In this document: positions 1-60,787 of the stretch, piece by piece
Position numbering within the stretch: position 1 is the first letter of the stretch
Layout of the letters: the number at the start of each line of letters is the position of its first letter
Assembly: GCA_017470345.1 (NCBI GenBank)
Contig: JAFUEP010000022.1
Coordinates: forward strand, 1-60,787
Source of the DNA: Prevotella sp.
Lineage (GTDB): Bacteria; Bacteroidota; Bacteroidia; Bacteroidales; Bacteroidaceae
Direction: 5' to 3'
Length of the DNA: 60,787 nucleotides
The notes under the pieces: model-generated
The model's database searches: none
The model's input: the letters and a program-made list of their open reading frames with translations, nothing else
Told to the model about the DNA's origin: nothing
Position numbers and translations under genes: made by a program

Positions 1-1
1 A

Positions 2-556
2 CTCTACCTGACGCCCTCCTACACCATCGACGGCGACCACTTCGGACAGGTATGGTCGCTCTCGGCCAACTTCACCCAGAACGAAGACCTCAACCGCTTC
101 GCCACGGGCGTCAGCGACGTCACCACGTGGGCCCTCGGACTCTCGCACGCCCTCGACATCAAGGCGTGGGAGATGACCGTCGCCACGTCGCTCTCCCACC
201 AGACGTCGCGCGGCTATCAGACACGCTACACCTCCGACGTGCTCTCGCTCTCGACGGGCCGCTCGTTCCTCAAGGAGAAGAACCTGTCGACCTCGGCCAC
301 CGTCTCGCTCTGCTACAACGACATCCGCGACCAGCAGCGCGTGCTCTCCGTCGGCGTCGACCTCTCGGCCGGCTATACGCTGGCCAAGGTGCACCAGTTC
401 AGCTTCTCAGCCGGCTTCAACAAATACTCCGACACCAACATCTCGGCCGACCGGTCCTCGATGGGCACCACCGAGCTCTCGCTCTCGCTGGGATACAACT
501 ATACGTTCTCGCTGCTACACCTGAAAAGGAAGGGAAAAGTGAATAGTGAAAAGTGA
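2..556 (+). CDS. C-terminal part of a probable outer-membrane beta-barrel protein
   Basis: The reading frame is open from the left edge of the window, so the start is missing; 184 residues remain. The visible part alternates polar and hydrophobic residues in repeated strands rich in Ser, Thr, Tyr and Leu (for example LSVGVDLSAGYTL, then FSFSAGFNKYS, then LSLSLGYNYTFSLL). This is the pattern of antiparallel barrel strands; no named family was recognised. The natural end is probably near the aromatic YNYTFSLL, because the last ~11 residues (LHLKRKGKVNSEK region) are basic, and the TGA stop at 554-556 lies inside a dispersed 28-nt repeat (545-572). It precedes the giant surface-protein gene on the same strand and could be its outer-membrane partner. 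That link is inferred from position only. Confidence 0.6.
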   Translation, partial: LYLTPSYTIDGDHFGQVWSLSANFTQNEDLNRFATGVSDVTTWALGLSHALDIKAWEMTVATSLSHQTSRGYQTRYTSDVLSLSTGRSFLKEKNLSTSATVSLCYNDIRDQQRVLSVGVDLSAGYTLAKVHQFSFSAGFNKYSDTNISADRSSMGTTELSLSLGYNYTFSLLHLKRKGKVNSEK

Positions 557-572
557 AAAATTTGCTGCCGCC
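545..572 (+). repeat. 28-nt dispersed repeat, copy 1 (supplies the stop of the barrel gene)
   Basis: The sequence (begins AGTGAAAAGTGAAAAATTTG, ends CTGCCGCC) is identical, on the opposite strand, to 56498-56525 inside the HTCS gene and matches 27 of 28 bases at 56447-56474. The barrel ORF terminates within it, so the repeat has probably replaced or extended the native 3' end. A GC palindrome (CCCCTCCCGAGGGG) follows at about 579-592. Confidence 0.8.
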
Positions 573-639
573 CTCTGACCCCTCCCGAGGGGAGGAGAAA
601 GGTTAGAAAAAAGCGGACAAATGGCGGATGATGATTGAA

Positions 640-722
640 GAAGTGCCGCTTTTTGAGGCAAAAAGGACCGCTTCTCGCATCGAAAAGGGCCGCTTCTTGA
701 AGGAAAAAGGACCGCTTCGCCG
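640..722 (+). repeat. 22-bp-period hairpin array, locus 1
   Basis: Four CCGCTT hexamers start at 646, 668, 690 and 712, exactly 22 bp apart, in units like AAGGACCGCTTCTCGCATCG. The same family with the same period occurs at 19970-20052 and 38704-38785. It lies 102 bp or more upstream of the giant gene. The region 557-823 holds this array and two small hairpins but no gene. Confidence 0.8.
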
Positions 723-738
723 CGAGAGACGACATAAA

Positions 739-777
739 ACACTGAAAATCAGTGTGGTTGCGAATTCAGTTCGCAAC
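739..777 (+). promoter_or_regulatory. Two adjacent perfect hairpins in the giant-gene leader
   Basis: The first stem pairs ACACTGA (739-745) with TCAGTGT (749-755). The second pairs GTTGCGAA (757-764) with TTCGCAAC (770-777) around a 5-nt loop. They lie 47 nt upstream of the ATG at 824. No T-run follows, so a simple terminator is unlikely; a role in mRNA processing or leader structure is inferred. Confidence 0.5.
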
Positions 778-823
778 ATTCAGAAAGAAATTTACAAAAT
801 CGACCTATAAAACGAGTGACGAT

Positions 824-3800
824 ATGAGACGACATGTAAGATACATCGCAATGGCGCTGCTGGCGCTCTGTATGATGCCCTCACAGGCTCAGGAGATCTC
901 CATCTCGGTGCAGCCGGTGCAGGACGTGCTGCCCCCGCAGGCCGGTCAGTATATCGACAACCCTGGCAAGTTCTTCAGCGTCCGGCTGACGAACCTCACC
1001 GATGAGCAGCAGCTCCTGCACATCGGCATGCACATCGACCAGACCTTCCCCGAGGAGCAGGTCATGGTGGTCACGCCCTACGGCCATATCCCCCGCCAGC
1101 CCATCGTCGTCCCTCCGCGCCAGACGAAGACGCTCAACCCCATTGAGATGAAGCAGCTCTTCACGCACTTCGAGCTCAACGAGATCTACATCCGCGACGG
1201 TCTCTACAACGACTACAGCCGCGGCATCTTCGGACTGCTGCCCGAAGGTCAGTATCAGCTCTATCTGCAGGCCTACAAGTGGGACCCCGACGTGACGTCG
1301 GCCGTGGAGCTCAACTCGCCCGACAACGGCGTTTGCCGCTTCTCGGTCTGCTACATGGCTCAGGCCCCGACCTTCATCACCCCCCAGACGACGATGGACA
1401 CCGACCCCCTGTCGCTGCTCAACGTGGCCAAGGTGAGCAAGAACAACCCTGGTCCCCACTTCACCTGGACGCTGCCCACGCTGAAGTGCAACCCCTCGCT
1501 CTATCCCTTCGAATACGACGTCAAGATTGTCCGCCTGGACGACCTCATGCCCGACGAGGCCATCGAGAAGAACCCCGTCGAGTATCAGGTGCAGCGCCTG
1601 ACGACCCCCACGCTGACCATCCCGCAGGCCTACATGACAAAGATGTTCGAGCAGACCAAGCAGGACCGCAATATTGTTTATGCCATCCAGGTGACGGCCC
1701 ACAGCGCCTTCCAGAATGCATCGAACCTCAATTACGCTACAGCCTCGGGCAACACCAACTTCACGCTCATTGAGAACGACGGACGCTCGCCCGTGCTCCT
1801 CTTCCGTCTCTGGGACAGCTCGTTCGACGAGGACAAGATCGACGTCTCCGTCGAGGAGGGCGAGTCGGAACTTGAGGACAAGGACTCGCTCTACGTCTTC
1901 GAGCAGCCCACGCTGACGTCGCCCCAGTTCTCCAGCCTGACGGCCCGCAAGGTGTTCATGGGCGACTCGATCAAGGCCGAGTGGCGCAAGGCCTGGTTTG
2001 CCGGCGGCAAGGGCGAACGTCAGGACACCGTCAAGTTCGAGTACACCGTCAACCTCTATAAGGGCAACTCAGCCGACACCCCCGAGGGCATCTTCACCTC
2101 GAAGCCCGTCTACACCAAGAAGACCGAGCACCTGGGCGACACCATCAAGTGGGAAAAGCTCAAGGACAAGGTCGACGAGGGCGACTACCTCATGCTGCGC
2201 GTCACGGCCAAGTCGACCAACGTCAAGTCGATCCGCATGCACGGCGACTCGCTCAACTATAAGGACTTCGCCATGGCCACCCACGTCGAGGTCGACTACG
2301 ACTGCGGCACGTCGACAGGCGACGTCGCCAACAAGGAGCCCCTCAAGGAGGCCCCCAAGGCAGGCACCCAGGTGCGCATCGGCGACTGGACGCTGACCCT
2401 CAACGGCGACGTCGAGCAGGACAAGAGCAGCCATGCCCTCAAGGGCACCGGCTTCATCAGCTGGACCCCCGGCGGGATGAAGCTGCGCGTGGCCGTGAAG
2501 TTCGACGACCTCATGGTCAACACCGACAACGTCGTCTTCGCAGGCAAGTGCAAGACCTACCCCGACCCGAAGGGCGGCGAGTGGCTCAGCGAGGACGAGA
2601 AGTACACGACCGAGCAGGCCATCGACTCGCTGTTCAGCGACTGGGGCATCGACAACTTCTGGAACACGCTGCCCCAGGACGTCGCCGACAAGGTGAGCCA
2701 AGATGCCGACGGCATGGTCAACAGCGTGGCCGAGAGCTTCTCGATGGGCAAGTACTACAGCTACTACAAGAAAGGCCAGAACCAGTGGGACAAGTGGAAG
2801 CAGGGCGAGTGGATGGACCTCTACTTCCCTGTGCAGCTGCCCGACACGATTGCCAAGCAGCTGCCCGAGGACTTCTCGCTGCAGATCCACAACATTGTCT
2901 ACAAGCCGACGGGCGCCATCATGAACGTCATCGGCGAGTACGTGCTGCCCAAGACGCAGGTGACCAAGAACCAGGTGCTCGTCTTCGGCGCCCCGGCCCT
3001 CTGTATCCAGAAAGACCGCTTCTTCCCCGAGGACGGCTCGCTGGCCCTGCTCAGCAACTTCACCATCACCGACCCCGACAGCGACTTCGACATGACCTTC
3101 AAGGCACCCATGGAGCCGCTGCACCCCACTGACGGCTGCTTCATCCAGTGGCGCGACGACGAGTTCGACGGGCTGGGCATCGAGGTGGCCATGCATATCC
3201 CCAACCTCGACCGCGTCGTCGACGGCAAGGTGCAGAAGGACGTCGAGCCCATCTGCGACCTCAAGGCCGTCATCGAGGGCAACTGGGGCGACTGGATCGG
3301 CACCATCACCATGAGCGACTTCCAGGTGCGCGACCTGCCCGGCTGGACCTTCAAGCCCGGCCAGGCCATCGTCTACGACCACTCCTACGAGCGCAACGAC
3401 CGCGAGATGGTGGCCCTGTCGAGCCTCAACAAGACCTACGACCCGTCGAAGGTCGGCTCCTACGTGAAGACCGACTGGGCCGCCTGGCAAGGCCTCTATG
3501 TCAAGGACATCGGCGTGGGCTTCCCCAAGTGGTATGTCTTCGGCAAGGGCGACGAGGGCTTGCAGCTCGACATGAAGGACATGCTCCTCGACGCCTCGGG
3601 CGTCACCTGCCGCATCTCGGCTAGCAACATCTTCGAGGCTAAGACCGGATCGGCCGGCGGCTGGCGATTCAACATCGACGACGTCAACGTCGACATTGTC
3701 CAGAACAACTTCGACAACTGCACCATCCACGGCGGCTTCGGCGTGCCCCTCTTCGGCAAGAAGGCCGCTGAAAAGGCCAATGAAAAAGCCGGCATCAAGA

Positions 3801-6800
3801 CCGACGGCAAAGGCAAGGACAACGACAAGGACGACGTCGAGACCGACGTCAACTACACTTGCGAGATACGCCACCTGACCGACCCCTCGAAGACTGAGGA
3901 ATACTACACCTACGTGCAGAAGCGCGACAAGAATGGTGTGCCCGTCGCCGGCGAATACGAGAAGATCAAGCACACGCGCCAGGACTATGGCGACAAGAAC
4001 CGCTACGCCTATATCTTCAAGTGCGAGCAGGTCGGCGACCTGCAGATGAACTGCTTCGTGGCCGACCTGACCCTGCTCCAGAACCAGACCTACTTCCTCC
4101 TCGAGGCCGAGGACCAGGAGGTGGGCGGACAGATGGAGACCAAGACCGAGGTGGAGCTCTGCATGGCCGGCGACGTCACCATTGCCGGGGCCAGCTCGGT
4201 CAACGAGACCATCAAGTCGATCACCAAGGACCTGCCGCTCGACCTGACCCTGCCCGGCATCCACTTCTCTAAGCTGCGCCTGTCGAACGTCAAGAAGTTC
4301 ACCCTCGCCTATGAGGAAGACGAGAAGACGGGCCTGCGCGGCAAGAATGCCAAGGCACAACAGGATTGGGAGAGTGCCCACAAGAGCCGCAAGATCCTCG
4401 TCGAGGGCAAGGAGCTGACCCTCGGCGACAATTGCTACTTCCACTACGGCGAGTGGTCGCTGGCCTCAGAAAAGAAGAAGATCGGATCCTTCTCGTTCTC
4501 GCTCGACAAGTTCGACTTCGGCTTCTCAGGCAACAAGTTGTCGCTCGACATCACCGGCACCATCGGACTCATCGGCGACAAGATCGAGGCCACGGCCGGC
4601 ATCGGCATCACCTCGAACCTTGACAAGACGGGCAGCGGCGTGGCCGACTGGTCGCTGTCGAATGGCAAGGTGGAGTTCAAGGAGGCCGCCCTGTCGCTCG
4701 ACTTCTCAGCCCTCAAGCTCGAAGGCTCGCTCAAGGTGTCAGACGATGCTGATAAGAAGGGCTACGCCGGCAGCCTCGACATCGAGATTACCGGCCTCTT
4801 CTCCGTCAACTGCGAAGGCGGCTACTACAAGAGCGACAAGAGCTGGACCGTCACGGCCGACGAGCGGGCTGAGATGGATGCTGACGCCAAGGAGGCCAAC
4901 GAGACGCTGACCACACAGGACAAGTCGTCGTACTCCTGGGGCTACTTCAAGGTGTCGCTTGAGAGCAATACCGGCATACGCATCGACCCGCTCGTCATCA
5001 ACCGCATCAGCGGCGGCTTCTACTTCAACTGCCGTCCGACGAAGGGCAGCGACACAGATAAGGACAAGTTCGGCGGCGAGCCCGTCGGACAGTACGGCAT
5101 GATCGGCGTGGCCATGGGCCTGGGGCTCAACACGTCGGCCGGCAAGGAGACACTCAACGCCGACCTCGACCTGCTCGTGGTCTACGACCGCAAGAACAAG
5201 TGTCTCTCCACGTTCATGTTCGACGGCAAGGTCAATGCCATCGGCGGCATCGTCAAGGCTGAGGCCTCACTCGTCTACGAGAACGTGAAGAACACCTCGG
5301 GCAAGACTCTGAACCGCTATCTGACGCTCAACATCACCGTTGAGGCCGGATGGGACACCAGCGACATCGTCGGCCGTATTGCCGAGCTCAACAGCTCGCT
5401 GGCCAGCATCAAGGGCAAGCTCGACGAATTCCAGAAAGAGGTCGACGGCGTCTACAAGCGCATCACCGAGGCCCCACGGCAGGGTCTGAAGCAGATTTCG
5501 GGCGACTATAAGGCCAACGACGACGGTGTGGCCGCCGAAGACCAGACCGAAGATTCCAACGTGACGCAGCCCAAGGCCTCGACGGGCATCACCGCCGGCA
5601 AGGTGAAGATCTCGCTCGAGCTGATGATCCGATGGGTGCGCAACGGCGAGGCATACTCCACGCCCAAGTGGCACCTCTACCTGGGTGAGCCGGCCGTCGA
5701 CAAGCGCTGCTCGTACACCCTGCTGAAGTTTGGCACTGAGGGCAAGAGCATCTGCTGGGCCGACATCGGCGCCAACGGCTATCTCTGCCTCGGCAACGAG
5801 CTGCCCGACAACGGCCAGCTGCCGCCCATCCCGGCGAAGATTCAGGAGTTCCTCACCGGACACAAGAACGCCAACACCGACATGAACGCCGACCTGCAGA
5901 AGGCGGAGCGCTCGCGCTCGAAGGCCGTGAAGAACCTGCTGAAGGAAGGCAACGTCGACGGTGGCGTCATGGTCGGCGCCTCGGCCTGGGGCGACATCGG
6001 TCTCGACCTCGGACTGCTCTACGGCAGCTTGGAGAGCATGGTCGGCTTCGACGCAGCCTTCGTCCACTACGGCTCGAATGCCGTCTGCGTCAACACCCGC
6101 TCCCAGATGGGTAAGAACGGATGGTATGCCATGGGTCAGCTCTATGCCTTCCTGGAAGCTGAGCTGGGCCTGCACATCAAGATCGGACGACTCATCGACA
6201 CCCGCATCAAGCTGCTCTACGCCGGCATCGGCGGCGTGCTCGAGTGCGGCCTGCCCAACCCGTCGTGGGTCGAGGGTCAGGCCCGTGTGAAGATCAGCCT
6301 GTTGGCCGGACTGGTCAAAATAAACAAGAAATTCGGATTCTCAGCCGGCGACCACTGCGTGCCCTTCCTCGGCAACGCCATCGACGGCTTCGAGCTCTTC
6401 AGTGACGTCAGCCTCGGCTCCGACAGCCTCTACGAGGCCCTCTACCGGCCCGAGTTTGCCATCTCGCAGCACGACGCCAACCGCCTCGTCTTCACCACCA
6501 ACGCCTCGCTGGGCAGCCACTTCCGGCTGGTCGACCCGTCGTATCAGGCCGAGCTGGCCAAGGAGGTCGACGTCGAGGAGGACTCGCTGCTCAACCACCT
6601 GTCGAGCCGCACCTACGTCTTCGACATGGACCAGAACCTCAACCAGGCCAACACCAAGATGGGCGTGCGCCTGCTCGACCTCGGCACGACGGCCACCTCG
6701 ATCGTGAAGAACAAGCCGGGACTGACGCCCCAGCAGTTCTACGAGGAGCTGGGCGCCATCTCCGAGTCGCAGGCCGAGCAGAATGCCCGCTCGCGCGGCT

Positions 6801-9800
6801 ACTACTATCAGACGCTCAACTCCCTGGTGGCCTCCGTCTTCTCAGACAAAGCCAAGACGGTGTCAGAGAGCAACGTCGTCATGAAGTCGAGCGACATCAA
6901 CAGCCAGGAAGAGCGGCTGCTGCACGGCAGCACCACGTGGGCTTCGCACATGAACGAGATCCTGAACAAGAACACGGTCACGATTGATAAGAACACCTAC
7001 AAGGCTTCCTACATCATGCCCGTGGAGAACAGTGTCAGCTTCCGCGAAGACCGTGGCACCACCTTCCACCTCACCGGCATGGGCCTGCAGCCCGGCCACA
7101 GCTATGCCCTCTTCCTCGAAGGCAATGCCTACGAGATCATGAACGGCAAGCGCGTATGGGTCGACTACTTCGACTCGGAGGGCGACCAGGAGTATCACTA
7201 CATCAAGTGGCGCCAGGACAAGGTCTGGTTCTTCCGCGTCAAGAGCAACGAGGAGGACCGCGTCATCGGCGACTCGCTGCGCAACCTCGAGCCCTACGTC
7301 GCGCTGGCCTATCCCTCGGTCGACGGCACGAAGGTGAAGAGCAGCAGCGAAGGTCTCACCACGGCCTACTACGGCGACATCATGCACCCCACCATCGCCC
7401 TCAACCGCGACCTGCGCGGCAGCCTGAGCGAGAACAAGATGAAGTGGGTGCTCACGCCCTATCATGCCGACGACCTGGAGAAGCCCGTCGCTGCAGCCCA
7501 GACGCGCGACGTCCGGCTGCTGCAAAACGGCAACTGCTTCAACCTAGAGCCCGCATCGGCCTTCAGCAGTGTCAGCGTCTTTGCCAACGACTACTCCAAG
7601 GCACTGAGCGGCGGTCGCACCTACAGCTTCGAGAACGAGGTCTATCACCTCGAGCTGCAGTACACTTATAAGTACCAAGTGCCGTCGAAGAGAGGCGTCG
7701 AACTGCGCGACAGCACCTTCAGCCTCGTCGACCTGTGGCTCGCCTCGGCGCCTCACAGCGTTCCCGTGAGCAACTGGAGCGGCACTCCCAAACTGACCGA
7801 CAACTGGTATCTGTCGACCGACCAGGCCGTCACGGGCAAGGTGCTGCCCTACTCGGAGCCCTTCGTCGGTGCCCGTCCGACCAAGTCGCCCACCTTCGGC
7901 TATCAGAACTACTATAATTCTCAAAAGAACAGTAATCTAAGTACAGACGCCATATGGATTTGGGAGGACGGCCAGAAACTGAACGGCAAGGTCTATCGTC
8001 TCATCGATCCGTACCTCTACTTCGCCTACCTGGGCTGCTGGACCTTCATCGGCGACCGCAAGATAGACAAGTATGCCTTCGACGACGCCTACATACCCTT
8101 TGCCTCAGAGTCGCTCATCTATGAGTACAACGGCACGGTGGTCAACTGTGAGATGCTGAAGAACCCCGAGGGCGAGCAAGGCCTCATGGTCACCCGCGAC
8201 AAGATGTACACCACCTGGGACGACTGGAACTACGGCGTAGGGTCCGCTGCCCCGGCCAATTCCAACATCATGCAGCCCTACTATCCGCTGCCGCAGACGA
8301 TGAAGAGCATCGGCGGACCTACCGTGAACAACCAGGACGGCAAGGCCTGCACGGTGACCCCCCTCAGCGTTCACCGCTACACCGACTTCCGCTACTGTCT
8401 GCAAGACATGGCCATGGACTTCATCGCTCCCTACAGCGTGGCACAGCAGCTTGGCCGCAAGTTGAAAGAAGAGGCATTTGAACTCTGGCGCCTATTTGCA
8501 TACCGTTACTTCATTACACAAAAGTATCCCGAACTTTCTTTCAATGATCCTTTTGACAACTACGTAAAAGACTATAACAACCTGCACCGCGGACAATATA
8601 TCAATGTGACCGACCGAGGTGTCAACGTCAGGATTCCATACTACCAGCTGCCGCTCATCTTCGGCGACTGCTTCGGTGGCGACGGAGCTACCTATCAGGG
8701 CAAGAGTCTTGACAAGCACAGCCGGACCTTCAAGACATCCGTCGGTCAGGACGACACGCCGAAGGGACGCTGGCCGTCATGGGTCTCTAACGTGGCCTTC
8801 TGGCGACTGATGGGTACTGATCCCAGCCAGCATGCTTACAAGGCTTACCAGCTCGACCCAGAGGTATTCTCGCGCCATGCCAGCCACTCGATGTACAATT
8901 ACGCCTACATGTCACCGTCGAACACGAGCCGCGAGGTGCAGTGGGACGACTTCAATGCCAGTGCGGCCCTCAAGAACGTCTCAGGCATGCAGGCCCTGAT
9001 GTATCGCGTCAATGCTTACGACGTGTCGACAGGGCTGTACACCGTGGTCAATGGTCTCGGCGGAATACCCAGCTCAAGTATTGTCAACCTGACGGGCGTC
9101 GCCGGTGCCAGCTCCATGGGCGAAGTCTACGACGAACTGGTCGACGTGGCCGCCACGATGGAGAGCACCTACGACACGAAGCGTCCGCAGGCCCTCTGGA
9201 GCTCTTCACAGAAGACGCTCTACCTGACGTACAGCAGCGAGAGGTACGAGAAGTCCGTCGATGCGCCTATCATCTACAAGAACGGTGCGCCCATAGATAC
9301 CATCTGGTACGACAACGACGTTAAGGATGCCGTCTGGAAAAATACGATTTCATTGGATGTGGAGCGTGTCGTCATCGACGCCTCGTTCAAGGACGCCGAC
9401 CTGCGTTCGCTGAAAGACTGGTTTAAGGGCTGCTCTCACCTGGTCCGCATCGAGGGCCTCGAGAACCTTAACACGGAGAAGGTGACCGACATGTCGCGCA
9501 TGTTCTACAACTGTAAGAAGCTGGACTACGTCAAGCTCAACAAACTCAACACGGCGATGGTGACTGACATGTCGTATATGTTCTTTAACTGTAAGGCGCT
9601 GACCACCATCGACCTGAGGAGCTTCGACACGGAGAAGGTGACGTTGACGGCCTCCATGTTCGCTGGTTGTGATGCAGTGGAAAAAATCTTCCTTAGCAGC
9701 TTCAACACGAAGAACGTGACCAGCATGTATCAGATGTTCGCTGGGTGCAAGGCCCTCCAGTCCATCTATTTCGACCCCGACAAGTTCACCACGGCGAAAG

Positions 9801-12800
9801 TCGAGGACATGTCCTACATGTTCATGAACTGTTCCTCGCTGAAAACCCTCAACCTGAAGACCCTACAGTCCGACAAACTGTCTTCTACCCACCGAATGTT
9901 CGCCGGCTGCACGAGCCTGACCCATCTCTATCTGAACGACTTCGTGGCCTACGACGTGGGCAATACCGAGGGTATGTTCAACAACTGCACCTCGCTGAAG
10001 TACATCAATCTGAAGGAGTTCATTCCTCAGGTCAAGTACCGGGAGTCGCTGAGCAACATGTTCACCAACGTGCCCGAAGCTCTGACGGCCTACATCAACT
10101 ATGACCTCGACGACCGCATCAAGGAGCAGATACCGGGCAATAAGTCCATGAACTACAGCGAGAACGTGCAGGCCGTCTACTTCACCACGAACAGCGGGAC
10201 CAGCACCGAGAAGCACTATCTGGCGTTCCTCAATGCCTCTGTGAAGTACAGTGACAAGAAGAACAACTTCATCAAGATTGGCGACACCGGCCTGACGGGC
10301 AAGGTCATCGACGCCTGGAGCGGTGTCGACGTGCTCAACGCGGCCGAGGTGAAGTGGAAGTCGGTGAAGAGCCTCATCAGCGAGATCATCTTTGCTCCGA
10401 GCTTCAAGCAGTCGCCCAAGTATATGAACTTCTGGTTCGACGGTTGCCGCAGCCTTACTAAGATTGAGGGTCTGAAGAACCTGAACACCAAGAAGACGGA
10501 AATGATGGACTACATGTTCCGCAACTGTTCTAAGCTGACCGACCTGAGCGAGGCAAGCTATTTCCAGACCGACAATGTGACGACGATGAGCGGCATGTTC
10601 GAGGGATGCACCGCGTTGACTTCGGTCGGCACCTACAACTGGAACACCAAGAACGTAAAGGACATGCGGGCCATGTTCAAGGGCTGTAGCAGTCTGACCA
10701 GACTCAGCTTCGACTACTACTTCGAGACCGACAAAGTCACCGACATGAAGGAGATGTTCATGAAGTGCTCCAAGTTGACGCGTATTGACTGCAAGAGCAC
10801 GTTCAACACGGCTAACGTCACGTCGATGGCCTCCATGTTCGAGGGATGCTCGGCCTTGGAGGATGTCTACGACCTGACCTGCAACATGGACGGCAGCAGC
10901 CTGACCACCATCGCTGGGATGTTCAAGGACTGCTCATCGCTCAAGGAGATCGAGATGCCGCTGTTCAGCACGCCCAAGACCACGGAATTCCTGAACGCCT
11001 TCTACAATTGCCGGGCCATGAAGCTGCTCGACCTGTCGAGCCTCAGCTCTGAAAGTCTGAAGACGTGCAACACGATGTTCTATCTGTTGCCCTACCAATG
11101 CACCATCTATCTGCCTTACGATATCAGCGAGAAGATCACCAGCCAGCTTTCGGCTTACCGTAACCTCATCCTTCTCTATCCGGCCAAGGTGCTCAAGGTC
11201 AAGTACGGCAGCGGCTATGAGCTCGACTTCATCAGCTCGAAGCAGGCCTACAAGGTTGGCGACACCTACAACGGCAGGGAGATCGTCGGCATCTGGTCCG
11301 GCAACGAGGTCTACAACACCGACAGTCCCGGATGGTCGGGCTACTCCGCCTCGAATGTCAATCGTGTCGTCATCGACGAGTCGTTCAAGCAGATCGTCCC
11401 GCGCAGCCTGAAGCGCTGGTTCGACGGCATGAGCAAAATCACCGGCATCTACGGTCTGGAATACTTGAACACCTCGAAGGCGAAGAGCATGAACAGCATG
11501 TTCTCAGGCTGCTCCAAGCTGAAGAACTTGAGCGTGAAGACGTTCGACATCAGCGAGCTGACCGACATGGGCTTCATGTTCTATGGATGCAGCAGCCTGA
11601 CCGACCTCGACCTCAGCACGTTCGACACCCGCCGCATCACCGACATGGGCTTCATGTTCAGCGGCTGCAGCAGTCTGAAGACGCTCAATCTGAGCAACTT
11701 CTACACGTGGAACGTGACGATGATGTCGTCGATGTTCGGCGGCTGCAGCAGCCTGACCGAGCTCGACCTGACGAAGATGGACACCAAGGCCGTCACCCAG
11801 GCCCTCGGCATGTTCAGCGGCGCCACGTCGCTCACGAAGCTCCGTCTGGGCCAGAACTTCACCTTCGACAAGCTGACGAGCACGGGCTGGGATGCCTTCA
11901 AGAACGTGGGCTCTCTGGCCGTCATCGTGCCCGAGGCCCAACTCGAAGCCATCCGCACGAAGTTCACCCAGAACATGGGCTTCACGGAGGGTGAGACCGG
12001 CAACTTCTACACCAGCGAGCCCCAGCCCGTGGCCCAGGCCATCCTGACTGAGGACAACGCGACGCTGACCTTCTGCTACGGTCCGCAGGTGACGACGCGC
12101 TTCCGCGGTGCCGACGTCACTCAGGTGTGGAGCGGCAGCAGCGTTGAGAATTCGCCCAACCCGGCGCCCTGGCTCACCGCCTGCTCCGGCGTGGTCAAGA
12201 CCGTCGTCTTCGACCCGACGTTTGCCAGCGTGAAGCCCGTGCGGCTGGCGACCTGGTTCAGGAACTTCACCGCCCTGACGACCATCAGCGGCATGGAGTT
12301 TCTCAACACGTCGGAGGTGACGTCAGTGATGTCGTTGTTCCAAGGTTGTTCAAGCCTGACGACGGTCGACCTGAGCCACTTCAAGCTCGACAAGTGTTCC
12401 ACCCTTGGCTACATGTTCTATGGCTGTAGGAACCTGGCCTCGGTCAACCTGAAGGGCCTGGGCAGCATGCCGAAACTGGAGACCGTTGTCTATATGTTCA
12501 CCAGCTGCAGCAGTCTGCCGACCATCGACATGGCCGACATCCGCACGACCAATGTCACCCGTGCCGACGGCCTGTTCAGCGGATGCACCAAGCTGCGCGA
12601 CCTGAAGCTCAACTATCTGGGTCTCTTCGACAAGGTGTCGCCCAAGGCCACCAATGCCTTCACCGGCGTGACCAACCTCGAGGTGAAGGCGCCCAAGAGC
12701 TATGCGAGCAAGACGCGCACGAACTTTACTAATAACTTAGGTTTCGTGGAGGGCACCCATGGCTTTATCGTCGACGAGTATGATGTTGTCACCGAGGCCA

Positions 12801-14116
12801 TCTGGACCGAGGGCAACACGACGCTGACCTTCGCCCGCAAGCGGCTCTATGCCGTCGGCGAGACCTTCAACGGCCAGAAGGTGACGGCCGTCTGGAGCGG
12901 CGACGACGTGATGCGCACGTCGGTCAACTACGGCGTAGCGCCCAAGTGGGTCGCCACGGTGAAAAACAAGGTGACCCGCGTCGTCTTCGACGATACCTTC
13001 GACGACCAGCCCGGCACCAACAACCAGTACTATCCGCAGTCGTTCGGCTCGTGGTTCGACGGCTGCTCGAAGCTCGTGTCGGTCACCGGCCTGCAGCATG
13101 CCCGCTCCGAGCGTGCCACCCTGATGACCTACATGTTCCGCGGGTGCAGCGCGCTGACACAGCTCGACATGTCGGAGTTCAAGTCGACGATGACGACCAA
13201 CATGAGCGGCATGTTCGAAGGCTGTAAGTCGCTCAAGACGCTCAAGCTGGGCGGTCTGTACACCGCGAGGGTCATCTCGATGACCGGCATGTTCAAGGAC
13301 TGCAGTTCGCTGACGTCGCTCGACCTGAGCAACTTCTCGACCGCGGCGGTGATCAGCATGGCCGACATGTTCTCGGGCTGCAACAAGCTGACGTCGCTGA
13401 AGCTCTCGAATTTCAGCACGTCGAAAGTGACCAATATGAGCGGCATGTTCCGCAGCTGCAGCGCCCTGACCTCGCTCGACCTCTCGAGCTTCAACACGTC
13501 GAAGGTCACCAACATGAGCTACATGTTCTATCAGTGCAAGGCCCTGACCTCCATCCCGACGGGCAACTTCGACACGTCGAACGTGACCGACATGAGCTGC
13601 ATGTTCTACTCATGCAATGCACTGTGGAAACCCGATGTGAAGAACTTCGACACGTCGCGAGTGACCGACATGAGCTTGATGTTTGCCAACTGTTCGGCCG
13701 CCACCAGCATCGATGTCAGTAAGTTCGACACCCAGCAGGTGACGAGCATGAAGATGATGTTCCAGGCCTGCAGCTCGCTGACCAGCCTGACGCTCACGTC
13801 GTTCAACACCCAGAAGGTGGAGTCGATGCTGCAGATGTTCTACAACTGCAAGAACCTGAAGTCGCTCGACCTCTCAAGCTTCAACACCTCGAAGGTGACC
13901 GTCATACGCCTCATCTTCGGCAACTGCACGGCCATGACCCAGTTGAAGGTGAGCAACATGTTCCGCACCGACAATGCCACCGACCGCAGCAGCGGCTTCT
14001 CGCAGGTCAAGGGTCTCACCGTTCAGGTGCCCAAGTCCAGCATGGCGAACGTGACCACATGGTTGAAGAACATCGGCTTCGTCGAGGGTACCACCGGCAC
14101 CATCACGACATATTAA
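824..14116 (+). CDS. Giant secreted protein (4,430 aa) with five blocks of BspA-type leucine-rich repeats
   Basis: The start at 824 is chosen because it begins a clean signal peptide (MRRHVRYIAMALLALCMMPSQAQ); the frame is open upstream to 752 but that extension is charged. Residues 24 to ~330 resemble the N-terminal domain of very large Bacteroidota secreted proteins (IDNPGKFFSV, then LLPEGQYQLYLQAYKW). The middle, to about residue 2800, is acidic and beta-rich, with a Lys/Asp-rich linker near 985-1010 and a coiled coil near 1515-1548. From about residue 2800 come ~30 units of DUF285/BspA type (T.MS.MF..C..L..LDLS.F.T..V) in five blocks. Each block starts with an IWSG/VWSG motif; the last three end with GFVEG or GFTEG. 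There is no frameshift over 13.3 kb. The size and sorting suggest surface display; binding to host or dietary polymers is inferred. Confidence 0.9.
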   Translation: MRRHVRYIAMALLALCMMPSQAQEISISVQPVQDVLPPQAGQYIDNPGKFFSVRLTNLTDEQQLLHIGMHIDQTFPEEQVMVVTPYGHIPRQPIVVPPRQTKTLNPIEMKQLFTHFELNEIYIRDGLYNDYSRGIFGLLPEGQYQLYLQAYKWDPDVTSAVELNSPDNGVCRFSVCYMAQAPTFITPQTTMDTDPLSLLNVAKVSKNNPGPHFTWTLPTLKCNPSLYPFEYDVKIVRLDDLMPDEAIEKNPVEYQVQRLTTPTLTIPQAYMTKMFEQTKQDRNIVYAIQVTAHSAFQNASNLNYATASGNTNFTLIENDGRSPVLLFRLWDSSFDEDKIDVSVEEGESELEDKDSLYVFEQPTLTSPQFSSLTARKVFMGDSIKAEWRKAWFAGGKGERQDTVKFEYTVNLYKGNSADTPEGIFTSKPVYTKKTEHLGDTIKWEKLKDKVDEGDYLMLRVTAKSTNVKSIRMHGDSLNYKDFAMATHVEVDYDCGTSTGDVANKEPLKEAPKAGTQVRIGDWTLTLNGDVEQDKSSHALKGTGFISWTPGGMKLRVAVKFDDLMVNTDNVVFAGKCKTYPDPKGGEWLSEDEKYTTEQAIDSLFSDWGIDNFWNTLPQDVADKVSQDADGMVNSVAESFSMGKYYSYYKKGQNQWDKWKQGEWMDLYFPVQLPDTIAKQLPEDFSLQIHNIVYKPTGAIMNVIGEYVLPKTQVTKNQVLVFGAPALCIQKDRFFPEDGSLALLSNFTITDPDSDFDMTFKAPMEPLHPTDGCFIQWRDDEFDGLGIEVAMHIPNLDRVVDGKVQKDVEPICDLKAVIEGNWGDWIGTITMSDFQVRDLPGWTFKPGQAIVYDHSYERNDREMVALSSLNKTYDPSKVGSYVKTDWAAWQGLYVKDIGVGFPKWYVFGKGDEGLQLDMKDMLLDASGVTCRISASNIFEAKTGSAGGWRFNIDDVNVDIVQNNFDNCTIHGGFGVPLFGKKAAEKANEKAGIKTDGKGKDNDKDDVETDVNYTCEIRHLTDPSKTEEYYTYVQKRDKNGVPVAGEYEKIKHTRQDYGDKNRYAYIFKCEQVGDLQMNCFVADLTLLQNQTYFLLEAEDQEVGGQMETKTEVELCMAGDVTIAGASSVNETIKSITKDLPLDLTLPGIHFSKLRLSNVKKFTLAYEEDEKTGLRGKNAKAQQDWESAHKSRKILVEGKELTLGDNCYFHYGEWSLASEKKKIGSFSFSLDKFDFGFSGNKLSLDITGTIGLIGDKIEATAGIGITSNLDKTGSGVADWSLSNGKVEFKEAALSLDFSALKLEGSLKVSDDADKKGYAGSLDIEITGLFSVNCEGGYYKSDKSWTVTADERAEMDADAKEANETLTTQDKSSYSWGYFKVSLESNTGIRIDPLVINRISGGFYFNCRPTKGSDTDKDKFGGEPVGQYGMIGVAMGLGLNTSAGKETLNADLDLLVVYDRKNKCLSTFMFDGKVNAIGGIVKAEASLVYENVKNTSGKTLNRYLTLNITVEAGWDTSDIVGRIAELNSSLASIKGKLDEFQKEVDGVYKRITEAPRQGLKQISGDYKANDDGVAAEDQTEDSNVTQPKASTGITAGKVKISLELMIRWVRNGEAYSTPKWHLYLGEPAVDKRCSYTLLKFGTEGKSICWADIGANGYLCLGNELPDNGQLPPIPAKIQEFLTGHKNANTDMNADLQKAERSRSKAVKNLLKEGNVDGGVMVGASAWGDIGLDLGLLYGSLESMVGFDAAFVHYGSNAVCVNTRSQMGKNGWYAMGQLYAFLEAELGLHIKIGRLIDTRIKLLYAGIGGVLECGLPNPSWVEGQARVKISLLAGLVKINKKFGFSAGDHCVPFLGNAIDGFELFSDVSLGSDSLYEALYRPEFAISQHDANRLVFTTNASLGSHFRLVDPSYQAELAKEVDVEEDSLLNHLSSRTYVFDMDQNLNQANTKMGVRLLDLGTTATSIVKNKPGLTPQQFYEELGAISESQAEQNARSRGYYYQTLNSLVASVFSDKAKTVSESNVVMKSSDINSQEERLLHGSTTWASHMNEILNKNTVTIDKNTYKASYIMPVENSVSFREDRGTTFHLTGMGLQPGHSYALFLEGNAYEIMNGKRVWVDYFDSEGDQEYHYIKWRQDKVWFFRVKSNEEDRVIGDSLRNLEPYVALAYPSVDGTKVKSSSEGLTTAYYGDIMHPTIALNRDLRGSLSENKMKWVLTPYHADDLEKPVAAAQTRDVRLLQNGNCFNLEPASAFSSVSVFANDYSKALSGGRTYSFENEVYHLELQYTYKYQVPSKRGVELRDSTFSLVDLWLASAPHSVPVSNWSGTPKLTDNWYLSTDQAVTGKVLPYSEPFVGARPTKSPTFGYQNYYNSQKNSNLSTDAIWIWEDGQKLNGKVYRLIDPYLYFAYLGCWTFIGDRKIDKYAFDDAYIPFASESLIYEYNGTVVNCEMLKNPEGEQGLMVTRDKMYTTWDDWNYGVGSAAPANSNIMQPYYPLPQTMKSIGGPTVNNQDGKACTVTPLSVHRYTDFRYCLQDMAMDFIAPYSVAQQLGRKLKEEAFELWRLFAYRYFITQKYPELSFNDPFDNYVKDYNNLHRGQYINVTDRGVNVRIPYYQLPLIFGDCFGGDGATYQGKSLDKHSRTFKTSVGQDDTPKGRWPSWVSNVAFWRLMGTDPSQHAYKAYQLDPEVFSRHASHSMYNYAYMSPSNTSREVQWDDFNASAALKNVSGMQALMYRVNAYDVSTGLYTVVNGLGGIPSSSIVNLTGVAGASSMGEVYDELVDVAATMESTYDTKRPQALWSSSQKTLYLTYSSERYEKSVDAPIIYKNGAPIDTIWYDNDVKDAVWKNTISLDVERVVIDASFKDADLRSLKDWFKGCSHLVRIEGLENLNTEKVTDMSRMFYNCKKLDYVKLNKLNTAMVTDMSYMFFNCKALTTIDLRSFDTEKVTLTASMFAGCDAVEKIFLSSFNTKNVTSMYQMFAGCKALQSIYFDPDKFTTAKVEDMSYMFMNCSSLKTLNLKTLQSDKLSSTHRMFAGCTSLTHLYLNDFVAYDVGNTEGMFNNCTSLKYINLKEFIPQVKYRESLSNMFTNVPEALTAYINYDLDDRIKEQIPGNKSMNYSENVQAVYFTTNSGTSTEKHYLAFLNASVKYSDKKNNFIKIGDTGLTGKVIDAWSGVDVLNAAEVKWKSVKSLISEIIFAPSFKQSPKYMNFWFDGCRSLTKIEGLKNLNTKKTEMMDYMFRNCSKLTDLSEASYFQTDNVTTMSGMFEGCTALTSVGTYNWNTKNVKDMRAMFKGCSSLTRLSFDYYFETDKVTDMKEMFMKCSKLTRIDCKSTFNTANVTSMASMFEGCSALEDVYDLTCNMDGSSLTTIAGMFKDCSSLKEIEMPLFSTPKTTEFLNAFYNCRAMKLLDLSSLSSESLKTCNTMFYLLPYQCTIYLPYDISEKITSQLSAYRNLILLYPAKVLKVKYGSGYELDFISSKQAYKVGDTYNGREIVGIWSGNEVYNTDSPGWSGYSASNVNRVVIDESFKQIVPRSLKRWFDGMSKITGIYGLEYLNTSKAKSMNSMFSGCSKLKNLSVKTFDISELTDMGFMFYGCSSLTDLDLSTFDTRRITDMGFMFSGCSSLKTLNLSNFYTWNVTMMSSMFGGCSSLTELDLTKMDTKAVTQALGMFSGATSLTKLRLGQNFTFDKLTSTGWDAFKNVGSLAVIVPEAQLEAIRTKFTQNMGFTEGETGNFYTSEPQPVAQAILTEDNATLTFCYGPQVTTRFRGADVTQVWSGSSVENSPNPAPWLTACSGVVKTVVFDPTFASVKPVRLATWFRNFTALTTISGMEFLNTSEVTSVMSLFQGCSSLTTVDLSHFKLDKCSTLGYMFYGCRNLASVNLKGLGSMPKLETVVYMFTSCSSLPTIDMADIRTTNVTRADGLFSGCTKLRDLKLNYLGLFDKVSPKATNAFTGVTNLEVKAPKSYASKTRTNFTNNLGFVEGTHGFIVDEYDVVTEAIWTEGNTTLTFARKRLYAVGETFNGQKVTAVWSGDDVMRTSVNYGVAPKWVATVKNKVTRVVFDDTFDDQPGTNNQYYPQSFGSWFDGCSKLVSVTGLQHARSERATLMTYMFRGCSALTQLDMSEFKSTMTTNMSGMFEGCKSLKTLKLGGLYTARVISMTGMFKDCSSLTSLDLSNFSTAAVISMADMFSGCNKLTSLKLSNFSTSKVTNMSGMFRSCSALTSLDLSSFNTSKVTNMSYMFYQCKALTSIPTGNFDTSNVTDMSCMFYSCNALWKPDVKNFDTSRVTDMSLMFANCSAATSIDVSKFDTQQVTSMKMMFQACSSLTSLTLTSFNTQKVESMLQMFYNCKNLKSLDLSSFNTSKVTVIRLIFGNCTAMTQLKVSNMFRTDNATDRSSGFSQVKGLTVQVPKSSMANVTTWLKNIGFVEGTTGTITTY
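9230..14113 (+). repeat. Five tandem DUF285/LRR modules within the giant gene
   Basis: Approximate module boundaries are 9230-10190, 10190-11185, 11185-12015, 12020-12775 and 12785-14113. They carry about 7, 6, 4, 4 and 11 MF..C-type repeats. Each opens with a short beta-rich stretch containing WSG and a conserved (V)V(I/F)D.(S/T)F, then a W(F) motif and a first repeat with LNT. The copies differ at many positions, so this is old duplication with variable repeat number, not recent DNA duplication. Confidence 0.8.
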
Positions 14117-14145
14117 ACAATATTCAAGGAGAAACAAGGAAGAGC

Positions 14146-16500
14146 ATGAACTATAAGTCTGTTATCATCAGCGCACTGCTGCTGGCCGGCGGCCTCACTG
14201 CCGGCGCCCAGCAGAACGACAGCACCGTCACCACAGGTTCTGGGGTCAACCCCTACGCCACCGTCATGCGGGAGCGCCAGCTGCCCCTCGTCACCACCAA
14301 GATCCGGCTGCTCACCCGCAGCTATGGCGACAGCATCGTGCTGCGCTGGCTGGCCGAGGATTGGGTGTCGTATAAGTATCTGGCCGACTTCGGGGTCAAC
14401 GTGTTGCGCGTGAGCCACCGCGAGCTGCCTGCCGACCCGTCTGACCTCAGCAACTTCAATCCCCTGCAGGTCGACACGCTGGCCTACGCCCTGAAGCCGC
14501 TCACGCTCGAACAGTTCCGGGCCAAGTATGCAGCCGACGACTCGCTGGCGCTGGTGCCCCAGGGACTGCTCTACGGCGAGGCCGAAAACTACAAGCAGTC
14601 GAAGCCCGGCACGATGACCCACAACCTCGACCTCAACTCCGAGCAGGACATCACCTATGCCCTCGCCATGATGGTGGCCGAGTGGCGCAAGGACCTGGCC
14701 GAGGACATGGCCGTCAGGCTGACCGACCGCACTGCGGAGCCCGGCGTCACCTACGACTACTACGTCCAGCCCACGCGATGGGAGAACGGCGGACGCCTCA
14801 TCTTCGAGCCCGGCGTCGTCGAGGGTGTCGACTGCCGCCCCTACCAGCCCGAGGTGTTCAATCCCCGCATGACCGACTCGCTCTCGCTGCCCGGCACGCT
14901 GACCATCGGCTGGTGGGACGACCTCCACTCGAGCTACGAGATCGAGCGGCGCCAGACGATGACGCTCGACGGCGAGCACCTCGACCGCCCCTGGGAGCGC
15001 ATCAGCCTGAAGCCCTACGTCTCGATGGTCGAGCAGCCCGAAGGCGAGGACTACTGTCTGCTGGGCGACAGCGTCCCCTACCTCGGACTGTGGGAGTATC
15101 GCATCCTTGCCTACGATGCCTTCGGCGACCTGACCATGCCCACGCGAGCCCACGAGGTGATGGTGCCCGACATCCAGCCGCCGTCGGCGCCCCTGCTCAA
15201 GCGCGTCGTCGTGGAGCGTCCCGACGACGACGACCCGATGGCCCGCGTCATCGCCCACATCATCTGGGAGAAGCCCGACCTGGAGCCCGACCTCGTCGGC
15301 TACGTCGTCAACTACCATGACATGCGCAACACCACGGGCGAGTGGATCACGCTCAACGACGAGATCATCGCCCCGACCGACACCGTCTTCACCATCGACA
15401 TGACCGGCCGCCGGACCGGCATGCTCGTCGTTAGCGCCTACGACCAGACAGGCAATGAGAGCCGCTCGCTCATGCAGCAGATCAACCTGACTGACTATCG
15501 TGCGCCCGCACCGCCCGACTCGCTGCAGGCCTACGTCCTGCCCGTGCGCACCCTCGCCGAGATGGAGGCGACGGCCGACACGGTTGCCACGGCCGAGCCC
15601 TCCGACTCGCTCGCTGCCAACGACTATGTCGACGGCATCGGCGTGGTGCTCCTCTCGTGGCAGCAGAATCCACTGGACGACGACGTCAGCTACTGGGACG
15701 TCGCCTTCGCCAACGACTCGACGCATCCCTTCCTGACCAAGGCCCAGGTGCGCGTGCCACAGTATGCCGACACACTCGTGCTCGACGTCAACCAGAAGTA
15801 CATCTACTACCGGGTGCGCGCCGTCGACTATTCGAACAACTTCGGCGACTGGTGCCCGTGGATACGCGTCGTGCGACCCCACGACTCGCCGCCCACACAG
15901 CCCCACCTCGACACCTCCAGCCACTCAGACGAGAAGGGCATGCACATGGAATGGGTCGTCGGCACCGACGCCGACATGCTCTACCACATGGCCTACCGAC
16001 GCCTCGGCGACAACGGTCCCTGGGAGCTCATCGGCCGCTACGACGCCGACTCGCTGCGACAGCATAACTACACGATCACCATCGACGACGACCCGCCCTA
16101 CGACCGCCGACAGCGCTACTACTACATGATCGAGTCGGTCAATTCGTCGCCCTACACCTCGCAGAGCCTCGCCGTCAGCTGGCTCCACCGCGGACTGCGC
16201 ACCCTCGACATCGACGTCGCCCTGCAGGGCGCATGGGTCGGCCACGAAAACGTGGCCCGACTGACCTGGACCCACGGCGACGTGCCACAGCGCATGGCCG
16301 CCACGCCCTACTACTACTGCGTCTTCCGCAAGGGCCCCGGCGACAAGCGCTTCCGCTACCAGATGGACGTCTACGAGACGGAGTACACCGACCGCCAGCT
16401 ACGCCCCGGCGAGACGGCCGACTACTACGTCCTGATGCGATTCGAGGACGGCCGCGAGAGCCAGCCCTCCAACGTCGTCACCATCACGCGCGACAAGTAA
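14146..16500 (+). CDS. Secreted fibronectin type III-like protein
   Basis: The ATG at 14146 opens the signal peptide MNYKSVIISALLLAGGLTAGAQ, 29 nt after the giant gene's stop; the frame continues upstream into the giant gene, so this start is the sensible one. The 784-residue product contains repeated Ig/FN3-like beta-sandwich segments: IVLRWLAEDW near residue 60, then PDIQPPSAP, DYRAPAPPDSLQAY, YIYYRVRAVDYSNNFG, and C-terminal YYVLMRFEDGRESQPSNVVTI. The N-terminal part (RLLTRSYGDSIVLRW) resembles proteins that accompany giant secreted proteins in other Bacteroidota, from memory of the family. Tight spacing implies co-transcription and probably a shared surface complex. No catalytic motif is seen. 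Confidence 0.85.
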   Translation: MNYKSVIISALLLAGGLTAGAQQNDSTVTTGSGVNPYATVMRERQLPLVTTKIRLLTRSYGDSIVLRWLAEDWVSYKYLADFGVNVLRVSHRELPADPSDLSNFNPLQVDTLAYALKPLTLEQFRAKYAADDSLALVPQGLLYGEAENYKQSKPGTMTHNLDLNSEQDITYALAMMVAEWRKDLAEDMAVRLTDRTAEPGVTYDYYVQPTRWENGGRLIFEPGVVEGVDCRPYQPEVFNPRMTDSLSLPGTLTIGWWDDLHSSYEIERRQTMTLDGEHLDRPWERISLKPYVSMVEQPEGEDYCLLGDSVPYLGLWEYRILAYDAFGDLTMPTRAHEVMVPDIQPPSAPLLKRVVVERPDDDDPMARVIAHIIWEKPDLEPDLVGYVVNYHDMRNTTGEWITLNDEIIAPTDTVFTIDMTGRRTGMLVVSAYDQTGNESRSLMQQINLTDYRAPAPPDSLQAYVLPVRTLAEMEATADTVATAEPSDSLAANDYVDGIGVVLLSWQQNPLDDDVSYWDVAFANDSTHPFLTKAQVRVPQYADTLVLDVNQKYIYYRVRAVDYSNNFGDWCPWIRVVRPHDSPPTQPHLDTSSHSDEKGMHMEWVVGTDADMLYHMAYRRLGDNGPWELIGRYDADSLRQHNYTITIDDDPPYDRRQRYYYMIESVNSSPYTSQSLAVSWLHRGLRTLDIDVALQGAWVGHENVARLTWTHGDVPQRMAATPYYYCVFRKGPGDKRFRYQMDVYETEYTDRQLRPGETADYYVLMRFEDGRESQPSNVVTITRDK

Positions 16501-16511
16501 CTCTCAGTGTG

Positions 16512-16532
16512 CCCCGCGATTCCGTCGCGGGG
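16512..16532. other. Perfect GC hairpin between the FN3 gene and the first lipoprotein gene
   Basis: CCCCGCGA (16512-16519) pairs with TCGCGGGG (16525-16532) around a 5-nt loop. It is followed by A residues on the + strand, so it is not a + strand intrinsic terminator; it may modulate mRNA decay between cistrons. Confidence 0.55.
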
Positions 16533-16564
16533 GAAAAAACCACGAACCAAACCCAATACGCGAT

Positions 16565-17347
16565 ATGAACATCCGACGAATCACAACCAGAGGGCCAGTG
16601 GCCACGCTGCTCCTCGTGCTGCTGCTCACAGCCTGCGGCGAGTTCTACGACTTCAACACCAGCTCGCCCGTCACGGCCGGCGAGATGAGCCTCAAGCGGC
16701 AGGTCGTCACCATGGTCGTCGGCGACCACTACGCCATACCCGTCGACTTCTCGCCCGAGGAGCTGTCGAACAACGCCGTCTTCTGGCTCTCCGAGGACGA
16801 CGCGATAGCCACCTTCGAGAACGACACACTCGTGGCGCTGAGCGAGGGACTGACGCGCGCCTTCGCATTCACCACCATCGACCGTCTGCGCGATACGTGC
16901 TGGGTCTACGTCATGCCCGCAATCTACATGGCCCCGGGCAACTATCCCTATGACATGGTCATCTATGCCTCGGTCGACGTCCACGGCACCCGCCTGACCA
17001 CTGACAACGCCCAGCCCTACATCATCGCGGCCTTCGTCGGCGACGAGCTGCGCGGCATCGGCCAGATGAAGCGCCGCGCCGGCATCGACTACATGGAGAT
17101 GCGCGTCTGGAGCCCCTTCACGGGCGGCGACGAGGTGCGCCTCCGCTGCTACTATCGCGGCCAGGCCCGCGCCGAGCTCTTCCCCGATGTCTTCACCTTC
17201 GACGGCGAGATGCACGGCGAGCTGACCCACCTCTATCCCCTCGTCCTCGGCGACGACGCTGAGGAGTACGAGCCCGACGTCGAGCCCGTCGACGACAACC
17301 CCATCATCGAGCTTCCCGACACGACCGTCGTCGAGATCTACGACTGA
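16565..17347 (+). CDS. Lipoprotein with Ig-like domain, third gene after the giant
   Basis: 260 residues. The N-terminus has a lipobox LLTAC with Cys24 as the lipidated residue. Residues ~40-115 look like a BIG_2-type bacterial Ig domain (VVGDHYAIPVDF, NNAVFWLSEDDAIATFENDTLVALSEG). Residues ~125-230 (YPYDMVIYASV, IIAAFVGDELRGIG, RVWSPFTGGDEVRLRCYY) match a beta-rich module that I associate with large Bacteroidota surface proteins. The tail is very acidic (EEYEPDVEPVDDNP). It lies 64 nt after the FN3 gene on the same strand and probably belongs to the same operon. Surface anchoring or accessory function is inferred. Confidence 0.8.
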   Translation: MNIRRITTRGPVATLLLVLLLTACGEFYDFNTSSPVTAGEMSLKRQVVTMVVGDHYAIPVDFSPEELSNNAVFWLSEDDAIATFENDTLVALSEGLTRAFAFTTIDRLRDTCWVYVMPAIYMAPGNYPYDMVIYASVDVHGTRLTTDNAQPYIIAAFVGDELRGIGQMKRRAGIDYMEMRVWSPFTGGDEVRLRCYYRGQARAELFPDVFTFDGEMHGELTHLYPLVLGDDAEEYEPDVEPVDDNPIIELPDTTVVEIYD

Positions 17348-17359
17348 CGCGTTTCTTCT

Positions 17360-17424
17360 GACCACGAATTAAGCGAATTAAACGAATTCCGGATAGTGCT
17401 TCCGACCACGAATTAAACGAATTA
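17360..17424 (+). repeat. CACGAATTAA dispersed repeat, two copies
   Basis: The spacer between the two lipoprotein genes carries GACCACGAATTAAGCGAATT and, ~44 bp on, GACCACGAATTAAACGAATT. Related copies occur near 22391 and 27722. No gene is present in the spacer. Confidence 0.7.
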
Positions 17425-17435
17425 TTGAGTAGACT

Positions 17436-19850
17436 ATGACGACGAAAAAGATAATGCTGATGCTTGCGGCGGCCATGACGATGGTCTCCTGCAACCTCTT
17501 CATCGAGGAAGAGGACGACGGCTCTCTGGAGTTCAAGGATGTCCCCGTGCAGACGGGCGAGGGCTATGACACGCCAGTCACCGTCAAGGACGGCGACTGC
17601 GAGGTGACCTACCAGTTCCGCGAGGGCGTGCGCTATCTCACCGAGCGCGACCAGCAGTACATCGTCTACGTGCAACGCGACGAGATCAACGCCCTCGTCG
17701 AGATTCACTATCGGCTTGACACACCCGAGGAACTGCTGCCCGTGCCGGGCGAGATATTGGTCAGCGGCGTCACCGACAAGTTCGACTGGGGCTGCAACCA
17801 CAAGCTGCTGAATCGCTTCAAGGAGGACGGCGTCTATAAGTTTCTTGGGACGGCCTGCAGCCTGAAGGAAATCTACTCGCGCCTCGACATCGACGGCGAA
17901 GTGATGACCACCGAGGAGGAGACCTACTACGTCCTTCCCGACCCCGATGACGGCGAGGAAGAGAGCGTCGAAGCCGGAGCCCGCACACGTGCCGACGACA
18001 GCGAGGATGGTGCCGGCGTGACGTTCACCGACTCCGGCTGTAAGTTTTATGCGAAAATCAACTGGGGCTATACCTTCGACCTCTCATTTGGCGCTTCTCT
18101 GGCGGTCTCGATGGAAGCCGAAAAAAACAGTTATAGCATCACCACGCAGATGAATTTCGACGACTTCAGTCTTGACAACATGGTCTTCCAGATGATTAAG
18201 ACCGTCGAAGAACAAAATGAGGTGCGCCTCACCCTTTCTGGCGGAATGGAAACAAAGGTCGGGAAGAAAATAAAGGCGTTCCATCCTGTCAGAGGCAAGC
18301 CATTTACAATCGGTCCGGTGGTGATCGTCTTCTTCATGGATATCGAGTTCTCCGTCAGCCTTAGTGTGAATGCCAGCTTAGTTTTCTCGAAGCACAAGAA
18401 GACGCAATACACCTACACCGTCGACATCTACAACATGACGTGCAAGAAGGAAGAGAAAGTGCTCATCAACCAGCCATGGTCGGTCGACACTGAGTTGAGT
18501 GGCTCGATCTCCATCAGGGCCAGTCTCATCTTAGGCTTTGGCATCTACGGCAAAGTCATCTCCGTCAGGCTCATTCCTTACATAGAGGCTGGCTTCGAGG
18601 CATTCTTGCCACCAAGGAGCGGAGATTCGTGGGATGCGTCAGCCTCCAAGGGTCTTGACTTCTTCGTGAGAGTAGGGGGAAGGATAAGGTTTGTCATTGA
18701 CTTCACCTGGGAGAACCTCTTCGGATCGGCCAACACGAAGGAGGAGGCCCAGAAACTGCTCAAGGAAGCCAAAGGTATTCTCGAGAAGAACAGCCAACTC
18801 TACAATGACATGAAAGACGACAAGGACGTTCAGTCCTTCCTCGACGAAGACAGCGAAGAGTGGGGCACAGGCATTGAGTTGGGCCCGTGGACCATTGATA
18901 AGCTGTGTGCCTCGTGGCCATGGTTCCCCAAGCTGAAGGACAGTTCGTTCAAGATCGTAAAGCAATGGAGTGAGGATGGCACAAGTCTCGACTTCAATGC
19001 CGAGTATACGCTGAACAGCGTAGGCATCATGGCAAGCGTAGGGTATCCCTACTACCCCGCACTGATGATCAAGAAAGGCAGCTCCACCGTTAGAATCGTT
19101 ACGGCAGAAGAGGGCGGCTCCTTTTCTGAGGTCAAAAAGGGCATGACCTATCACTTCAAGATTAAAAACCTGAAATCGGACGTCGAGTACACCGCCGTGC
19201 CGTGCTACTACCTGAGTAGCTTCTCATTACTTACCTCGGATAAGCCCCACATCGTGGACAAGGGACTCAACTTCTGTTCACATGTGCCCTCCATGTCGCT
19301 GGTTTCAGTCGTGCCGACGAATTATGAGGAGAAGGAAGACACGTATGAGGGCTATAAGTACCGTCACGACTTCTATGTCGACAGCCGCGTGTCCGTCAAA
19401 GGTGTGCAGAGTATAAACAACTGGGTGGTCAGAGAACTTGTTAGTAATACATCAAGAGGAAAGGCGACAAGCAAACAGGACACTGACGGCACCTACGTGG
19501 GCCACTGGAAGTTTACCCGCTATTCGCACCTCAGCTCTGCCGAGAAACGACAGACTGTTCACATCAAGATGGAAACATGGTATTACCTTAACCAAGGTGA
19601 TGAAGAACCAATCAAAGGCCCTCCCTATGAGATCAAGGTGTACAGCGACCGCACCTATGACGAGATCAGCGACGAGTCGGGCTTTGGCATGGACGGCCTG
19701 TCGTACTCTCGCCAGGCACGGCCACAGGGCAACACCGACGCTGACGACGACGGCCCCACCGAGGTCATCCTCGAGTCCATCGAGGCCCCCGACGGCACCA
19801 TCATCTGGCAGCGCGGCCAGGACGAGCTGCCCGGCCTCATGCCCCTCTGA
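17436..19850 (+). CDS. Large lipoprotein, last gene of the giant-protein locus
   Basis: 804 residues with lipobox MVSC (Cys19) followed by an acidic spacer (IEEEDDGS). No family was recognised. Residues ~185-400 are beta-rich and partly amphipathic (FDLSFGASLAVSMEAE, FSVSLSVNASLVFS, SGSISIRASLILGFGIYGK, LIPYIEAGFEAFLPP). This recalls the beta-rich middle of the giant (for example LYAGIGGVLECGLPNP and ARVKISLLAGLVKI). Residues ~435-485 form a likely helical segment (KEEAQKLLKEAKGILEKNSQLYNDM). It follows the smaller lipoprotein by 88 nt, a spacer that contains only the CACGAATTAA repeats. The similarity to the giant is judged by eye and could be convergent composition. Confidence 0.8.
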   Translation: MTTKKIMLMLAAAMTMVSCNLFIEEEDDGSLEFKDVPVQTGEGYDTPVTVKDGDCEVTYQFREGVRYLTERDQQYIVYVQRDEINALVEIHYRLDTPEELLPVPGEILVSGVTDKFDWGCNHKLLNRFKEDGVYKFLGTACSLKEIYSRLDIDGEVMTTEEETYYVLPDPDDGEEESVEAGARTRADDSEDGAGVTFTDSGCKFYAKINWGYTFDLSFGASLAVSMEAEKNSYSITTQMNFDDFSLDNMVFQMIKTVEEQNEVRLTLSGGMETKVGKKIKAFHPVRGKPFTIGPVVIVFFMDIEFSVSLSVNASLVFSKHKKTQYTYTVDIYNMTCKKEEKVLINQPWSVDTELSGSISIRASLILGFGIYGKVISVRLIPYIEAGFEAFLPPRSGDSWDASASKGLDFFVRVGGRIRFVIDFTWENLFGSANTKEEAQKLLKEAKGILEKNSQLYNDMKDDKDVQSFLDEDSEEWGTGIELGPWTIDKLCASWPWFPKLKDSSFKIVKQWSEDGTSLDFNAEYTLNSVGIMASVGYPYYPALMIKKGSSTVRIVTAEEGGSFSEVKKGMTYHFKIKNLKSDVEYTAVPCYYLSSFSLLTSDKPHIVDKGLNFCSHVPSMSLVSVVPTNYEEKEDTYEGYKYRHDFYVDSRVSVKGVQSINNWVVRELVSNTSRGKATSKQDTDGTYVGHWKFTRYSHLSSAEKRQTVHIKMETWYYLNQGDEEPIKGPPYEIKVYSDRTYDEISDESGFGMDGLSYSRQARPQGNTDADDDGPTEVILESIEAPDGTIIWQRGQDELPGLMPL

Positions 19851-19969
19851 ACCGCTGCCCCTCGATGGCCTGGCCCCTCTGAGCCGCCGCCCACGCAAGG
19901 CCCTGGCGGCGGGCTTCAGAACCAGCCCGTGGATTCCGAAAAATATTTACATCGAGCATATCTTTTGAA

Positions 19970-20052
19970 AAGAAGCGGTCCTTTTCGGCTCAAAAAGGAC
20001 CGCTTCTCGCATCGAAAAGCGGCACTTCTCTCATCGAAAAGCGCCGCTTCTT
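19970..20052 (+). repeat. 22-bp-period hairpin array, locus 2
   Basis: The CCGCTT or equivalent hexamers start at 20000, 20022 and 20044, with an inverted unit (AAGCGGTCC) ahead of them. Units such as AAAAGGACCGCTTCTCGC can pair with the neighbouring AAGCGG-type units. It is the same family as 640-722 and 38704-38785, again just upstream of a gene. Confidence 0.8.
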
Positions 20053-20112
20053 TTTTGCTGATCTCAAACAACTCTGATAATCAGCCAATTATGCGCAGCC
20101 CTTCGTTAATTG

Positions 20113-20133
20113 CGAATTTGTTTGACAAATTCG
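20113..20133 (+). other. AT-rich hairpin downstream of the 22-bp array
   Basis: CGAATTTGT (20113-20121) pairs perfectly with ACAAATTCG (20125-20133) around a 3-nt loop. It separates the array from the promoter at 20199. A similar small hairpin follows the array at locus 1. Confidence 0.55.
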
Positions 20134-20198
20134 AATCCCCCGCGGCCCTCCTCCTCCCGCCCAAAGCGGCCCCGCAGTGCGAAAATATCGCGAATCGG

Positions 20199-20230
20199 TT
20201 TGGCCGTTCGGGATATTATGCGTAACTTTG
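20199..20230 (+). promoter_or_regulatory. Bacteroidota-type promoter of the aldo/keto reductase gene
   Basis: A TTTG element at 20199-20202 and TAACTTTG at 20223-20230 are separated by 20 bp, matching the known -33/-7 pattern of Bacteroidota primary sigma factor promoters. The start codon is at 20256, giving a short leader. Confidence 0.75.
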
Positions 20231-20255
20231 CAGCCAAATCAATCATTCACGACTT

Positions 20256-21197
20256 ATGTATCAAGCAGCAGAGGGCCGCTACGACGAGAGCGGCATGACG
20301 TTTGAGCGATGCGGGCAGAGCGGCGTGCTGCTGCCCCGCGTCAGCCTCGGGTTCTGGCATAACTTCGGCAGCGTCGACCCCTACGAGCGCAGCCGCGAGA
20401 TCGTGCGCTATGCCTTCGACCATGGCATCACCCACATGGACCTGGCCAACAACTACGGGCCCGTCTACGGCTCGGCCGAGGAGACCTTCGGCCGGCTCAT
20501 CGACGACGACCTGCGGCCCTACCGCGACGAGCTCTTCATCGCCACCAAGGCCGGCTACGACATGTGGCCCGGACCCTACGGCAACTGGGGCTCGCGCAAG
20601 TATCTCATGGCCTCGCTCGACCAGAGCCTCCGCCGCATGCATCTCGACTATGTCGACCTGTTCTATTCCCACCGCTATGACCCCCTGACGCCTCTCGAGG
20701 AGACCCTACAGGCCCTCGTCGACATCGTCCGCGCCGGCAAGGCCCTCTACGTCGGCATCTCGCGATGGCCCCTCGAGGCCACGCGCACGGCCTACGACTA
20801 TCTGCGTCAGCGCGACGTCCCACTGCTCATCTATCAGGGACGCCTCAACATGCTCGACCGCGAGCCGCAGGAGAAGGGCATCCTCGACTTCTGCGCCGAC
20901 CACGGCGTGGGCTTCATCTCCTTCTCGCCCCTGGCGCAGGGACTGCTCACCGACCGCTATCTGCAGGGCATCCCTGAGGATTCGCGCATGGCGAAAGAAA
21001 AATTCCTCCGCCACGAGATGCTCACCCCCGAGCTGCTCAGTCAGCTGCGGCAGTGGAACGACGAGGCGCAGGCCGAGGGCCGCACCCTGGCCGAGCACGC
21101 CCTCCGCTGGATCCTCCGTCAGCGCGGCGTCACGTCGGTGCTCGTCGGCGCCAGCTCCACCGAGCAGCTCGAGAAGAACCTCCGGGCCGTCCGCTGA
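20256..21197 (+). CDS. yghZ: Aldo/keto reductase of the YghZ (L-glyceraldehyde-3-phosphate reductase) type, C-terminally short
   Basis: NAD(P)H-dependent carbonyl reductase of AKR type; YghZ reduces L-glyceraldehyde 3-phosphate and methylglyoxal in E. coli. The catalytic tetrad is visible as Asp62 (HMDLANNYG), Tyr67, Lys98 (IATKAGYDMWPGPYG) and His139 (FYSHR). LANNYGPxYGSAEE and PLAQGLLTDRYLQGIPEDSRM are close to YghZ. The start at 20256 gives the YghZ-like lead-in (RYDESGMTFERCGQSG). At 313 residues it stops at LEKNLRAVR, about 30 residues before the end of YghZ, and a repeat-filled spacer begins right there. The missing tail normally forms a terminal helix near the cofactor, so activity is uncertain. 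It has its own promoter. Confidence 0.85.
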   Translation: MYQAAEGRYDESGMTFERCGQSGVLLPRVSLGFWHNFGSVDPYERSREIVRYAFDHGITHMDLANNYGPVYGSAEETFGRLIDDDLRPYRDELFIATKAGYDMWPGPYGNWGSRKYLMASLDQSLRRMHLDYVDLFYSHRYDPLTPLEETLQALVDIVRAGKALYVGISRWPLEATRTAYDYLRQRDVPLLIYQGRLNMLDREPQEKGILDFCADHGVGFISFSPLAQGLLTDRYLQGIPEDSRMAKEKFLRHEMLTPELLSQLRQWNDEAQAEGRTLAEHALRWILRQRGVTSVLVGASSTEQLEKNLRAVR

Positions 21198-21247
21198 CGA
21201 AACGGCGGAGAGAATCAGGAAAACTAATGGGCACAGCATAAATTATG

Positions 21248-21556
21248 GAAACAAATAGGCACTAATTATGAAAAATTTTCCTCAAGCGTAACTGTTCAGC
21301 GAATCGCGAATCGAACCGCCTTCGGCGGGATATTTTTCAAAATTTGAAACAAAATTGAACAAAATGACAAATCTAAACGCACTAGATGAAAAATTTTGAA
21401 TTAATTTTGAAAAATTTCCAGCCGAAGGCTGCCGTTTCTAAGATTCGCTGAATAGATACCCTCAGGCACACTCAGGATAATTTTCCATAATTAGTGCCAA
21501 TTCGTTTCAAAAAAAACATCTCAGGATTATTTCCAAAATTAGTGCCAATTCGTTTC
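21248..21556. repeat. Nested inverted and direct repeats around foldback element copy 1
   Basis: The left arm 21248-21281 contains GGCACTAATTATG (21258-21270). Its perfect complement CATAATTAGTGCC lies at 21486-21498, in the right arm 21475-21508. A second, direct copy of the right arm follows at 21524-21556. The 172-bp mobile element sits between the arms. The spacer 21198-21571 holds nothing else and no gene. Confidence 0.75.
21288..21459 (+). mobile_element. 172-bp foldback (MITE-like) element, copy 1
   Basis: The termini are GTAACTGTTC and GAATAGATAC (imperfect inverted repeats), followed inward by GCGAATC/GATTCGC. Two GC hairpins, CCGCC-TTC-GGCGG and CAGCC-GAA-GGCTG, flank an AT-rich self-complementary centre. 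Flanking octamers CCTCAAGC (21280-21287) and CCTCAGGC (21460-21467) look like a target-site duplication with one change. The second copy is at 27889-28060. There is no coding capacity, so it would need a transposase encoded elsewhere. Confidence 0.8.
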
Positions 21557-21571
21557 TCAACAAATAAGAAA

Positions 21572-22384
21572 ATGAAGCAGATACTTCTGATCAATGATAT
21601 TGCGGGCTACGGCAAGGTGGGCATGGCCGCCATGCTCCCCATCCTCAGCTATATGGGCCTGCCGGCCTTCAACCTGCCGACGATGCTCGTGTCGAACACG
21701 CTGAACTACGGCGACTACGCCCGGCTCGACACGACCGAGTATATGCGCCAGACGCTGCCCGTATGGCAGCGACTCGGATTCCGCTTCGACGCCATCTGCA
21801 CCGGACTGATGTTCAACCCCCTGCAGGCGCAGCTCGTCAGCGACTTCTGCCGTGAGCAGGCCGCACGCGGATGCACCGTCTACGTCGACCCCGTCATGGG
21901 CGACGGCGGCAGCCTCTACCACGGCATGACCGAGGAGCAGGTGAGGCTGATGCGCCGCATGGTCGGCGTGGCCCACGTGGCCAAGCCCAACTACACGGAG
22001 GCCTGTCTGCTCTGCGGCGTCCCCTATCGCAGCGAGGGCGTCAGCCGCGACGAGGCCCGCCGCCTGCTCGACGCCATCATCGCCCTCGGCGCCCACTCCG
22101 CCATCATCACCAGCTGCGTCGTCGACGGCGAGCCACAGGTGTGCGGATACGACGGCGACAGCCACGACTATTTCTTCCACCCCTACGACGTCATCCCCGG
22201 ACTCTTCCACGGCACCGGCGACATCTTCTCTGCTGTCCTCATCGGTTCGATGGAGGGCGGGCAGAGCCTCGCCGACGCCACGCGCCGCGCCATGGACGTC
22301 GTCAGCCGCATGATCGACCGCAACCGCGACGTCGAGGACCATCTCTGCGGCATCTTCATCGAGCGATGCCTCGACCTGCTCTGA
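21572..22384 (+). CDS. Pyridoxal/pyridoxamine kinase-like protein (ribokinase superfamily)
   Basis: The start at 21572 (MKQILLINDIAGYGKVGM) fits the family; the open frame upstream runs through repeats. The 270-residue protein has the PdxK/PdxY N-terminal motif with ND.xGxG, the substrate-side VYVDPVMGDGGSLY and KPNYTEACLLCG segments, and the C-terminal anion-hole motif HGTGDIFSAVL with catalytic Asp217. The family phosphorylates vitamin B6 vitamers with ATP in the cytoplasm to feed pyridoxal 5'-phosphate salvage. It stands alone between repeat-rich spacers. No promoter of the TAnnTTTG type was found immediately upstream, where only repeats lie. A related kinase such as ThiD is possible but the sequence is closer to PdxY/PdxK. 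Confidence 0.8.
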   Translation: MKQILLINDIAGYGKVGMAAMLPILSYMGLPAFNLPTMLVSNTLNYGDYARLDTTEYMRQTLPVWQRLGFRFDAICTGLMFNPLQAQLVSDFCREQAARGCTVYVDPVMGDGGSLYHGMTEEQVRLMRRMVGVAHVAKPNYTEACLLCGVPYRSEGVSRDEARRLLDAIIALGAHSAIITSCVVDGEPQVCGYDGDSHDYFFHPYDVIPGLFHGTGDIFSAVLIGSMEGGQSLADATRRAMDVVSRMIDRNRDVEDHLCGIFIERCLDLL

Positions 22385-22441
22385 CCTTCTTACCACGATT
22401 TAAACGAATTTCTTTTTAGTAACCGTAAAAAAATAACTTGG

Positions 22442-22549
22442 TACGATTTAGGAGGTCACGTGTCCTCACGTGACACCAAGGAGGTCACATGTCCCCACGT
22501 GACACCAGCGGCAAGTGCGACGTGGGGACACGTCGCCTCCTAAATCGTA
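22442..22549. repeat. 108-bp palindrome with 29-bp tandem units
   Basis: Perfect 14-nt ends TACGATTTAGGAGG (22442-22455) and CCTCCTAAATCGTA (22536-22549) enclose two 29-bp direct units starting AGGAGGTCAC, each containing CACGTGACACC, and a third partial unit in inverted orientation. It can form one long stem. It may end the upstream kinase transcript, but no T-run marks it as a standard terminator. Confidence 0.7.
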
Positions 22550-22659
22550 TACTAAAGATAGTGAGTCAGCTGCCCTTTCTTTCATCCCCATGCATCCCCG
22601 CGATTTTTGACCTAACAATCCGAATAATTGCTTTTTTCGATTCTTTTTCCCGAAAAACG

Positions 22660-22723
22660 TTTGCCGTTTCATTTTTTTAGTGTAATTTTGTCGCCGTATT
22701 CTCATGAATACCACATACTTTTG
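22660..22723 (+). promoter_or_regulatory. Two promoter motifs in front of the structured RNA
   Basis: TTTG (22660-22663) and TAATTTTG (22683-22690) are 19 bp apart, an excellent match to the Bacteroidota promoter. A second -7 motif, TACTTTTG (22716-22723), predicts a start near 22730, exactly at the base of the RNA stem, but its -33 element is poorly placed. Confidence 0.65.
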
Positions 22724-22727
22724 CTCA

Positions 22728-22878
22728 ATTTCTCCGACGAACTGCGACCTCAAAAGAGATTATAACGAGCAATATCTATTCCTCATGGAGTTTGCGCTAC
22801 TGGCGCAGACTAAATCCATAGAGGAATAGAGGCTGTCGCAGGCCTGTCGGAGAATATGGCAAGGTCTGCGCTTTTTTT
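22728..22878 (+). ncRNA. Candidate structured small RNA, rod-shaped with large bubble (6S-like)
   Basis: Nested helices close one rod: TCTCCGAC (22731-22738) with GTCGGAGA (22846-22853); CTGCGAC (22742-22748) with GTCGCAG (22835-22841); TATTCCTC (22777-22784) with GAGGAATA (22821-22828); ATGGA with TCCAT; and an apical GTTTGCGC/GCGCAGAC hairpin. A 26-nt one-sided bulge (22751-22776) interrupts it. Seven T residues end it at 22872-22878. Size (~150 nt), long closing stem, central bubble and a promoter at the 5' base resemble 6S RNA (in this order the Bacteroidales-1 type, from memory). A leader attenuator for the gene at 22985 is the alternative. Confidence 0.6.
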
Positions 22879-22984
22879 GTGCCCCTACGCATCAAGAGGG
22901 TAGCTGACTGCCGACAACCATAAAACCAAAAGGAAGCTACTAAACAATTCATTATTTACTTACTAATTTAACAAAACAAACATT

Positions 22985-24820
22985 ATGAGAAAAAAACTAC
23001 TATTAAAGTCGCTCCTCGTCGCTGCAATGGTCTGCGTCGGAGGGAATGCGTGGGCACAGACAACTGCCTTCTCACAGGATTTTACGGCTGTTGGTGAATC
23101 AACAAATCCTTCTGATTACGGTTTTACCGTAACTGGTACAACTACAGAAAACATGTCTGCTACAGTTACAGATGGAAAACTTGTGCTTGTATCTGGATGG
23201 AATGGCAATTCTAGAGGTTATGATGCCAAAGCTTCTTTTACGGGAGTTGGCAGCGGAAATGAAGTTACTTTTACATGCACATGGGCTACAGGTAGTGCGA
23301 CAGGCAGTAATAATGCCAATGGAACTGCTGGCTCTTATTCTAGACTTGCATTAGGTGATGGCACTAACGTAGCTCTCGAGATTAAATATTGCGGTCAGGA
23401 CAAATACTTAATGGTAAACGATGTAAAGGTAAAAGAGAGTGTGAATAGAGATCAGACTTTCTCTGTTTCTGCTACCCTGAACATGAACACCCTAAAAATT
23501 ACCTCATTGAGCATTGGCAGTGCATATACAGCATCTGACGCTATCGACTTTTATTCTTCGAATGCTACTAGCATTTCTAATTTCACTTTCTCTCACTGGT
23601 CAAGATCTGGCTCTTGGGGAAACACTTCGTCAATTGACGATGTCTCTATCACTTACTCAGAGGCAAGAGAATCTGTGGAGTCGTTTGTCGTGAATTATAC
23701 CTATGATGGTAATGTCATTGCTTCTGAGAACATCGGTGTGGCCGGCTTGTACACTGGTGACAGCTACACAGTTCCTTTCAGAATGTATGTTGAGAAAGAA
23801 GGTGCTTTGTATAAGACCTCAAACAATACCTCGGGCTCATATTATCGTGATGTTGTTACCTTGACGACAAACACCGTCGTGAATAAGACGCTTAGTATTG
23901 TTGACTTGGCTGGAGGCTCAATTGTACTTTTTGAAGATTTGGATGATACTGATGCAGAAAATGCCAGTGTCAGGGCTTCCTATGGACTTGCCTATAACAA
24001 TAAAGCATATACTTCTTCAGTCACACTTACTCCTGGTATTTATACATTTATTGTAAAGGCACAGAATAAAGGTCGTGGTTCGAGTATTGCAGTTGGGAGT
24101 ACCACTGTTACGACTATTGATAACATAGGAAGCAAGGGTTCTTGGATTGACAAGACAATTACCGATGTTGAGATTCCTGAGGCAGGAAATGTCACATTGG
24201 TGAAAGGTGGTAACAACACCATTGACTGCTACGATATCATCATTGCCATTCGTACTGGTGACATAACAGTTCCTGCCACCATCACCGCTGCTGGCTGGGC
24301 TACGCTCTATACCAATTGTCCTCTTGACTTCTCTGGCGTTGAAGGTCTGACGGCCTACACTGCTACGCTGGATGGCAGCACTGTGACGTTGACGGAGGTT
24401 GCTGACGTTCCTGCCAATACTGGTGTGGTGCTGAAGGGCGAAGCCAACACTTATGAGATTCCTGCCATCGCAAGCAGCGAGACCGCTAAGGGCGACCTCG
24501 AGGGCTCGGCTACTGCCATCAATGTTGAGGAAGACACAGAGAACGTTTACTATGTCCTCGCTAAGAGTGGCGACGATGATGCTCGCTTCGCAAAGGTTAC
24601 GAGCGGCACGATTGCTGCAGGCAAGGCTTACCTGAAGGTTGCAAAGGGTGCTGCTGGTGTTCGTGAGTCCTACTCCATCGGTGGTGTTGCTCCGACGGCT
24701 ATTGAGAGCGTGCAGGCTCTGCAGGAGAACGGCGAGCTGTTCAATCTGAACGGCCAGCGCGTGACTGCTCCTCAGAAGGGTCTCTACATCGTGAACGGCA
24801 AGAAGGTCATCATGAAGTAA
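22985..24820 (+). CDS. Secreted modular protein with C-terminal sorting-type tail
   Basis: 611 residues with signal peptide MRKKLLLKSLLVAAMVCVGGNAWAQ. The N-terminal ~400 residues are beta-rich with carbohydrate-binding-module character (FSQDFTAVGESTNPSDYGF, GTYSRLALGDGTNVALEI-like strands) but no family was recognised. Residues ~420-580 form the Prevotella-type module ITAAGWATLYTNCPLDFSG...VPANTGVVLKG...AGKAYLKV. The last ~30 residues (LFNLNGQRVTAP...KGLYIVNGKKVIMK) resemble type IX secretion C-terminal domains, so export to the cell surface or medium is likely. The first ~1,250 nt are visibly AT-richer than neighbouring genes, while the C-terminal module is not, which suggests the domains have different histories. 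Confidence 0.8.
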   Translation: MRKKLLLKSLLVAAMVCVGGNAWAQTTAFSQDFTAVGESTNPSDYGFTVTGTTTENMSATVTDGKLVLVSGWNGNSRGYDAKASFTGVGSGNEVTFTCTWATGSATGSNNANGTAGSYSRLALGDGTNVALEIKYCGQDKYLMVNDVKVKESVNRDQTFSVSATLNMNTLKITSLSIGSAYTASDAIDFYSSNATSISNFTFSHWSRSGSWGNTSSIDDVSITYSEARESVESFVVNYTYDGNVIASENIGVAGLYTGDSYTVPFRMYVEKEGALYKTSNNTSGSYYRDVVTLTTNTVVNKTLSIVDLAGGSIVLFEDLDDTDAENASVRASYGLAYNNKAYTSSVTLTPGIYTFIVKAQNKGRGSSIAVGSTTVTTIDNIGSKGSWIDKTITDVEIPEAGNVTLVKGGNNTIDCYDIIIAIRTGDITVPATITAAGWATLYTNCPLDFSGVEGLTAYTATLDGSTVTLTEVADVPANTGVVLKGEANTYEIPAIASSETAKGDLEGSATAINVEEDTENVYYVLAKSGDDDARFAKVTSGTIAAGKAYLKVAKGAAGVRESYSIGGVAPTAIESVQALQENGELFNLNGQRVTAPQKGLYIVNGKKVIMK

Positions 24821-24871
24821 TTCTTGCATCATTATCGTAATTCAATTTAAAAAAAGAAAGGAAATACAGCA

Positions 24872-25045
24872 ATGAAAAAGATATATCAGATGCCTGAAAC
24901 GGCTGTTGTGGAGATCACTTCAAAAGCAACGATCCTGGCTGGCTCACCCGATGGCTTCAACAATGAGGTGGACGAAACCAACGGCGTAGACGGTTCGGCA
25001 GCTCTCTCGCGCCACTCGTCCGTCTGGGGCGACGACGAGGAGTAA
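24872..25045 (+). CDS. 57-aa small protein (MKKIYxxPE...ILAGS...ALSR...WGDDEE type)
   Basis: The ATG at 24872 lies 51 nt after the secreted protein and opens a 57-residue frame ending with TAA at 25043-25045. The product begins MKKIYQMPETAVVEI, has a short hydrophobic ILAGS stretch, a Gly/Asp/Asn-rich middle, ALSRHSSVWG, and the acidic end DDEE. I recognise the general plan (MKK.Y..P.....LLAGS ... SR....WDDEE) from many uncharacterised Prevotella small proteins found beside secreted proteins. No signal peptide or transmembrane helix is convincing. It is probably co-transcribed with the gene upstream, and a good terminator follows. Function is unknown. Confidence 0.7.
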   Translation: MKKIYQMPETAVVEITSKATILAGSPDGFNNEVDETNGVDGSAALSRHSSVWGDDEE

Positions 25046-25107
25046 GCACTCAGAGTCAGAACGAACGATGACGACAGCTACAGCGATGTAGTGTCGAGCG
25101 ATCAATG

Positions 25108-25150
25108 CGCCGTGCCGACGGTCTGCGAGGATAGTCGGCGCGGCGTTTTT
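25108..25150 (+). terminator. Intrinsic terminator after the small protein gene
   Basis: CGCCGTGCCGAC (25108-25119) pairs with GTCGGCGCGGCG (25134-25145), with one G-U pair, and is followed directly by TTTTT (25146-25150). Confidence 0.85.
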
Positions 25151-25539
25151 CTTTCCGAAGTCCCGTCAAAGCGGCGGGGCGTAGGAGCGAAAAAAGTTTT
25201 TTTATTTTAGTGGGTCTCCTCTGACAGCCCGCCCTGCGGTGCGCATCGAGGCACGCATGTGGCCACGCCCGCCGGAATCCGTGGCAGTCGGGAACCCTGA
25301 TTTGTTAATAAGAAAGCGGCCTGTCGCCTGTTCGTGAGAACCGGCGCGGCCATTGAGAATCAAGGTGGCGGCCCATCCGTGAGGACGAGCCGCCACCGCC
25401 GTTATTATCAAGCCCCGGTTTTTATTTTTTATTAAGCCTCGGCATATTTTTTTCAAGCCTTGAAAATAATATATAGGACCCCGCTTGGCCGTTCTTGCTG
25501 TCTTGTTGTCTTGATGTCAGAAATCCCGTTGTCCTGTTG
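25151..25539. other. Gene-free 389-bp spacer between convergent genes
   Basis: It contains a perfect GGTGGCGG (25364-25371)/CCGCCACC (25390-25397) hairpin, T-rich stretches around 25420-25455 that follow AAGCCCCGG and AAGCCTCGG repeats, and short TTGTTGTC-type tandem repeats (about 25497-25540) at the 3' end of the GH92 gene. An 84-codon minus-strand frame here (25202-25456) has no protein-like features. Confidence 0.5.
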
Positions 25540-27690
25540 TCAGGGCCTGTCCTCGGGGTCGGTGCCCCACTTGGAGGGGTGCGGGCCCATTGTGAACTCG
25601 ATGGTGCCGCCCTGGCGGAGGATGTCGAAGTCGACGTAGGTCTTCTTGTGCTTGCGGCCGTTGAGGCGGACGGACTGGACGTAGATGTTCTGGTCGCTCA
25701 GGTGGCGGGCCGTGATGGTGAGGGTGCGTCCTTCGCCGACGCTGACCTCGGCTCGGGGGAAGAGGGGCGTGCCGAGGACGAAGCGGCCGCCGCTGGGCTC
25801 CACCTGATAGAGTCCGAGGGCGGTGAGGACATACCATGCCGACATCTGTCCGACGTCCTCGTTGCCGCAGAGACCGTCGGGTGCGGCGTGGTAGAGCTGT
25901 CGCATGACGTGGCGCAGCTTGGGTGCCGCCTTCCATGGCTCGCCGGCGTAGTTGTAGAGGTAGATGATGTGGTGGCTGGGCTCGTTGCCGTGGGCATACT
26001 GGCCGATGAATCCGCTGATGTCGGGCGAGGCCTCGGGGCCCAGGTCGCCCTCGACGGTGAAGAACTCGTCGAGCTTGCGGAGGAAGGGCTCCTCGCCGCC
26101 GAAGAGACGGATGAGCCCGTGCGGGTCGTGTGGCACGAGCCATGTGTACTGCCAGGCGTTGCCCTCGGTGTAGTCGTCGGCGCGGTGGATCACCTTGATG
26201 GGGTCGAACTCAGGCCGGAACTGTCCGTCGCTGCCCACGGCGCGCATGAACTGCAGCTGGGGGTCGAAGTAGCGGCGATAGGACTGGCTGCGCTCGAGGA
26301 ACAGCTCGTAGTCGGCGCCCTTGCGCAGCTGCTTGGCCACGCGGGCCACGCCGTCGTCGTCGAGACAGTATTCGAGGGCCTTGGCGACGGTCTCGTTCGA
26401 GGGCTCCTTGTCGTAGGGGATGTAGCCATACTGCTTCAGGAGGCCCAGCGAGCGGACGTCCTGGAGCTGCGACTCCTTCATTGCGCTGAAGGCCTGCTCG
26501 GGATTGCGCACGAAGCCCTTCAGCACCATGTCGGCCAGCACGGGGACGGCCGACGAGCCCACCATGCAGTCGGTCTCTGAGCCCCACAGGTGCCAGATGG
26601 GCAGGCGTCCCTGCTGCTCAAAGATCTTGATGAACGTCTCGGCCCAGTCGGCCTGCATCTCGGGGGCGATGAGGGTCATGAGGGGGTGGTAGGCGCGGTA
26701 GGTGTCCCATAGCGACAGCGTCGTGTAGTTGGTGAAGTCGGCGTCGTAGATGCGGCCGTCGCTGCCGCGATACTGTCGGTCGGCGTCGCAGAAGACGGAG
26801 GGCGCCACCATCAGATGGTACATCGCCGTGTAGAATATCTTGCGGTCGTCGGCGTTCGGCGTCGTGATGCGGATGCGGCCGAGCTCGCGCTCCCATGCCG
26901 CGTCAGCCTCGCGGCACGTCTCGTCGAAGTCCCATCCGCTGAGCTCCGCCTCCATGTTGCGGACGGCCTTCTCGGCGCTGACGGGCGACAGGGCCACCTT
27001 CATCAGCAGCGGCTGGCGCACGTCGTAGAGGTCGACGAGTCCCAGGCCGGGCTGCGGCTCCCAGAGGCGCACGCTGGTGTTGAACTTCGCGGTGAAGTAG
27101 ACCTCCTGGCGGGGGGCCCAGCCGCGCGACTTGCGCACGCCCTCGATGGTTGTCTCGTCCACCTGGCGCAGGTCGGTCACCATCGGGATGTCGCCGACGC
27201 CCTCGTTGAGGTCGATGAGCAGCTGGCCGTGGCCTTGGCGGAAGGTGTAGCGATGGAATCCGACGCGCTGCGTGGCCGTCAGCTCGATGTCGACGTCGGC
27301 GCTCTGCAGGCGGTAGTAGCCGGGCCGGACGGTCTCCTGGTCGTGGCTGAACTTCAGCTCGCGCTGCCTGGGGTCGCTGACGGGCAAGAAGGCCAGGTCG
27401 CCCAGGTCGCCGCAGCCCGTTCCGGACAGGTGGGTGTGGGCGAAGCCTACGATGACGCTGTCGCTGTAGTGATAGCCCGAGGTCCAGTCCCAGCCGCGCG
27501 ACTTCTGCGTGGGGCCGAGCTGTACCATCCCGAACGGCACGTTGGCGCCGACGAAGACGTGGCCGTGGCCTCCGGACCCGATGTATGGGTCGACGTACTG
27601 TGTCAGTCGCTCCTGTGCTACTTGTGTCTCTTGGGCCCCGGCTGCCAGCACCGACAGCGCTGTGAGGGCAAACATGATGATTTTTCTCAT
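25540..27690 (-). CDS. GH92 exo-alpha-mannosidase, secreted
   Basis: 716 residues with a type I signal peptide (MRKIIMFALTALSVLAAGAQ). Family GH92 enzymes are calcium-dependent, inverting exo-alpha-mannosidases acting on alpha-1,2/1,3/1,4/1,6-mannosides. Family landmarks are YVDPYIGSGGHGHVFVGANVPFG and GFAHTHLSGTGCGD near the N-terminus, DFTNYTTLSLWDTYRAYHPL, the DYTEGNAWQYTWLVPHD segment, HGNEPSHHIIYLYNY, and CGNEDVGQMSAWYVLTALGLYQV carrying conserved acidic residues. Length is normal for the family. It is the last minus-strand gene of the PUL and is separated from the GH2 gene by a 624-bp repeat-filled spacer, so it may have its own promoter. Substrate linkage cannot be told from this reading. 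Confidence 0.9.
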   Translation of the reverse strand: MRKIIMFALTALSVLAAGAQETQVAQERLTQYVDPYIGSGGHGHVFVGANVPFGMVQLGPTQKSRGWDWTSGYHYSDSVIVGFAHTHLSGTGCGDLGDLAFLPVSDPRQRELKFSHDQETVRPGYYRLQSADVDIELTATQRVGFHRYTFRQGHGQLLIDLNEGVGDIPMVTDLRQVDETTIEGVRKSRGWAPRQEVYFTAKFNTSVRLWEPQPGLGLVDLYDVRQPLLMKVALSPVSAEKAVRNMEAELSGWDFDETCREADAAWERELGRIRITTPNADDRKIFYTAMYHLMVAPSVFCDADRQYRGSDGRIYDADFTNYTTLSLWDTYRAYHPLMTLIAPEMQADWAETFIKIFEQQGRLPIWHLWGSETDCMVGSSAVPVLADMVLKGFVRNPEQAFSAMKESQLQDVRSLGLLKQYGYIPYDKEPSNETVAKALEYCLDDDGVARVAKQLRKGADYELFLERSQSYRRYFDPQLQFMRAVGSDGQFRPEFDPIKVIHRADDYTEGNAWQYTWLVPHDPHGLIRLFGGEEPFLRKLDEFFTVEGDLGPEASPDISGFIGQYAHGNEPSHHIIYLYNYAGEPWKAAPKLRHVMRQLYHAAPDGLCGNEDVGQMSAWYVLTALGLYQVEPSGGRFVLGTPLFPRAEVSVGEGRTLTITARHLSDQNIYVQSVRLNGRKHKKTYVDFDILRQGGTIEFTMGPHPSKWGTDPEDRP

Positions 27691-27888
27691 ACTTCGATAC
27701 TTTCTATTTTATTTGTTTCTAACCACGAATTAAGCGAATTAAACGAATTTATTTAAAACAACGAATTAAGACGAATTTCACGAATTGACACGAATTGTCT
27801 TTGATTTCACGAATTGTTTTTGATTTCACGAATTATTTAGCCTACTTTGAAAAGTCCTGTACCGCCTGCGCATCGTGATTCTATCATT

Positions 27889-28060
27889 GTAACTGTTCTG
27901 CGAATCTGAGAAACGGCAGCCTTCGGCTGGAAATTTTTCAAAATTAATTCAAAATTTTTCATCTTGTGCGTTTAGATTTGCCATTTTGTTCAATTTTGTT
28001 TCAAATTTTGAAAAATTTCCCGCCGAAGGCGGTTCGATTCGCGATTCGCTGAATAGATAC
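27889..28060 (-). mobile_element. 172-bp foldback (MITE-like) element, copy 2
   Basis: The core is the reverse complement of copy 1 (21288-21459) with only a few differences. Exact octamers CTATCATT flank it (27881-27888 and 28061-28068), a perfect 8-bp target-site duplication. The ends GTAACTGTTC and GAATAGATAC keep the same + strand order as in copy 1 although the core is inverted. Confidence 0.85.
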
Positions 28061-28145
28061 CTATCATTTCTATAATGTGAATATTTTTTAATGGAGTCTT
28101 TAATTATCTATCGCTCAGTTGTTCAACTCGTTTCACTTTGTTTTC

Positions 28146-28278
28146 ATTCGTGAAATCAATTATCATTCGTGAAATCAATTATCATTCGTGAAATCAGTTA
28201 TCATTCGTGAAATCATCCATAATTCGTGAAATCAATCACAATTCGTGAAATCAGTTATAATTCGTGACAATTCGTGTA
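28146..28278 (+). repeat. Seven-unit 19-bp tandem array
   Basis: Copies of ATTCGTGAAATCAATTATC start at 28146, 28165, 28184, 28203, 28222, 28241 and 28260, exactly 19 bp apart with small changes. It is too short and lacks spacers for a CRISPR array. It sits just beyond the 3' end of the GH2 gene. Confidence 0.85.
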
Positions 28279-28314
28279 ATTTGTCTTAATTCGTTGTTTT
28301 AAAATAATCGTTGT

Positions 28315-30738
28315 TTACTGTGCGGCGATGACGGCGGTGGCGGGGGAGAGACCGTCGGCCGTGGTTGTCAGGCGGAGCGTCGAGGGCGAGCGGCCGGACT
28401 GGATGAGGACCTGTGCGAGGCCGTTGAAGGCCGGGATGCTGAAGGAGCGGCAGTCGGCCTCGCGCGGGTGGTCGGGGCCCAGGTAGGCCGGGTCGCCGTT
28501 GCCGGCGCCGAGGATGCGGCCGTCGCCCTCGAGGGTGAGGGTCAGGTCTGTGCAGGCATCGGGGACGCGGCGGCCCTTCTGGTCGCGCAGCTCGATGGTG
28601 ACGATGGCCACGTCGCGCCTGTCGGCCGTGATGACGTGGCGGTCGGGCGTGGCGACGATGCTGCTGGGGGCCTTGGTCGTGGCGATGGTCTGGGTCATGA
28701 TGCGCCGGCCGTCCTTATATCCCGTGGCGACGACGCGTCCGGGCTCGTAGGTGGCGCGCCACGTCAGGTGGCCGCCACGCGGCATCACCTGTCGGCCGAG
28801 TCGGCGCCCGTTGACGCTCAGCTCCACCTCGTCGCAGTTGCTGTAGACCCAGAGGTCGACCGGCTCGCCCTCGTGGCCCGCTAGGTTCCAGTGGGGGAAG
28901 ACGTGGAGCACGGGCTCGTCGGTCCACCACGCCCGCAGATACCAGGCCTCGTCCTTCGGGAATCCGCAGTAGTCGAGGATGCCGAACTCCGAGTCGTGGG
29001 CGGGGTAGGCGAGGGGGTTGGGCTCGCCGCGATAGTCGAATCCTGTCCAGAAGAAGACGCCTGCGGCCCAGGGCCGTTCGTCATAGAAGCGCCATCCGCG
29101 CTCGATGACGTTCTCGATGTGGTGGTGCGTCGTGTCGCGATTCATCGCCACCATGCGGCCGGGCCGGTCGTTGAAGTAGACGCCGCGCGTGCCGCAGCCG
29201 GTGGTCTCCTCCGTGCCGACGATGCGCCATGCGGGGTTCTGCTGCTTGCGGCGGTCGACGTCGTTCTGCACGATATAGTTGAAGCCTACGACGTCGAGGC
29301 CTTTGATCATCTCGGCGCCGCCCGCATTGGCCATGGTCGACTGTCGCGTCGGGTCGAGCAGCTTCGTGTAGGCCCGCATGGCCTCGGCCACGCGTCGGCC
29401 CTCGACGGTGTTCTCCATGCCCCACTCCTCGTTGCCGTCGCTCCAGAGGACGACGGAGGGGTGGTTGCGGTCGCGCCTGATCATGTTCTCCAGCAGCCGC
29501 AGGTGCTCCTGGTTGATGCCCGAAAGTCGCTGTTCGTCGATGACGAGCAGGCCCAGGCTGTCGCACATGTCGAGCAGGGCGGGTGAGGCGGGGTGATGGG
29601 ATGCGCGATAGGCATTGCAGCCCAGCTGCTTCAGCTGCCGCAGGCGCCATAGCTGCAGGGCGTCGGGCAGCGCGGTGCCGACGCCGGCATGGTCCTGGTG
29701 CATGTTGACGCCCTTGAGCTTCAGCGGCTGTCCGTTGATGATGAAGCCGCGGTCGGCCGTAAACTCTATGTGGCGCAGGCCGGTCATGGTCGTGTAGACA
29801 TCGCTGACGCGGCCGTCGACAGTGACGGTCGTCTCTACCTTATAGAGATAAGGGTCGGAGGGGCTCCATAGGCGGGGGCGGCTGACGACGAGCTGCTGGC
29901 GGCAGGCGGCCTTCTGCTTCGGCAGCAGCGTCAGGGCCGACGCCTCGCTGCGGCCCACCTCGCGCCCCTCGGCGTCGAGCAGGCGCTGGCTGACGTGGCA
30001 CGTCTGGGTCGTCAGCGAGCTGTTGGCGACCTCCGTCTCGACGTTGACCGTCGCCTCGTCGTAAGGCTCGGTCAGGTCGGCATAGACGAACGTGCCGAAG
30101 GGCTCGACGCTGACGGCGGCCGACTTCTCGAGCCAGACGTCGCGATAGATGCCGCCGCCCTCGTAGTACCAGCCCTCCTCCATCGACGCGTCGGCGCGCA
30201 CGCAGATGAGGTTGTCAGCGCCGTAGCGGACGTATTCCGTCACGTCGTAGACCTGCGTGGCATAGCCGCTGGGCTCCGTGCCCATGTAGAAGCCGTTGAA
30301 CCACACGCGGGCGTCGCGGAAGATGCCGTCGAAGCGCAGCACGAGGCGCCGGCCGAGGTCGTCGGCAGGGATATGGACCATCTTGCGATACCATCCGACG
30401 GACGTCGCGGGATATTTCCACCCGACGGTCTTGTAGCCGTGGGAATGGCTGGCCTGCGCGTCGTAGGGCAGCGCCGCCACGAAGTCGTGGGGCAGGCTGA
30501 CCGGCTGCCAGCCTGCGTCGTCGAACCGCTGGGCGTAGGGGCCCTCGTTGTGGATGGAGTTGGCCTTGGTCAGGTAGTTGAAGTATTCCGTGCCGCAGCC
30601 GAAGTCCTGTCCGGCATCGGCAGCATGGCCGAAGGCGAAGCGCCAGCCCTCGTCGAGCCGTATGCTCTCGCGCACGCTCTGGGCGCTCACGGCGAGCACA
30701 GCCGCCAGTGCCAGCATCAGTGTGTAGGGTCGTCTCAT
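28315..30738 (-). CDS. GH2 beta-galactosidase-like glycoside hydrolase, secreted
   Basis: 807 residues with signal peptide MRRPYTLMLALAAVLAVSAQ. N-terminal sugar-binding domain (LPHDFVAALPYDAQASHSHGYKTVGWKYPATSVGWYRK region; FDGIFRDARVWFNGFYMG), Ig-like linker, then a TIM barrel. The acid/base is probably Glu437 (LWSDGNEEW) and the nucleophile Glu510 (IVGTEETTG), both in the expected GH2 contexts. The C-terminal part (VDLWVYSNCDEVELSVNGRRLG, then a Big-1-like domain) is typical of DUF4982-containing GH2 enzymes. These retain configuration and mostly remove beta-linked galactose or related sugars. A TAACTTTG-like -7 motif occurs at 30764-30771 on this strand, without a good -33, below a 21-bp operator-like array. 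It probably removes a side-chain sugar from the PUL substrate. Confidence 0.88.
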   Translation of the reverse strand: MRRPYTLMLALAAVLAVSAQSVRESIRLDEGWRFAFGHAADAGQDFGCGTEYFNYLTKANSIHNEGPYAQRFDDAGWQPVSLPHDFVAALPYDAQASHSHGYKTVGWKYPATSVGWYRKMVHIPADDLGRRLVLRFDGIFRDARVWFNGFYMGTEPSGYATQVYDVTEYVRYGADNLICVRADASMEEGWYYEGGGIYRDVWLEKSAAVSVEPFGTFVYADLTEPYDEATVNVETEVANSSLTTQTCHVSQRLLDAEGREVGRSEASALTLLPKQKAACRQQLVVSRPRLWSPSDPYLYKVETTVTVDGRVSDVYTTMTGLRHIEFTADRGFIINGQPLKLKGVNMHQDHAGVGTALPDALQLWRLRQLKQLGCNAYRASHHPASPALLDMCDSLGLLVIDEQRLSGINQEHLRLLENMIRRDRNHPSVVLWSDGNEEWGMENTVEGRRVAEAMRAYTKLLDPTRQSTMANAGGAEMIKGLDVVGFNYIVQNDVDRRKQQNPAWRIVGTEETTGCGTRGVYFNDRPGRMVAMNRDTTHHHIENVIERGWRFYDERPWAAGVFFWTGFDYRGEPNPLAYPAHDSEFGILDYCGFPKDEAWYLRAWWTDEPVLHVFPHWNLAGHEGEPVDLWVYSNCDEVELSVNGRRLGRQVMPRGGHLTWRATYEPGRVVATGYKDGRRIMTQTIATTKAPSSIVATPDRHVITADRRDVAIVTIELRDQKGRRVPDACTDLTLTLEGDGRILGAGNGDPAYLGPDHPREADCRSFSIPAFNGLAQVLIQSGRSPSTLRLTTTADGLSPATAVIAAQ

Positions 30739-30840
30739 CGTTATTGGTATATTAAGTCGGCCACAAAGTTACACATTTTTATTCATATATGGCTCCTCCG
30801 CACGCGCTTTTTTTGTTCCTGCCCGTATCATAAAGGTGAC

Positions 30841-30924
30841 GTCACGTCGTGACGGCATGCGGTCACGTCGTGACGTCATGAAATCACGCCGTGACGGCAT
30901 GGCGTCACGACGTGATGAGAGATT
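30841..30924. promoter_or_regulatory. Four-unit 21-bp array of TCACGnCGTGA palindromes (array A)
   Basis: Palindromic cores TCACGTCGTGA, TCACGTCGTGA, TCACGCCGTGA and TCACGACGTGA start at 30842, 30863, 30884 and 30905, exactly 21 bp apart. The array lies ~100 bp upstream of the GH2 start and beyond its -7-like motif. A related array with the same period is at 59177-59250. Two-turn spacing of palindromes suits an operator for a multimeric regulator; this role is inferred. Confidence 0.7.
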
Positions 30925-30935
30925 CCCGGACGGCT

Positions 30936-32051
30936 TCAGCAGCCGACGATCCACTTGCTGCCGGGAAGGAGCGAGAGGAGCTTCGTCACGACGGCGCACA
31001 AGAGATAGGTGAGCACGGCGATCACGGGGATGCAGAGCCCTACGGGCAGCAGGGGCTCGGCGGGGCGGCCCTGGATGAAGAAGGCGGCGATGGGGGCGAG
31101 GAAGAACATGTGCATGAGATACATGCCGAAGGTCATCTTCGAGAGCGACGTCACCCATCGGGGGGCCTCCTTCTGCCCGATGCAGGTGAAGAGGAGAAAC
31201 ATGCCGAACGTGGCCAGCAGGACGTTGGGCGTGCAGAACTCCCACGACCACTCGAGCAGGGGCGTCTCGATGGGCTCTCCCGGCACGCCTTTCCACCAGA
31301 ACGACCAGGCGGAGAACACGGCGCCGACGAGGAAGCAGGCGAGGCCAACGCGCAGGCGGCGCGAACGGCTCCAGTCGAGATGGACGCGGATATAGTGGGC
31401 CAGGACGAGATAGCCGAGATAGCCGGAGACATACCAGAAGGCTGAGAACCCGTTCCAGAAGCACTCGCCCCACAGCTCTGGCGTGACGAAGCGGCGCAGC
31501 CAGGGCGTGAGCGTGGTGAAGGCGAAGAGGCCGATGAACAGTCGCTCGTCGCGGGCCGACGCCTGCTGCAGCCAGGGGGAGACGACGGGTATGATGAGAT
31601 AGAGCGAGATGAGGGGATACATGAACCAGAGGTGGCCGGCCTGCATGGGGAAGTTGAAGGGCAGGAGGCGGAGGTCGTGGAGGGCCTGGCCGGTCGTGGT
31701 GCCTCCCCAGAGGAGCGGCAGCACGGAATAGAGCACGAGGAAGAGGACGAAGGGGGGCAGGATGCGCATGAAGCGACGGCGATAGAACTGGGTCATGGTC
31801 ATCGTGGTGGGCACGAGGAGGAAGGCCGAGGTGATCATGAACAGGGGTACGGCGGTGCGCGAGACGGCGCCGTCCCAGAAGCTGACCCAGAAGCGGTTCT
31901 GCTCGTTCACGAGCATCGACAGGTTGCCGGCCAGCCCGCCCGTGGCGTCGGGGTCGACGACGCCGTAGAAGTTTTCGCTGGCGTGGACGAGCATGACCAT
32001 GAGGCAGGCCACCACGCGGAGATAGTCGAGGAAGGGGATTCGTTCTTTCAT
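30936..32051 (-). CDS. Membrane acyltransferase family 3 (O-acetyltransferase-like)
   Basis: The start at 32051 (MKERIPFLDYLRVVACLMVMLVHASENFYG) is typical of Acyl_transf_3; the open frame extends 19 codons upstream into repeat DNA. The 371-residue product has about ten hydrophobic segments, the conserved Arg12 in YLRVxA and His23 in LVHAS, and the RFMRILPPFVLF and GMYLMHMFFLAP motifs. Members such as WecH and OafA move acetyl or other acyl groups to sugars at the cytoplasmic membrane. Its place between GH76 and GH2 genes suggests it acts on PUL-derived or cell-surface glycans, but it may be unrelated. It is in the same orientation as the PUL and follows GH76 by 122 nt, a spacer occupied by a decayed foldback element. 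Confidence 0.85.
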   Translation of the reverse strand: MKERIPFLDYLRVVACLMVMLVHASENFYGVVDPDATGGLAGNLSMLVNEQNRFWVSFWDGAVSRTAVPLFMITSAFLLVPTTMTMTQFYRRRFMRILPPFVLFLVLYSVLPLLWGGTTTGQALHDLRLLPFNFPMQAGHLWFMYPLISLYLIIPVVSPWLQQASARDERLFIGLFAFTTLTPWLRRFVTPELWGECFWNGFSAFWYVSGYLGYLVLAHYIRVHLDWSRSRRLRVGLACFLVGAVFSAWSFWWKGVPGEPIETPLLEWSWEFCTPNVLLATFGMFLLFTCIGQKEAPRWVTSLSKMTFGMYLMHMFFLAPIAAFFIQGRPAEPLLPVGLCIPVIAVLTYLLCAVVTKLLSLLPGSKWIVGC

Positions 32052-32068
32052 TTTTCTTTTTTTTATAC

Positions 32069-32175
32069 GAACCGTCTTCGACGGGAAATTAAACAGAATT
32101 TGAATCAAAATTAAACATTATCTTTGATTAATTTTGTCTTCAATTTTGAAGAATTTCCAGCCGAAGGCTGCCGTT
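32069..32175 (+). mobile_element. Diverged relative of the foldback element
   Basis: It has the same layout as the 172-bp element: GAACCGTCTTCGACGGG hairpin, AT-rich centre, and CCAGCCGAAGGCTGCCGTT hairpin. The outer tips and target duplication are missing. The right hairpin abuts the stop codon of the GH76 gene (32174-32176). Confidence 0.6.
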
Positions 32176-33775
32176 ATTTGACGATTTTTTTCCCCTTCGT
32201 GACGTAGAGGCCTCGGGGCAGGGTGTCGAGGGCGGAGCCGACGGCGCGGCCGTTGAGTTGATAATAAGTGCTTGCTGCCGATGTGGCAGCGCGGGGGGCG
32301 CTGACGGCGGCTGCGGCCTGGGCCTGACGCTGATGCCAGACGGCGAGCATGGCGAGCTCGGCGGCGAAGGCCATCTGATGGAAGCCCTTAGTCACGTCGG
32401 GGTTGCCCGTGGAGACGTCCCATCCCTCGAGGAGGTTGATGGGGAGCATCGAGGCGCGGTTGAAATGGTCGTAGGCATAGTCGAGGTTCTGCTGGAACGA
32501 CTCGATAGCGTTCTGGGCGTAGGGCTTGCCGTTGTAGAAGGTCGTGTTGTATGGGCAGGCGTCGACGTAGGCGCGCATGAGGACGTTGTCGAACCACGTG
32601 TTGAAGCCCTCCTCGGCCTTGGGGTCGGTGGGCCACTGGCGGAAGACGACGCCGTCGATGCGCTTGCCCTTGGCGAAGTAGTTGAACGACTTCTGGCTGA
32701 CGGTGTTCAGGTCGGCCTTGTAGATGTCCTCGCCCGTGACGCGCCATAGCTCGGCGGCGCCGGCGAGCATCGTGCCCGTGTTGTAGGTGTAGGCGGTGCC
32801 GGTGGGAGCGCCCGTGTCGACGTGGTCGCGATAGCGGTTGCGGCCCTCGCCGACGTACTTGATCTCGCCCGGGGCGCCGAGCATGTCGTGATAGACGCCG
32901 GCCGACTGGCTGTAGAGCATCTTCTTCTGCCAGGCATAGATCTTGCGGGCGAAGTCGAGGTAGACGTCGGAGTGGCGGCGCATCTCGTTGGTGCGGCTGC
33001 CGTCGGGCAGGATGTAGAAGTAGCGCAGGTTGGCGGGCTCGTCGTCAGTCTTATATATCTCATAGAGCCAGACGAGGGGCTGGATCAGCGGGGCGTTGGA
33101 GCAGGCGTGCTTGGAGTTATAACCAGGGCCCCAGGTGATGCCGCCATACTCCTGACCGTTGGGGTCGAGGCAGCAGTCCCAGCCGTCAATGCAGTAGTTG
33201 ACCAGCAGCTCGGCCTTCGTCAGGTAGGCATCGTCGCCCGTCAGTCGGTAAGCGCGGACGAGCTCGCGGCAGAGCCACATCTGGTCGTCGTAGACGTTCT
33301 CGATGCCCGTGACGGCGGCCGTGCCGCGGGTGTCGCTGCGATGGACGCCGTAGATGCTCCATGAGCGTATCTGGGCATAGGAGTAGAGGGTGTAGGTGCC
33401 GCGATAGTAGTCGAGGCAGTCGTAGAGCTGACGGAGGCGGACGACGTAGCGGTCGCGGGTCGCGGCGTAGAGCTCGGGGGCGTCGTCCTTGAGGGCGTCG
33501 AGGGCCTCGAGGACGGAGCAGTGGGCCTCGATGGCGGCGGTGTAGGGCCAGACGTCGGCGGTGCCGGCGCCCTGCTGCGTCTGGGTGTTGTAGGTGTCGT
33601 ACATGCGGAGGGTGCTGGCGCTGCCGGTGAAGGCGTGCTGCATGGTGGCGTCGACGAGGTCGATGGCGCGGCGGAGGTCCTGGAGGGCGGCCTCGGAGGG
33701 GACTGCGGCGGCGGATGTTGCGGCAATGCCGCAACACACCAGACAGGAAAGGAGGGCGGAAAGGAGGTGATTCAT
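32174..33775 (-). CDS. GH76 endo-alpha-1,6-mannanase, secreted
   Basis: 533 residues. The N-terminus MNHLLSALLSCLVCCGIAATSAAA is a signal peptide encoded partly by a palindromic repeat shared with three other PUL genes. It is unclear whether signal peptidase I or II processes it. The (alpha/alpha)6 catalytic domain carries the GH76 Asp-Asp pair at 163-164 (ENVYDDQMWLCRELVRAY), plus ITWGPGYNSKHACSNAPLIQPL and AYTYNTGTMLAGAAELWRVTG. The family hydrolyses the alpha-1,6-mannose backbone of fungal and mycobacterial mannans with retention. The C-terminus (YYQLNGRAVGS...RGLYVTKGKKIVK) resembles a type IX sorting tail. It lies 75 nt downstream of the other GH76 gene and is probably co-transcribed. 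Confidence 0.9.
   Translation of the reverse strand: MNHLLSALLSCLVCCGIAATSAAAVPSEAALQDLRRAIDLVDATMQHAFTGSASTLRMYDTYNTQTQQGAGTADVWPYTAAIEAHCSVLEALDALKDDAPELYAATRDRYVVRLRQLYDCLDYYRGTYTLYSYAQIRSWSIYGVHRSDTRGTAAVTGIENVYDDQMWLCRELVRAYRLTGDDAYLTKAELLVNYCIDGWDCCLDPNGQEYGGITWGPGYNSKHACSNAPLIQPLVWLYEIYKTDDEPANLRYFYILPDGSRTNEMRRHSDVYLDFARKIYAWQKKMLYSQSAGVYHDMLGAPGEIKYVGEGRNRYRDHVDTGAPTGTAYTYNTGTMLAGAAELWRVTGEDIYKADLNTVSQKSFNYFAKGKRIDGVVFRQWPTDPKAEEGFNTWFDNVLMRAYVDACPYNTTFYNGKPYAQNAIESFQQNLDYAYDHFNRASMLPINLLEGWDVSTGNPDVTKGFHQMAFAAELAMLAVWHQRQAQAAAAVSAPRAATSAASTYYQLNGRAVGSALDTLPRGLYVTKGKKIVK
33717..33737 (-). repeat. Signal-peptide palindrome, copy a (GH76)
   Basis: Arms TGTTGCGGCA and TGCCGCAACA are perfect complements around one central base, encoding CCGIAAT of the signal peptide, about 38 nt inside the gene. 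The surrounding 40 bp (33714-33753) are identical to 36041-36080 in the next gene. Confidence 0.85.
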
Positions 33776-33783
33776 ATTCTTTT

Positions 33784-33862
33784 CTTTTTTTTCGTTATTT
33801 CGTTATTTCGATATTTCGTTATATCGTTATTTCGTTATTTCGGGATTGGGTTATTTCGTGAT
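33784..33862. repeat. TTATTTCG tandem repeat at the end of the second GH76 gene
   Basis: About eight degenerate copies of CGTTATTTCG/CGATATTTCG occupy the spacer and run into the coding end, so the last residues of the upstream protein (NNITK) are repeat-encoded. Confidence 0.7.
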
Positions 33863-36172
33863 GTTGTTATGGCGGGGATTGTTTTGGAATTTCTTGCCGT
33901 TCTGGATGAGGAGGGGGGCGGTACGGCTGGGGCGGGCGAGCAGGTCGTAGGTGCGCGGGGCGGAGGGCAGGGCGGCGCGGGGCGCGGTGATGGCGGTCGG
34001 GGCGGGGCCGTAGAGCTTGAAGGAGCCGAGCATGACGTCGGGGGAGTCCTGCGTCTCGGTGATGTTGAGGCGATAGTAGCGGAAGGGGCGGCCGATGCTG
34101 TCGTTCCTGAGGCCGTAGTCGTCGTCGAGGATGCCCGACTGGCGCAGGAGGCAGACGGCCTCGAAGAGCATCATGCCGGTCTGCTGGCGCGACGTGTCGT
34201 GGGTGACGTCGGCGTCGGGATACTGCTGGTTCCAGTAGGGGTTGATGATGAACTCGGGCTTCAGGATGGCGGCGAGGGCGGCGGAGCGGGCCTGCTCGAG
34301 GAGCCACTTGGCATAGCGGAACTGACGGTCGGGGTCGAGATGGCCGGAGATGATCCACTGGGTGAGGTAGCGGACGAAGATGCCCTTGAACATGCCGCCG
34401 TCGTCCTGGTTGTAGTTCTGGCGCTCATTCATGATGCCGTGGGGCGAATACCACTTGCCGAACATGAGGAGATCCATGAGGTCGGTGGCCGTCTGGCGGT
34501 AGACGTCGTCGCCCGTGATCTTGTAGAGCTCGAGGAGCCCGCCGACCCAGGTGCCCTGGTTGTAGGAGAAGGTGACCTCGTGGTCCTCGTTGGTGGCATT
34601 GTCCTTGACGACGCCGTCGGGGAACCGGTTGTGGTCGCGCATGTATTCGTAGATGCGCAGGGCCCAGTCGAGATACTTCTGCTCCTGGGTCTCCTGATAG
34701 AGTCGGGCGGCGAGGATCATGGCTGGGGCGTTGGAGCAGGAGGTCTTGTAGCGGCCGTCGCCCGTCTTGTTCTTGTTCCAGTGGATGCCGCCGCCGTCGA
34801 CGTCGCTCCATCCGCCGACGATGTCGTTGAAGAGCGTCGTGACCTGGTTGAAGTACTGGCGGTTGAGCGTTGCGTTCATCTTGCAGCCACGTAGCAGGGC
34901 GAGGGCCATCCACTCCATGTCGTCGTAGAAGTGGTTGATGAGCGTGTTGTTGTTGCGGGCGCGGGTGCCGTTGAGCAGCTGGCTGACCTTGGTCAGCTTG
35001 GTGTTCTGCTTGGTGCGGCCATAGAGGTCGAGGTAGTTGTCGACGGCATGGGCTGCCCACCAGTAGCCGCCCCAGTCCTCGTTGACGTTCTTGGGGTCGG
35101 CGGACCAGTCGCAGATCCAGTAGATGCCGCTGGTGCCCTGACGGCGCTCGAGGTTCTGCTCGCAGAAGTCCATCAGGCGGTCGGCCACGTCGGCATAGTC
35201 GACGTGGGCGCCAGGCCGTCCGAGCTCGTAGCGCTGCTCGTAGAGGTCGACGGCCATCGAGGCGGCGTTGTGCTGGAGGTCGAGGGTCGTCCAGTGCTCG
35301 CCGTCGTTCGAGGCCAGTAGCTCCCAGCACGAGGGTCGGCGGTCGCGGTAGGCGCTGGTGGTGAGGCCGACGGCGTAGGCGCTGATGGGCGTCGGCTCGT
35401 CGAACTCATACTGCACCCAGGCGTTCTTCAGTCCGTTGTAGCGCGTCTCGCCGTTGAAGTTGTCGATCTGCTCGCGGTCGGCGCTGGGGATCTCGGTCAT
35501 GGTCGTGGCGACGTTGTCGATGAGGTTCATGGCGTTGCGCACCTTGGCGGCGCCGGTGAGGATGCCGCGCTCGGCGGTGGCCAGGTTGTCGTCGTCGGCA
35601 GCGGGATAGCCGAGGAGCTGGATGTCGCTGATGCGGAGCTGGGTGGCGCCGTTGTTGGCTTTGAAGGCGAGACGGAAGTGGGTGAAGCCGCCGCTGGGGC
35701 CGCCGTTGAACTGGCGTTCGCGCTGGCGGGCGGTGAACGAGACGTTGTAGGTGCGGACGCTGCGCCACGTCTGGCCGTCGTCGGAGACCTGCAGGAGCAG
35801 CTGCTTGAGGTCGCACTGGGCGTCGTCGGAGGAGACGACGGTGAAGCCCTTGAGGACATAGGGGCGTGGGGCGTGGAGGATGACCTCCTCCTGGCCGGTG
35901 AAGCTGGGGATGGAGAAGACGGTGAGGTCGTTCTTGTCGAAGAGGGGGGCGAGGTCGGCTTCGAAGCCGACGGCCTCGGCGGTGCAGACGTCGGCGATGC
36001 TCCAGTCGGTGAGGGCTTTCTGGGCGAGGATGGGGGAGGGGGATGTTGCGGCAATGCCGCAACACACCAGACAGGAAAGGCGGCGGAGGGCCTGAGCCAA
36101 GGGGCGGCGGGCTTGGGCCAGGGGGCTGAGGGCTGAGGCCCAGAGGGGGCGGCGGGGGGTGGGGATGGTCAT
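33851..36172 (-). CDS. GH76 endo-alpha-1,6-mannanase with two N-terminal discoidin-like domains
   Basis: 773 residues. The start at 36172 overlaps the GH92 stop by 4 nt (ATGA), implying translational coupling. The leader is odd: Arg/Ala/Leu repeats (PLAQARRPLAQALRR) precede the repeat-encoded hydrophobic SCLVCCGIAATS. Residues ~52-190 and ~200-310 look like F5/8-type carbohydrate-binding modules (FTHFRLAFKANNGATQLRISDIQLLGY; WVQYEFDEPTPISAYAVGLTT). The GH76 domain follows, with the catalytic Asp-Asp pair at 417-418 (INHFYDDMEWMALALLRG) and GGGIHWNKNKTGDGRYKTSCSNAP as a landmark. The C-terminus (TYDLLARPS...LLIQNGKKF) is a degraded sorting-like tail with a repeat-derived end. Likely a surface or secreted mannanase that binds the polymer. 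Confidence 0.9.
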   Translation of the reverse strand: MTIPTPRRPLWASALSPLAQARRPLAQALRRLSCLVCCGIAATSPSPILAQKALTDWSIADVCTAEAVGFEADLAPLFDKNDLTVFSIPSFTGQEEVILHAPRPYVLKGFTVVSSDDAQCDLKQLLLQVSDDGQTWRSVRTYNVSFTARQRERQFNGGPSGGFTHFRLAFKANNGATQLRISDIQLLGYPAADDDNLATAERGILTGAAKVRNAMNLIDNVATTMTEIPSADREQIDNFNGETRYNGLKNAWVQYEFDEPTPISAYAVGLTTSAYRDRRPSCWELLASNDGEHWTTLDLQHNAASMAVDLYEQRYELGRPGAHVDYADVADRLMDFCEQNLERRQGTSGIYWICDWSADPKNVNEDWGGYWWAAHAVDNYLDLYGRTKQNTKLTKVSQLLNGTRARNNNTLINHFYDDMEWMALALLRGCKMNATLNRQYFNQVTTLFNDIVGGWSDVDGGGIHWNKNKTGDGRYKTSCSNAPAMILAARLYQETQEQKYLDWALRIYEYMRDHNRFPDGVVKDNATNEDHEVTFSYNQGTWVGGLLELYKITGDDVYRQTATDLMDLLMFGKWYSPHGIMNERQNYNQDDGGMFKGIFVRYLTQWIISGHLDPDRQFRYAKWLLEQARSAALAAILKPEFIINPYWNQQYPDADVTHDTSRQQTGMMLFEAVCLLRQSGILDDDYGLRNDSIGRPFRYYRLNITETQDSPDVMLGSFKLYGPAPTAITAPRAALPSAPRTYDLLARPSRTAPLLIQNGKKFQNNPRHNNITK
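36044..36064 (-). repeat. Signal-peptide palindrome, copy b (GH76)
   Basis: It has the same TGTTGCGGCA/TGCCGCAACA arms as copy a, within a 40-bp identical block (36041-36080). It lies about 108 nt inside this gene because the leader is unusually long. Confidence 0.85.
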
Positions 36173-38664
36173 TTCTTTTCTAATTCAAGGGTGAAGGAAT
36201 AGGGGGCGGCGGCGGGGTGAGTGCCGCGGGTGAGGTTGGGCGTGGGCTGCATCTGGAAGTGGATGCGGGCGCCGCGGATGAGGTCGGCGTGGTTGAGGTA
36301 GTTGCGGTCGTAGGGCTGGCCGTCGAGGGTCATGGCGCCGATGTAGGGGGGAAGGGCCGCAGGAGATGCGGCGGCGGCGTCGGCCTCGATGGTGATGTCG
36401 CGGCCGTTGGGGAGATGGACGACGGCGCGGGGGAAGCGGGGGGTGCCGATGGCATACTGGCCGGAGCCGGGACAGACGGGATAGAAGCCGAGGGCGGAGA
36501 AGACATACCAGGCTGAGGTCTGGCCGTTGTCCTCGTCGCCGCAGTAGCCGTCGGGGTTGGCGTTGTAGAAGCGGTCCATGACCTCACGGATGCGCTGCTG
36601 TGCCTTCCATGGCTGTAGGGCCCAGTCGTAGAGGTAGATCATGTGCTGGATGGGCTGGTTGCCGTGGGCGTAGTTGCCCATGTTCATGATCTGCATCTCG
36701 CGGATCTCGTGGATGACGGCGCCGTAGTAGCTCTCGTCGAAGAGTGGGGGGACGTTGAAGACGGAGTCGAGCATCTGGGTGAAGACGTCGCGGCCGCCCA
36801 TGAGGCGGATGAGGCCTTCGGGGTCGTGGAAGACGGACCAGGTGTAGTGCCAGGCGTTGCCCTCGGTGAAGGCGTCGCCCCACTTCAGTGGCGAGAAGGG
36901 TGCCTGGAAGGATCCGTCGGCGTTGCGGCCGCGCATGAGGCGGGTCTCGGGGTCGAAGACGTTGCGATAGTTGAGGGCGTGCTCGCGGAAGGGCTTGAGC
37001 TCCTTCTTCGACTTGCCGAGGGCCTGTCCGAGCTTGTAGATGCACCAGTCGTCGTAGGCATACTCGAGGGTGCGTGCGACGTTCTCGTTGATGCCGACGT
37101 TATAGGGGACGTAGCCGAGGCGGTTGTAGTATTCCCAGCCGAGGCGGCCGGTGGAGGGGACGTCGGGGTGGACGGCGTTGGCGCCGTGGACGACGGCCTG
37201 CCAGAGGGTAGAAGCCAGAGCCCCCCCTACGGCCCCCGAGGGGGCTTCTATAGTTTTGTTGTTAAGGGAAGAGGATATAGTAGCCCCCTCGGGGGCAGAA
37301 TGGGGGGCTTGTAGGCTGAGCTTCAGCCAGGCGTCGGCGACGACGGAGGCGGAGTTGTTGCCGACCATGCAGCCGCGATGGCCGGGGCTGGCCCATTCGG
37401 GGAGGAATCCGCTCTCGAGGTAGCAGTTGACGAGACCCTCCTGCATCTTGACGGCCATCTCGGGATAGACGAGGTTGAGGAGGGGGAAGAGGCAGCGGAA
37501 GGTGTCCCAGAAGCCGGTGTCGGTGAAGTAGTAGCCGGAGCGGATGTCGCCGGTGTGGGGGCTATAGTGGACGGGCTTACCCTCGTCGTCGATTTCATAG
37601 AAGGCGCGGGGGAAGAGGACGGAGCGGTAGAGGCAGGAGTAGAAGGTCTGCAAGTGAGAAGTGAGAGGTGAGAAGTGGGAAGTGTTCTCACTTAGTTCGA
37701 TGCGGCCGAGGACGTCGTTCCATCGCTGGCGGCCGTCGGCGCAGACCTGCTCGAAGGAGCGGGGGCCGAGCTCCTGGAGGTTGCGGAGGGCCTGCTCGGG
37801 GCTGATGAAGGACGAGGCGACGCGGAGCGTGACCTGCTCGCCGCGACGGGTGGACATGGTGACGACGGCGCCCTGTCGGCCCTGGTCGTCGACGTGCTGG
37901 GCGAGGGTGAAGGGGTGGTCGATCTCAATGACGAAATAGTTGCGGAAGTTCTGGGGTACGCCGCCGCTGTTCTTGACGGTGTAGCCGGTGATGCGGCGGC
38001 GCTGGGGGTCGACGGTGACGCTGGATCCGCCGTCGAAGGCATCGACGACGATGTTGGCCTGCGCGGTCTCGGGGTAGGTGAAGCGGAGGATGGCGGCGCG
38101 CTCGGTGGGGGCGAGTTCGGCGGTGACGTCCCAGTCGGCGAGGTAGACGCTGTAGTAGTAGGGTTTGGCCACCTCGGCCTTATGTGAGAACCATGAGGCG
38201 CGGTCGTCCTCGGCGAAGCGGGGGTCGCCGGTGGTGGGCATGATGGCGAACTGGCCGTAGTCGTTGATCCAGGGTGAGGGCTGGTGGGTCTGCTTGAGGC
38301 CGCGGATCTTGTCCTCGGTGTAGACGTATTGCCAGCCGTCGCCCATGCGGCCGGTCTGGGGGGTCCAGAAGTTCATGCCCCAGGGGAGGGCGACGGCGGG
38401 GTAGGTGTTGCCGGTGGAGAGGGAGTGCTTCGAGAGGGTGCCGACGAGGGTGGAGACATAGTCGACGGGGGAGGGGGAGGCGGGGGAGACGGGGATGTCG
38501 ACGGCTGAACCGTCGACCACACTGGGGAGCACGGAGGCGGGGAGGGCGGCGGGAAGGGCGGCGGAGGCGGGGAGGGCCGCGGGAGAAGCGGCCGCGGCGG
38601 GGAAGGCCGAGGGAAGGGCAGCGGGGAGGAGGAGGGAGAGGAGGGAGAGGAGGGGCTTTTTCAT
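36169..38664 (-). CDS. GH92 exo-alpha-mannosidase with in-frame palindromic insertions
   Basis: 831 residues, longer than the other GH92 here. After a signal-like start (MKKPLLSLLSLLLPAALPS) comes an Ala/Pro-rich low-complexity stretch of about 35 residues. The GH92 landmarks then run normally: YVSTLVGTLSKHSLSTGNTYPAVALPWGMNFW, DTFRCLFPLLNLVYPEM, FTEGNAWHYTWSVFHDPEGL, YAHGNQPIQHMIYLYDW and CGDEDNGQTSAWYVFSALGFYPVCPG. Two segments are foreign to the family: about APHSAPEGATISSSLNN through GGALAS (DNA 37219-37309) and NTSHFSPLTSHL (DNA 37652-37693). Both are encoded by inverted repeats and keep the frame. It heads the GH92-GH76-GH76 gene group and probably releases mannose from side chains. Confidence 0.88.
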   Translation of the reverse strand: MKKPLLSLLSLLLPAALPSAFPAAAASPAALPASAALPAALPASVLPSVVDGSAVDIPVSPASPSPVDYVSTLVGTLSKHSLSTGNTYPAVALPWGMNFWTPQTGRMGDGWQYVYTEDKIRGLKQTHQPSPWINDYGQFAIMPTTGDPRFAEDDRASWFSHKAEVAKPYYYSVYLADWDVTAELAPTERAAILRFTYPETAQANIVVDAFDGGSSVTVDPQRRRITGYTVKNSGGVPQNFRNYFVIEIDHPFTLAQHVDDQGRQGAVVTMSTRRGEQVTLRVASSFISPEQALRNLQELGPRSFEQVCADGRQRWNDVLGRIELSENTSHFSPLTSHLQTFYSCLYRSVLFPRAFYEIDDEGKPVHYSPHTGDIRSGYYFTDTGFWDTFRCLFPLLNLVYPEMAVKMQEGLVNCYLESGFLPEWASPGHRGCMVGNNSASVVADAWLKLSLQAPHSAPEGATISSSLNNKTIEAPSGAVGGALASTLWQAVVHGANAVHPDVPSTGRLGWEYYNRLGYVPYNVGINENVARTLEYAYDDWCIYKLGQALGKSKKELKPFREHALNYRNVFDPETRLMRGRNADGSFQAPFSPLKWGDAFTEGNAWHYTWSVFHDPEGLIRLMGGRDVFTQMLDSVFNVPPLFDESYYGAVIHEIREMQIMNMGNYAHGNQPIQHMIYLYDWALQPWKAQQRIREVMDRFYNANPDGYCGDEDNGQTSAWYVFSALGFYPVCPGSGQYAIGTPRFPRAVVHLPNGRDITIEADAAAASPAALPPYIGAMTLDGQPYDRNYLNHADLIRGARIHFQMQPTPNLTRGTHPAAAPYSFTLELEKK
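37219..37309. repeat. GC-rich inverted repeat inserted in the GH92 coding region
   Basis: Arms at 37219-37246 and 37282-37309 share AGCCCCCC and GCCCCCGAGGGGGCT in inverted orientation, around a 35-nt spacer. Each arm contains its own palindrome CCCCCGAGGGGG. The translated product has no counterpart in GH92 proteins as I know them. Confidence 0.8.
37652..37693. repeat. Second inverted repeat inserted in the same GH92 gene
   Basis: AAGTGAGAA (37652-37660) and TTCTCACTT (37685-37693) are perfect complements. Between them are GTGAGAGGTGAGAAGTG-type direct units, related in style to the AGTGAAAAGTGAAAA repeat at 545-572. Confidence 0.7.
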
Positions 38665-38703
38665 GACTTGGAAATTTATTTACAAGGAGGGCGCTGATGG
38701 AAG

Positions 38704-38785
38704 AAAAGTGCCGCTTTTCGACCCGAGAAGCGGTGCTTTTTGGGTCGAGAAGCGGTGCTTTTTTCGCTGAGAAGCGGCACTTCTT
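38704..38785 (-). repeat. 22-bp-period hairpin array, locus 3
   Basis: AAGCGG hexamers start at 38728, 38750 and 38772, exactly 22 bp apart, with an out-of-sense CCGCTT unit at 38711. On the minus strand the units read like those at 640-722. The array occupies the 206-bp spacer between the DUF4973 gene and GH92 and is followed by a CTGATAATCAG motif (38808-38818), as at locus 2. Confidence 0.8.
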
Positions 38786-38870
38786 TTCTCTTGGTTCTTG
38801 TTCTGTCTGATAATCAGTCGGTTGTGATTTCTTGACAAGAGTTTAGAATATTCTTTACAAAAGAGAGGCG

Positions 38871-39929
38871 TCACCACTGGATGGCCTGGTCCTCGTTCGG
38901 GATCTGGGTGTTGAGCTGACGCTCGAGGGTGAGGATGCCCTTGACGGTGTAGCCCATGGGATAGGTCAGGACGGAGGTGTAGTCGGTGTAGTCGTACTCG
39001 ATGCCCGAGATGATGACGTAGTGGTGGAGGAGGTATGGCTGCACGTCGTCGATCTGCTCGTAGACGCGGAACTGCGCCGTGCCTCGCTGCTGGAAGAGGT
39101 TCTTCTCGGCGTTGTCCGACCATAGCTCGACGGTGCCTTGGTTGCCGTCGGCGGAGGTGGGATGGAAGCGGAAGAAGACCTTATAGTTGCGACGGTCGAC
39201 GCGCGTCTCGTCGATGTTGCCCATGTAGAAGAAGACGGTCTGCTCGTCGACGACGTAGGCGCGGCTGGTCTCCATGCCGGTGGCTCCGTCGGGTGCGCTG
39301 GCGTTGGTGAGGGTGAGCGTCGTGGCGGAGTAGTTGCCCGAGTAGTCGTTGTAGGGATAGACGCGGAGCATGGCCTTGGCGTAGTTCTTGCGGGGGTGGG
39401 GCTGGTAGGCCGCGTCCTGCTTGACCTCGATGGGTAGGACCCACTTCTCGACCATGTCGATGCCGGAGAAGTCGAAGTTGATGCGGAGCAGTCCGACGTC
39501 CTCGCCGCTCTGGATCTGCATGGTCTCGGGATAGGAGGCATAGTCGGACATGTCGCGATAGTAGAGGTCGACGATGTCGGCGCGGTAGGTTGGCGATCCG
39601 AAGCGCTCGTAGTTGAGCGTGGTGAGCGTGTCGCTGTGGCCTACGTGGACGGTGAGGTTGCGGTCGTTGCGGGTGGTTCCGGCAACGATGACAGGCAGGT
39701 CGTAGCTGGATCGTCCCTCGGCGCCGTACATGAGCGAGCCGTCGTCGTTGTGGCGCGAGTAGGGGACGTAGACGGCCGTGACGCCATTGTCGTTGAGGGG
39801 GGCCTTGAAGCTGATGTACTTCTCGTACTGCTCGTCCTTCCACTCGTCGTTGCAGGAGGTTGTTGCTGCGGCAATGCCGCAGCACACCAGACAGGAGGTC
39901 AGCAGTTTGGCTATATTCATCTTTTTCAT
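38871..39929 (-). CDS. DUF4973-type surface lipoprotein (SusE-position)
   Basis: 352 residues. Lipoprotein signal with Cys26 (ATTSCNDEWKDEQYEKYISFKAPLN) preceded by the repeat-encoded SCLVCCGIAA. The body (ISFKAPLNDNGVTAVYVPYSRHNDDGSLMY, then SYDLPVIVAGTTRNDRNLTVHV, LNYERFGSPTYRADIVDLYYRDMSDYASYPETMQIQSGE, MVEKWVLPIEVKQD) is what I know as the DUF4973 family of PUL lipoproteins. The C-terminal half may be a DUF4361-like binding domain. It directly follows SusD (55 nt), the usual position of surface glycan-binding proteins. It likely binds the mannan or its oligosaccharides outside the cell. Confidence 0.8.
   Translation of the reverse strand: MKKMNIAKLLTSCLVCCGIAAATTSCNDEWKDEQYEKYISFKAPLNDNGVTAVYVPYSRHNDDGSLMYGAEGRSSYDLPVIVAGTTRNDRNLTVHVGHSDTLTTLNYERFGSPTYRADIVDLYYRDMSDYASYPETMQIQSGEDVGLLRINFDFSGIDMVEKWVLPIEVKQDAAYQPHPRKNYAKAMLRVYPYNDYSGNYSATTLTLTNASAPDGATGMETSRAYVVDEQTVFFYMGNIDETRVDRRNYKVFFRFHPTSADGNQGTVELWSDNAEKNLFQQRGTAQFRVYEQIDDVQPYLLHHYVIISGIEYDYTDYTSVLTYPMGYTVKGILTLERQLNTQIPNEDQAIQW
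39864..39884 (-). repeat. Signal-peptide palindrome, copy c (DUF4973 lipoprotein)
   Basis: Arms TGCTGCGGCA and TGCCGCAGCA are perfect complements. Compared with copies a and b, one position in each arm is changed so that pairing is kept (T-A becomes C-G), while the protein changes Ala-Thr to Ala-Ala. A 28-nt block (39865-39892) is identical to 42137-42164. Confidence 0.85.
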
Positions 39930-39984
39930 TGCTATTGGTCTTTATGGGTTGTTTCTAATCGTTCTCCCTGTCGGGGGGAGGCTC

Positions 39985-42210
39985 TTAGTCGTTATATTTC
40001 CATCCGGGGTTCTGGACGAGGTTCTTGTTGCGCTTGAGGTCGGTGAAGGAGATGGGCCAGAAGTACATCTTGTCGGTGAACGTGGCGGAGAGGTTGTAGA
40101 CAGGGATGACCTGCATGAACTCGTTGCGGTTGGCAGAGGTCATGAAAACGTTGAGTCCGTAGATGCGCTTGTTCTCCTCGACGGGTGCGTCCATCCATCG
40201 GCGCAGGTCGAAGTAGCGCTTGCCCTCGCCCATGAACTCAATCATGCGCTCGCGCTTCAGCTTGGCGCGGAGCAGGTCCTGGTCGGCATATTCCTGAGCG
40301 GTGTAGTCGGGCAGTCCGGCGCGTATGCGTATGGGGCGTATGCCGCGCTTCATCTCCTGCAGGTCGCGTCCGGTGATGGTCGTGGGCTGGCCCTTCCAGT
40401 CGGTCTGCTGATAGGTCTGTCCCTGGGTGAGCTCGTTGAGGCACTCGGCATAGAGCAGGAGGATGTCAGCATAGCGGATGGCGGGCTCGAACTTGACCCG
40501 GACCTGACCATAGCTGCCGCCGCCGCTGGGCTGTGCAGCGAAGAAGTCGTAGGGGTGATAATACTTCTTGATGCCGATGCCGGTGCGGAGGTAGGCGAAG
40601 GAGTTGCGATAGCCGTCGGCTCCGGCGCGATAGTAGGTCACCTGCTTCATCTGGTCAGCAGGGGTGGGATTGCCGAGCTGCTCCCAGATGGTGCCGTTGT
40701 AGGCGACGGAGGCATAGAATCGTGGCTCGCGTCCGGCATACTGATGGCTGACGTTCATGCGCTGCGACATGGAGAGGGAGCGGTTGGTGGGGTTGGCGAG
40801 CACCTCGGGATAGACGTCGTTCTGGACCTCTGCGCGGGTGAGGAAGCCGGTGGGGCGCTCGCGGTCGTTGCCGGGGTTGTCGACGGTGGTCTCGCCAGGC
40901 GTGCGCCACTCGCTGTACATGCCGTCGACGTCGGAGCCGTCCTTCATGTAGTAGGTGTCGACCATCTTCTGCGTCAGTCCGTGGGTGTTCCATCCGTTGA
41001 GCGACGTGGGCATGGCGTGGCCCACGAGCGATGCGATGCCGTTGTCGTGGTCGCCGGTCTCGATGTTGCCGCGGGTGAAGATGAGCTCGGGGTTGCCCTC
41101 GGGGCTGGCCACGCCGTTGAAGAGGTTGCGATAGGAGAGGTAGGGGTCGATGTTCTGCCATCCGTCGGGCCAGTTCTTGTCAGAGAAGTCGGCGTCGGCG
41201 GGGGGCACGACGGTGACGGGGCGGTCGTCGGTGGCCACGTCGTTGTAGGGCTCGGTGTAGAGGTCGTAGACGCCGAGGTCGATGACGTCCTTGCAGGCGG
41301 CGGCGGCGCGGGCCCAGCGGGTCTCGTCGTAGGTGAGCGAGAGCAGCGGCGTGCCGTCGAAGTTGCGGAGCAGTCGGGCGACGTCGTCGGTGACGTTGGC
41401 GGGGTGGTGTCCGTTCTGCAGCTGACCGTTGGCCAGGGGCGAGGCGGCATAGGTGAGGACGATGGCGCGGGTGGCCAGAGCGGCACCGATGGTGGGTCGC
41501 ATGACGTTGGAACCGTCGCGGCGCAGGGCCTTCAGCTCTCCGGCCGCCTTGAGCATCTCAGAGGCGATGTAGGTGGCGCACTCCTCGTAGGTGGAGCGGG
41601 GCGTGGCCAGGTCGTCGTAGCTGAGCGTATAGTCGGCACCCTCGTCGGCCATGATGGGCACGGGTCCGAACTTGCGGAGCAGGAGCCAGTAGTAGTAGGC
41701 ACGCACGAATCGGGCCTGACCGCGGTAGTCGTCGACCTCGTCGGGCGTCATGGCCGTGTTGCGATCGATGTTGTGGATGAAGATGGAGGCCTGGTAGATG
41801 CCCTGATAGCATCGCACCCATGCGTCCTGACCCTGGTGCTCGTCGTAGTTGCCCTCGTGGAAGGAGTTATACGAAGCCCAGTCGGCATCCTTGGAGTCGC
41901 CGAAGGAGTTGTCGCGGTCGCCGTAGTACATGTCGTCGTCGAAGTTGAAGGGGTTCCATGCGCCGCCCTCGCCTCCGGTGCCACCCTTGGAGCCCACCTC
42001 GATGTTGGAGCCGTTGAGGAAGGAGTAGGCGTGGGCGAGCCACTGGTCGCACTGGATCTTGTCGGTGAAGACGCTCTCCAGGGTCTTGCTGTCGTCGAAG
42101 TATTTGTCGCTGTCGAGGTCGGTGCAGCTGATGGCTGCTGCGGCAATGCCGCAGCACACCAGACTGGACAGCAGCCAGTTATTGATGTTATTGGTAATCA
42201 TATCTTTCAA
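39985..42210 (-). CDS. susD: SusD/RagB family outer-membrane lipoprotein
   Basis: 741 residues. Lipoprotein signal with Cys29 (AAAAISCTDLDSDKYFDD) and the repeat-encoded SLVCCGIAA just before it. SusD landmarks are CYQGIYQASIFIHNID, DDYRGQARFVRAYYYWLLLRKFGPVPI, TYEECATYIASEMLKAA, YADILLLYAECLNELTQG and a C-terminal ERMIEFMGEGKRYFDLRRW. These proteins form the lid of the SusC transporter and capture glycan fragments at the cell surface. It lies 21 nt downstream of susC in a spacer made of TTTTCAAT repeats and is surely in the same transcript. It is longer than most SusD proteins (about 500-650). Confidence 0.93.
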   Translation of the reverse strand: MKDMITNNINNWLLSSLVCCGIAAAAISCTDLDSDKYFDDSKTLESVFTDKIQCDQWLAHAYSFLNGSNIEVGSKGGTGGEGGAWNPFNFDDDMYYGDRDNSFGDSKDADWASYNSFHEGNYDEHQGQDAWVRCYQGIYQASIFIHNIDRNTAMTPDEVDDYRGQARFVRAYYYWLLLRKFGPVPIMADEGADYTLSYDDLATPRSTYEECATYIASEMLKAAGELKALRRDGSNVMRPTIGAALATRAIVLTYAASPLANGQLQNGHHPANVTDDVARLLRNFDGTPLLSLTYDETRWARAAAACKDVIDLGVYDLYTEPYNDVATDDRPVTVVPPADADFSDKNWPDGWQNIDPYLSYRNLFNGVASPEGNPELIFTRGNIETGDHDNGIASLVGHAMPTSLNGWNTHGLTQKMVDTYYMKDGSDVDGMYSEWRTPGETTVDNPGNDRERPTGFLTRAEVQNDVYPEVLANPTNRSLSMSQRMNVSHQYAGREPRFYASVAYNGTIWEQLGNPTPADQMKQVTYYRAGADGYRNSFAYLRTGIGIKKYYHPYDFFAAQPSGGGSYGQVRVKFEPAIRYADILLLYAECLNELTQGQTYQQTDWKGQPTTITGRDLQEMKRGIRPIRIRAGLPDYTAQEYADQDLLRAKLKRERMIEFMGEGKRYFDLRRWMDAPVEENKRIYGLNVFMTSANRNEFMQVIPVYNLSATFTDKMYFWPISFTDLKRNKNLVQNPGWKYND
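42136..42156 (-). repeat. Signal-peptide palindrome, copy d (SusD)
   Basis: Arms TGCTGCGGCA/TGCCGCAGCA as in copy c, about 54 nt inside susD. The encoded peptide is CCGIAAA. Confidence 0.85.
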
Positions 42211-42231
42211 TTTTCAATTTTCAATTTTCAA
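42203..42231. repeat. TTTTCAAT tandem repeat between susC and susD
   Basis: Four copies of an 8-bp unit (CAATTTTCAATTTTCAATTTT pattern, given here in part) span the end of the susD leader and abut the stop codon of susC at 42232. Confidence 0.75.
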
Positions 42232-45200
42232 TTACAAGTTGACCTGCATGCCGAGGGTGACGGCCTTCGTGATAGGATAGTCCTCGCCGCGGGGCTGGAG
42301 CGACTCGGGATCCCAGATGCTGAACTTCTTGTGGAGGAAGAAGAGGTTGGAGGCCGAGACGTAGAAGCGGATGTTCTGGAAGTGGATCTTGTTGACCAGC
42401 TGCTTGGGCAGGGTGTAGCCGATGTCGAGGTTCTTCAGTCGGAGGTAGCGGCCGTCGCGCAGCCAGAACGTAGAGTTGCGGAAGTTGTTGCCATTGCCGC
42501 CGTAGCTCAGGCGCGGATAGTCGGCATTGACGTCCTCGTTGGGCTGTATGCCGAGCATCGAGGCCGTCTCGGAGTCGACCCATCGGTTCTCGAGCAGGCC
42601 CTTGAAGACGTTGCCCCACTGGCCCTCGCTGAAGGCGTAGACGTTCTTGCCGTAGGTCATGAAGGTCGACTTGCCGGCGCCCTGGAAGTGGAGGTTGAAG
42701 TCGAAGCCCTTCCAAGCCACCGAGAGGCCGAGGCCGTAGATGAGGTTGGGGCGGTCGGTGGCACCGATGGCGCACTCGTCGCCGCCGTCGATGATGCCGT
42801 CGCCGTTGACGTCCTTATACTTGATGTCGCCGGGCTGGACGGGTCCGAAGGTCTGGGTGGGCGAGTTGCGGATGTCGTCGTAGTCGCGGAAGAGTCCCTC
42901 GGCGATGAGTCCGCGCACCTGGTTGACGCGATAGCCGTGCTGGTTCTGGTAGGGGTAGACGTTGTTCTCCTCGTCGTACTCGCCGATCTCGTTCTTCGAG
43001 TAGGTCATGTTGCCGCGGACGGTCAGGCTGACATCGCCGAAACGCTCCTCGTAGCGGAAGTTGCCGTCGAAGCCGCGCGACTTCACCGATCCGACGTTGG
43101 CCTTCGGGTAGTTCCAGTTGTTGTTGCCGGCGTCCCAGTACTCCAGACCGACGGTCGTGGGCAGGAAGCGGCGCTCCTGGTAGATGCCGGTGCGCTTCTC
43201 GTCGAAGTAGTCGACGGTGAGCGAGAACTTGTTGCCGAAGAGGACGAGGTCGATGCCGAGGTCGTTCTTCGTGGCCACCTCCCAAGTGACGCCCTCAGAG
43301 GCCACCTGGCGATAGCGTATGCCGCTGTACGAGTTGGTGAAGTACTGTCCCCAGTAGTATCCGGCGCCGCCGCCGCCCTGGTTGCGCTCGCTCTCGGTGA
43401 TAGAGCTGATGAGGGTGTAGAGATAGGGGAAGCGCGAGTCGCCGGTGGTGTCGGAGCCTACCTTACCGTGCGAGAAGCGGATCTTGAACATGTCGAGCCA
43501 GGGGGCCTTACGTTTCACCCAAGGCTCCTCGCCCACGTTCCATGCCACGGACCATGCGGGGAAGAAGCCCCAGCGGTGACCGTCGGCGAAGTTCTCCGAG
43601 CCGTTGTAGCCGAAGTTATAGTCGAGGAAGTAGCGATACTTGTAGTTATAGGTGGCCTGTGCTGCAAGGCCCTTGTTCTTGCGCGAGACCGAGTTCTTGA
43701 TGTCGGTGCCCAGGTTCTGGGTCGAGATCTGCTGGTTCTCGGTGTACTTCACGTTGGCGCCGAAGTTGTGGGCGTCGAGGAAGGAGCGGTCCCAGTGGAG
43801 CAGCAGGTCGAGGAACTCGCGGCGCCAGCCGCTGTTCGACGTCGACTGCGTCATGTCGCGGGCGCTCTGCAGCAGGTCGAAGTCGAGCTGTCCGGTCTCC
43901 GTGTTGCGCGAGCTGGCCCGGTAGAGGGCGGGCAGCCGGTGGTGCTGGATGGCGTTCTCGTTGTGGGTGTCGAGTCCGAAGCGTCCGGTGAAGTTGAGGC
44001 CCTTGGTGATGAACGAGAGGTCCTGCTCGAGCGTGACGTTGGTCTGGATGTCGTTCTGCCACTCGTTGTTGTAGCCCGTCTGGGTCGAGGAGACCCACGG
44101 GTTGATGTAGTTCTCGTTGATGGTGCGCACCTCGACGCCGTCGATGGTCTCGACGTTGTAGGAGCCCTTGGCGGGATAGTAGCCGTTGCTGTAGACGACG
44201 GGCGTGAAGAGGGCGTTGTAGCCGAAGAGCTGCCCCCAGACCTTGTCGTCGCCGATGCCCGGCGAGTTGCGCTTGTTGAGGTTGCCGCCGATGCCGAGCT
44301 TGAGCAGGGTGGTCTTCGTCACGTCGATGTCGACGTTCATGCGGTAGTTCCAGCGCTTGTAGTTGGCGTTGGTGTCGTACTTCTTCTTCAGCGTGTTGTC
44401 GGTCTTATACATACCCTCGTCCTCGGTGTAGGCCATCGAGACGTAGTAGCGGGCCGTCTCGCCGCCGCCGCTGAGGTTGAGGTTGGCGCGATAGCTCATG
44501 GCGCCGTCCTTGAGCAGGAGGTCCTGCCAGTTGACGTTGGGATAGAGGTCAGGGTCGAGTCCCTCGCGGATGATGTCGAGCTCGACGGGCTGATAGAGCA
44601 CGCCGAGGTTGCGGGTGACGCGGGCCTCGTTGAGATAGTTGGCATACTGGAAGCCGTCGACGAACTCGGGCGTGATGGTGCGGGTGTTGTAGGACGTCTC
44701 CACCTTGCCGTTGATCTGCACCTTGCCGGCCTTACCGTGCTTGGTGGTGATGAGGACGACGCCGTTAGCACCCTTGGAGCCGTAGATGGCCGTGGCCGAG
44801 GCATCCTTCAGGACGGAGAAGTTCTCGATGTCCTCGATGTTGATGTCGTCGATGTTGTCGCGCTCGAAGCCGTCGACGAGGATGTAGGCCTTCGAGCTGG
44901 CGCCGAAGGTGGAGATGCCTCGGATCCAGAACTCCGACGTATTCTTGCCGGGCTGTCCGCTGGACTGGAAGGCCATGATGCCCGGGACGTTACCGGCCAG
45001 CGTGTTCGTCAGGTTCGACGTCGAGTAGTGCTTCAGGTCGTCCATCTTGACGTTGGTCACGGCACCCGTGACGGTCAGCTTCTTCTGCGTGCCCATACCG
45101 GTGACGACGACCTCGTCGACGGCGTTCTGGACGTCCTCCACGAGCTGGATGTTGATGACGGTCTTGTCGCCCTTGACGAGCACCTCCTGGGTCTTGTAGC

Positions 45201-45429
45201 CGATGTATGAGAAGACGAGCGTGCGGTATTGCTCGACCTTGATCTTATAGTTGCCGTCGTAGTCGGTGATGGTGCCGAGGCCCTTGGCGTCCTTGACGAT
45301 GACGGAGCCGCCGATGACGGCCTCGCCCGACTGGTCGGTGACGCGTCCGGTGATGGTTATCTCGTTCTGTGCCAGGGCCGACAGCGTCGTGCCCAGCACA
45401 AGGAGTAATGCTATGATATATCTTTTCAT
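42232..45429 (-). CDS. susC: SusC/RagA TonB-linked outer-membrane transporter
   Basis: 1,065 residues with signal peptide MKRYIIALLLVLGTTLSALAQ. Residues ~25-105 form the carboxypeptidase-regulatory-like domain (ITGRVTDQSGEAVIGGSVIVKDAKGLGTITDYDGNY region). DEVVVTGMGTQKK then leads to the plug, with the SusC signature FWIRGISTFGASSKAYILVDGFERD and NIEDIENFSVLKDASATAIYGSKGANGVVLITTKHG. The remainder is the 22-strand barrel, ending in TKAVTLGMQVNL. It imports oligosaccharides with energy from TonB-ExbBD. No extended STN domain is seen, consistent with regulation by the HTCS rather than an anti-sigma system. It is the third gene of the minus-strand run, after the glutaminase-like and IPT/NHL genes. 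Confidence 0.95.
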   Translation of the reverse strand: MKRYIIALLLVLGTTLSALAQNEITITGRVTDQSGEAVIGGSVIVKDAKGLGTITDYDGNYKIKVEQYRTLVFSYIGYKTQEVLVKGDKTVINIQLVEDVQNAVDEVVVTGMGTQKKLTVTGAVTNVKMDDLKHYSTSNLTNTLAGNVPGIMAFQSSGQPGKNTSEFWIRGISTFGASSKAYILVDGFERDNIDDINIEDIENFSVLKDASATAIYGSKGANGVVLITTKHGKAGKVQINGKVETSYNTRTITPEFVDGFQYANYLNEARVTRNLGVLYQPVELDIIREGLDPDLYPNVNWQDLLLKDGAMSYRANLNLSGGGETARYYVSMAYTEDEGMYKTDNTLKKKYDTNANYKRWNYRMNVDIDVTKTTLLKLGIGGNLNKRNSPGIGDDKVWGQLFGYNALFTPVVYSNGYYPAKGSYNVETIDGVEVRTINENYINPWVSSTQTGYNNEWQNDIQTNVTLEQDLSFITKGLNFTGRFGLDTHNENAIQHHRLPALYRASSRNTETGQLDFDLLQSARDMTQSTSNSGWRREFLDLLLHWDRSFLDAHNFGANVKYTENQQISTQNLGTDIKNSVSRKNKGLAAQATYNYKYRYFLDYNFGYNGSENFADGHRWGFFPAWSVAWNVGEEPWVKRKAPWLDMFKIRFSHGKVGSDTTGDSRFPYLYTLISSITESERNQGGGGAGYYWGQYFTNSYSGIRYRQVASEGVTWEVATKNDLGIDLVLFGNKFSLTVDYFDEKRTGIYQERRFLPTTVGLEYWDAGNNNWNYPKANVGSVKSRGFDGNFRYEERFGDVSLTVRGNMTYSKNEIGEYDEENNVYPYQNQHGYRVNQVRGLIAEGLFRDYDDIRNSPTQTFGPVQPGDIKYKDVNGDGIIDGGDECAIGATDRPNLIYGLGLSVAWKGFDFNLHFQGAGKSTFMTYGKNVYAFSEGQWGNVFKGLLENRWVDSETASMLGIQPNEDVNADYPRLSYGGNGNNFRNSTFWLRDGRYLRLKNLDIGYTLPKQLVNKIHFQNIRFYVSASNLFFLHKKFSIWDPESLQPRGEDYPITKAVTLGMQVNL

Positions 45430-45462
45430 AACTATGAACTATGAACTGTTAACTATGAACTA
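45430..45462. repeat. AACTATGAACT short tandem repeat upstream of susC
   Basis: Degenerate copies of ACTATGAACT/TTAACTATGAAC fill the 30-nt gap between the IPT/NHL gene and susC. They leave little room for a separate promoter, supporting co-transcription. Confidence 0.65.
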
Positions 45463-47253
45463 CTGTGCCTCCAGGTTTTCCTCCATCGTGATGGTGCGGA
45501 TGGCGTAGTTGTAAGTATCGAGAATGTAGAAGATGAGGGTGTTCTCGCCCGTGATGGCGTCGCGGTGGACGTCGTTGACGAGACCCGTGGGACGGTTGAA
45601 GCGGGCGAAGTCGCGCAGCTCGCCGTTCTCGTTGCCCCAGGTGTTGCCGTCGGCATGGGTGGCATAGCCGCCGCCGGCATAGGTCTTGACGATGCCCTCG
45701 GGTGTGAGCAGACGGATGGCATTGTTCTGCGAGTCGCAGAAGTAGAAGTCGTAGATGTCGTCGCGCCCCTGGGCCTCATATTCCTCGTTCTTGACGAAGG
45801 TGCCCTGGTAGGGACGGTTCAAGAGGGCCGAGAGGCCCACGCCGTCAGTGAATCCCGAGTGCGACATGTCGCCGGCCACGCGGTAGGGAGCCGAGAAGCG
45901 ATGCGTCTGCTCGTTGTAGTCGGTGCGCAGGATGTAGTTGCGGTTGATGACGACGATGTAGGCAAACTTGCCCGTGGGATGGATGTCGATCTGGAACTCC
46001 CAGGAGACGTCCTGCACGGTGAAGAGCTTCTCGAAAGCGCCAGTGCCGGTGCTGGTGCCGGTGTTGACGTCGTAGAGGTTCTGGTTGGCGTATGGGCTCC
46101 ACGACATGCCGGTGCCGCCGAGCGAGTCGGGCAGCTGGGTGGCCCAATACTTGTCCATGTCGAGGCGCAGCACCTCACCCTGTGCGAAACTGGTGAAGTA
46201 GAGCTCGCCGTTGGGGTGTAGCGAGGCGCCGTTGCACTGGCGATAGTTGGCCAGGGGTCGCACGGTGGAGCCGCTGCTGAAGTCGCCGTTGGGGTCGCGG
46301 TCGACGATGTAGACCGAGTTGGCGCGATAGTTGGCGTCGTCGTTGTCGGCCGAGATGATGAGGTGCTCGCGCCACTTCTTCTGGTCGGCCGTGGCCGTCT
46401 GGTCCCAGCCCTCGGGGGCGTAGCCGCTCTTGCGCATGACGGGCTGGCCGTTGGCGTCGAGGACGGGGTTGCCCTCTTCGTCCACCTCAGGCACCTCGAT
46501 GTAGGCATACGTGCCGTCCTCATTATACATGAAGGGGTCGACGGCGAAGTCGATGGTGCGCAGGCGCTGGTTGTTGAACTTGTTCAGGGGCAGGATGGTG
46601 CGCACGGTCTGTTCCTTGAGGTCGATGAGCTGGATGCCGTGGGCGACGGTGCCGAAGCGCGGCTCCTGGTCGTAGACGACGAAGAGCTGGTCGTGGTTGT
46701 AGGGCGAGAACTGCATGACGCCGTCGTTCTTGAAGCCCGTGCACTCGCTGAAGGGTCCGTCCTGCCAGACGGCGTCGTCGTAGAAGTCGAAGGGCTTGCC
46801 GCAGAGCTTGCCGACGACCATCTTGCGCTCATATTCGAAGCGGTCGGGAGCTGTGCCCTTCTTGCCCTGCACGCTGACCTCGACGTCGGCAAAGAGGCGC
46901 GAGCCCTCGATGTGGTTGTAGGCGGCGCCGGGCAGGTAGCAATAGATGGCGTTAGACTTGACGCTGACGACGACGGCCTGCTTGCCGCCGATGGTGACGC
47001 TGACGGCCGAGGAGTCGTTGCCGAAGTTAGAGCCCTGGATGACGATTTGCTGTCCTACGCTGCCCGATGTGGGCGTGAAGGAGCTGACGGTCACGGGCTT
47101 CGACGGATCGTAGGGATCCGACGTCTGCACGCCGACATAGTCTTCAACCGTGGTCGAAGACTCGCTGCAGCTGCTCATTGCAGCAGCGAGGCCTCCGATC
47201 ACGGTCGCGATGACGACTAACGACGTGAATGAATTTCGTTTCGTTAGGTTCAT
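45460..47253 (-). CDS. IPT/TIG-domain plus NHL-type propeller lipoprotein
   Basis: 597 residues; lipobox region AAAMSSCSES with Cys29. Residues ~50-135 are an IPT/TIG domain (VTVSSFTPTSGSVGQQIVIQGSNFGND, SVTIGGKQAVVVSVKSNAIYCYLP). The remainder is a beta-propeller with repeats such as LFVVYDQEPRFGTVAHGIQLIDL, GELYFTSFAQGEVLRLD, FVVIN-type strands, and a final NHL-like DDIYDFYFCDSQNNAIRLLTPEGIVKTYAGGG and RPTGLVNDVHRD. Such IPT-NHL lipoproteins are frequent in Bacteroidota PULs as surface glycan-binding proteins beside SusC/SusD. Placement before susC instead of after susD is less usual. Confidence 0.85.
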   Translation of the reverse strand: MNLTKRNSFTSLVVIATVIGGLAAAMSSCSESSTTVEDYVGVQTSDPYDPSKPVTVSSFTPTSGSVGQQIVIQGSNFGNDSSAVSVTIGGKQAVVVSVKSNAIYCYLPGAAYNHIEGSRLFADVEVSVQGKKGTAPDRFEYERKMVVGKLCGKPFDFYDDAVWQDGPFSECTGFKNDGVMQFSPYNHDQLFVVYDQEPRFGTVAHGIQLIDLKEQTVRTILPLNKFNNQRLRTIDFAVDPFMYNEDGTYAYIEVPEVDEEGNPVLDANGQPVMRKSGYAPEGWDQTATADQKKWREHLIISADNDDANYRANSVYIVDRDPNGDFSSGSTVRPLANYRQCNGASLHPNGELYFTSFAQGEVLRLDMDKYWATQLPDSLGGTGMSWSPYANQNLYDVNTGTSTGTGAFEKLFTVQDVSWEFQIDIHPTGKFAYIVVINRNYILRTDYNEQTHRFSAPYRVAGDMSHSGFTDGVGLSALLNRPYQGTFVKNEEYEAQGRDDIYDFYFCDSQNNAIRLLTPEGIVKTYAGGGYATHADGNTWGNENGELRDFARFNRPTGLVNDVHRDAITGENTLIFYILDTYNYAIRTITMEENLEAQ

Positions 47254-47348
47254 ATTCTTAGGTTTTTTTTGTTCTTTCTCTTTTTTTCGTGATAACGTTA
47301 TTCCGGGATTTCGATCTCTCGGGGATAATGTTATAACGGGAATTCCGG

Positions 47349-49862
47349 TTATTTATTTCTCTCCGTGAGCACGCGCATCCAGAAGCCGCCGATGACTGAG
47401 CGGGCCTTGAAGCCGACCATGCGGCCTGTCTTTGTGTCATACCAGTCGCTGGTGGGGACGCGGCTCTCCGTCTCGTTCATATACTTATAGACGGGCTCGA
47501 CGAAGCGGAGGAAGGTCTCCTTGTCGGGGGCCATGCCGGCCGTCCAGAGGATCCAGTCGTTCTTGGTGTAGTCCTTGCGGATGTCGAGGGGCAGTCCGTA
47601 CTTGTTCTGCTTCTTCAGGTAGTACTTCACGTCGCGCTCCATGGCGCCCTCGGGGAATACTTTGGTCTGCCAGAGCTTGTCCCAGATCATGTTGTACTTC
47701 TGGCTCCACGTGTTCTTGCGGTCGAAGGCCAGTCGGTAGTGGTCGCCCTCGCGGGCATCCTTCTCCCACTGCTGACCCATCTCGCGGGCGCGGCTGAGGT
47801 ATTGGTCGGCCCTTTCCGTGTCGCCCATCATGCGGGCAATCTCGGCGAAGGCAGCGACGCCCATGATGGCCTTGACGGCGAGGTTGGCGTTGTGGGCCCA
47901 GTGGCCGGCGAAGTCGTCGGTGCAGAGCTGGTTGGCGGGGTCCTGACCGTTGTCAGAGAGATAGTCGGCCCAGGTCTGCAGGATGCGGTAGTACTTGCTG
48001 ACGTAGTTGGCGTTGCCGTCCTGGCGGCAGAGCTGGGCGGCCAGGGTGAGCATGTTGCCGGCCTCCTCGAGGGGCATGTCGCCGCCGTAGACCTGTCCGT
48101 TGGCGATGGGGTAGGTGCCGAGGTCGTGAGCGGCGAAGGGCTTGGTCCATCGGCCCGAGAGCGAATAGTCGAAGATGGAGGTCATCATGGCCTTCTGCAG
48201 TTCGGGGTTGTAGCAGAGGAAGAGTGGAGCCTCGGGATAGGTCAGGTCGACGGTGTTGACGCAGCCGTTGGAGTTGTTCTCCTTCGAGAAGAAGAGCAGG
48301 TTGCCGTCGCAGTCCTCGAAGAGCTTGTGGGCGGCGATGACGTGGCGATAGGTGCCGGAGAGCATCTCGGCGTAGTGGGCATTGCCGACGGCCATGGCGT
48401 CGTCGTAGATCATGCGGTCGAACTGGCGGCAGCGCTGCATGATGTTCTGATACTGCGAGCTCATGCGGCGGAACATCTGGAAGATGGAGACCGTGCCCTG
48501 GTGAGCCCAGTAGCCCTTGTAGCGGCGATACATGTACTCGATGTCCTCCACTTCGTCGTAGCCCAGCATCATGTAGCTGGCGGCCTGACTGACCTGTCCG
48601 AAGTTGTGGACATAGCTCAGCGTGGGCATCTGCGAGGCCTTCGTGCAGTCGATGTAGCCGCGGCCGCGCTCAGGCATGATGCGTCCGTGCTGGGCGAAGT
48701 CGATGTGGGCCTTGTCGGTGGCGCCGATGCTGACCTCGCCGTTGATGGCCGGCAGGTAGAGGTAGCCCCAGTCGATGCAGATGCCGTCGCCCTTCTTGGC
48801 GAGGATGGGCTGCTCGATGGTGCCCGTGCGGGCATAGGCCGTGCCGCCCTCGCGGACGATGGTGGTGCGGGTGGGCTGGCTCACCTTGTTGAGGGCCATC
48901 TCAGGCGTGGTGCCGAAGAAGAACTGCACGTCGTGCTTCTGGCCGTCGGTGGCGCGCACCTGATAGGAGATGTAGTTGATGGGCGAGGAGAGCAGGTCGT
49001 AGTCGTCGATGAGCATCGGGGCGGTGAAGATGACGTCGAGCTCGACGGGTCCGCATATAAAAGTATAATATGTGTTGGTTGCCAGCACGTCGACCGACTT
49101 CTGGCGGGCCGTCTCGATGTTGCCCGACGAGAGGTTGATGTTCTTGAAGAGTCCGAAGTCGGTGTAGGCACCGCCGGTGGTGTTGTGGCAATGGGCGGCG
49201 ATGATGTTCTCGCCCTCGTGGAGCAGGCCCTTCAGCTTGCCGTCCAGGTGGAGCTTGACGCCCTCGACCCACGTCTCGCCCGTGTCGGCCACCTTCGTGC
49301 CGTTGATGTAGAGCTCGAAGACGTCGTCGTGCGAATAGACCATCCAGAGGTCCTCCTTCAGGTCGGAAGCCTTCAGGTTGATGGTGCGGCGCACGTAGAG
49401 GTCGCTGTTCAGGTCGCTCCAGTGGGTGCGCACGAAGCTCAGCCCGTCAGATCCCCACGCGGCCTGGCCCCGCTGCCAGCCCTCGAGCCGGAAGTCGGGC
49501 TTCGTCCAACTCAGCCCCTGCTGAGGCTTGCGGCTGTAGTCGGCCTCCCACGCCTCCTCGTTGGCCATGGGGACGACGGTCTCGAGCACCTGGCGCTCGG
49601 CGCCCATCCAGCGATAGGTCTTGCCGTCGACGCGCAGCAGGCCCTCCATGGGCTTCTCGTCGTTGGTCCAGTGGCGGGTCGTACCGTCGGTCAGCTGGTC
49701 GTAGGGCGACCAGACGGAGAAGTAGGGATCGCTCACCACGAGCGGCACTGAGGGCAGTCTGAGGTCCGTCGGCTTGTAAGGCTTGAAGAAGTCGGCCGAC
49801 TGGGCCTGAGCGGCGAGTGCAGTGGCCATCACAGCCAGCGTTGTCAAGAATGTTTTTTTCAT
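47349..49862 (-). CDS. Glutaminase-family (DUF4964/DUF5127/DUF4965/DUF1793) secreted protein
   Basis: 837 residues with signal peptide MKKTFLTTLAVMATALAAQAQ. The N-terminal DUF4964-like segment (LRLPSVPLVVSDPYFSVWSPYDQLTDGTTRHWTNDEKPMEGLLRVDG) is followed by an inserted galactose-binding-like domain near residues 175-245 (LWMVYSHDDVFELYINGTKVADTGETW, HEGENIIAAHCHN). Then come the DUF4965 and DUF1793 parts (IEYMYRRYKGYWAHQG; FFSKENNSNGCVNTVDLTYPEAPLFLCYNPELQKAMM; DFAGHWAHNANLAVKAIMGV). Fungal members were named glutaminase A; PUL-associated bacterial members probably act on glycans, and the (alpha/alpha)-barrel shape fits that. It is the first gene of the minus-strand run. Activity cannot be assigned from sequence. 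Confidence 0.82.
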   Translation of the reverse strand: MKKTFLTTLAVMATALAAQAQSADFFKPYKPTDLRLPSVPLVVSDPYFSVWSPYDQLTDGTTRHWTNDEKPMEGLLRVDGKTYRWMGAERQVLETVVPMANEEAWEADYSRKPQQGLSWTKPDFRLEGWQRGQAAWGSDGLSFVRTHWSDLNSDLYVRRTINLKASDLKEDLWMVYSHDDVFELYINGTKVADTGETWVEGVKLHLDGKLKGLLHEGENIIAAHCHNTTGGAYTDFGLFKNINLSSGNIETARQKSVDVLATNTYYTFICGPVELDVIFTAPMLIDDYDLLSSPINYISYQVRATDGQKHDVQFFFGTTPEMALNKVSQPTRTTIVREGGTAYARTGTIEQPILAKKGDGICIDWGYLYLPAINGEVSIGATDKAHIDFAQHGRIMPERGRGYIDCTKASQMPTLSYVHNFGQVSQAASYMMLGYDEVEDIEYMYRRYKGYWAHQGTVSIFQMFRRMSSQYQNIMQRCRQFDRMIYDDAMAVGNAHYAEMLSGTYRHVIAAHKLFEDCDGNLLFFSKENNSNGCVNTVDLTYPEAPLFLCYNPELQKAMMTSIFDYSLSGRWTKPFAAHDLGTYPIANGQVYGGDMPLEEAGNMLTLAAQLCRQDGNANYVSKYYRILQTWADYLSDNGQDPANQLCTDDFAGHWAHNANLAVKAIMGVAAFAEIARMMGDTERADQYLSRAREMGQQWEKDAREGDHYRLAFDRKNTWSQKYNMIWDKLWQTKVFPEGAMERDVKYYLKKQNKYGLPLDIRKDYTKNDWILWTAGMAPDKETFLRFVEPVYKYMNETESRVPTSDWYDTKTGRMVGFKARSVIGGFWMRVLTERNK

Positions 49863-50222
49863 CTTTTCTATCTATTATTAATATTGAGTGCTCTTGTCGT
49901 TAGCTGATAATCCATAGAAAACAATCTTTATTACCTGTAAAAGAACAATCCTGTCGGAAGAATAATAACTGACTACTATTACTTATTTAACCAAAACTAA
50001 CTATTAACTTTCTTTGCGAGACGGCTCACTTGCCTTTTCGAGAGCAAAATAACGAAGAAAAAACGAGAAGGAAGGAAAAATGCCGTTCAAAACAAGAGAA
50101 AATCCGTTCAAACCGGCCTTTTTCGAATCTACGGACGGGCAAAAGAACTGAAATTTTTGTCGTTTGAAAAATTTGTTGTATATTTGCAAGCGCATTACTA
50201 ACTCATAACGACCCGCTTAAGA
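49863..50222. other. 360-bp divergent intergenic region
   Basis: It is AT-rich and separates the minus-strand PUL operon from the GH43-like gene on the plus strand. A minus-strand -7-like motif (TAGTTTTG, 49992-49999) could serve the PUL operon but lacks a clear -33. The plus-strand promoter lies at 50156-50186. There are two near-copies of ATCCGTTCAAA/GCCGTTCAAA around 50081-50113. No coding sequence is supported. Confidence 0.55.
50156..50186 (+). promoter_or_regulatory. Bacteroidota-type promoter of the GH43-like gene
   Basis: TTTG (50156-50159) and TATATTTG (50179-50186) are 19 bp apart, a full match to the consensus. The start codon is 37 nt downstream. Confidence 0.75.
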
Positions 50223-51254
50223 ATGAAACACCGATATATGCTGATGGCCGCCGTCAGCGCCGTCATGGCCCTCACCGCGGCCTGCACCGGACGTCAGGAC
50301 GCCGCACCCGACGACACCTCGGCTCTGCTCCTCGAGCAGGGATGCTATCCCTACGCCCTCCGCCACGACGGACATTATTACTACACGATGCAGGTGCGGT
50401 CGGCCGACACCGTCGCCATCTGGCAGACCGACGACCTCGGCCAGCTCGCCACGGCCCGCCGCCGCGACGTGTGGACCACGGCCGACTCGGCCTCGCTGGG
50501 CCACTTCTGGTCGCCCGAGCTCCACCGCATACAGGGCCGCTGGTATCTATACTTCGAGGCCGACGACGGCAACACCGACGACCACCAGCTCTACGTCATG
50601 GAGTGCGAGGGCCAGGACCCGATGACCGACCCCTTCCGCATGCGCGGACCCATCATGACCAACCCCGAATGGAACTTCGGCCTCCACCCCACCATCCTGC
50701 AGCTGCCACAGACGGGCGAGCTCTACCTGCTCTGGAGCGGATGGCCCACGCGGCGCGCCGAGACGGAGACGCAGTGCATCTACATCGCCCGCATGGAGAA
50801 CCCCTGGACCACGGGCTCCGAGCGCGTCATGATCTCGCAGCCCGAATACGAGTGGGAGCGGCAGTGGATCAACCCCGACGGCAACCGCTCGGCCTATCCC
50901 ATCTTCGTCAACGAGAACCCCGAGGCCTACCTCTCGCCCGACGGGCAGCGCGTCGTCGTCTGCTATTCCGCCAGCGGCATCTGGACGGCCTACACCTCGC
51001 TCGGCATGCTCACAGCCCCCGCCACGGCCGACCTGCTCGACCCCGCCGTGTGGCAGAAGAGCCCCGAGCCGGTGCTCAGTCCCGACTCGCTGACGGGCAT
51101 CAGCGTGTCGAACATCTCGCTCGTCCCCGCAGCCGACGGCCGGTCGACCGTCATGGTCTACGAAGCCCGCTCGCGCATCGGCAACAACAACGAGATCCGC
51201 CAGGTGCGCATGCGCCCCATAGAATGGGCCAAGAACGGCACGCCGCAGTTCTGA
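50223..51254 (+). CDS. GH43-like lipoprotein with altered catalytic positions
   Basis: 343 residues; lipobox LTAAC with Cys21. The five-bladed propeller plan of GH43 arabinofuranosidase-type enzymes is clear (GHFWSPELHRIQGRWYLYFEA, YLLWSGWPTRRAETETQCIYIARMENPWT, MISQPEYEWERQW, VVCYSASGIWTAYTSLGMLTAP). At the position of the catalytic base, relatives have G-A-D-P-Y; here it is G-C-Y-P-Y. At the pKa-modulating position, relatives have D-A-T; here it is L-H-P-T. The acid position may remain as VNENP (relatives VNEGP). It may be a catalytically inactive binding protein, or use other residues. It is transcribed away from the PUL operon from its own promoter. Confidence 0.8.
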   Translation: MKHRYMLMAAVSAVMALTAACTGRQDAAPDDTSALLLEQGCYPYALRHDGHYYYTMQVRSADTVAIWQTDDLGQLATARRRDVWTTADSASLGHFWSPELHRIQGRWYLYFEADDGNTDDHQLYVMECEGQDPMTDPFRMRGPIMTNPEWNFGLHPTILQLPQTGELYLLWSGWPTRRAETETQCIYIARMENPWTTGSERVMISQPEYEWERQWINPDGNRSAYPIFVNENPEAYLSPDGQRVVVCYSASGIWTAYTSLGMLTAPATADLLDPAVWQKSPEPVLSPDSLTGISVSNISLVPAADGRSTVMVYEARSRIGNNNEIRQVRMRPIEWAKNGTPQF

Positions 51255-51358
51255 TTTGTTCTAAGGATTTTTTTTCTAGGGATTATTTTTTTTATTCTAG
51301 GGATCTTAGGATTTTGGGATTTTGAGTGCACCGTTGAATCCTTAAATCCTAAAATCCT

Positions 51359-51426
51359 TAGAATAAAACAATCTTTAGAATAAAACAATCCTTAGAATAA
51401 AACAATTCTTAGAATATAATGTAAAT
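51359..51426. repeat. 17-bp tandem array
   Basis: TAGAATAAAACAATCCT-type units start at 51359, 51376, 51393 and 51410, exactly 17 bp apart, then decay to scattered TAGAATAAA copies up to 51478. Confidence 0.8.
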
Positions 51427-51476
51427 CCATAGAATAAAAATATAAATCCTCAGACTAAATAATTCCTTAGAATAAA

Positions 51477-51508
51477 GACGCCCCTGCTCTCACCGGAGCA
51501 GGGGCGTC
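51477..51508 (-). terminator. Strong hairpin, probable terminator of the minus-strand secreted-protein gene
   Basis: GACGCCCCTGCTC (51477-51489) pairs perfectly with GAGCAGGGGCGTC (51496-51508). Read on the minus strand it is followed by TTTATTCT. A partial copy (GAGCAGGGG) lies next to the gene's stop codon at 51592-51600. Confidence 0.75.
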
Positions 51509-51601
51509 TTGCATAACAGTGTGTCAAATTCTCAAATTCGTGATAAACAACCCGTGTTTAATTCTCAAATTCTCAAATTCGTGATGAATAAGAGCAGGGG
51601 C

Positions 51602-54600
51602 TTACTTCATGATGACCTTCTTGCCATCGACGATGTAGAGGCCCTTCTTCGTGGCCACGACCTTCTGGCCCTGCAGGTTGTAGACGTTGCCGTCCATGCG
51701 CTCGGCAGCCACCTCGGTGATGCCTGTGACAGTCTCGTCGTACGGCTTCAGATAGATGGCGTAGAGGTTGATGCCGTCCTTTTCGCTGTAGATGTAGACG
51801 GGCTCCTCCAGCTCGGCCTGGACGGAGCTCATCTCCTTCGTCACCTCACCGGCGGCAGCCGTCATCGTGGCCACGACGTTCGAGAACTCGCCCGTGGCGA
51901 TGTTGAGCGTGCGCTCCCTGCTGGTGCTGGCCGAGGTCAGCACAACCTCGATGTTGAAGTTGCCGGGAGCCAGGAACGTCAGCACGCGGTTGTTCTCCGA
52001 GCCCGTGCCGCCCAGCTTCAGGCGCTGCGTGTAGTCGACGCCGTCGACGCTGCGGGCGTGAGCATCAATATCTATGGTGTTCTCAGGATTGTTGACGACA
52101 GCCGTCAGACCGTCCACCTCGATGGAAGGATAGATCGTGCCGGCCGTCCAGTTCGAGAAGTTCCACGTCTTAGGCAGCGTGACAGCCTCGGTGGGCTGGC
52201 CCTTGTAGACGAGGCGGAAGTTGTCGAACATGGTCCAGTCGCCCGTCTGCTGGAGCTCGTCCTTCTTGACGCCAAGGGTCAGCTTGCCGTCCTCGCCGAC
52301 CAGCACCTCGACGGATGCCTTGTAGTAGCCATACTCGAAGTACTCAAGTGCCGACTGGGGCATGTTGGGGAATGCACCGTCGTTGCAGTACTGCATATCG
52401 GTAGCACCGGGCACCTTGCTCATCACCGATGTGATGTTGGGCAGCAGGGCCTTGGCGTCGTTGGCAAAGAGATAGGCCAGCTGGACAGGCTCCTCGCCGT
52501 TGTTGTAAGCCTCGGCTTGGGCTCCGCCGTTGCCGTTGCGGAAGAATCCGTTGACGCTCACCTCATAGACACCGGGCTTGAGGCCCTCGAGGTTCTGAGT
52601 GAAGCTGAAGTTCTTAGGCTCGAAGTACTCGTAGCCGTAGTTCTCGGCACGGTTACCGTCGTTGTTGGTGAGGGTCGACACGCGTGCACCGCCGTTGCCG
52701 CCTTCGCACTCCTTCGTCCACATGTCGTAGCCGTCCTGACGGTTCAGGCTGGCATTCTTGATCAGATAGCTCACCTCGACGGGTGCGGCAGCGTTGGCCT
52801 TCTCGATGAGAGCCTCGCGCTCAGCCGCGGTGATGACCTTCCACTGGTTCATCGGGTTGTCAAAGCCGAAGCGGTCGATGGCGACGGTCGACCAGTACTT
52901 CTCGCCGTTGGTCGCGCCGTTGGGGTCGTAGCCCAGCAGGTTGCCGTCGTTGCCGGTGGAACTGATGTTGTAGACGCCCTCCTTGCCCTCGACGGGCACG
53001 AAGTGCCAGATGTCATCGTAGGGTGTGTCGACATAGCCGCCCCAGTTCAGCCAGCCGCCACCGCGTTCGGTCTTGATGCGGAAGTTGTTCTCCTCGGCGG
53101 GGTCGAGGTCGATGAGTTCCACCTCGATGCCGGCCTGGTCGACGGCAGCGTGGGTGTTCCAGTCGGAGCCGGTGCCCAGGAAGAGACCCGTGCCGACGTT
53201 GAAGATGTAGACCTTGCCGGCAGCGGGCTTCGAGCCGGTGTAGATGTCCTTCATGCCCTGGGCCTTGATCTTGCGGGCAGCGCGCAGGTCGTAGAGGGCC
53301 TGGTCGAGGCTGGCAGCCGTAGCTGTGGCCACGTTCTCAATCAGGTTGTTGGCCACGCTGACGTCGATGCCCTCAGCCTTGGCCAGTTCGGCCGTAGCAC
53401 GCAGAATCTCGATGTTGGCATTGGTAGGTGCATTCTTGACGGTGTTGATAGCCTCGTCAATGGCGTTGATGGCAGCGGTCAGCTCCTCCTCGGTGGAGGC
53501 GGCTGTGAGCGTCTTGGCGTTCTCGAGGGCTGCAGTGAGGACCTCCAGGAACGACTCGGGCACGTCGGCATTGAGGGCCTCAGCCTCGGCAATCTTAGCC
53601 TGCAGACTCTTGTAGAGGGCCAGGCCTACGGCACCCTTGTAGGTGACGATGACGCGATGCCAGTTGAACCACTGCTCACCGCCGCTGACACTGAACTTGA
53701 TGTCCATCGAGCCTTCCTTCACCTTGACGTTGTCGATGAAGGCGCTGGCCTGGTCGAGAGCCAGGGCGTCGGAGGCCGTCCACATCTGGTTGGGGCGCTG
53801 GCCACCGGTGCAGTTCACCCAGTCAGAGCCGTTGCTGACATTCCAGTAGGCAGCGAGGTCGTCCATGAGGGGGAAGTTCTTCTCGTAGGTGTCCTGTGTG
53901 GTGACGGTCAGCTTCGGAGCTGTGGCGTCGCCGCCATCCAGGCGATACATACCCATGAAGCGCACGTCGTAGAGACCGTTGGGCACCTCCTTGGTCTGAT
54001 GAGCCGTGAAGGGCACGTGCCAGCGCTCCCATTCGCCTGCGCCGTACTTGGCAATGTCGTCGGCCTCCCAGTTCCAGGCGTCCATGTTCTTGTCGGCTGC
54101 CATGTCGGGATTGTCGAACAGATAGGAAGCGTCGACAGGCTCCTCAATGGAAGCGGCAACAGCGACGAAGAGGGTGCGGAAGGCAGCACGCAGCTCGTCG
54201 GCCGTAGCCTCAGCGTTGGTGTAGACCTCGTTGGCCGTAGCGAGGGCTGCAGCATTAGCCTCGACGGCACCGGCGTTCTCCAGGGCCTTGTAGACCTGCC
54301 ACATGGCCTTGCGGGCCTTGAAGGCGCGCAGCTTGCCAGCCTCGACGTCGGCAGGCGTGACGAAGGTCCAGTCCGTGAATCCCTTGCCGTTGAACAGCGT
54401 CGTCTGTCCGCCGCGCAGGAACTTCACGTCGAGCAGCTTGTTGGCGCCCACGTTGGTCAGCGTGTAGGCATTAGGATAGTTAGCGGATGCGGCGTAGGTG
54501 AAGCGTCCGTAGTCGCCCATCTGGTCTTCCCAGATGTCGGTCCACATGGATGCATCGCCCTCGGGGTTGGCAGGATCCTGGGCAAACCAGCGACGGGCGT

Positions 54601-54901
54601 CGCGGTCCTTGATGTGGATCTTGATGGTCTTTTCGCCATCGGCAAAGATGTTGATGGGCTGGCGGCCGGCACCGGCAGCGGCGTCGCCGTTCTCCAGCTG
54701 GTCGGCAATGGCCTTGGTCTGCCAGTTGTAACCACGGGTGAGGATGGCCTCTGCCTCGATGTTGTAGACGTAGACGTCAGTGCCAGAGTCAAGCGTCGAA
54801 GGGTCCTGACCCGGTGCAGCGGGAGCTGTCCATGTGCCCTGAGCGGCTGCTGTGAGCGCTCCGGCAACGAACATTGCCACAAGTAGAAGATTTTTCTTCA
54901 T
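51602..54901 (-). CDS. Large secreted multidomain protein with sorting-type C-terminus
   Basis: 1,099 residues from the start at 54901 (MKKNLLLVAMFVAGALTAAAQ); two extra codons upstream are possible. N-terminal lectin-like region (WTAPAAPGQDPSTLDSGTDVYVYNIEAEAILTRGYNW, cut here), then helical FIVAR-like segments (KAFKARKAMWQVYKALENAGAVEANAAALATANEVY; LTAALENAKTLTAASTEEELTAAINAIDEAINTVKNA, each a heptad-rich stretch). Binding-module-like beta domains follow (GVYNISSTGNDGNLLGYDPNG; LKPGVYEVSVNGFFRNG). The C-terminus (GNVYNLQGQKVV...KGLYIVDGKKVIMK) resembles a type IX sorting tail. No catalytic domain was recognised. Its place between HTCS and the PUL operon suggests polymer binding at the surface. 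A weak TACCTTTG -7 motif is at 54953-54960. Confidence 0.82.
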   Translation of the reverse strand: MKKNLLLVAMFVAGALTAAAQGTWTAPAAPGQDPSTLDSGTDVYVYNIEAEAILTRGYNWQTKAIADQLENGDAAAGAGRQPINIFADGEKTIKIHIKDRDARRWFAQDPANPEGDASMWTDIWEDQMGDYGRFTYAASANYPNAYTLTNVGANKLLDVKFLRGGQTTLFNGKGFTDWTFVTPADVEAGKLRAFKARKAMWQVYKALENAGAVEANAAALATANEVYTNAEATADELRAAFRTLFVAVAASIEEPVDASYLFDNPDMAADKNMDAWNWEADDIAKYGAGEWERWHVPFTAHQTKEVPNGLYDVRFMGMYRLDGGDATAPKLTVTTQDTYEKNFPLMDDLAAYWNVSNGSDWVNCTGGQRPNQMWTASDALALDQASAFIDNVKVKEGSMDIKFSVSGGEQWFNWHRVIVTYKGAVGLALYKSLQAKIAEAEALNADVPESFLEVLTAALENAKTLTAASTEEELTAAINAIDEAINTVKNAPTNANIEILRATAELAKAEGIDVSVANNLIENVATATAASLDQALYDLRAARKIKAQGMKDIYTGSKPAAGKVYIFNVGTGLFLGTGSDWNTHAAVDQAGIEVELIDLDPAEENNFRIKTERGGGWLNWGGYVDTPYDDIWHFVPVEGKEGVYNISSTGNDGNLLGYDPNGATNGEKYWSTVAIDRFGFDNPMNQWKVITAAEREALIEKANAAAPVEVSYLIKNASLNRQDGYDMWTKECEGGNGGARVSTLTNNDGNRAENYGYEYFEPKNFSFTQNLEGLKPGVYEVSVNGFFRNGNGGAQAEAYNNGEEPVQLAYLFANDAKALLPNITSVMSKVPGATDMQYCNDGAFPNMPQSALEYFEYGYYKASVEVLVGEDGKLTLGVKKDELQQTGDWTMFDNFRLVYKGQPTEAVTLPKTWNFSNWTAGTIYPSIEVDGLTAVVNNPENTIDIDAHARSVDGVDYTQRLKLGGTGSENNRVLTFLAPGNFNIEVVLTSASTSRERTLNIATGEFSNVVATMTAAAGEVTKEMSSVQAELEEPVYIYSEKDGINLYAIYLKPYDETVTGITEVAAERMDGNVYNLQGQKVVATKKGLYIVDGKKVIMK

Positions 54902-55015
54902 AAGCATTGGTTTTTAGTTAATAATAAAGTGGTTGTAAGACAATTTCGGGTACAAAGGTATGACATTATATTTATATAATAGGAAAAAAACTCGTCAAAG
55001 TAGGCGAAAAACTGT

Positions 55016-58000
55016 TCATTCGGACGTTTTGCCAGCGGCGTAGTCCTTGGGCAGGAGGCCGAAGCGGGCCTTGAAGCACTTGGCGAAATAGCTGCTCGAG
55101 GTGAAGCCCACCTGCTCGGCCACCTCGGTGATGCGGCCGCCCTGGCGGAGCAGCTGGGCGGCGCGCTCCAGCCGCTGCGTCTTGAGATATTCGATGGGCG
55201 TCAGGTCGGTCAGGGCCTTGATCTTGCGGTAGAAGCTGGAGCGGCTCATGTTCATCTGCTCGGCCAGCAGGTCGATGGAGAACTCCTCGTCGCGCATGTT
55301 CTCAGCGACCATGCGCTGCAGCCGCTCGACGAAGAGCAGGTCCTGCTGGTTCATGCCCAGCTCGCCGTCGTTGGCGGCGGGTGTGCCGTCGATCTGTCGC
55401 ATGCGCTCGTGGAACGTCTGTCGCATGCGCAGCAGGCTCATGATCTGCAGGTGGAGCTGCTTGACGGAGAAGGGTTTTTCCAGATAGATGTCGGCGCCGC
55501 TCTCCATGCCCTCCAGCTTGGCCTCGACGCTGGTCTTGGCCGTGAGCAGGATGATGGGGATGTGCGAATAGTTGATGTCGTGCTTGACGCGGCGCGTCAG
55601 CTCGTTGCCGTCCATGCGCGGCATCATGACGTCGCTGACGATGACGTCGATGTCCTGATGGCGCAGGAGGTCGAGGGCCTCCTCGCCGTCGCGGGCCTTG
55701 AGGATGCGGTAGTGTGGGCGCAGGGCGTCGTAGGTCATCTGGAGCAGCTCCTCGTTGTCCTCGACGATGAGGATGCGGAAGGTGCGCGAGAGGTCGTTTT
55801 TCGCCGTTTCATCTTCAAATTCGGCCGATTCCATCGGAATTCGGAGGTCGTCGGCATGCTCCTGGCCGACGCTGGTGATGGGCAGCGAGAGGCGGAAGTC
55901 GGAGCCGCCGCCCGGCGGGTCCTGCACGGTGAGCTCGCCGCCGTGGGCTTCGGCCAGCATCTTGGCGTAGGCCAGTCCGAGTCCGGTGCCGAGGTGCTTG
56001 GCCGTGGCGTCGCCGGCTATCTGGTGGTAGACGTCGAAGATTTTTTCGCGTTCTTCGGGCGGCACGCCCGGTCCGTCGTCGATGACGGAGATGCAGAGGC
56101 GGTCGTCGCCCGTCTGCTCCAGCCGGAGGATGACCTCGCTCTTGGCATACTTGAAGGCGTTGCCCAGCAGGTTCATGAGCACCTTGAGCACCTTCTCGCG
56201 GTCGATGGCCGACGTGATGGGTGTCTCGGGCAACTGCAGCTGCAGCTGCTTGTCCTGCATCTGCATGGCATCCTCAAACTGGCTGTAGGCCTCGCTGAGC
56301 AGCTGGTTGACGTCGCAGTTGTGCAGGTCGAGCTCCACGCGTCCGCGCTCCGCTTTCTGGAAGTCGAGCAGCTGGTTGGTGATGCCCAGCAGGTAGTTCA
56401 TGTTGCGGCGGATGGCTGCGATGTGGCTGTTGAGGGAAGAGGGAAGAGTGAAAAGTGAAAAATTTGCTTCCGCCGTATTGTCTGTCGTCGACTGGTTGGC
56501 GGCAGCAAATTTTTCACTTTTCACTTTTACTTTATCACTTATATTCTCTATGGCCTCGAGCGGCAGGCTCATCAGCGTGAGCGGCGTGCGGATCTCGTGG
56601 ACGAGGTTGATGAAGAAGCTGATCTTCGACTCGAAGTTCTCCTTCTCCTGCTGCGTCTGGAACTCCTGCATCTGGCGGTTGTAGCGACGTTTCAGCAGGC
56701 GGTTGTAGCGGCGCACGGCCCAGAAGACGGCGGCGGCGATGAGCAGGGCGTAGGCGATGTAGGCCAGCGTCGTGCGATACCATGGCGGCAGGATGGTGAT
56801 GTGGAGTCGGGCGTAGGCGTCGGGCTGGTCGTTGCCTGCCTCACGCAGCAGGAACTCGTAGTCGCCGGGCTGCACGTTGGCGTAGGTGGCCTCGGCGTTG
56901 CGTGTGCCTCGGGCCCAGGTCTGGTCGACGCCGCTGAGCATGTATTCGAATCGCACGTCAGTGTCGCCCGTGAACCGCGGCGACGAGAAGTGGAGCGTGA
57001 AGCTGTTGTCGGCGAAGGGCAGCGTGAGCGAGCCGCCGGTGTAGAGGTTGTTGCAGTCCGGCTGGTCATTGCCGGCATGATAGGGCAGCGTGACTGACGT
57101 GACGTAGACGGGCATCCGCTGGTCGGTGATGACGATCTGCTCGGGCCGGAAGTGGACGAGCACGCCGTTGCGCCCGGCGTAGATCTCGCCCTGGCGGGTG
57201 AGGTAGGCCGAGTTGTGCGGCTTCTGCTCGCGCATCAGGTTCATCGGGCTCTTCAGCAGCTGCGGGTTGACCGGATTGCGCTGTGCGTCGATCTTGGCCA
57301 TGCAGCTCTCCAGTCCCATCCATAGGCAGTGCTGCTGGTCCTCGGTGACGAAGAAGACCTGCTGCTCCTGGAAGACCGACGAGCTGCCCCCGAAGGGCTC
57401 AAACCCGTCATTCTCGGGGTTGTAGCGGCAGAGTCCGTTGCCGTTGGTGGCCACCCAGATGGTGCCCTGGCTGTCGGCGAAGACCGTGGTGATGTTGTTC
57501 GAGGCGACGCTGCCCGCCTTGCGGCTGCTGTAGAGGTAGTTGCGGAATCCGGCCCGTGGCGACGTCTGTCGGAAGAGTCCGTGGTTGCTGCTGGCGGCCC
57601 ATACGCAGCCGGTGGTGTCCTCGGTGAGCGAGGTGACGTTGGTCATCGACCCAATCTCGGCGAACCACATGAAGTTCTCCGTCCTTCGGTCGAAGCGGCA
57701 GAGGCTCCACGACGTGCCGACGTAGATGTCGCCCCCGCGGGTGCGCAGCAGGGCGTTGATCTCGTTGCTGGTGATGGTGTAGGGCTTGCTGGCCGAGTAT
57801 TGGTAGTGGCGCATCTGGCGGCTGACGGTGTTGAGCACGTAGATGCCGTCGTGGCGCGTGCCAATCCAGAGGTCGTCGCCGTCGGGCATGAGCACGTTGA
57901 TCTCCTGGCGCAGCGACGGCTGGGCCTCGGCGAGCTGCTGCGTCAGCGGGTTGAAGACGTGGAGCCCCTTGTCCGTGCCCACCCACAGGCGTCCGTCGGG

Positions 58001-59059
58001 CATCTCGCAGAACGACCTGACCATCTGCTTATGGCCCGTCTCGGGGCTGCTGACGCCGATGGCCGTGATGGCCGTCTTGGGCGTCGGCATGTAGCAGACG
58101 CCGCCCATCTGCGTCATGACCCACAGGGTGCTGTCGGCGTCCCACATGAGGTGGTTGACCATCACGTCGCTCAGTGCGCCCTGATGGTCGGCGGGATTGT
58201 CGAAGCGGCTGATGCGGCGCGAGTCGATCTGCATCAGGTAGATGCCCTCCTCGGTGCCGATGAGCAGCTCGCGGCTGCCCTTGGCGCTGAGCGAGCGTAT
58301 GGCGGTGCTGCCCAGCGTGGTGGGGATGGGCTCTATGGTCTGCTGTCCTGGGCGTAGGCAATAGAGTCCGCGGTCGCATCCGATGTAGAGGTCGCTGCCG
58401 ATGTGCTCCATGCAGATGCTGTTCTTGTCGGAGACGTAGCCGGGTATGCTGTACTGGCTGATGTAGTTGCCCGCATCGGAGTAGACGACGACGTTGCCCT
58501 GCAGCGAGGTCAGGAAGACGAAGCCGTTGACCGTCAGGATGTCGCTGAAGAACGAGCCGTGGCGGCTGTCCTGGGTGAGCTGGCTCGTCGTGGGGTTATA
58601 GGTGAAGAGTCCCTGCCCGAGCGTGGCGATCCAGATGAGGCCGCCGGGCCCCTGGGCGATGCGCTGGACGGTCGAGCTGATGTTGACGCCGTAGCGGGTG
58701 CGGCGCGTAAACTGGCGGAACGTGTTCGTCTCGCGGTCGTAGACGCACAGTCCGAAGGAGCCGCCGAGCCATATGTCGCCCTCATACTCGAAGACGGCCG
58801 TGATGATGTTGTTCTCGTAGCTGGCGTCGTTCTCCACCATGTTGCGGTAGATGGTGTTCTGCGTGCCGTCGAAGCAGTTCAGCCCGTTGTTGGTGCCCAG
58901 CCACATGAATCCGTAGCTGTCGCGCAGTCCGCAGAGCACGTTGTTGTCGCTCAGTCCGTCGGCCGCCATGTATTTGCGGAAGATGTTGGCCGGCTGGGCC
59001 GTGGCGATGGTCCAGCAAGCTGCGAGTATATATAATAAGGTATAGAGCCGTTGCTTCAT
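55016..59059 (-). CDS. Hybrid two-component system regulator (HTCS)
   Basis: 1,347 residues from the start at 59059 (MKQRLYTLLYILAACWTIATAQ). Order: periplasmic two-component propeller repeats (FRKYMAADGLSDNNVLCGLRDSYGFMWLGT and many W(I/V)GT units) to about 660; Y_Y_Y domain to ~757; transmembrane helix ~764-782; HisKA with His821 (NLVHEIRTPLT); HATPase with MNLLGNAFKYAK, DDGPGVP and GTGLGLAYAK; receiver with Asp1143 (VSDVMMPRMDG) and LEKPF; AraC-type HTH at the end (MNMSRSSFYRKIKALTDLTPIEYLK). It senses an oligosaccharide in the periplasm and activates PUL promoters. Residues ~845-871 are encoded by a palindromic repeat inserted between the two HisKA helices. It has its own promoter. Confidence 0.95.
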   Translation of the reverse strand: MKQRLYTLLYILAACWTIATAQPANIFRKYMAADGLSDNNVLCGLRDSYGFMWLGTNNGLNCFDGTQNTIYRNMVENDASYENNIITAVFEYEGDIWLGGSFGLCVYDRETNTFRQFTRRTRYGVNISSTVQRIAQGPGGLIWIATLGQGLFTYNPTTSQLTQDSRHGSFFSDILTVNGFVFLTSLQGNVVVYSDAGNYISQYSIPGYVSDKNSICMEHIGSDLYIGCDRGLYCLRPGQQTIEPIPTTLGSTAIRSLSAKGSRELLIGTEEGIYLMQIDSRRISRFDNPADHQGALSDVMVNHLMWDADSTLWVMTQMGGVCYMPTPKTAITAIGVSSPETGHKQMVRSFCEMPDGRLWVGTDKGLHVFNPLTQQLAEAQPSLRQEINVLMPDGDDLWIGTRHDGIYVLNTVSRQMRHYQYSASKPYTITSNEINALLRTRGGDIYVGTSWSLCRFDRRTENFMWFAEIGSMTNVTSLTEDTTGCVWAASSNHGLFRQTSPRAGFRNYLYSSRKAGSVASNNITTVFADSQGTIWVATNGNGLCRYNPENDGFEPFGGSSSVFQEQQVFFVTEDQQHCLWMGLESCMAKIDAQRNPVNPQLLKSPMNLMREQKPHNSAYLTRQGEIYAGRNGVLVHFRPEQIVITDQRMPVYVTSVTLPYHAGNDQPDCNNLYTGGSLTLPFADNSFTLHFSSPRFTGDTDVRFEYMLSGVDQTWARGTRNAEATYANVQPGDYEFLLREAGNDQPDAYARLHITILPPWYRTTLAYIAYALLIAAAVFWAVRRYNRLLKRRYNRQMQEFQTQQEKENFESKISFFINLVHEIRTPLTLMSLPLEAIENISDKVKVKSEKFAAANQSTTDNTAEANFSLFTLPSSLNSHIAAIRRNMNYLLGITNQLLDFQKAERGRVELDLHNCDVNQLLSEAYSQFEDAMQMQDKQLQLQLPETPITSAIDREKVLKVLMNLLGNAFKYAKSEVILRLEQTGDDRLCISVIDDGPGVPPEEREKIFDVYHQIAGDATAKHLGTGLGLAYAKMLAEAHGGELTVQDPPGGGSDFRLSLPITSVGQEHADDLRIPMESAEFEDETAKNDLSRTFRILIVEDNEELLQMTYDALRPHYRILKARDGEEALDLLRHQDIDVIVSDVMMPRMDGNELTRRVKHDINYSHIPIILLTAKTSVEAKLEGMESGADIYLEKPFSVKQLHLQIMSLLRMRQTFHERMRQIDGTPAANDGELGMNQQDLLFVERLQRMVAENMRDEEFSIDLLAEQMNMSRSSFYRKIKALTDLTPIEYLKTQRLERAAQLLRQGGRITEVAEQVGFTSSSYFAKCFKARFGLLPKDYAAGKTSE
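56447..56525. repeat. 79-nt hairpin inserted in frame in the HTCS kinase domain
   Basis: The 28-nt arms 56447-56474 and 56498-56525 are complementary at 27 of 28 positions around a 23-nt loop. The right arm is identical (reverse strand) to 545-572. The inserted codons give KVKSEKFAAAN and ANFSLFT, one from each arm, in the loop between the phosphorylated helix and the second helix of the dimerisation domain. Confidence 0.88.
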
Positions 59060-59098
59060 TTCCGTCAGATTGTCATTATAGGTTATGTTAGCTGGGTG

Positions 59099-59130
59099 CA
59101 AAGATACAAAGAAGTCATGAAACGGCCAAA
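59099..59130 (-). promoter_or_regulatory. Promoter of the HTCS gene
   Basis: On the minus strand TTTG (59127-59130) and TATCTTTG (59099-59106) are separated by 20 bp, matching the Bacteroidota consensus. The start codon is 40 nt downstream. Confidence 0.75.
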
Positions 59131-59176
59131 TCCCGCGGACGGATTTTTCTTTGACAATGACGGCTTAAAACTAAAA

Positions 59177-59260
59177 TCTCAGTGTGACGAAATAAAATCA
59201 CGGCGTGACGACATAAAATCTCAGTGTGATTTTAATAAATCACAGTGTGATTTTAGTTTT
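59177..59260. promoter_or_regulatory. Four-unit 21-bp array of TCACrGyGTGA palindromes (array B)
   Basis: Cores TCTCAGTGTGA, TCACGGCGTGA, TCTCAGTGTGA and TCACAGTGTGA start at 59177, 59198, 59219 and 59240, exactly 21 bp apart, with A-rich linkers (AATAAAA, ACATAAAA). Period, unit number and core match array A at 30841-30924. It lies between the HTCS and GH43 promoters. Confidence 0.72.
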
Positions 59261-59339
59261 TCGGGTCGTTTCGCCGGGCAATAGTCGGGTAGGGGCGACA
59301 TTTTGCCGGCATTTTTCTTTTTATGAACAGATAATAGCC

Positions 59340-59368
59340 TTTGGTTTCAAATATTATTCGTAAATTTG
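59340..59368 (+). promoter_or_regulatory. Promoter of the GH43 gene
   Basis: TAAATTTG at 59361-59368 is a good -7 element; TTTG at 59340-59343 is 17 bp upstream, slightly shorter than usual. The start codon is at 59400. Confidence 0.6.
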
Positions 59369-59399
59369 CCGACGAATCAACCATCCAACTAAGACATCA

Positions 59400-60542
59400 A
59401 TGAAAGCAACACTAAAACTTCTCGCCGCCATCGCGCTTTCGGCCGTGCTGGCCCCTGGCGTCGCCGGCGCCCAGACCGCAACGTATCAGAACCCCGTCAT
59501 CGACACCTCGCTGCCCGACCCGACCGTCATCCGGGCTGACGACGGCTACTTCTACCTCTACGCCACGGAGAACATCCGCAACGTGCCTATCTACCGCTCG
59601 GCCGACCTCGTCACGTGGCGCTACATGGGCACCTGCTTCACCGACCAGACGCGGCCGCAGATGGTGCCCGGCGGGTCGGTATGGGCGCCCGACATCAACC
59701 GCATCGGCGACAAGTACGTGCTCTACTACTCGAAGTCGACCTGGGGCGGCGAGTGGCAGTGCGGCATCGGCGTGGCCACGGCCGACGGCCCCACGGGTCC
59801 CTTCACCGACCACGGCAAGCTGTTCATCTCGAGCGAGATCGGCGTGCAGAACAGCATCGACCCCTTCTACATCGAGGACGACGGCCACAAATACCTCTTC
59901 TGGGGCTCCTTCCGCGGCATCTACGGCATTGAGCTCAGCGACGACGGCCTGAGCGTGAAGCCCGGCGCCGAGAAAGTCCAGATAGCCGGCACACTGACCG
60001 AGGGCACCTATATCTACAAGAAGGACGGCTACTACTATCTCTTCGGCTCGGCCGGCACGTGCTGCGAGGGGCTCAACAGCACCTACCGCGTCATGGTGGC
60101 CCGCTCGGAGGAACTCTTCGGCCCCTATCAGAACAAGGGCGGATTCGATGCGCTGGAGAACAACTTCTCGCCGCTGCTGCAGAAGAGCAACAAGGTCGTT
60201 GGCCCGGGCCACAACTCCGAGATTGTCCGCGACGACGCCGGACAGTACTGGATGCTCTACCACGGCTTCGACGCCGCCGACCCCGACGCCGGCCGCAAGG
60301 TCTACATGGACCAGATCACGTGGGACAAGCAGGGATGGCCCCAGATACGCAACCGCCAGCCCTCCACGTCGGCCGCCGCGCCGCTCTTCGGCGACGCCGC
60401 CAGCATCCGGCCCACGGCCGCCTCGGGAGCCGACGTGCGCGCCGTCTACAGGCTGACGGGACAGCCTGCCGACAGCGCCACGGCCAGCATCGTCATCGAG
60501 CAGCTGAGCGACGGGACAGCCCGCAAAGTGGCCCAGAAATAG
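59400..60542 (+). CDS. GH43 glycoside hydrolase (arabinanase/arabinosidase type), secreted
   Basis: 380 residues with signal peptide MKATLKLLAAIALSAVLAPGVAGAQ. All three GH43 catalytic acids are in place: Asp40 (SLPDPTVI, base), Asp154 (SIDPFYIEDDGHKYLFWGSF, pKa modulator) and Glu201 (TEGTYIYKKDGYYYLFGS, acid). VVGPGHNSEIVRDDAGQYWMLYHGFD is also typical of the arabinan-active subfamilies. The enzymes invert configuration and release arabinose or arabino-oligosaccharides, or in some subfamilies xylose or galactose. The last ~35 residues (VYRLTGQPADS...IVIEQLSDGTARKVAQK) look like a degraded sorting tail. It is divergent from the HTCS gene and downstream of the 21-bp array, so control by that regulator is plausible. 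Confidence 0.9.
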   Translation: MKATLKLLAAIALSAVLAPGVAGAQTATYQNPVIDTSLPDPTVIRADDGYFYLYATENIRNVPIYRSADLVTWRYMGTCFTDQTRPQMVPGGSVWAPDINRIGDKYVLYYSKSTWGGEWQCGIGVATADGPTGPFTDHGKLFISSEIGVQNSIDPFYIEDDGHKYLFWGSFRGIYGIELSDDGLSVKPGAEKVQIAGTLTEGTYIYKKDGYYYLFGSAGTCCEGLNSTYRVMVARSEELFGPYQNKGGFDALENNFSPLLQKSNKVVGPGHNSEIVRDDAGQYWMLYHGFDAADPDAGRKVYMDQITWDKQGWPQIRNRQPSTSAAAPLFGDAASIRPTAASGADVRAVYRLTGQPADSATASIVIEQLSDGTARKVAQK

Positions 60543-60574
60543 CTGTTTGGCAAGATTTTGTCCTTTTATGATTA

Positions 60575-60605
60575 GCATTTTTCCCGCCGTGCGGCGGAAA
60601 AGGCG
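60575..60605 (+). terminator. Hairpin after the GH43 gene, possible terminator
   Basis: CCGCC (60584-60588) and GGCGG (60593-60597) form a tight stem flanked by TTTTT before and AAAA after, so the stem can extend. A T-run does not follow on the + strand; the same sequence would terminate minus-strand transcripts better. Confidence 0.4.
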
Positions 60606-60739
60606 TAATTTTGCCCCGACTTTTGACTCAATATCATCATTTAATAACACTACTGTCCAAAGAAAATCTCTTAGACATGATTTAAATTAATTATTTTCAA
60701 TGAGTTACGCGAATATTGTTTTTTCGAGATTTGATTTTG

Positions 60740-60747
60740 TACTTTTG
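60740..60747 (+). promoter_or_regulatory. -7 element upstream of a gene leaving the window
   Basis: TACTTTTG with an ATTG about 21 bp upstream (60715-60718). An ATG follows at 60775. Another TAATTTTG lies at 60606-60613 without a clear -33. Confidence 0.5.
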
Positions 60748-60774
60748 CAAATCATATTGCAAGAGGCAGAAATC

Positions 60775-60787
60775 ATGAATCAAGGAA
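60775..60787 (+). CDS. Possible start of a gene cut by the right edge
   Basis: An ATG at 60775 is followed by only three more codons (Asn-Gln-Gly) before the window ends. The only support is the promoter-like TACTTTTG 28 nt upstream. Product unknown. Confidence 0.3.

Follow-up and report, generated by a model that had tools for sequence, protein, structure and literature searches.

Four genes on the minus strand of the window (the whole 60.8-kb stretch of DNA that was analysed) each bear one copy of a 21-bp palindrome (Table 1). Pfam agreed with the hosts named in the preliminary description, namely two GH76 proteins, a DUF4973/BT_3044-like protein and a SusD-like protein. The start of the SusD-like gene was set at the ATG at 42201, the listed ORF beginning with TTG at 42210. 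All four copies were recovered in the window scan with zero mismatches; the first lies one base away from the place originally given (33717-33737). The copies encode parts of N-terminal export signals, SCLVCCGIAA in three proteins and SSLVCCGIAA in SusD, and CCGIAA was thus confirmed in all four. Two copies carry TGT...ACA (Cys/Thr) and two carry TGC...GCA (Cys/Ala), one compensated pair apart, so that the paired change preserves the palindrome while one side alters the protein (Thr/Ala), as had been noticed. Upstream of each palindrome stands TCC(T/A)GTCTGGTGTG, and the conserved stretch therefore exceeds the 21 bp first described. Perfect arms of at least 10 bp with a loop of 0-3 were confined to these four sites in the window.

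Table 1 Palindromic elements and their host genes in the window.
Feature	Position	Strand	21-bp palindrome	Score or Pfam match	Remarks
REP-like element	33714..33748	-	33716-33736	56.9 bits	Encodes SCLVCCGIAAT, signal peptide of first GH76
REP-like element	36042..36076	-	36044-36064	56.9 bits (covariance model)	Top hydrophobic stretch within residues 1-70 of second GH76
REP-like element	39862..39896	-	39864-39884	58.3 bits	Hydrophobic core of DUF4973 lipoprotein-type signal
REP-like element	42134..42168	-	42136-42156	55.9 bits	Hydrophobic core of SusD lipoprotein-type signal
GH76 gene	32174..33775	-		PF03663, 5.8e-18	Bears copy 1
GH76 gene	33851..36172	-		PF03663, 4.6e-40	Bears copy 2
DUF4973 / BT_3044-like gene	38871..39929	-		PF16343, 7.3e-43	Bears copy 3
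SusD-like gene	39985..42201	-		PF07980, 2.8e-61	Bears copy 4

Dispersal of the element and covariation of its stem

The element is dispersed, its stem covaries, it is mostly intragenic, and some copies are absent at the orthologous site of a sister genome. A covariance model detected at least 37 copies at 29 bits or more in the draft genome (G000), a lower bound because 150 of 2309 candidates were scored. Two weaker matches in signal peptides (C43:29841, 20.0 bits; C58:14205, 16.6 bits) stand outside this set. The 21-mer gave 43 strand matches at up to three mismatches, against 0 for a reversed control, and 100 shuffled windows contained none; a chance origin was ruled out by these two results. 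The 15-bp core with two mismatches was not enriched over the reversed control (50 vs 101). On inspection, 33 of the 37 copies were placed in ORFs, on either strand, and four outside; the coding share of the window was 0.88 by greedy ORF choice. Of these 33 copies, 31 lie in ORFs with a family match; the hosts include MutS, LeuRS, MnmG, RdgB, SufS, and MetH. Under strict filters, 28 of 398 genomes of the genus scored for this form of the element. A scan of viral contigs with a single exact pattern returned no match, and a phage origin was rejected.

In full, the element spans about 45 nt: a pair of outer arms, TCCCGT / ACGGGA, encloses a 10-bp hairpin, and the box reads TCCYGTCYGGT. The majority of copies are reduced to the left box and hairpin. 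The tetranucleotide adjoining the 9-bp stem was GTGT in 10 copies, GTGA in 9, GTGC in 7, GTTA in 6, GTGG in 3, and GTTT in 2 (n = 37). The window copies have GTGT.

Query proteins were compared with solved homologues, and in all five cases (RdgB, MutS, MnmG, SufS, and AOTC) the element fell within a stretch found in the query only, with a tolerance of about 3 residues. In leuS, 27 additional codons including the element are present in the draft genome and absent from the sister MAG (G312). Of the 26 copies compared, 23 were common to both genomes, which indicates that recent movement has been limited. Neither target-site duplications nor clean cut points were seen, and the differences in leuS and in an ABC-ATPase also involve additional low-complexity DNA.

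Covariation was recounted on the full set since the three earlier alignments had dropped rows or been hand-picked: A1 omitted two of 23 copies for a weak box (C58:17790 and C62:14830), A2 retained 18 distinct copies, and A3 was picked by hand, combining 35 of 47 rows with nine from the draft genome, and omitted L118, which has a one-sided change. The recount centred each copy at maximal pairing, which favours pairing, and gave 68 two-sided, one one-sided, and three unpaired changes in 370 cells for the 37 copies (shuffled two-sided mean 17.1, maximum 26). With 46 of the 47 rows from relatives added (L092, a copy of the sister MAG, was omitted), 830 cells contained 142 two-sided, three one-sided, and 28 unpaired changes (shuffled mean 37.7, maximum 50). 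Unpaired changes as common as paired ones, which the preliminary description had reckoned with as contrary evidence, were thus not found. A slid-partner control was also run, and pairing was supported at the family level. The preliminary description's claim that selection or copying keeps the pairing gained further support from one orthologous signal peptide, which has GGT..ACC in G188 and GGC..GCC in the draft genome. Among copies shared with the sister MAG, just two stem substitutions were found (C26 and C16), both one-sided, and no in-place compensation was detected, 16 of 44 copies having no ungapped match there. Copying of variant hairpins, rather than selection in place, may therefore explain most of the paired changes.

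A RAYT candidate and the probable mode of spread

A candidate REP-associated tyrosine transposase (RAYT) was discovered through its in-gene element copies as a 406-aa ORF at C62:14900-16120. It matched NCBIfam REP_Tyr_transpos (1.6e-10) below the curated cut-off (41 vs 80 bits), and it had no Pfam match at E 0.1. Elements lie at 14807, 15311, 15383, and 15502; three are inside the gene and one is just 5' of it. Hairpins within the HUH-to-Tyr linker were present at 25 of the 30 RAYT loci examined, this locus included, with 38 hairpins in 7815 nt of linker vs 10 in 29739 nt elsewhere in the RAYT ORFs. GT[AG]G occurred in 11 of 88 hairpin-strand readings at the RAYT loci, and the protein motifs were DH[ILFM]H, mostly LWE or LF, and Y[LVIM]xDNP. 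A Pfam Y1_Tnp search of the draft genome matched solely another RAYT, on C35, with a different palindrome; the same search of the sister MAG found nothing at E 0.001, and a relative there was recovered by protein search. Near other RAYTs of this genus, the palindromes are of different families.

Cognate stems were compared for two stem classes in 30 genomes, reading the best RAYT locus of each, with a mixed outcome. The TGCAAC..GTTGCA stem was frequent in the predicted genomes G203 (12) and G376 (16) but also in G275 (14) and G239 (13). The TGAGGC..GCCTCA stem had one to three copies in 11 of the 30 genomes, and those of the predicted genomes were mostly the transposase-gene hairpins.

We consider it probable that a REP-like mobile palindromic element of Prevotellaceae gave rise to the palindromes, that a RAYT spread it, and that some copies were kept as signal peptides. 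It would move as hairpins of single-stranded DNA that a RAYT of the C62 type recognises. In-frame insertions would persist as linker peptides (SRPVxCGIAA), since the unit spans 15 codons and reads open in the used frames.

Spread without a RAYT, as for a palindrome of the Rickettsia RPE type, for example by template switching or slippage in the GC-rich stretches coding for Ala/Pro where many copies lie, appears unlikely, though it is the strongest of the alternatives. It would suit the mixed cognate-stem outcome, the low-complexity flanks of many copies, the partial tandem units at the RdgB and SufS copies, and the differences in tandem units between these flanks in the draft genome and the sister MAG. 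Against it, copies with unrelated flanks have box and hairpin in common, and the element lies inside a transposase gene.

Probable retention in signal peptides

The element forms the hydrophobic core of the signal peptide in six of the 37 copies; 27 of the remainder are in other ORFs and four outside ORFs. When the element peptide, the sole peptide removed, was taken out, the best 11-residue hydropathy within residues 1-70 fell from 2.21-3.09 to 0.85-1.86 in eight of eight proteins. On the RAYT reading, copies close to protein starts would be retained as signal peptides, C and L presumably replacing R and P and giving hydrophobicity. The earlier proposal that a repeat had been captured to serve as signal peptide was supported by the dispersed copies.

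The preliminary description had also suggested that PUL genes have an mRNA element in common at their 5' ends, which would govern translation or mRNA stability. In its favour, the four copies of this one PUL begin 27-96 nt past the presumed start codons and their hairpins are stable (DNA fold z -4.3 to -5.7, n = 4 sequences). However, 31 of the 37 copies are at other places in ORFs or in intergenic DNA, on both strands, the window had no Rfam match at gathering scores, and the majority of DUF4973 orthologues have unrelated signals without the element. This proposal is very improbable.

Equally doubtful is an ancestral or convergent signal-peptide sequence, CCGIAA, with codons palindromic by accident. 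Orthologues in G361 and G009 do retain VCCGFSAA or VCCGIV without the full palindrome, so the peptide as such is either tolerated or favoured. Yet the same DNA occurs in unrelated housekeeping proteins and in the transposase, read in different frames and from the opposite strand, and a 35-base stretch is identical, third positions included, between the DUF4973 and DUF6029 hosts, which are unrelated. Common signal-peptide ancestry, the other objection raised at the outset, is excluded by the copies outside signal peptides.

Least probable of all is a selected site of a chromosomal DNA-binding protein: the 37 copies, fixed box, and fixed spacing would suit it, but a single protein should hold one sequence instead of many differently paired stems, few genomes of the genus score, and copies are absent at some orthologous places.

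Implications and comparison with known systems

The RAYT reading accounts for compensatory change in coding DNA without mRNA regulation. More tentatively, a REP family borne by a RAYT may have turned into a module that codes for protein (15 codons in 45 nt, open in the used frames on both strands), is present in coding DNA roughly in proportion to its genome share, is tolerated as a linker in essential enzymes, and was repeatedly domesticated as a signal-peptide core, supplying PUL export signals. A tiny, mobile-looking palindrome acts here as raw material for proteins, as in the MutS and LeuRS linkers and the likely export signals of a glycan-uptake locus. How such inserts arise and decay can be tested directly with the sister-species pair, the in-gene copies of the transposase, and the differing signals of orthologues. 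Among the matches listed from open-licence PMC text, we found no report of this family in Prevotella or serving as signal peptides, nor of a single PUL with repeated capture. Three components are known individually: REPs in frame, RAYT genes with REPs inside them, and signal peptides derived from repeats.

Like GTAG-type REPs, the element is a 20-50 nt palindrome in many copies (37 places), and, as in REP-RAYT systems, a RAYT gene is linked to the same element (C62). GTAG-type REPs are mostly intergenic, with GTAG or GT[AG]G immediately 5' to the stem, whereas here 33 of 37 copies are in ORFs and none of the 37 has GTAG adjoining the stem. TnpAREP subclass 2.4, reportedly abundant in Bacteroidetes, is described by Quentin et al. 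2018 (PMC6006769) as having in-frame REPs between the HuH and Tyr motifs; it resembles our system in the short dispersed palindrome, the conserved 5' motif, and the in-frame linker REPs. Its motifs there (NH[IFV]H, WQ, and YIxNNP) differ from those of the RAYTs here, where the tag is GTGN or GTTA, an outer TCCYGTYYG box is present, and copies are mostly intragenic.

CGTC-tagged REPs, including RPE-4 and RPE-6 of R. conorii, occur in Bacteroidetes and have no dedicated transposase known, according to Di Nocera et al. 2013 (PMC3733652). They share with our element a CGTC/TGTC box motif, a palindrome, and intragenic copies, including in DNA repair genes. As described there, CGTC marks the base of an 8-9 bp stem with a loop of 4-5, the first two pairs are A-T, and a CCA tail follows; our element has its motif 5-6 nt from the stem, a loop of 1-3 nt, mostly G-C at the second pair, and no CCA tail.

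Among enterobacterial repeats, RU-1/RU-2 are small mobile repeats of which one is a predicted part of the YPO1552 signal peptide; in that account (PMC2759123), they are longer and MITE-like (103-168 bp), of other sequence, and with few examples. The Rickettsia palindromic elements, as described in PMC10969869, are about 150 bp long, compared with 45 nt and an element-carrying RAYT here. Like our element, these Rickettsia units are palindromic, open in frame and inserted into unrelated proteins, as observed here in the five proteins compared with solved homologues and in leuS.

A dispersed, covarying repeat in the draft genome

The four palindromes reported by the preliminary description in signal-peptide codons of two GH76 genes, a DUF4973 gene and a SusD gene were located by sequence match, with one coordinate shifted by one, and each was preceded on the coding strand by TCC(T/A)GTCTGGTGTG. 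The paired change proposed between the two versions (TGT..ACA and TGC..GCA) was also confirmed; it is silent for Cys and replaces Thr with Ala. Short tandem-like TTATTTCG repeats separate the two GH76 genes immediately upstream of the first, and third-position GC was high in a 4454-aa ORF.

In the draft genome (2.67 Mb, completeness 61.6%), the 21-mer palindrome gave 43 strand matches with up to three mismatches, versus 0 for the reversed control. Most near copies were symmetrical, with AGC..GCT, CGT..ACG, GGC..GCC, or TTC..GAA; two were asymmetrical. Weak matches to the bare 15-bp core carry little meaning, because the control outnumbered the forward matches at two mismatches (101 vs 50). In an alignment of 21 of 23 copies, the box TCCYGTCYGGT appeared upstream, and the helix had 27 two-sided cells compared with 9.7 in shuffles. 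With a threshold of 29 bits, a covariance model located at least 37 distinct sites, a lower bound since 150 of 2309 candidates were scored. The left box matched at 9 or more of 11 positions in 34 of these copies, and the right box at 8 or more of 11 in five. The two-sided form, TCCCGTCCGGT..hairpin..ACGGGA (45 nt), folded into a single long interrupted hairpin (z −5.65). Across all 37 copies (370 cells), 68 cells were two-sided, 1 one-sided, and 3 unpaired.

Element matches were present in 28 of 398 genus genomes including the draft (E 0.001, strict filters) and, with a limit of E 0.01, in three of 40 relatives; strong matches occurred only in the draft and in G312, the uncultured Prevotellaceae MAG RUG12472, which is its sister genome. 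Among 44 hand-picked copies (440 cells), 84 cells were two-sided, 2 one-sided, and 20 unpaired, and slid-partner versions gave at most 17 two-sided. The 46 relatives' copies counted without hand selection (460 cells) gave 71, 2, and 25, respectively, and the fuller count, which also covers the 37 draft copies, agreed with the earlier one.

Features located in the window and in contigs (C) of the draft genome
Feature	Location	Detail
Palindrome	window 33716-33736	minus strand
Palindrome	window 36044-36064	minus strand
Palindrome	window 39864-39884	minus strand
Palindrome	window 42136-42156	minus strand
Tandem-like repeats	window 33780-33850	
4454-aa ORF	window 752-14116	
Asymmetrical near copy	C26:11930	
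Asymmetrical near copy	C59:1570	
Copies outside ORFs	C9	two
Copy outside ORF	C62:6609	
Copy outside ORF	C62:14807	
Signal copy	C15:123501	
Signal copy	C26:11918	
Copy not common with G312	C4:19252	leuS
Copy not common with G312	C43:35731	ABC ATPase
Copy not common with G312	C62:15383	RAYT
Unaligned stretch	RdgB 91-125	residues
Unaligned stretch	MutS 378-434	residues
Unaligned stretch	MnmG 123-164	residues
Unaligned stretch	SufS 157-182	residues
Unaligned stretch	AOTC	18 residues without counterpart in 1js1
RAYT ORF	C62:14900-16120	406 aa
Y1 domain (L034)	C35:31873-32097	in frame in a 1067-aa ORF

Host proteins and signal peptides

ORF inspection with third-position GC placed 33 of the 37 copies within ORFs; the window coding fraction was 0.88 (greedy ORF choice), and coding DNA is thus not avoided. 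Family matches were found for the ORFs of 31 of these copies, and the remaining two share one C47 ORF. MutS, LeuRS, an ABC ATPase, and a GH88/GH28 protein carry two copies each; MnmG, RdgB, SufS, AOTC, PyrK, MetH, CobB, GH92, and a helicase-like AAA protein are among the other hosts. Same-strand copies mostly encode SRPVxCGxAA, and opposite-strand copies AAMPQxT or CGNAA.

Judged from sequence comparison, the copies are insertions. In five of five proteins the element lay, to about 3 residues, within a query stretch unaligned with the best solved homologue. Of 26 copies aligned between the draft and G312, 23 were common to both; leuS has 27 additional codons in the draft (FKVAPNDNAPAANAAASRPVNGGSAAVNNNGKSCDSFTIF vs FKVADSDKHFTIF in G312). 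Stem substitutions at two shared copies, on C26 and C16, were one-sided. Tandem units adjoining the element in SufS and CobB (L184 and L187 vs C6 and C47 of the draft) vary in number between the two genomes; the difference amounts to 30 bp extra in SufS, and in CobB to a unit of 24 bp.

The element forms the hydrophobic core of N-terminal signals, called by eye and hydropathy, in six of the 37 copies (four in the window), and likewise in two weaker matches; the best 11-residue hydropathy dropped in all eight proteins once its peptide was left out. CTG (Leu) and TGT (Cys) each occur in five of the six signal copies, versus CCG (Pro) and CGT (Arg) in many linker copies, so SRPV changed to SCLV, or the reverse.

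Comparison of 30 DUF4973 loci (39 of 398 genomes matched) suggests, without proving, that repeat capture has a hot spot at signal peptides. The palindrome was present in the draft and G312, and 9 bp were kept in G376. G188 has GGT..ACC where the draft has GGC..GCC, keeping the pair and replacing Ala with Thr; G361 retains a similar peptide with most pairing lost, and G219 and G340 have a similar box, then another hairpin. Signals in G239, G107, and G112 apparently hold a different palindromic repeat (LPSLARRGWG), and most remaining loci have unrelated signals. Among the DUF4973 signal peptides that seem to be made of other repeats, those of L232, L234, and L235 have CTCCCCTCCCT..GCAAGGAGGG (LPSLARRGWG), and those of L231 and L233 have TTATCATTTATCATTTGTCATTTA (LSFIICHLSFS).

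Association with RAYT genes

The C62 ORF contains three element copies; its HUH motif reads PDHIH, and YLDDNPRR occurs late in the sequence. It matched NCBIfam REP_Tyr_transpos at 1.6e-10, under the family cut-off, and a Pfam search gave no match. Its relatives occur in 223 of 398 genus genomes at E 1e-10, paralogues counted. A perfect hairpin of at least 8 bp lies in the HUH-to-Tyr linker at 25 of the 30 RAYT loci examined, which include those of C62 and G312; the stems vary between species with pairing kept. A test for dispersed stems tracking that of the RAYT gave a mixed outcome.

The C35 Y1 transposase domain is flanked on both sides by DNA methyltransferase-like sequence (judged by eye) and surrounded by repeats of another palindrome, GGAGGCGACGTGTCTCACGTCGC, read as CDVxHVAS. 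Two more palindrome families adjoin genus RAYT genes (L152, L153, L154, L169, L170; L162, L166, L173): CCCAGGGCNNNGCCCTGGG, and a type centred on TTTGCAA or TTGCAAA.

We concluded that the element is a REP-like, RAYT-linked palindrome, largely resident in coding sequence, and taken up as a signal peptide in one PUL, where it would function in export. It presumably transposes, and the RAYT is probably specific for it. REPs within RAYT genes have already been published (PMC6006769).
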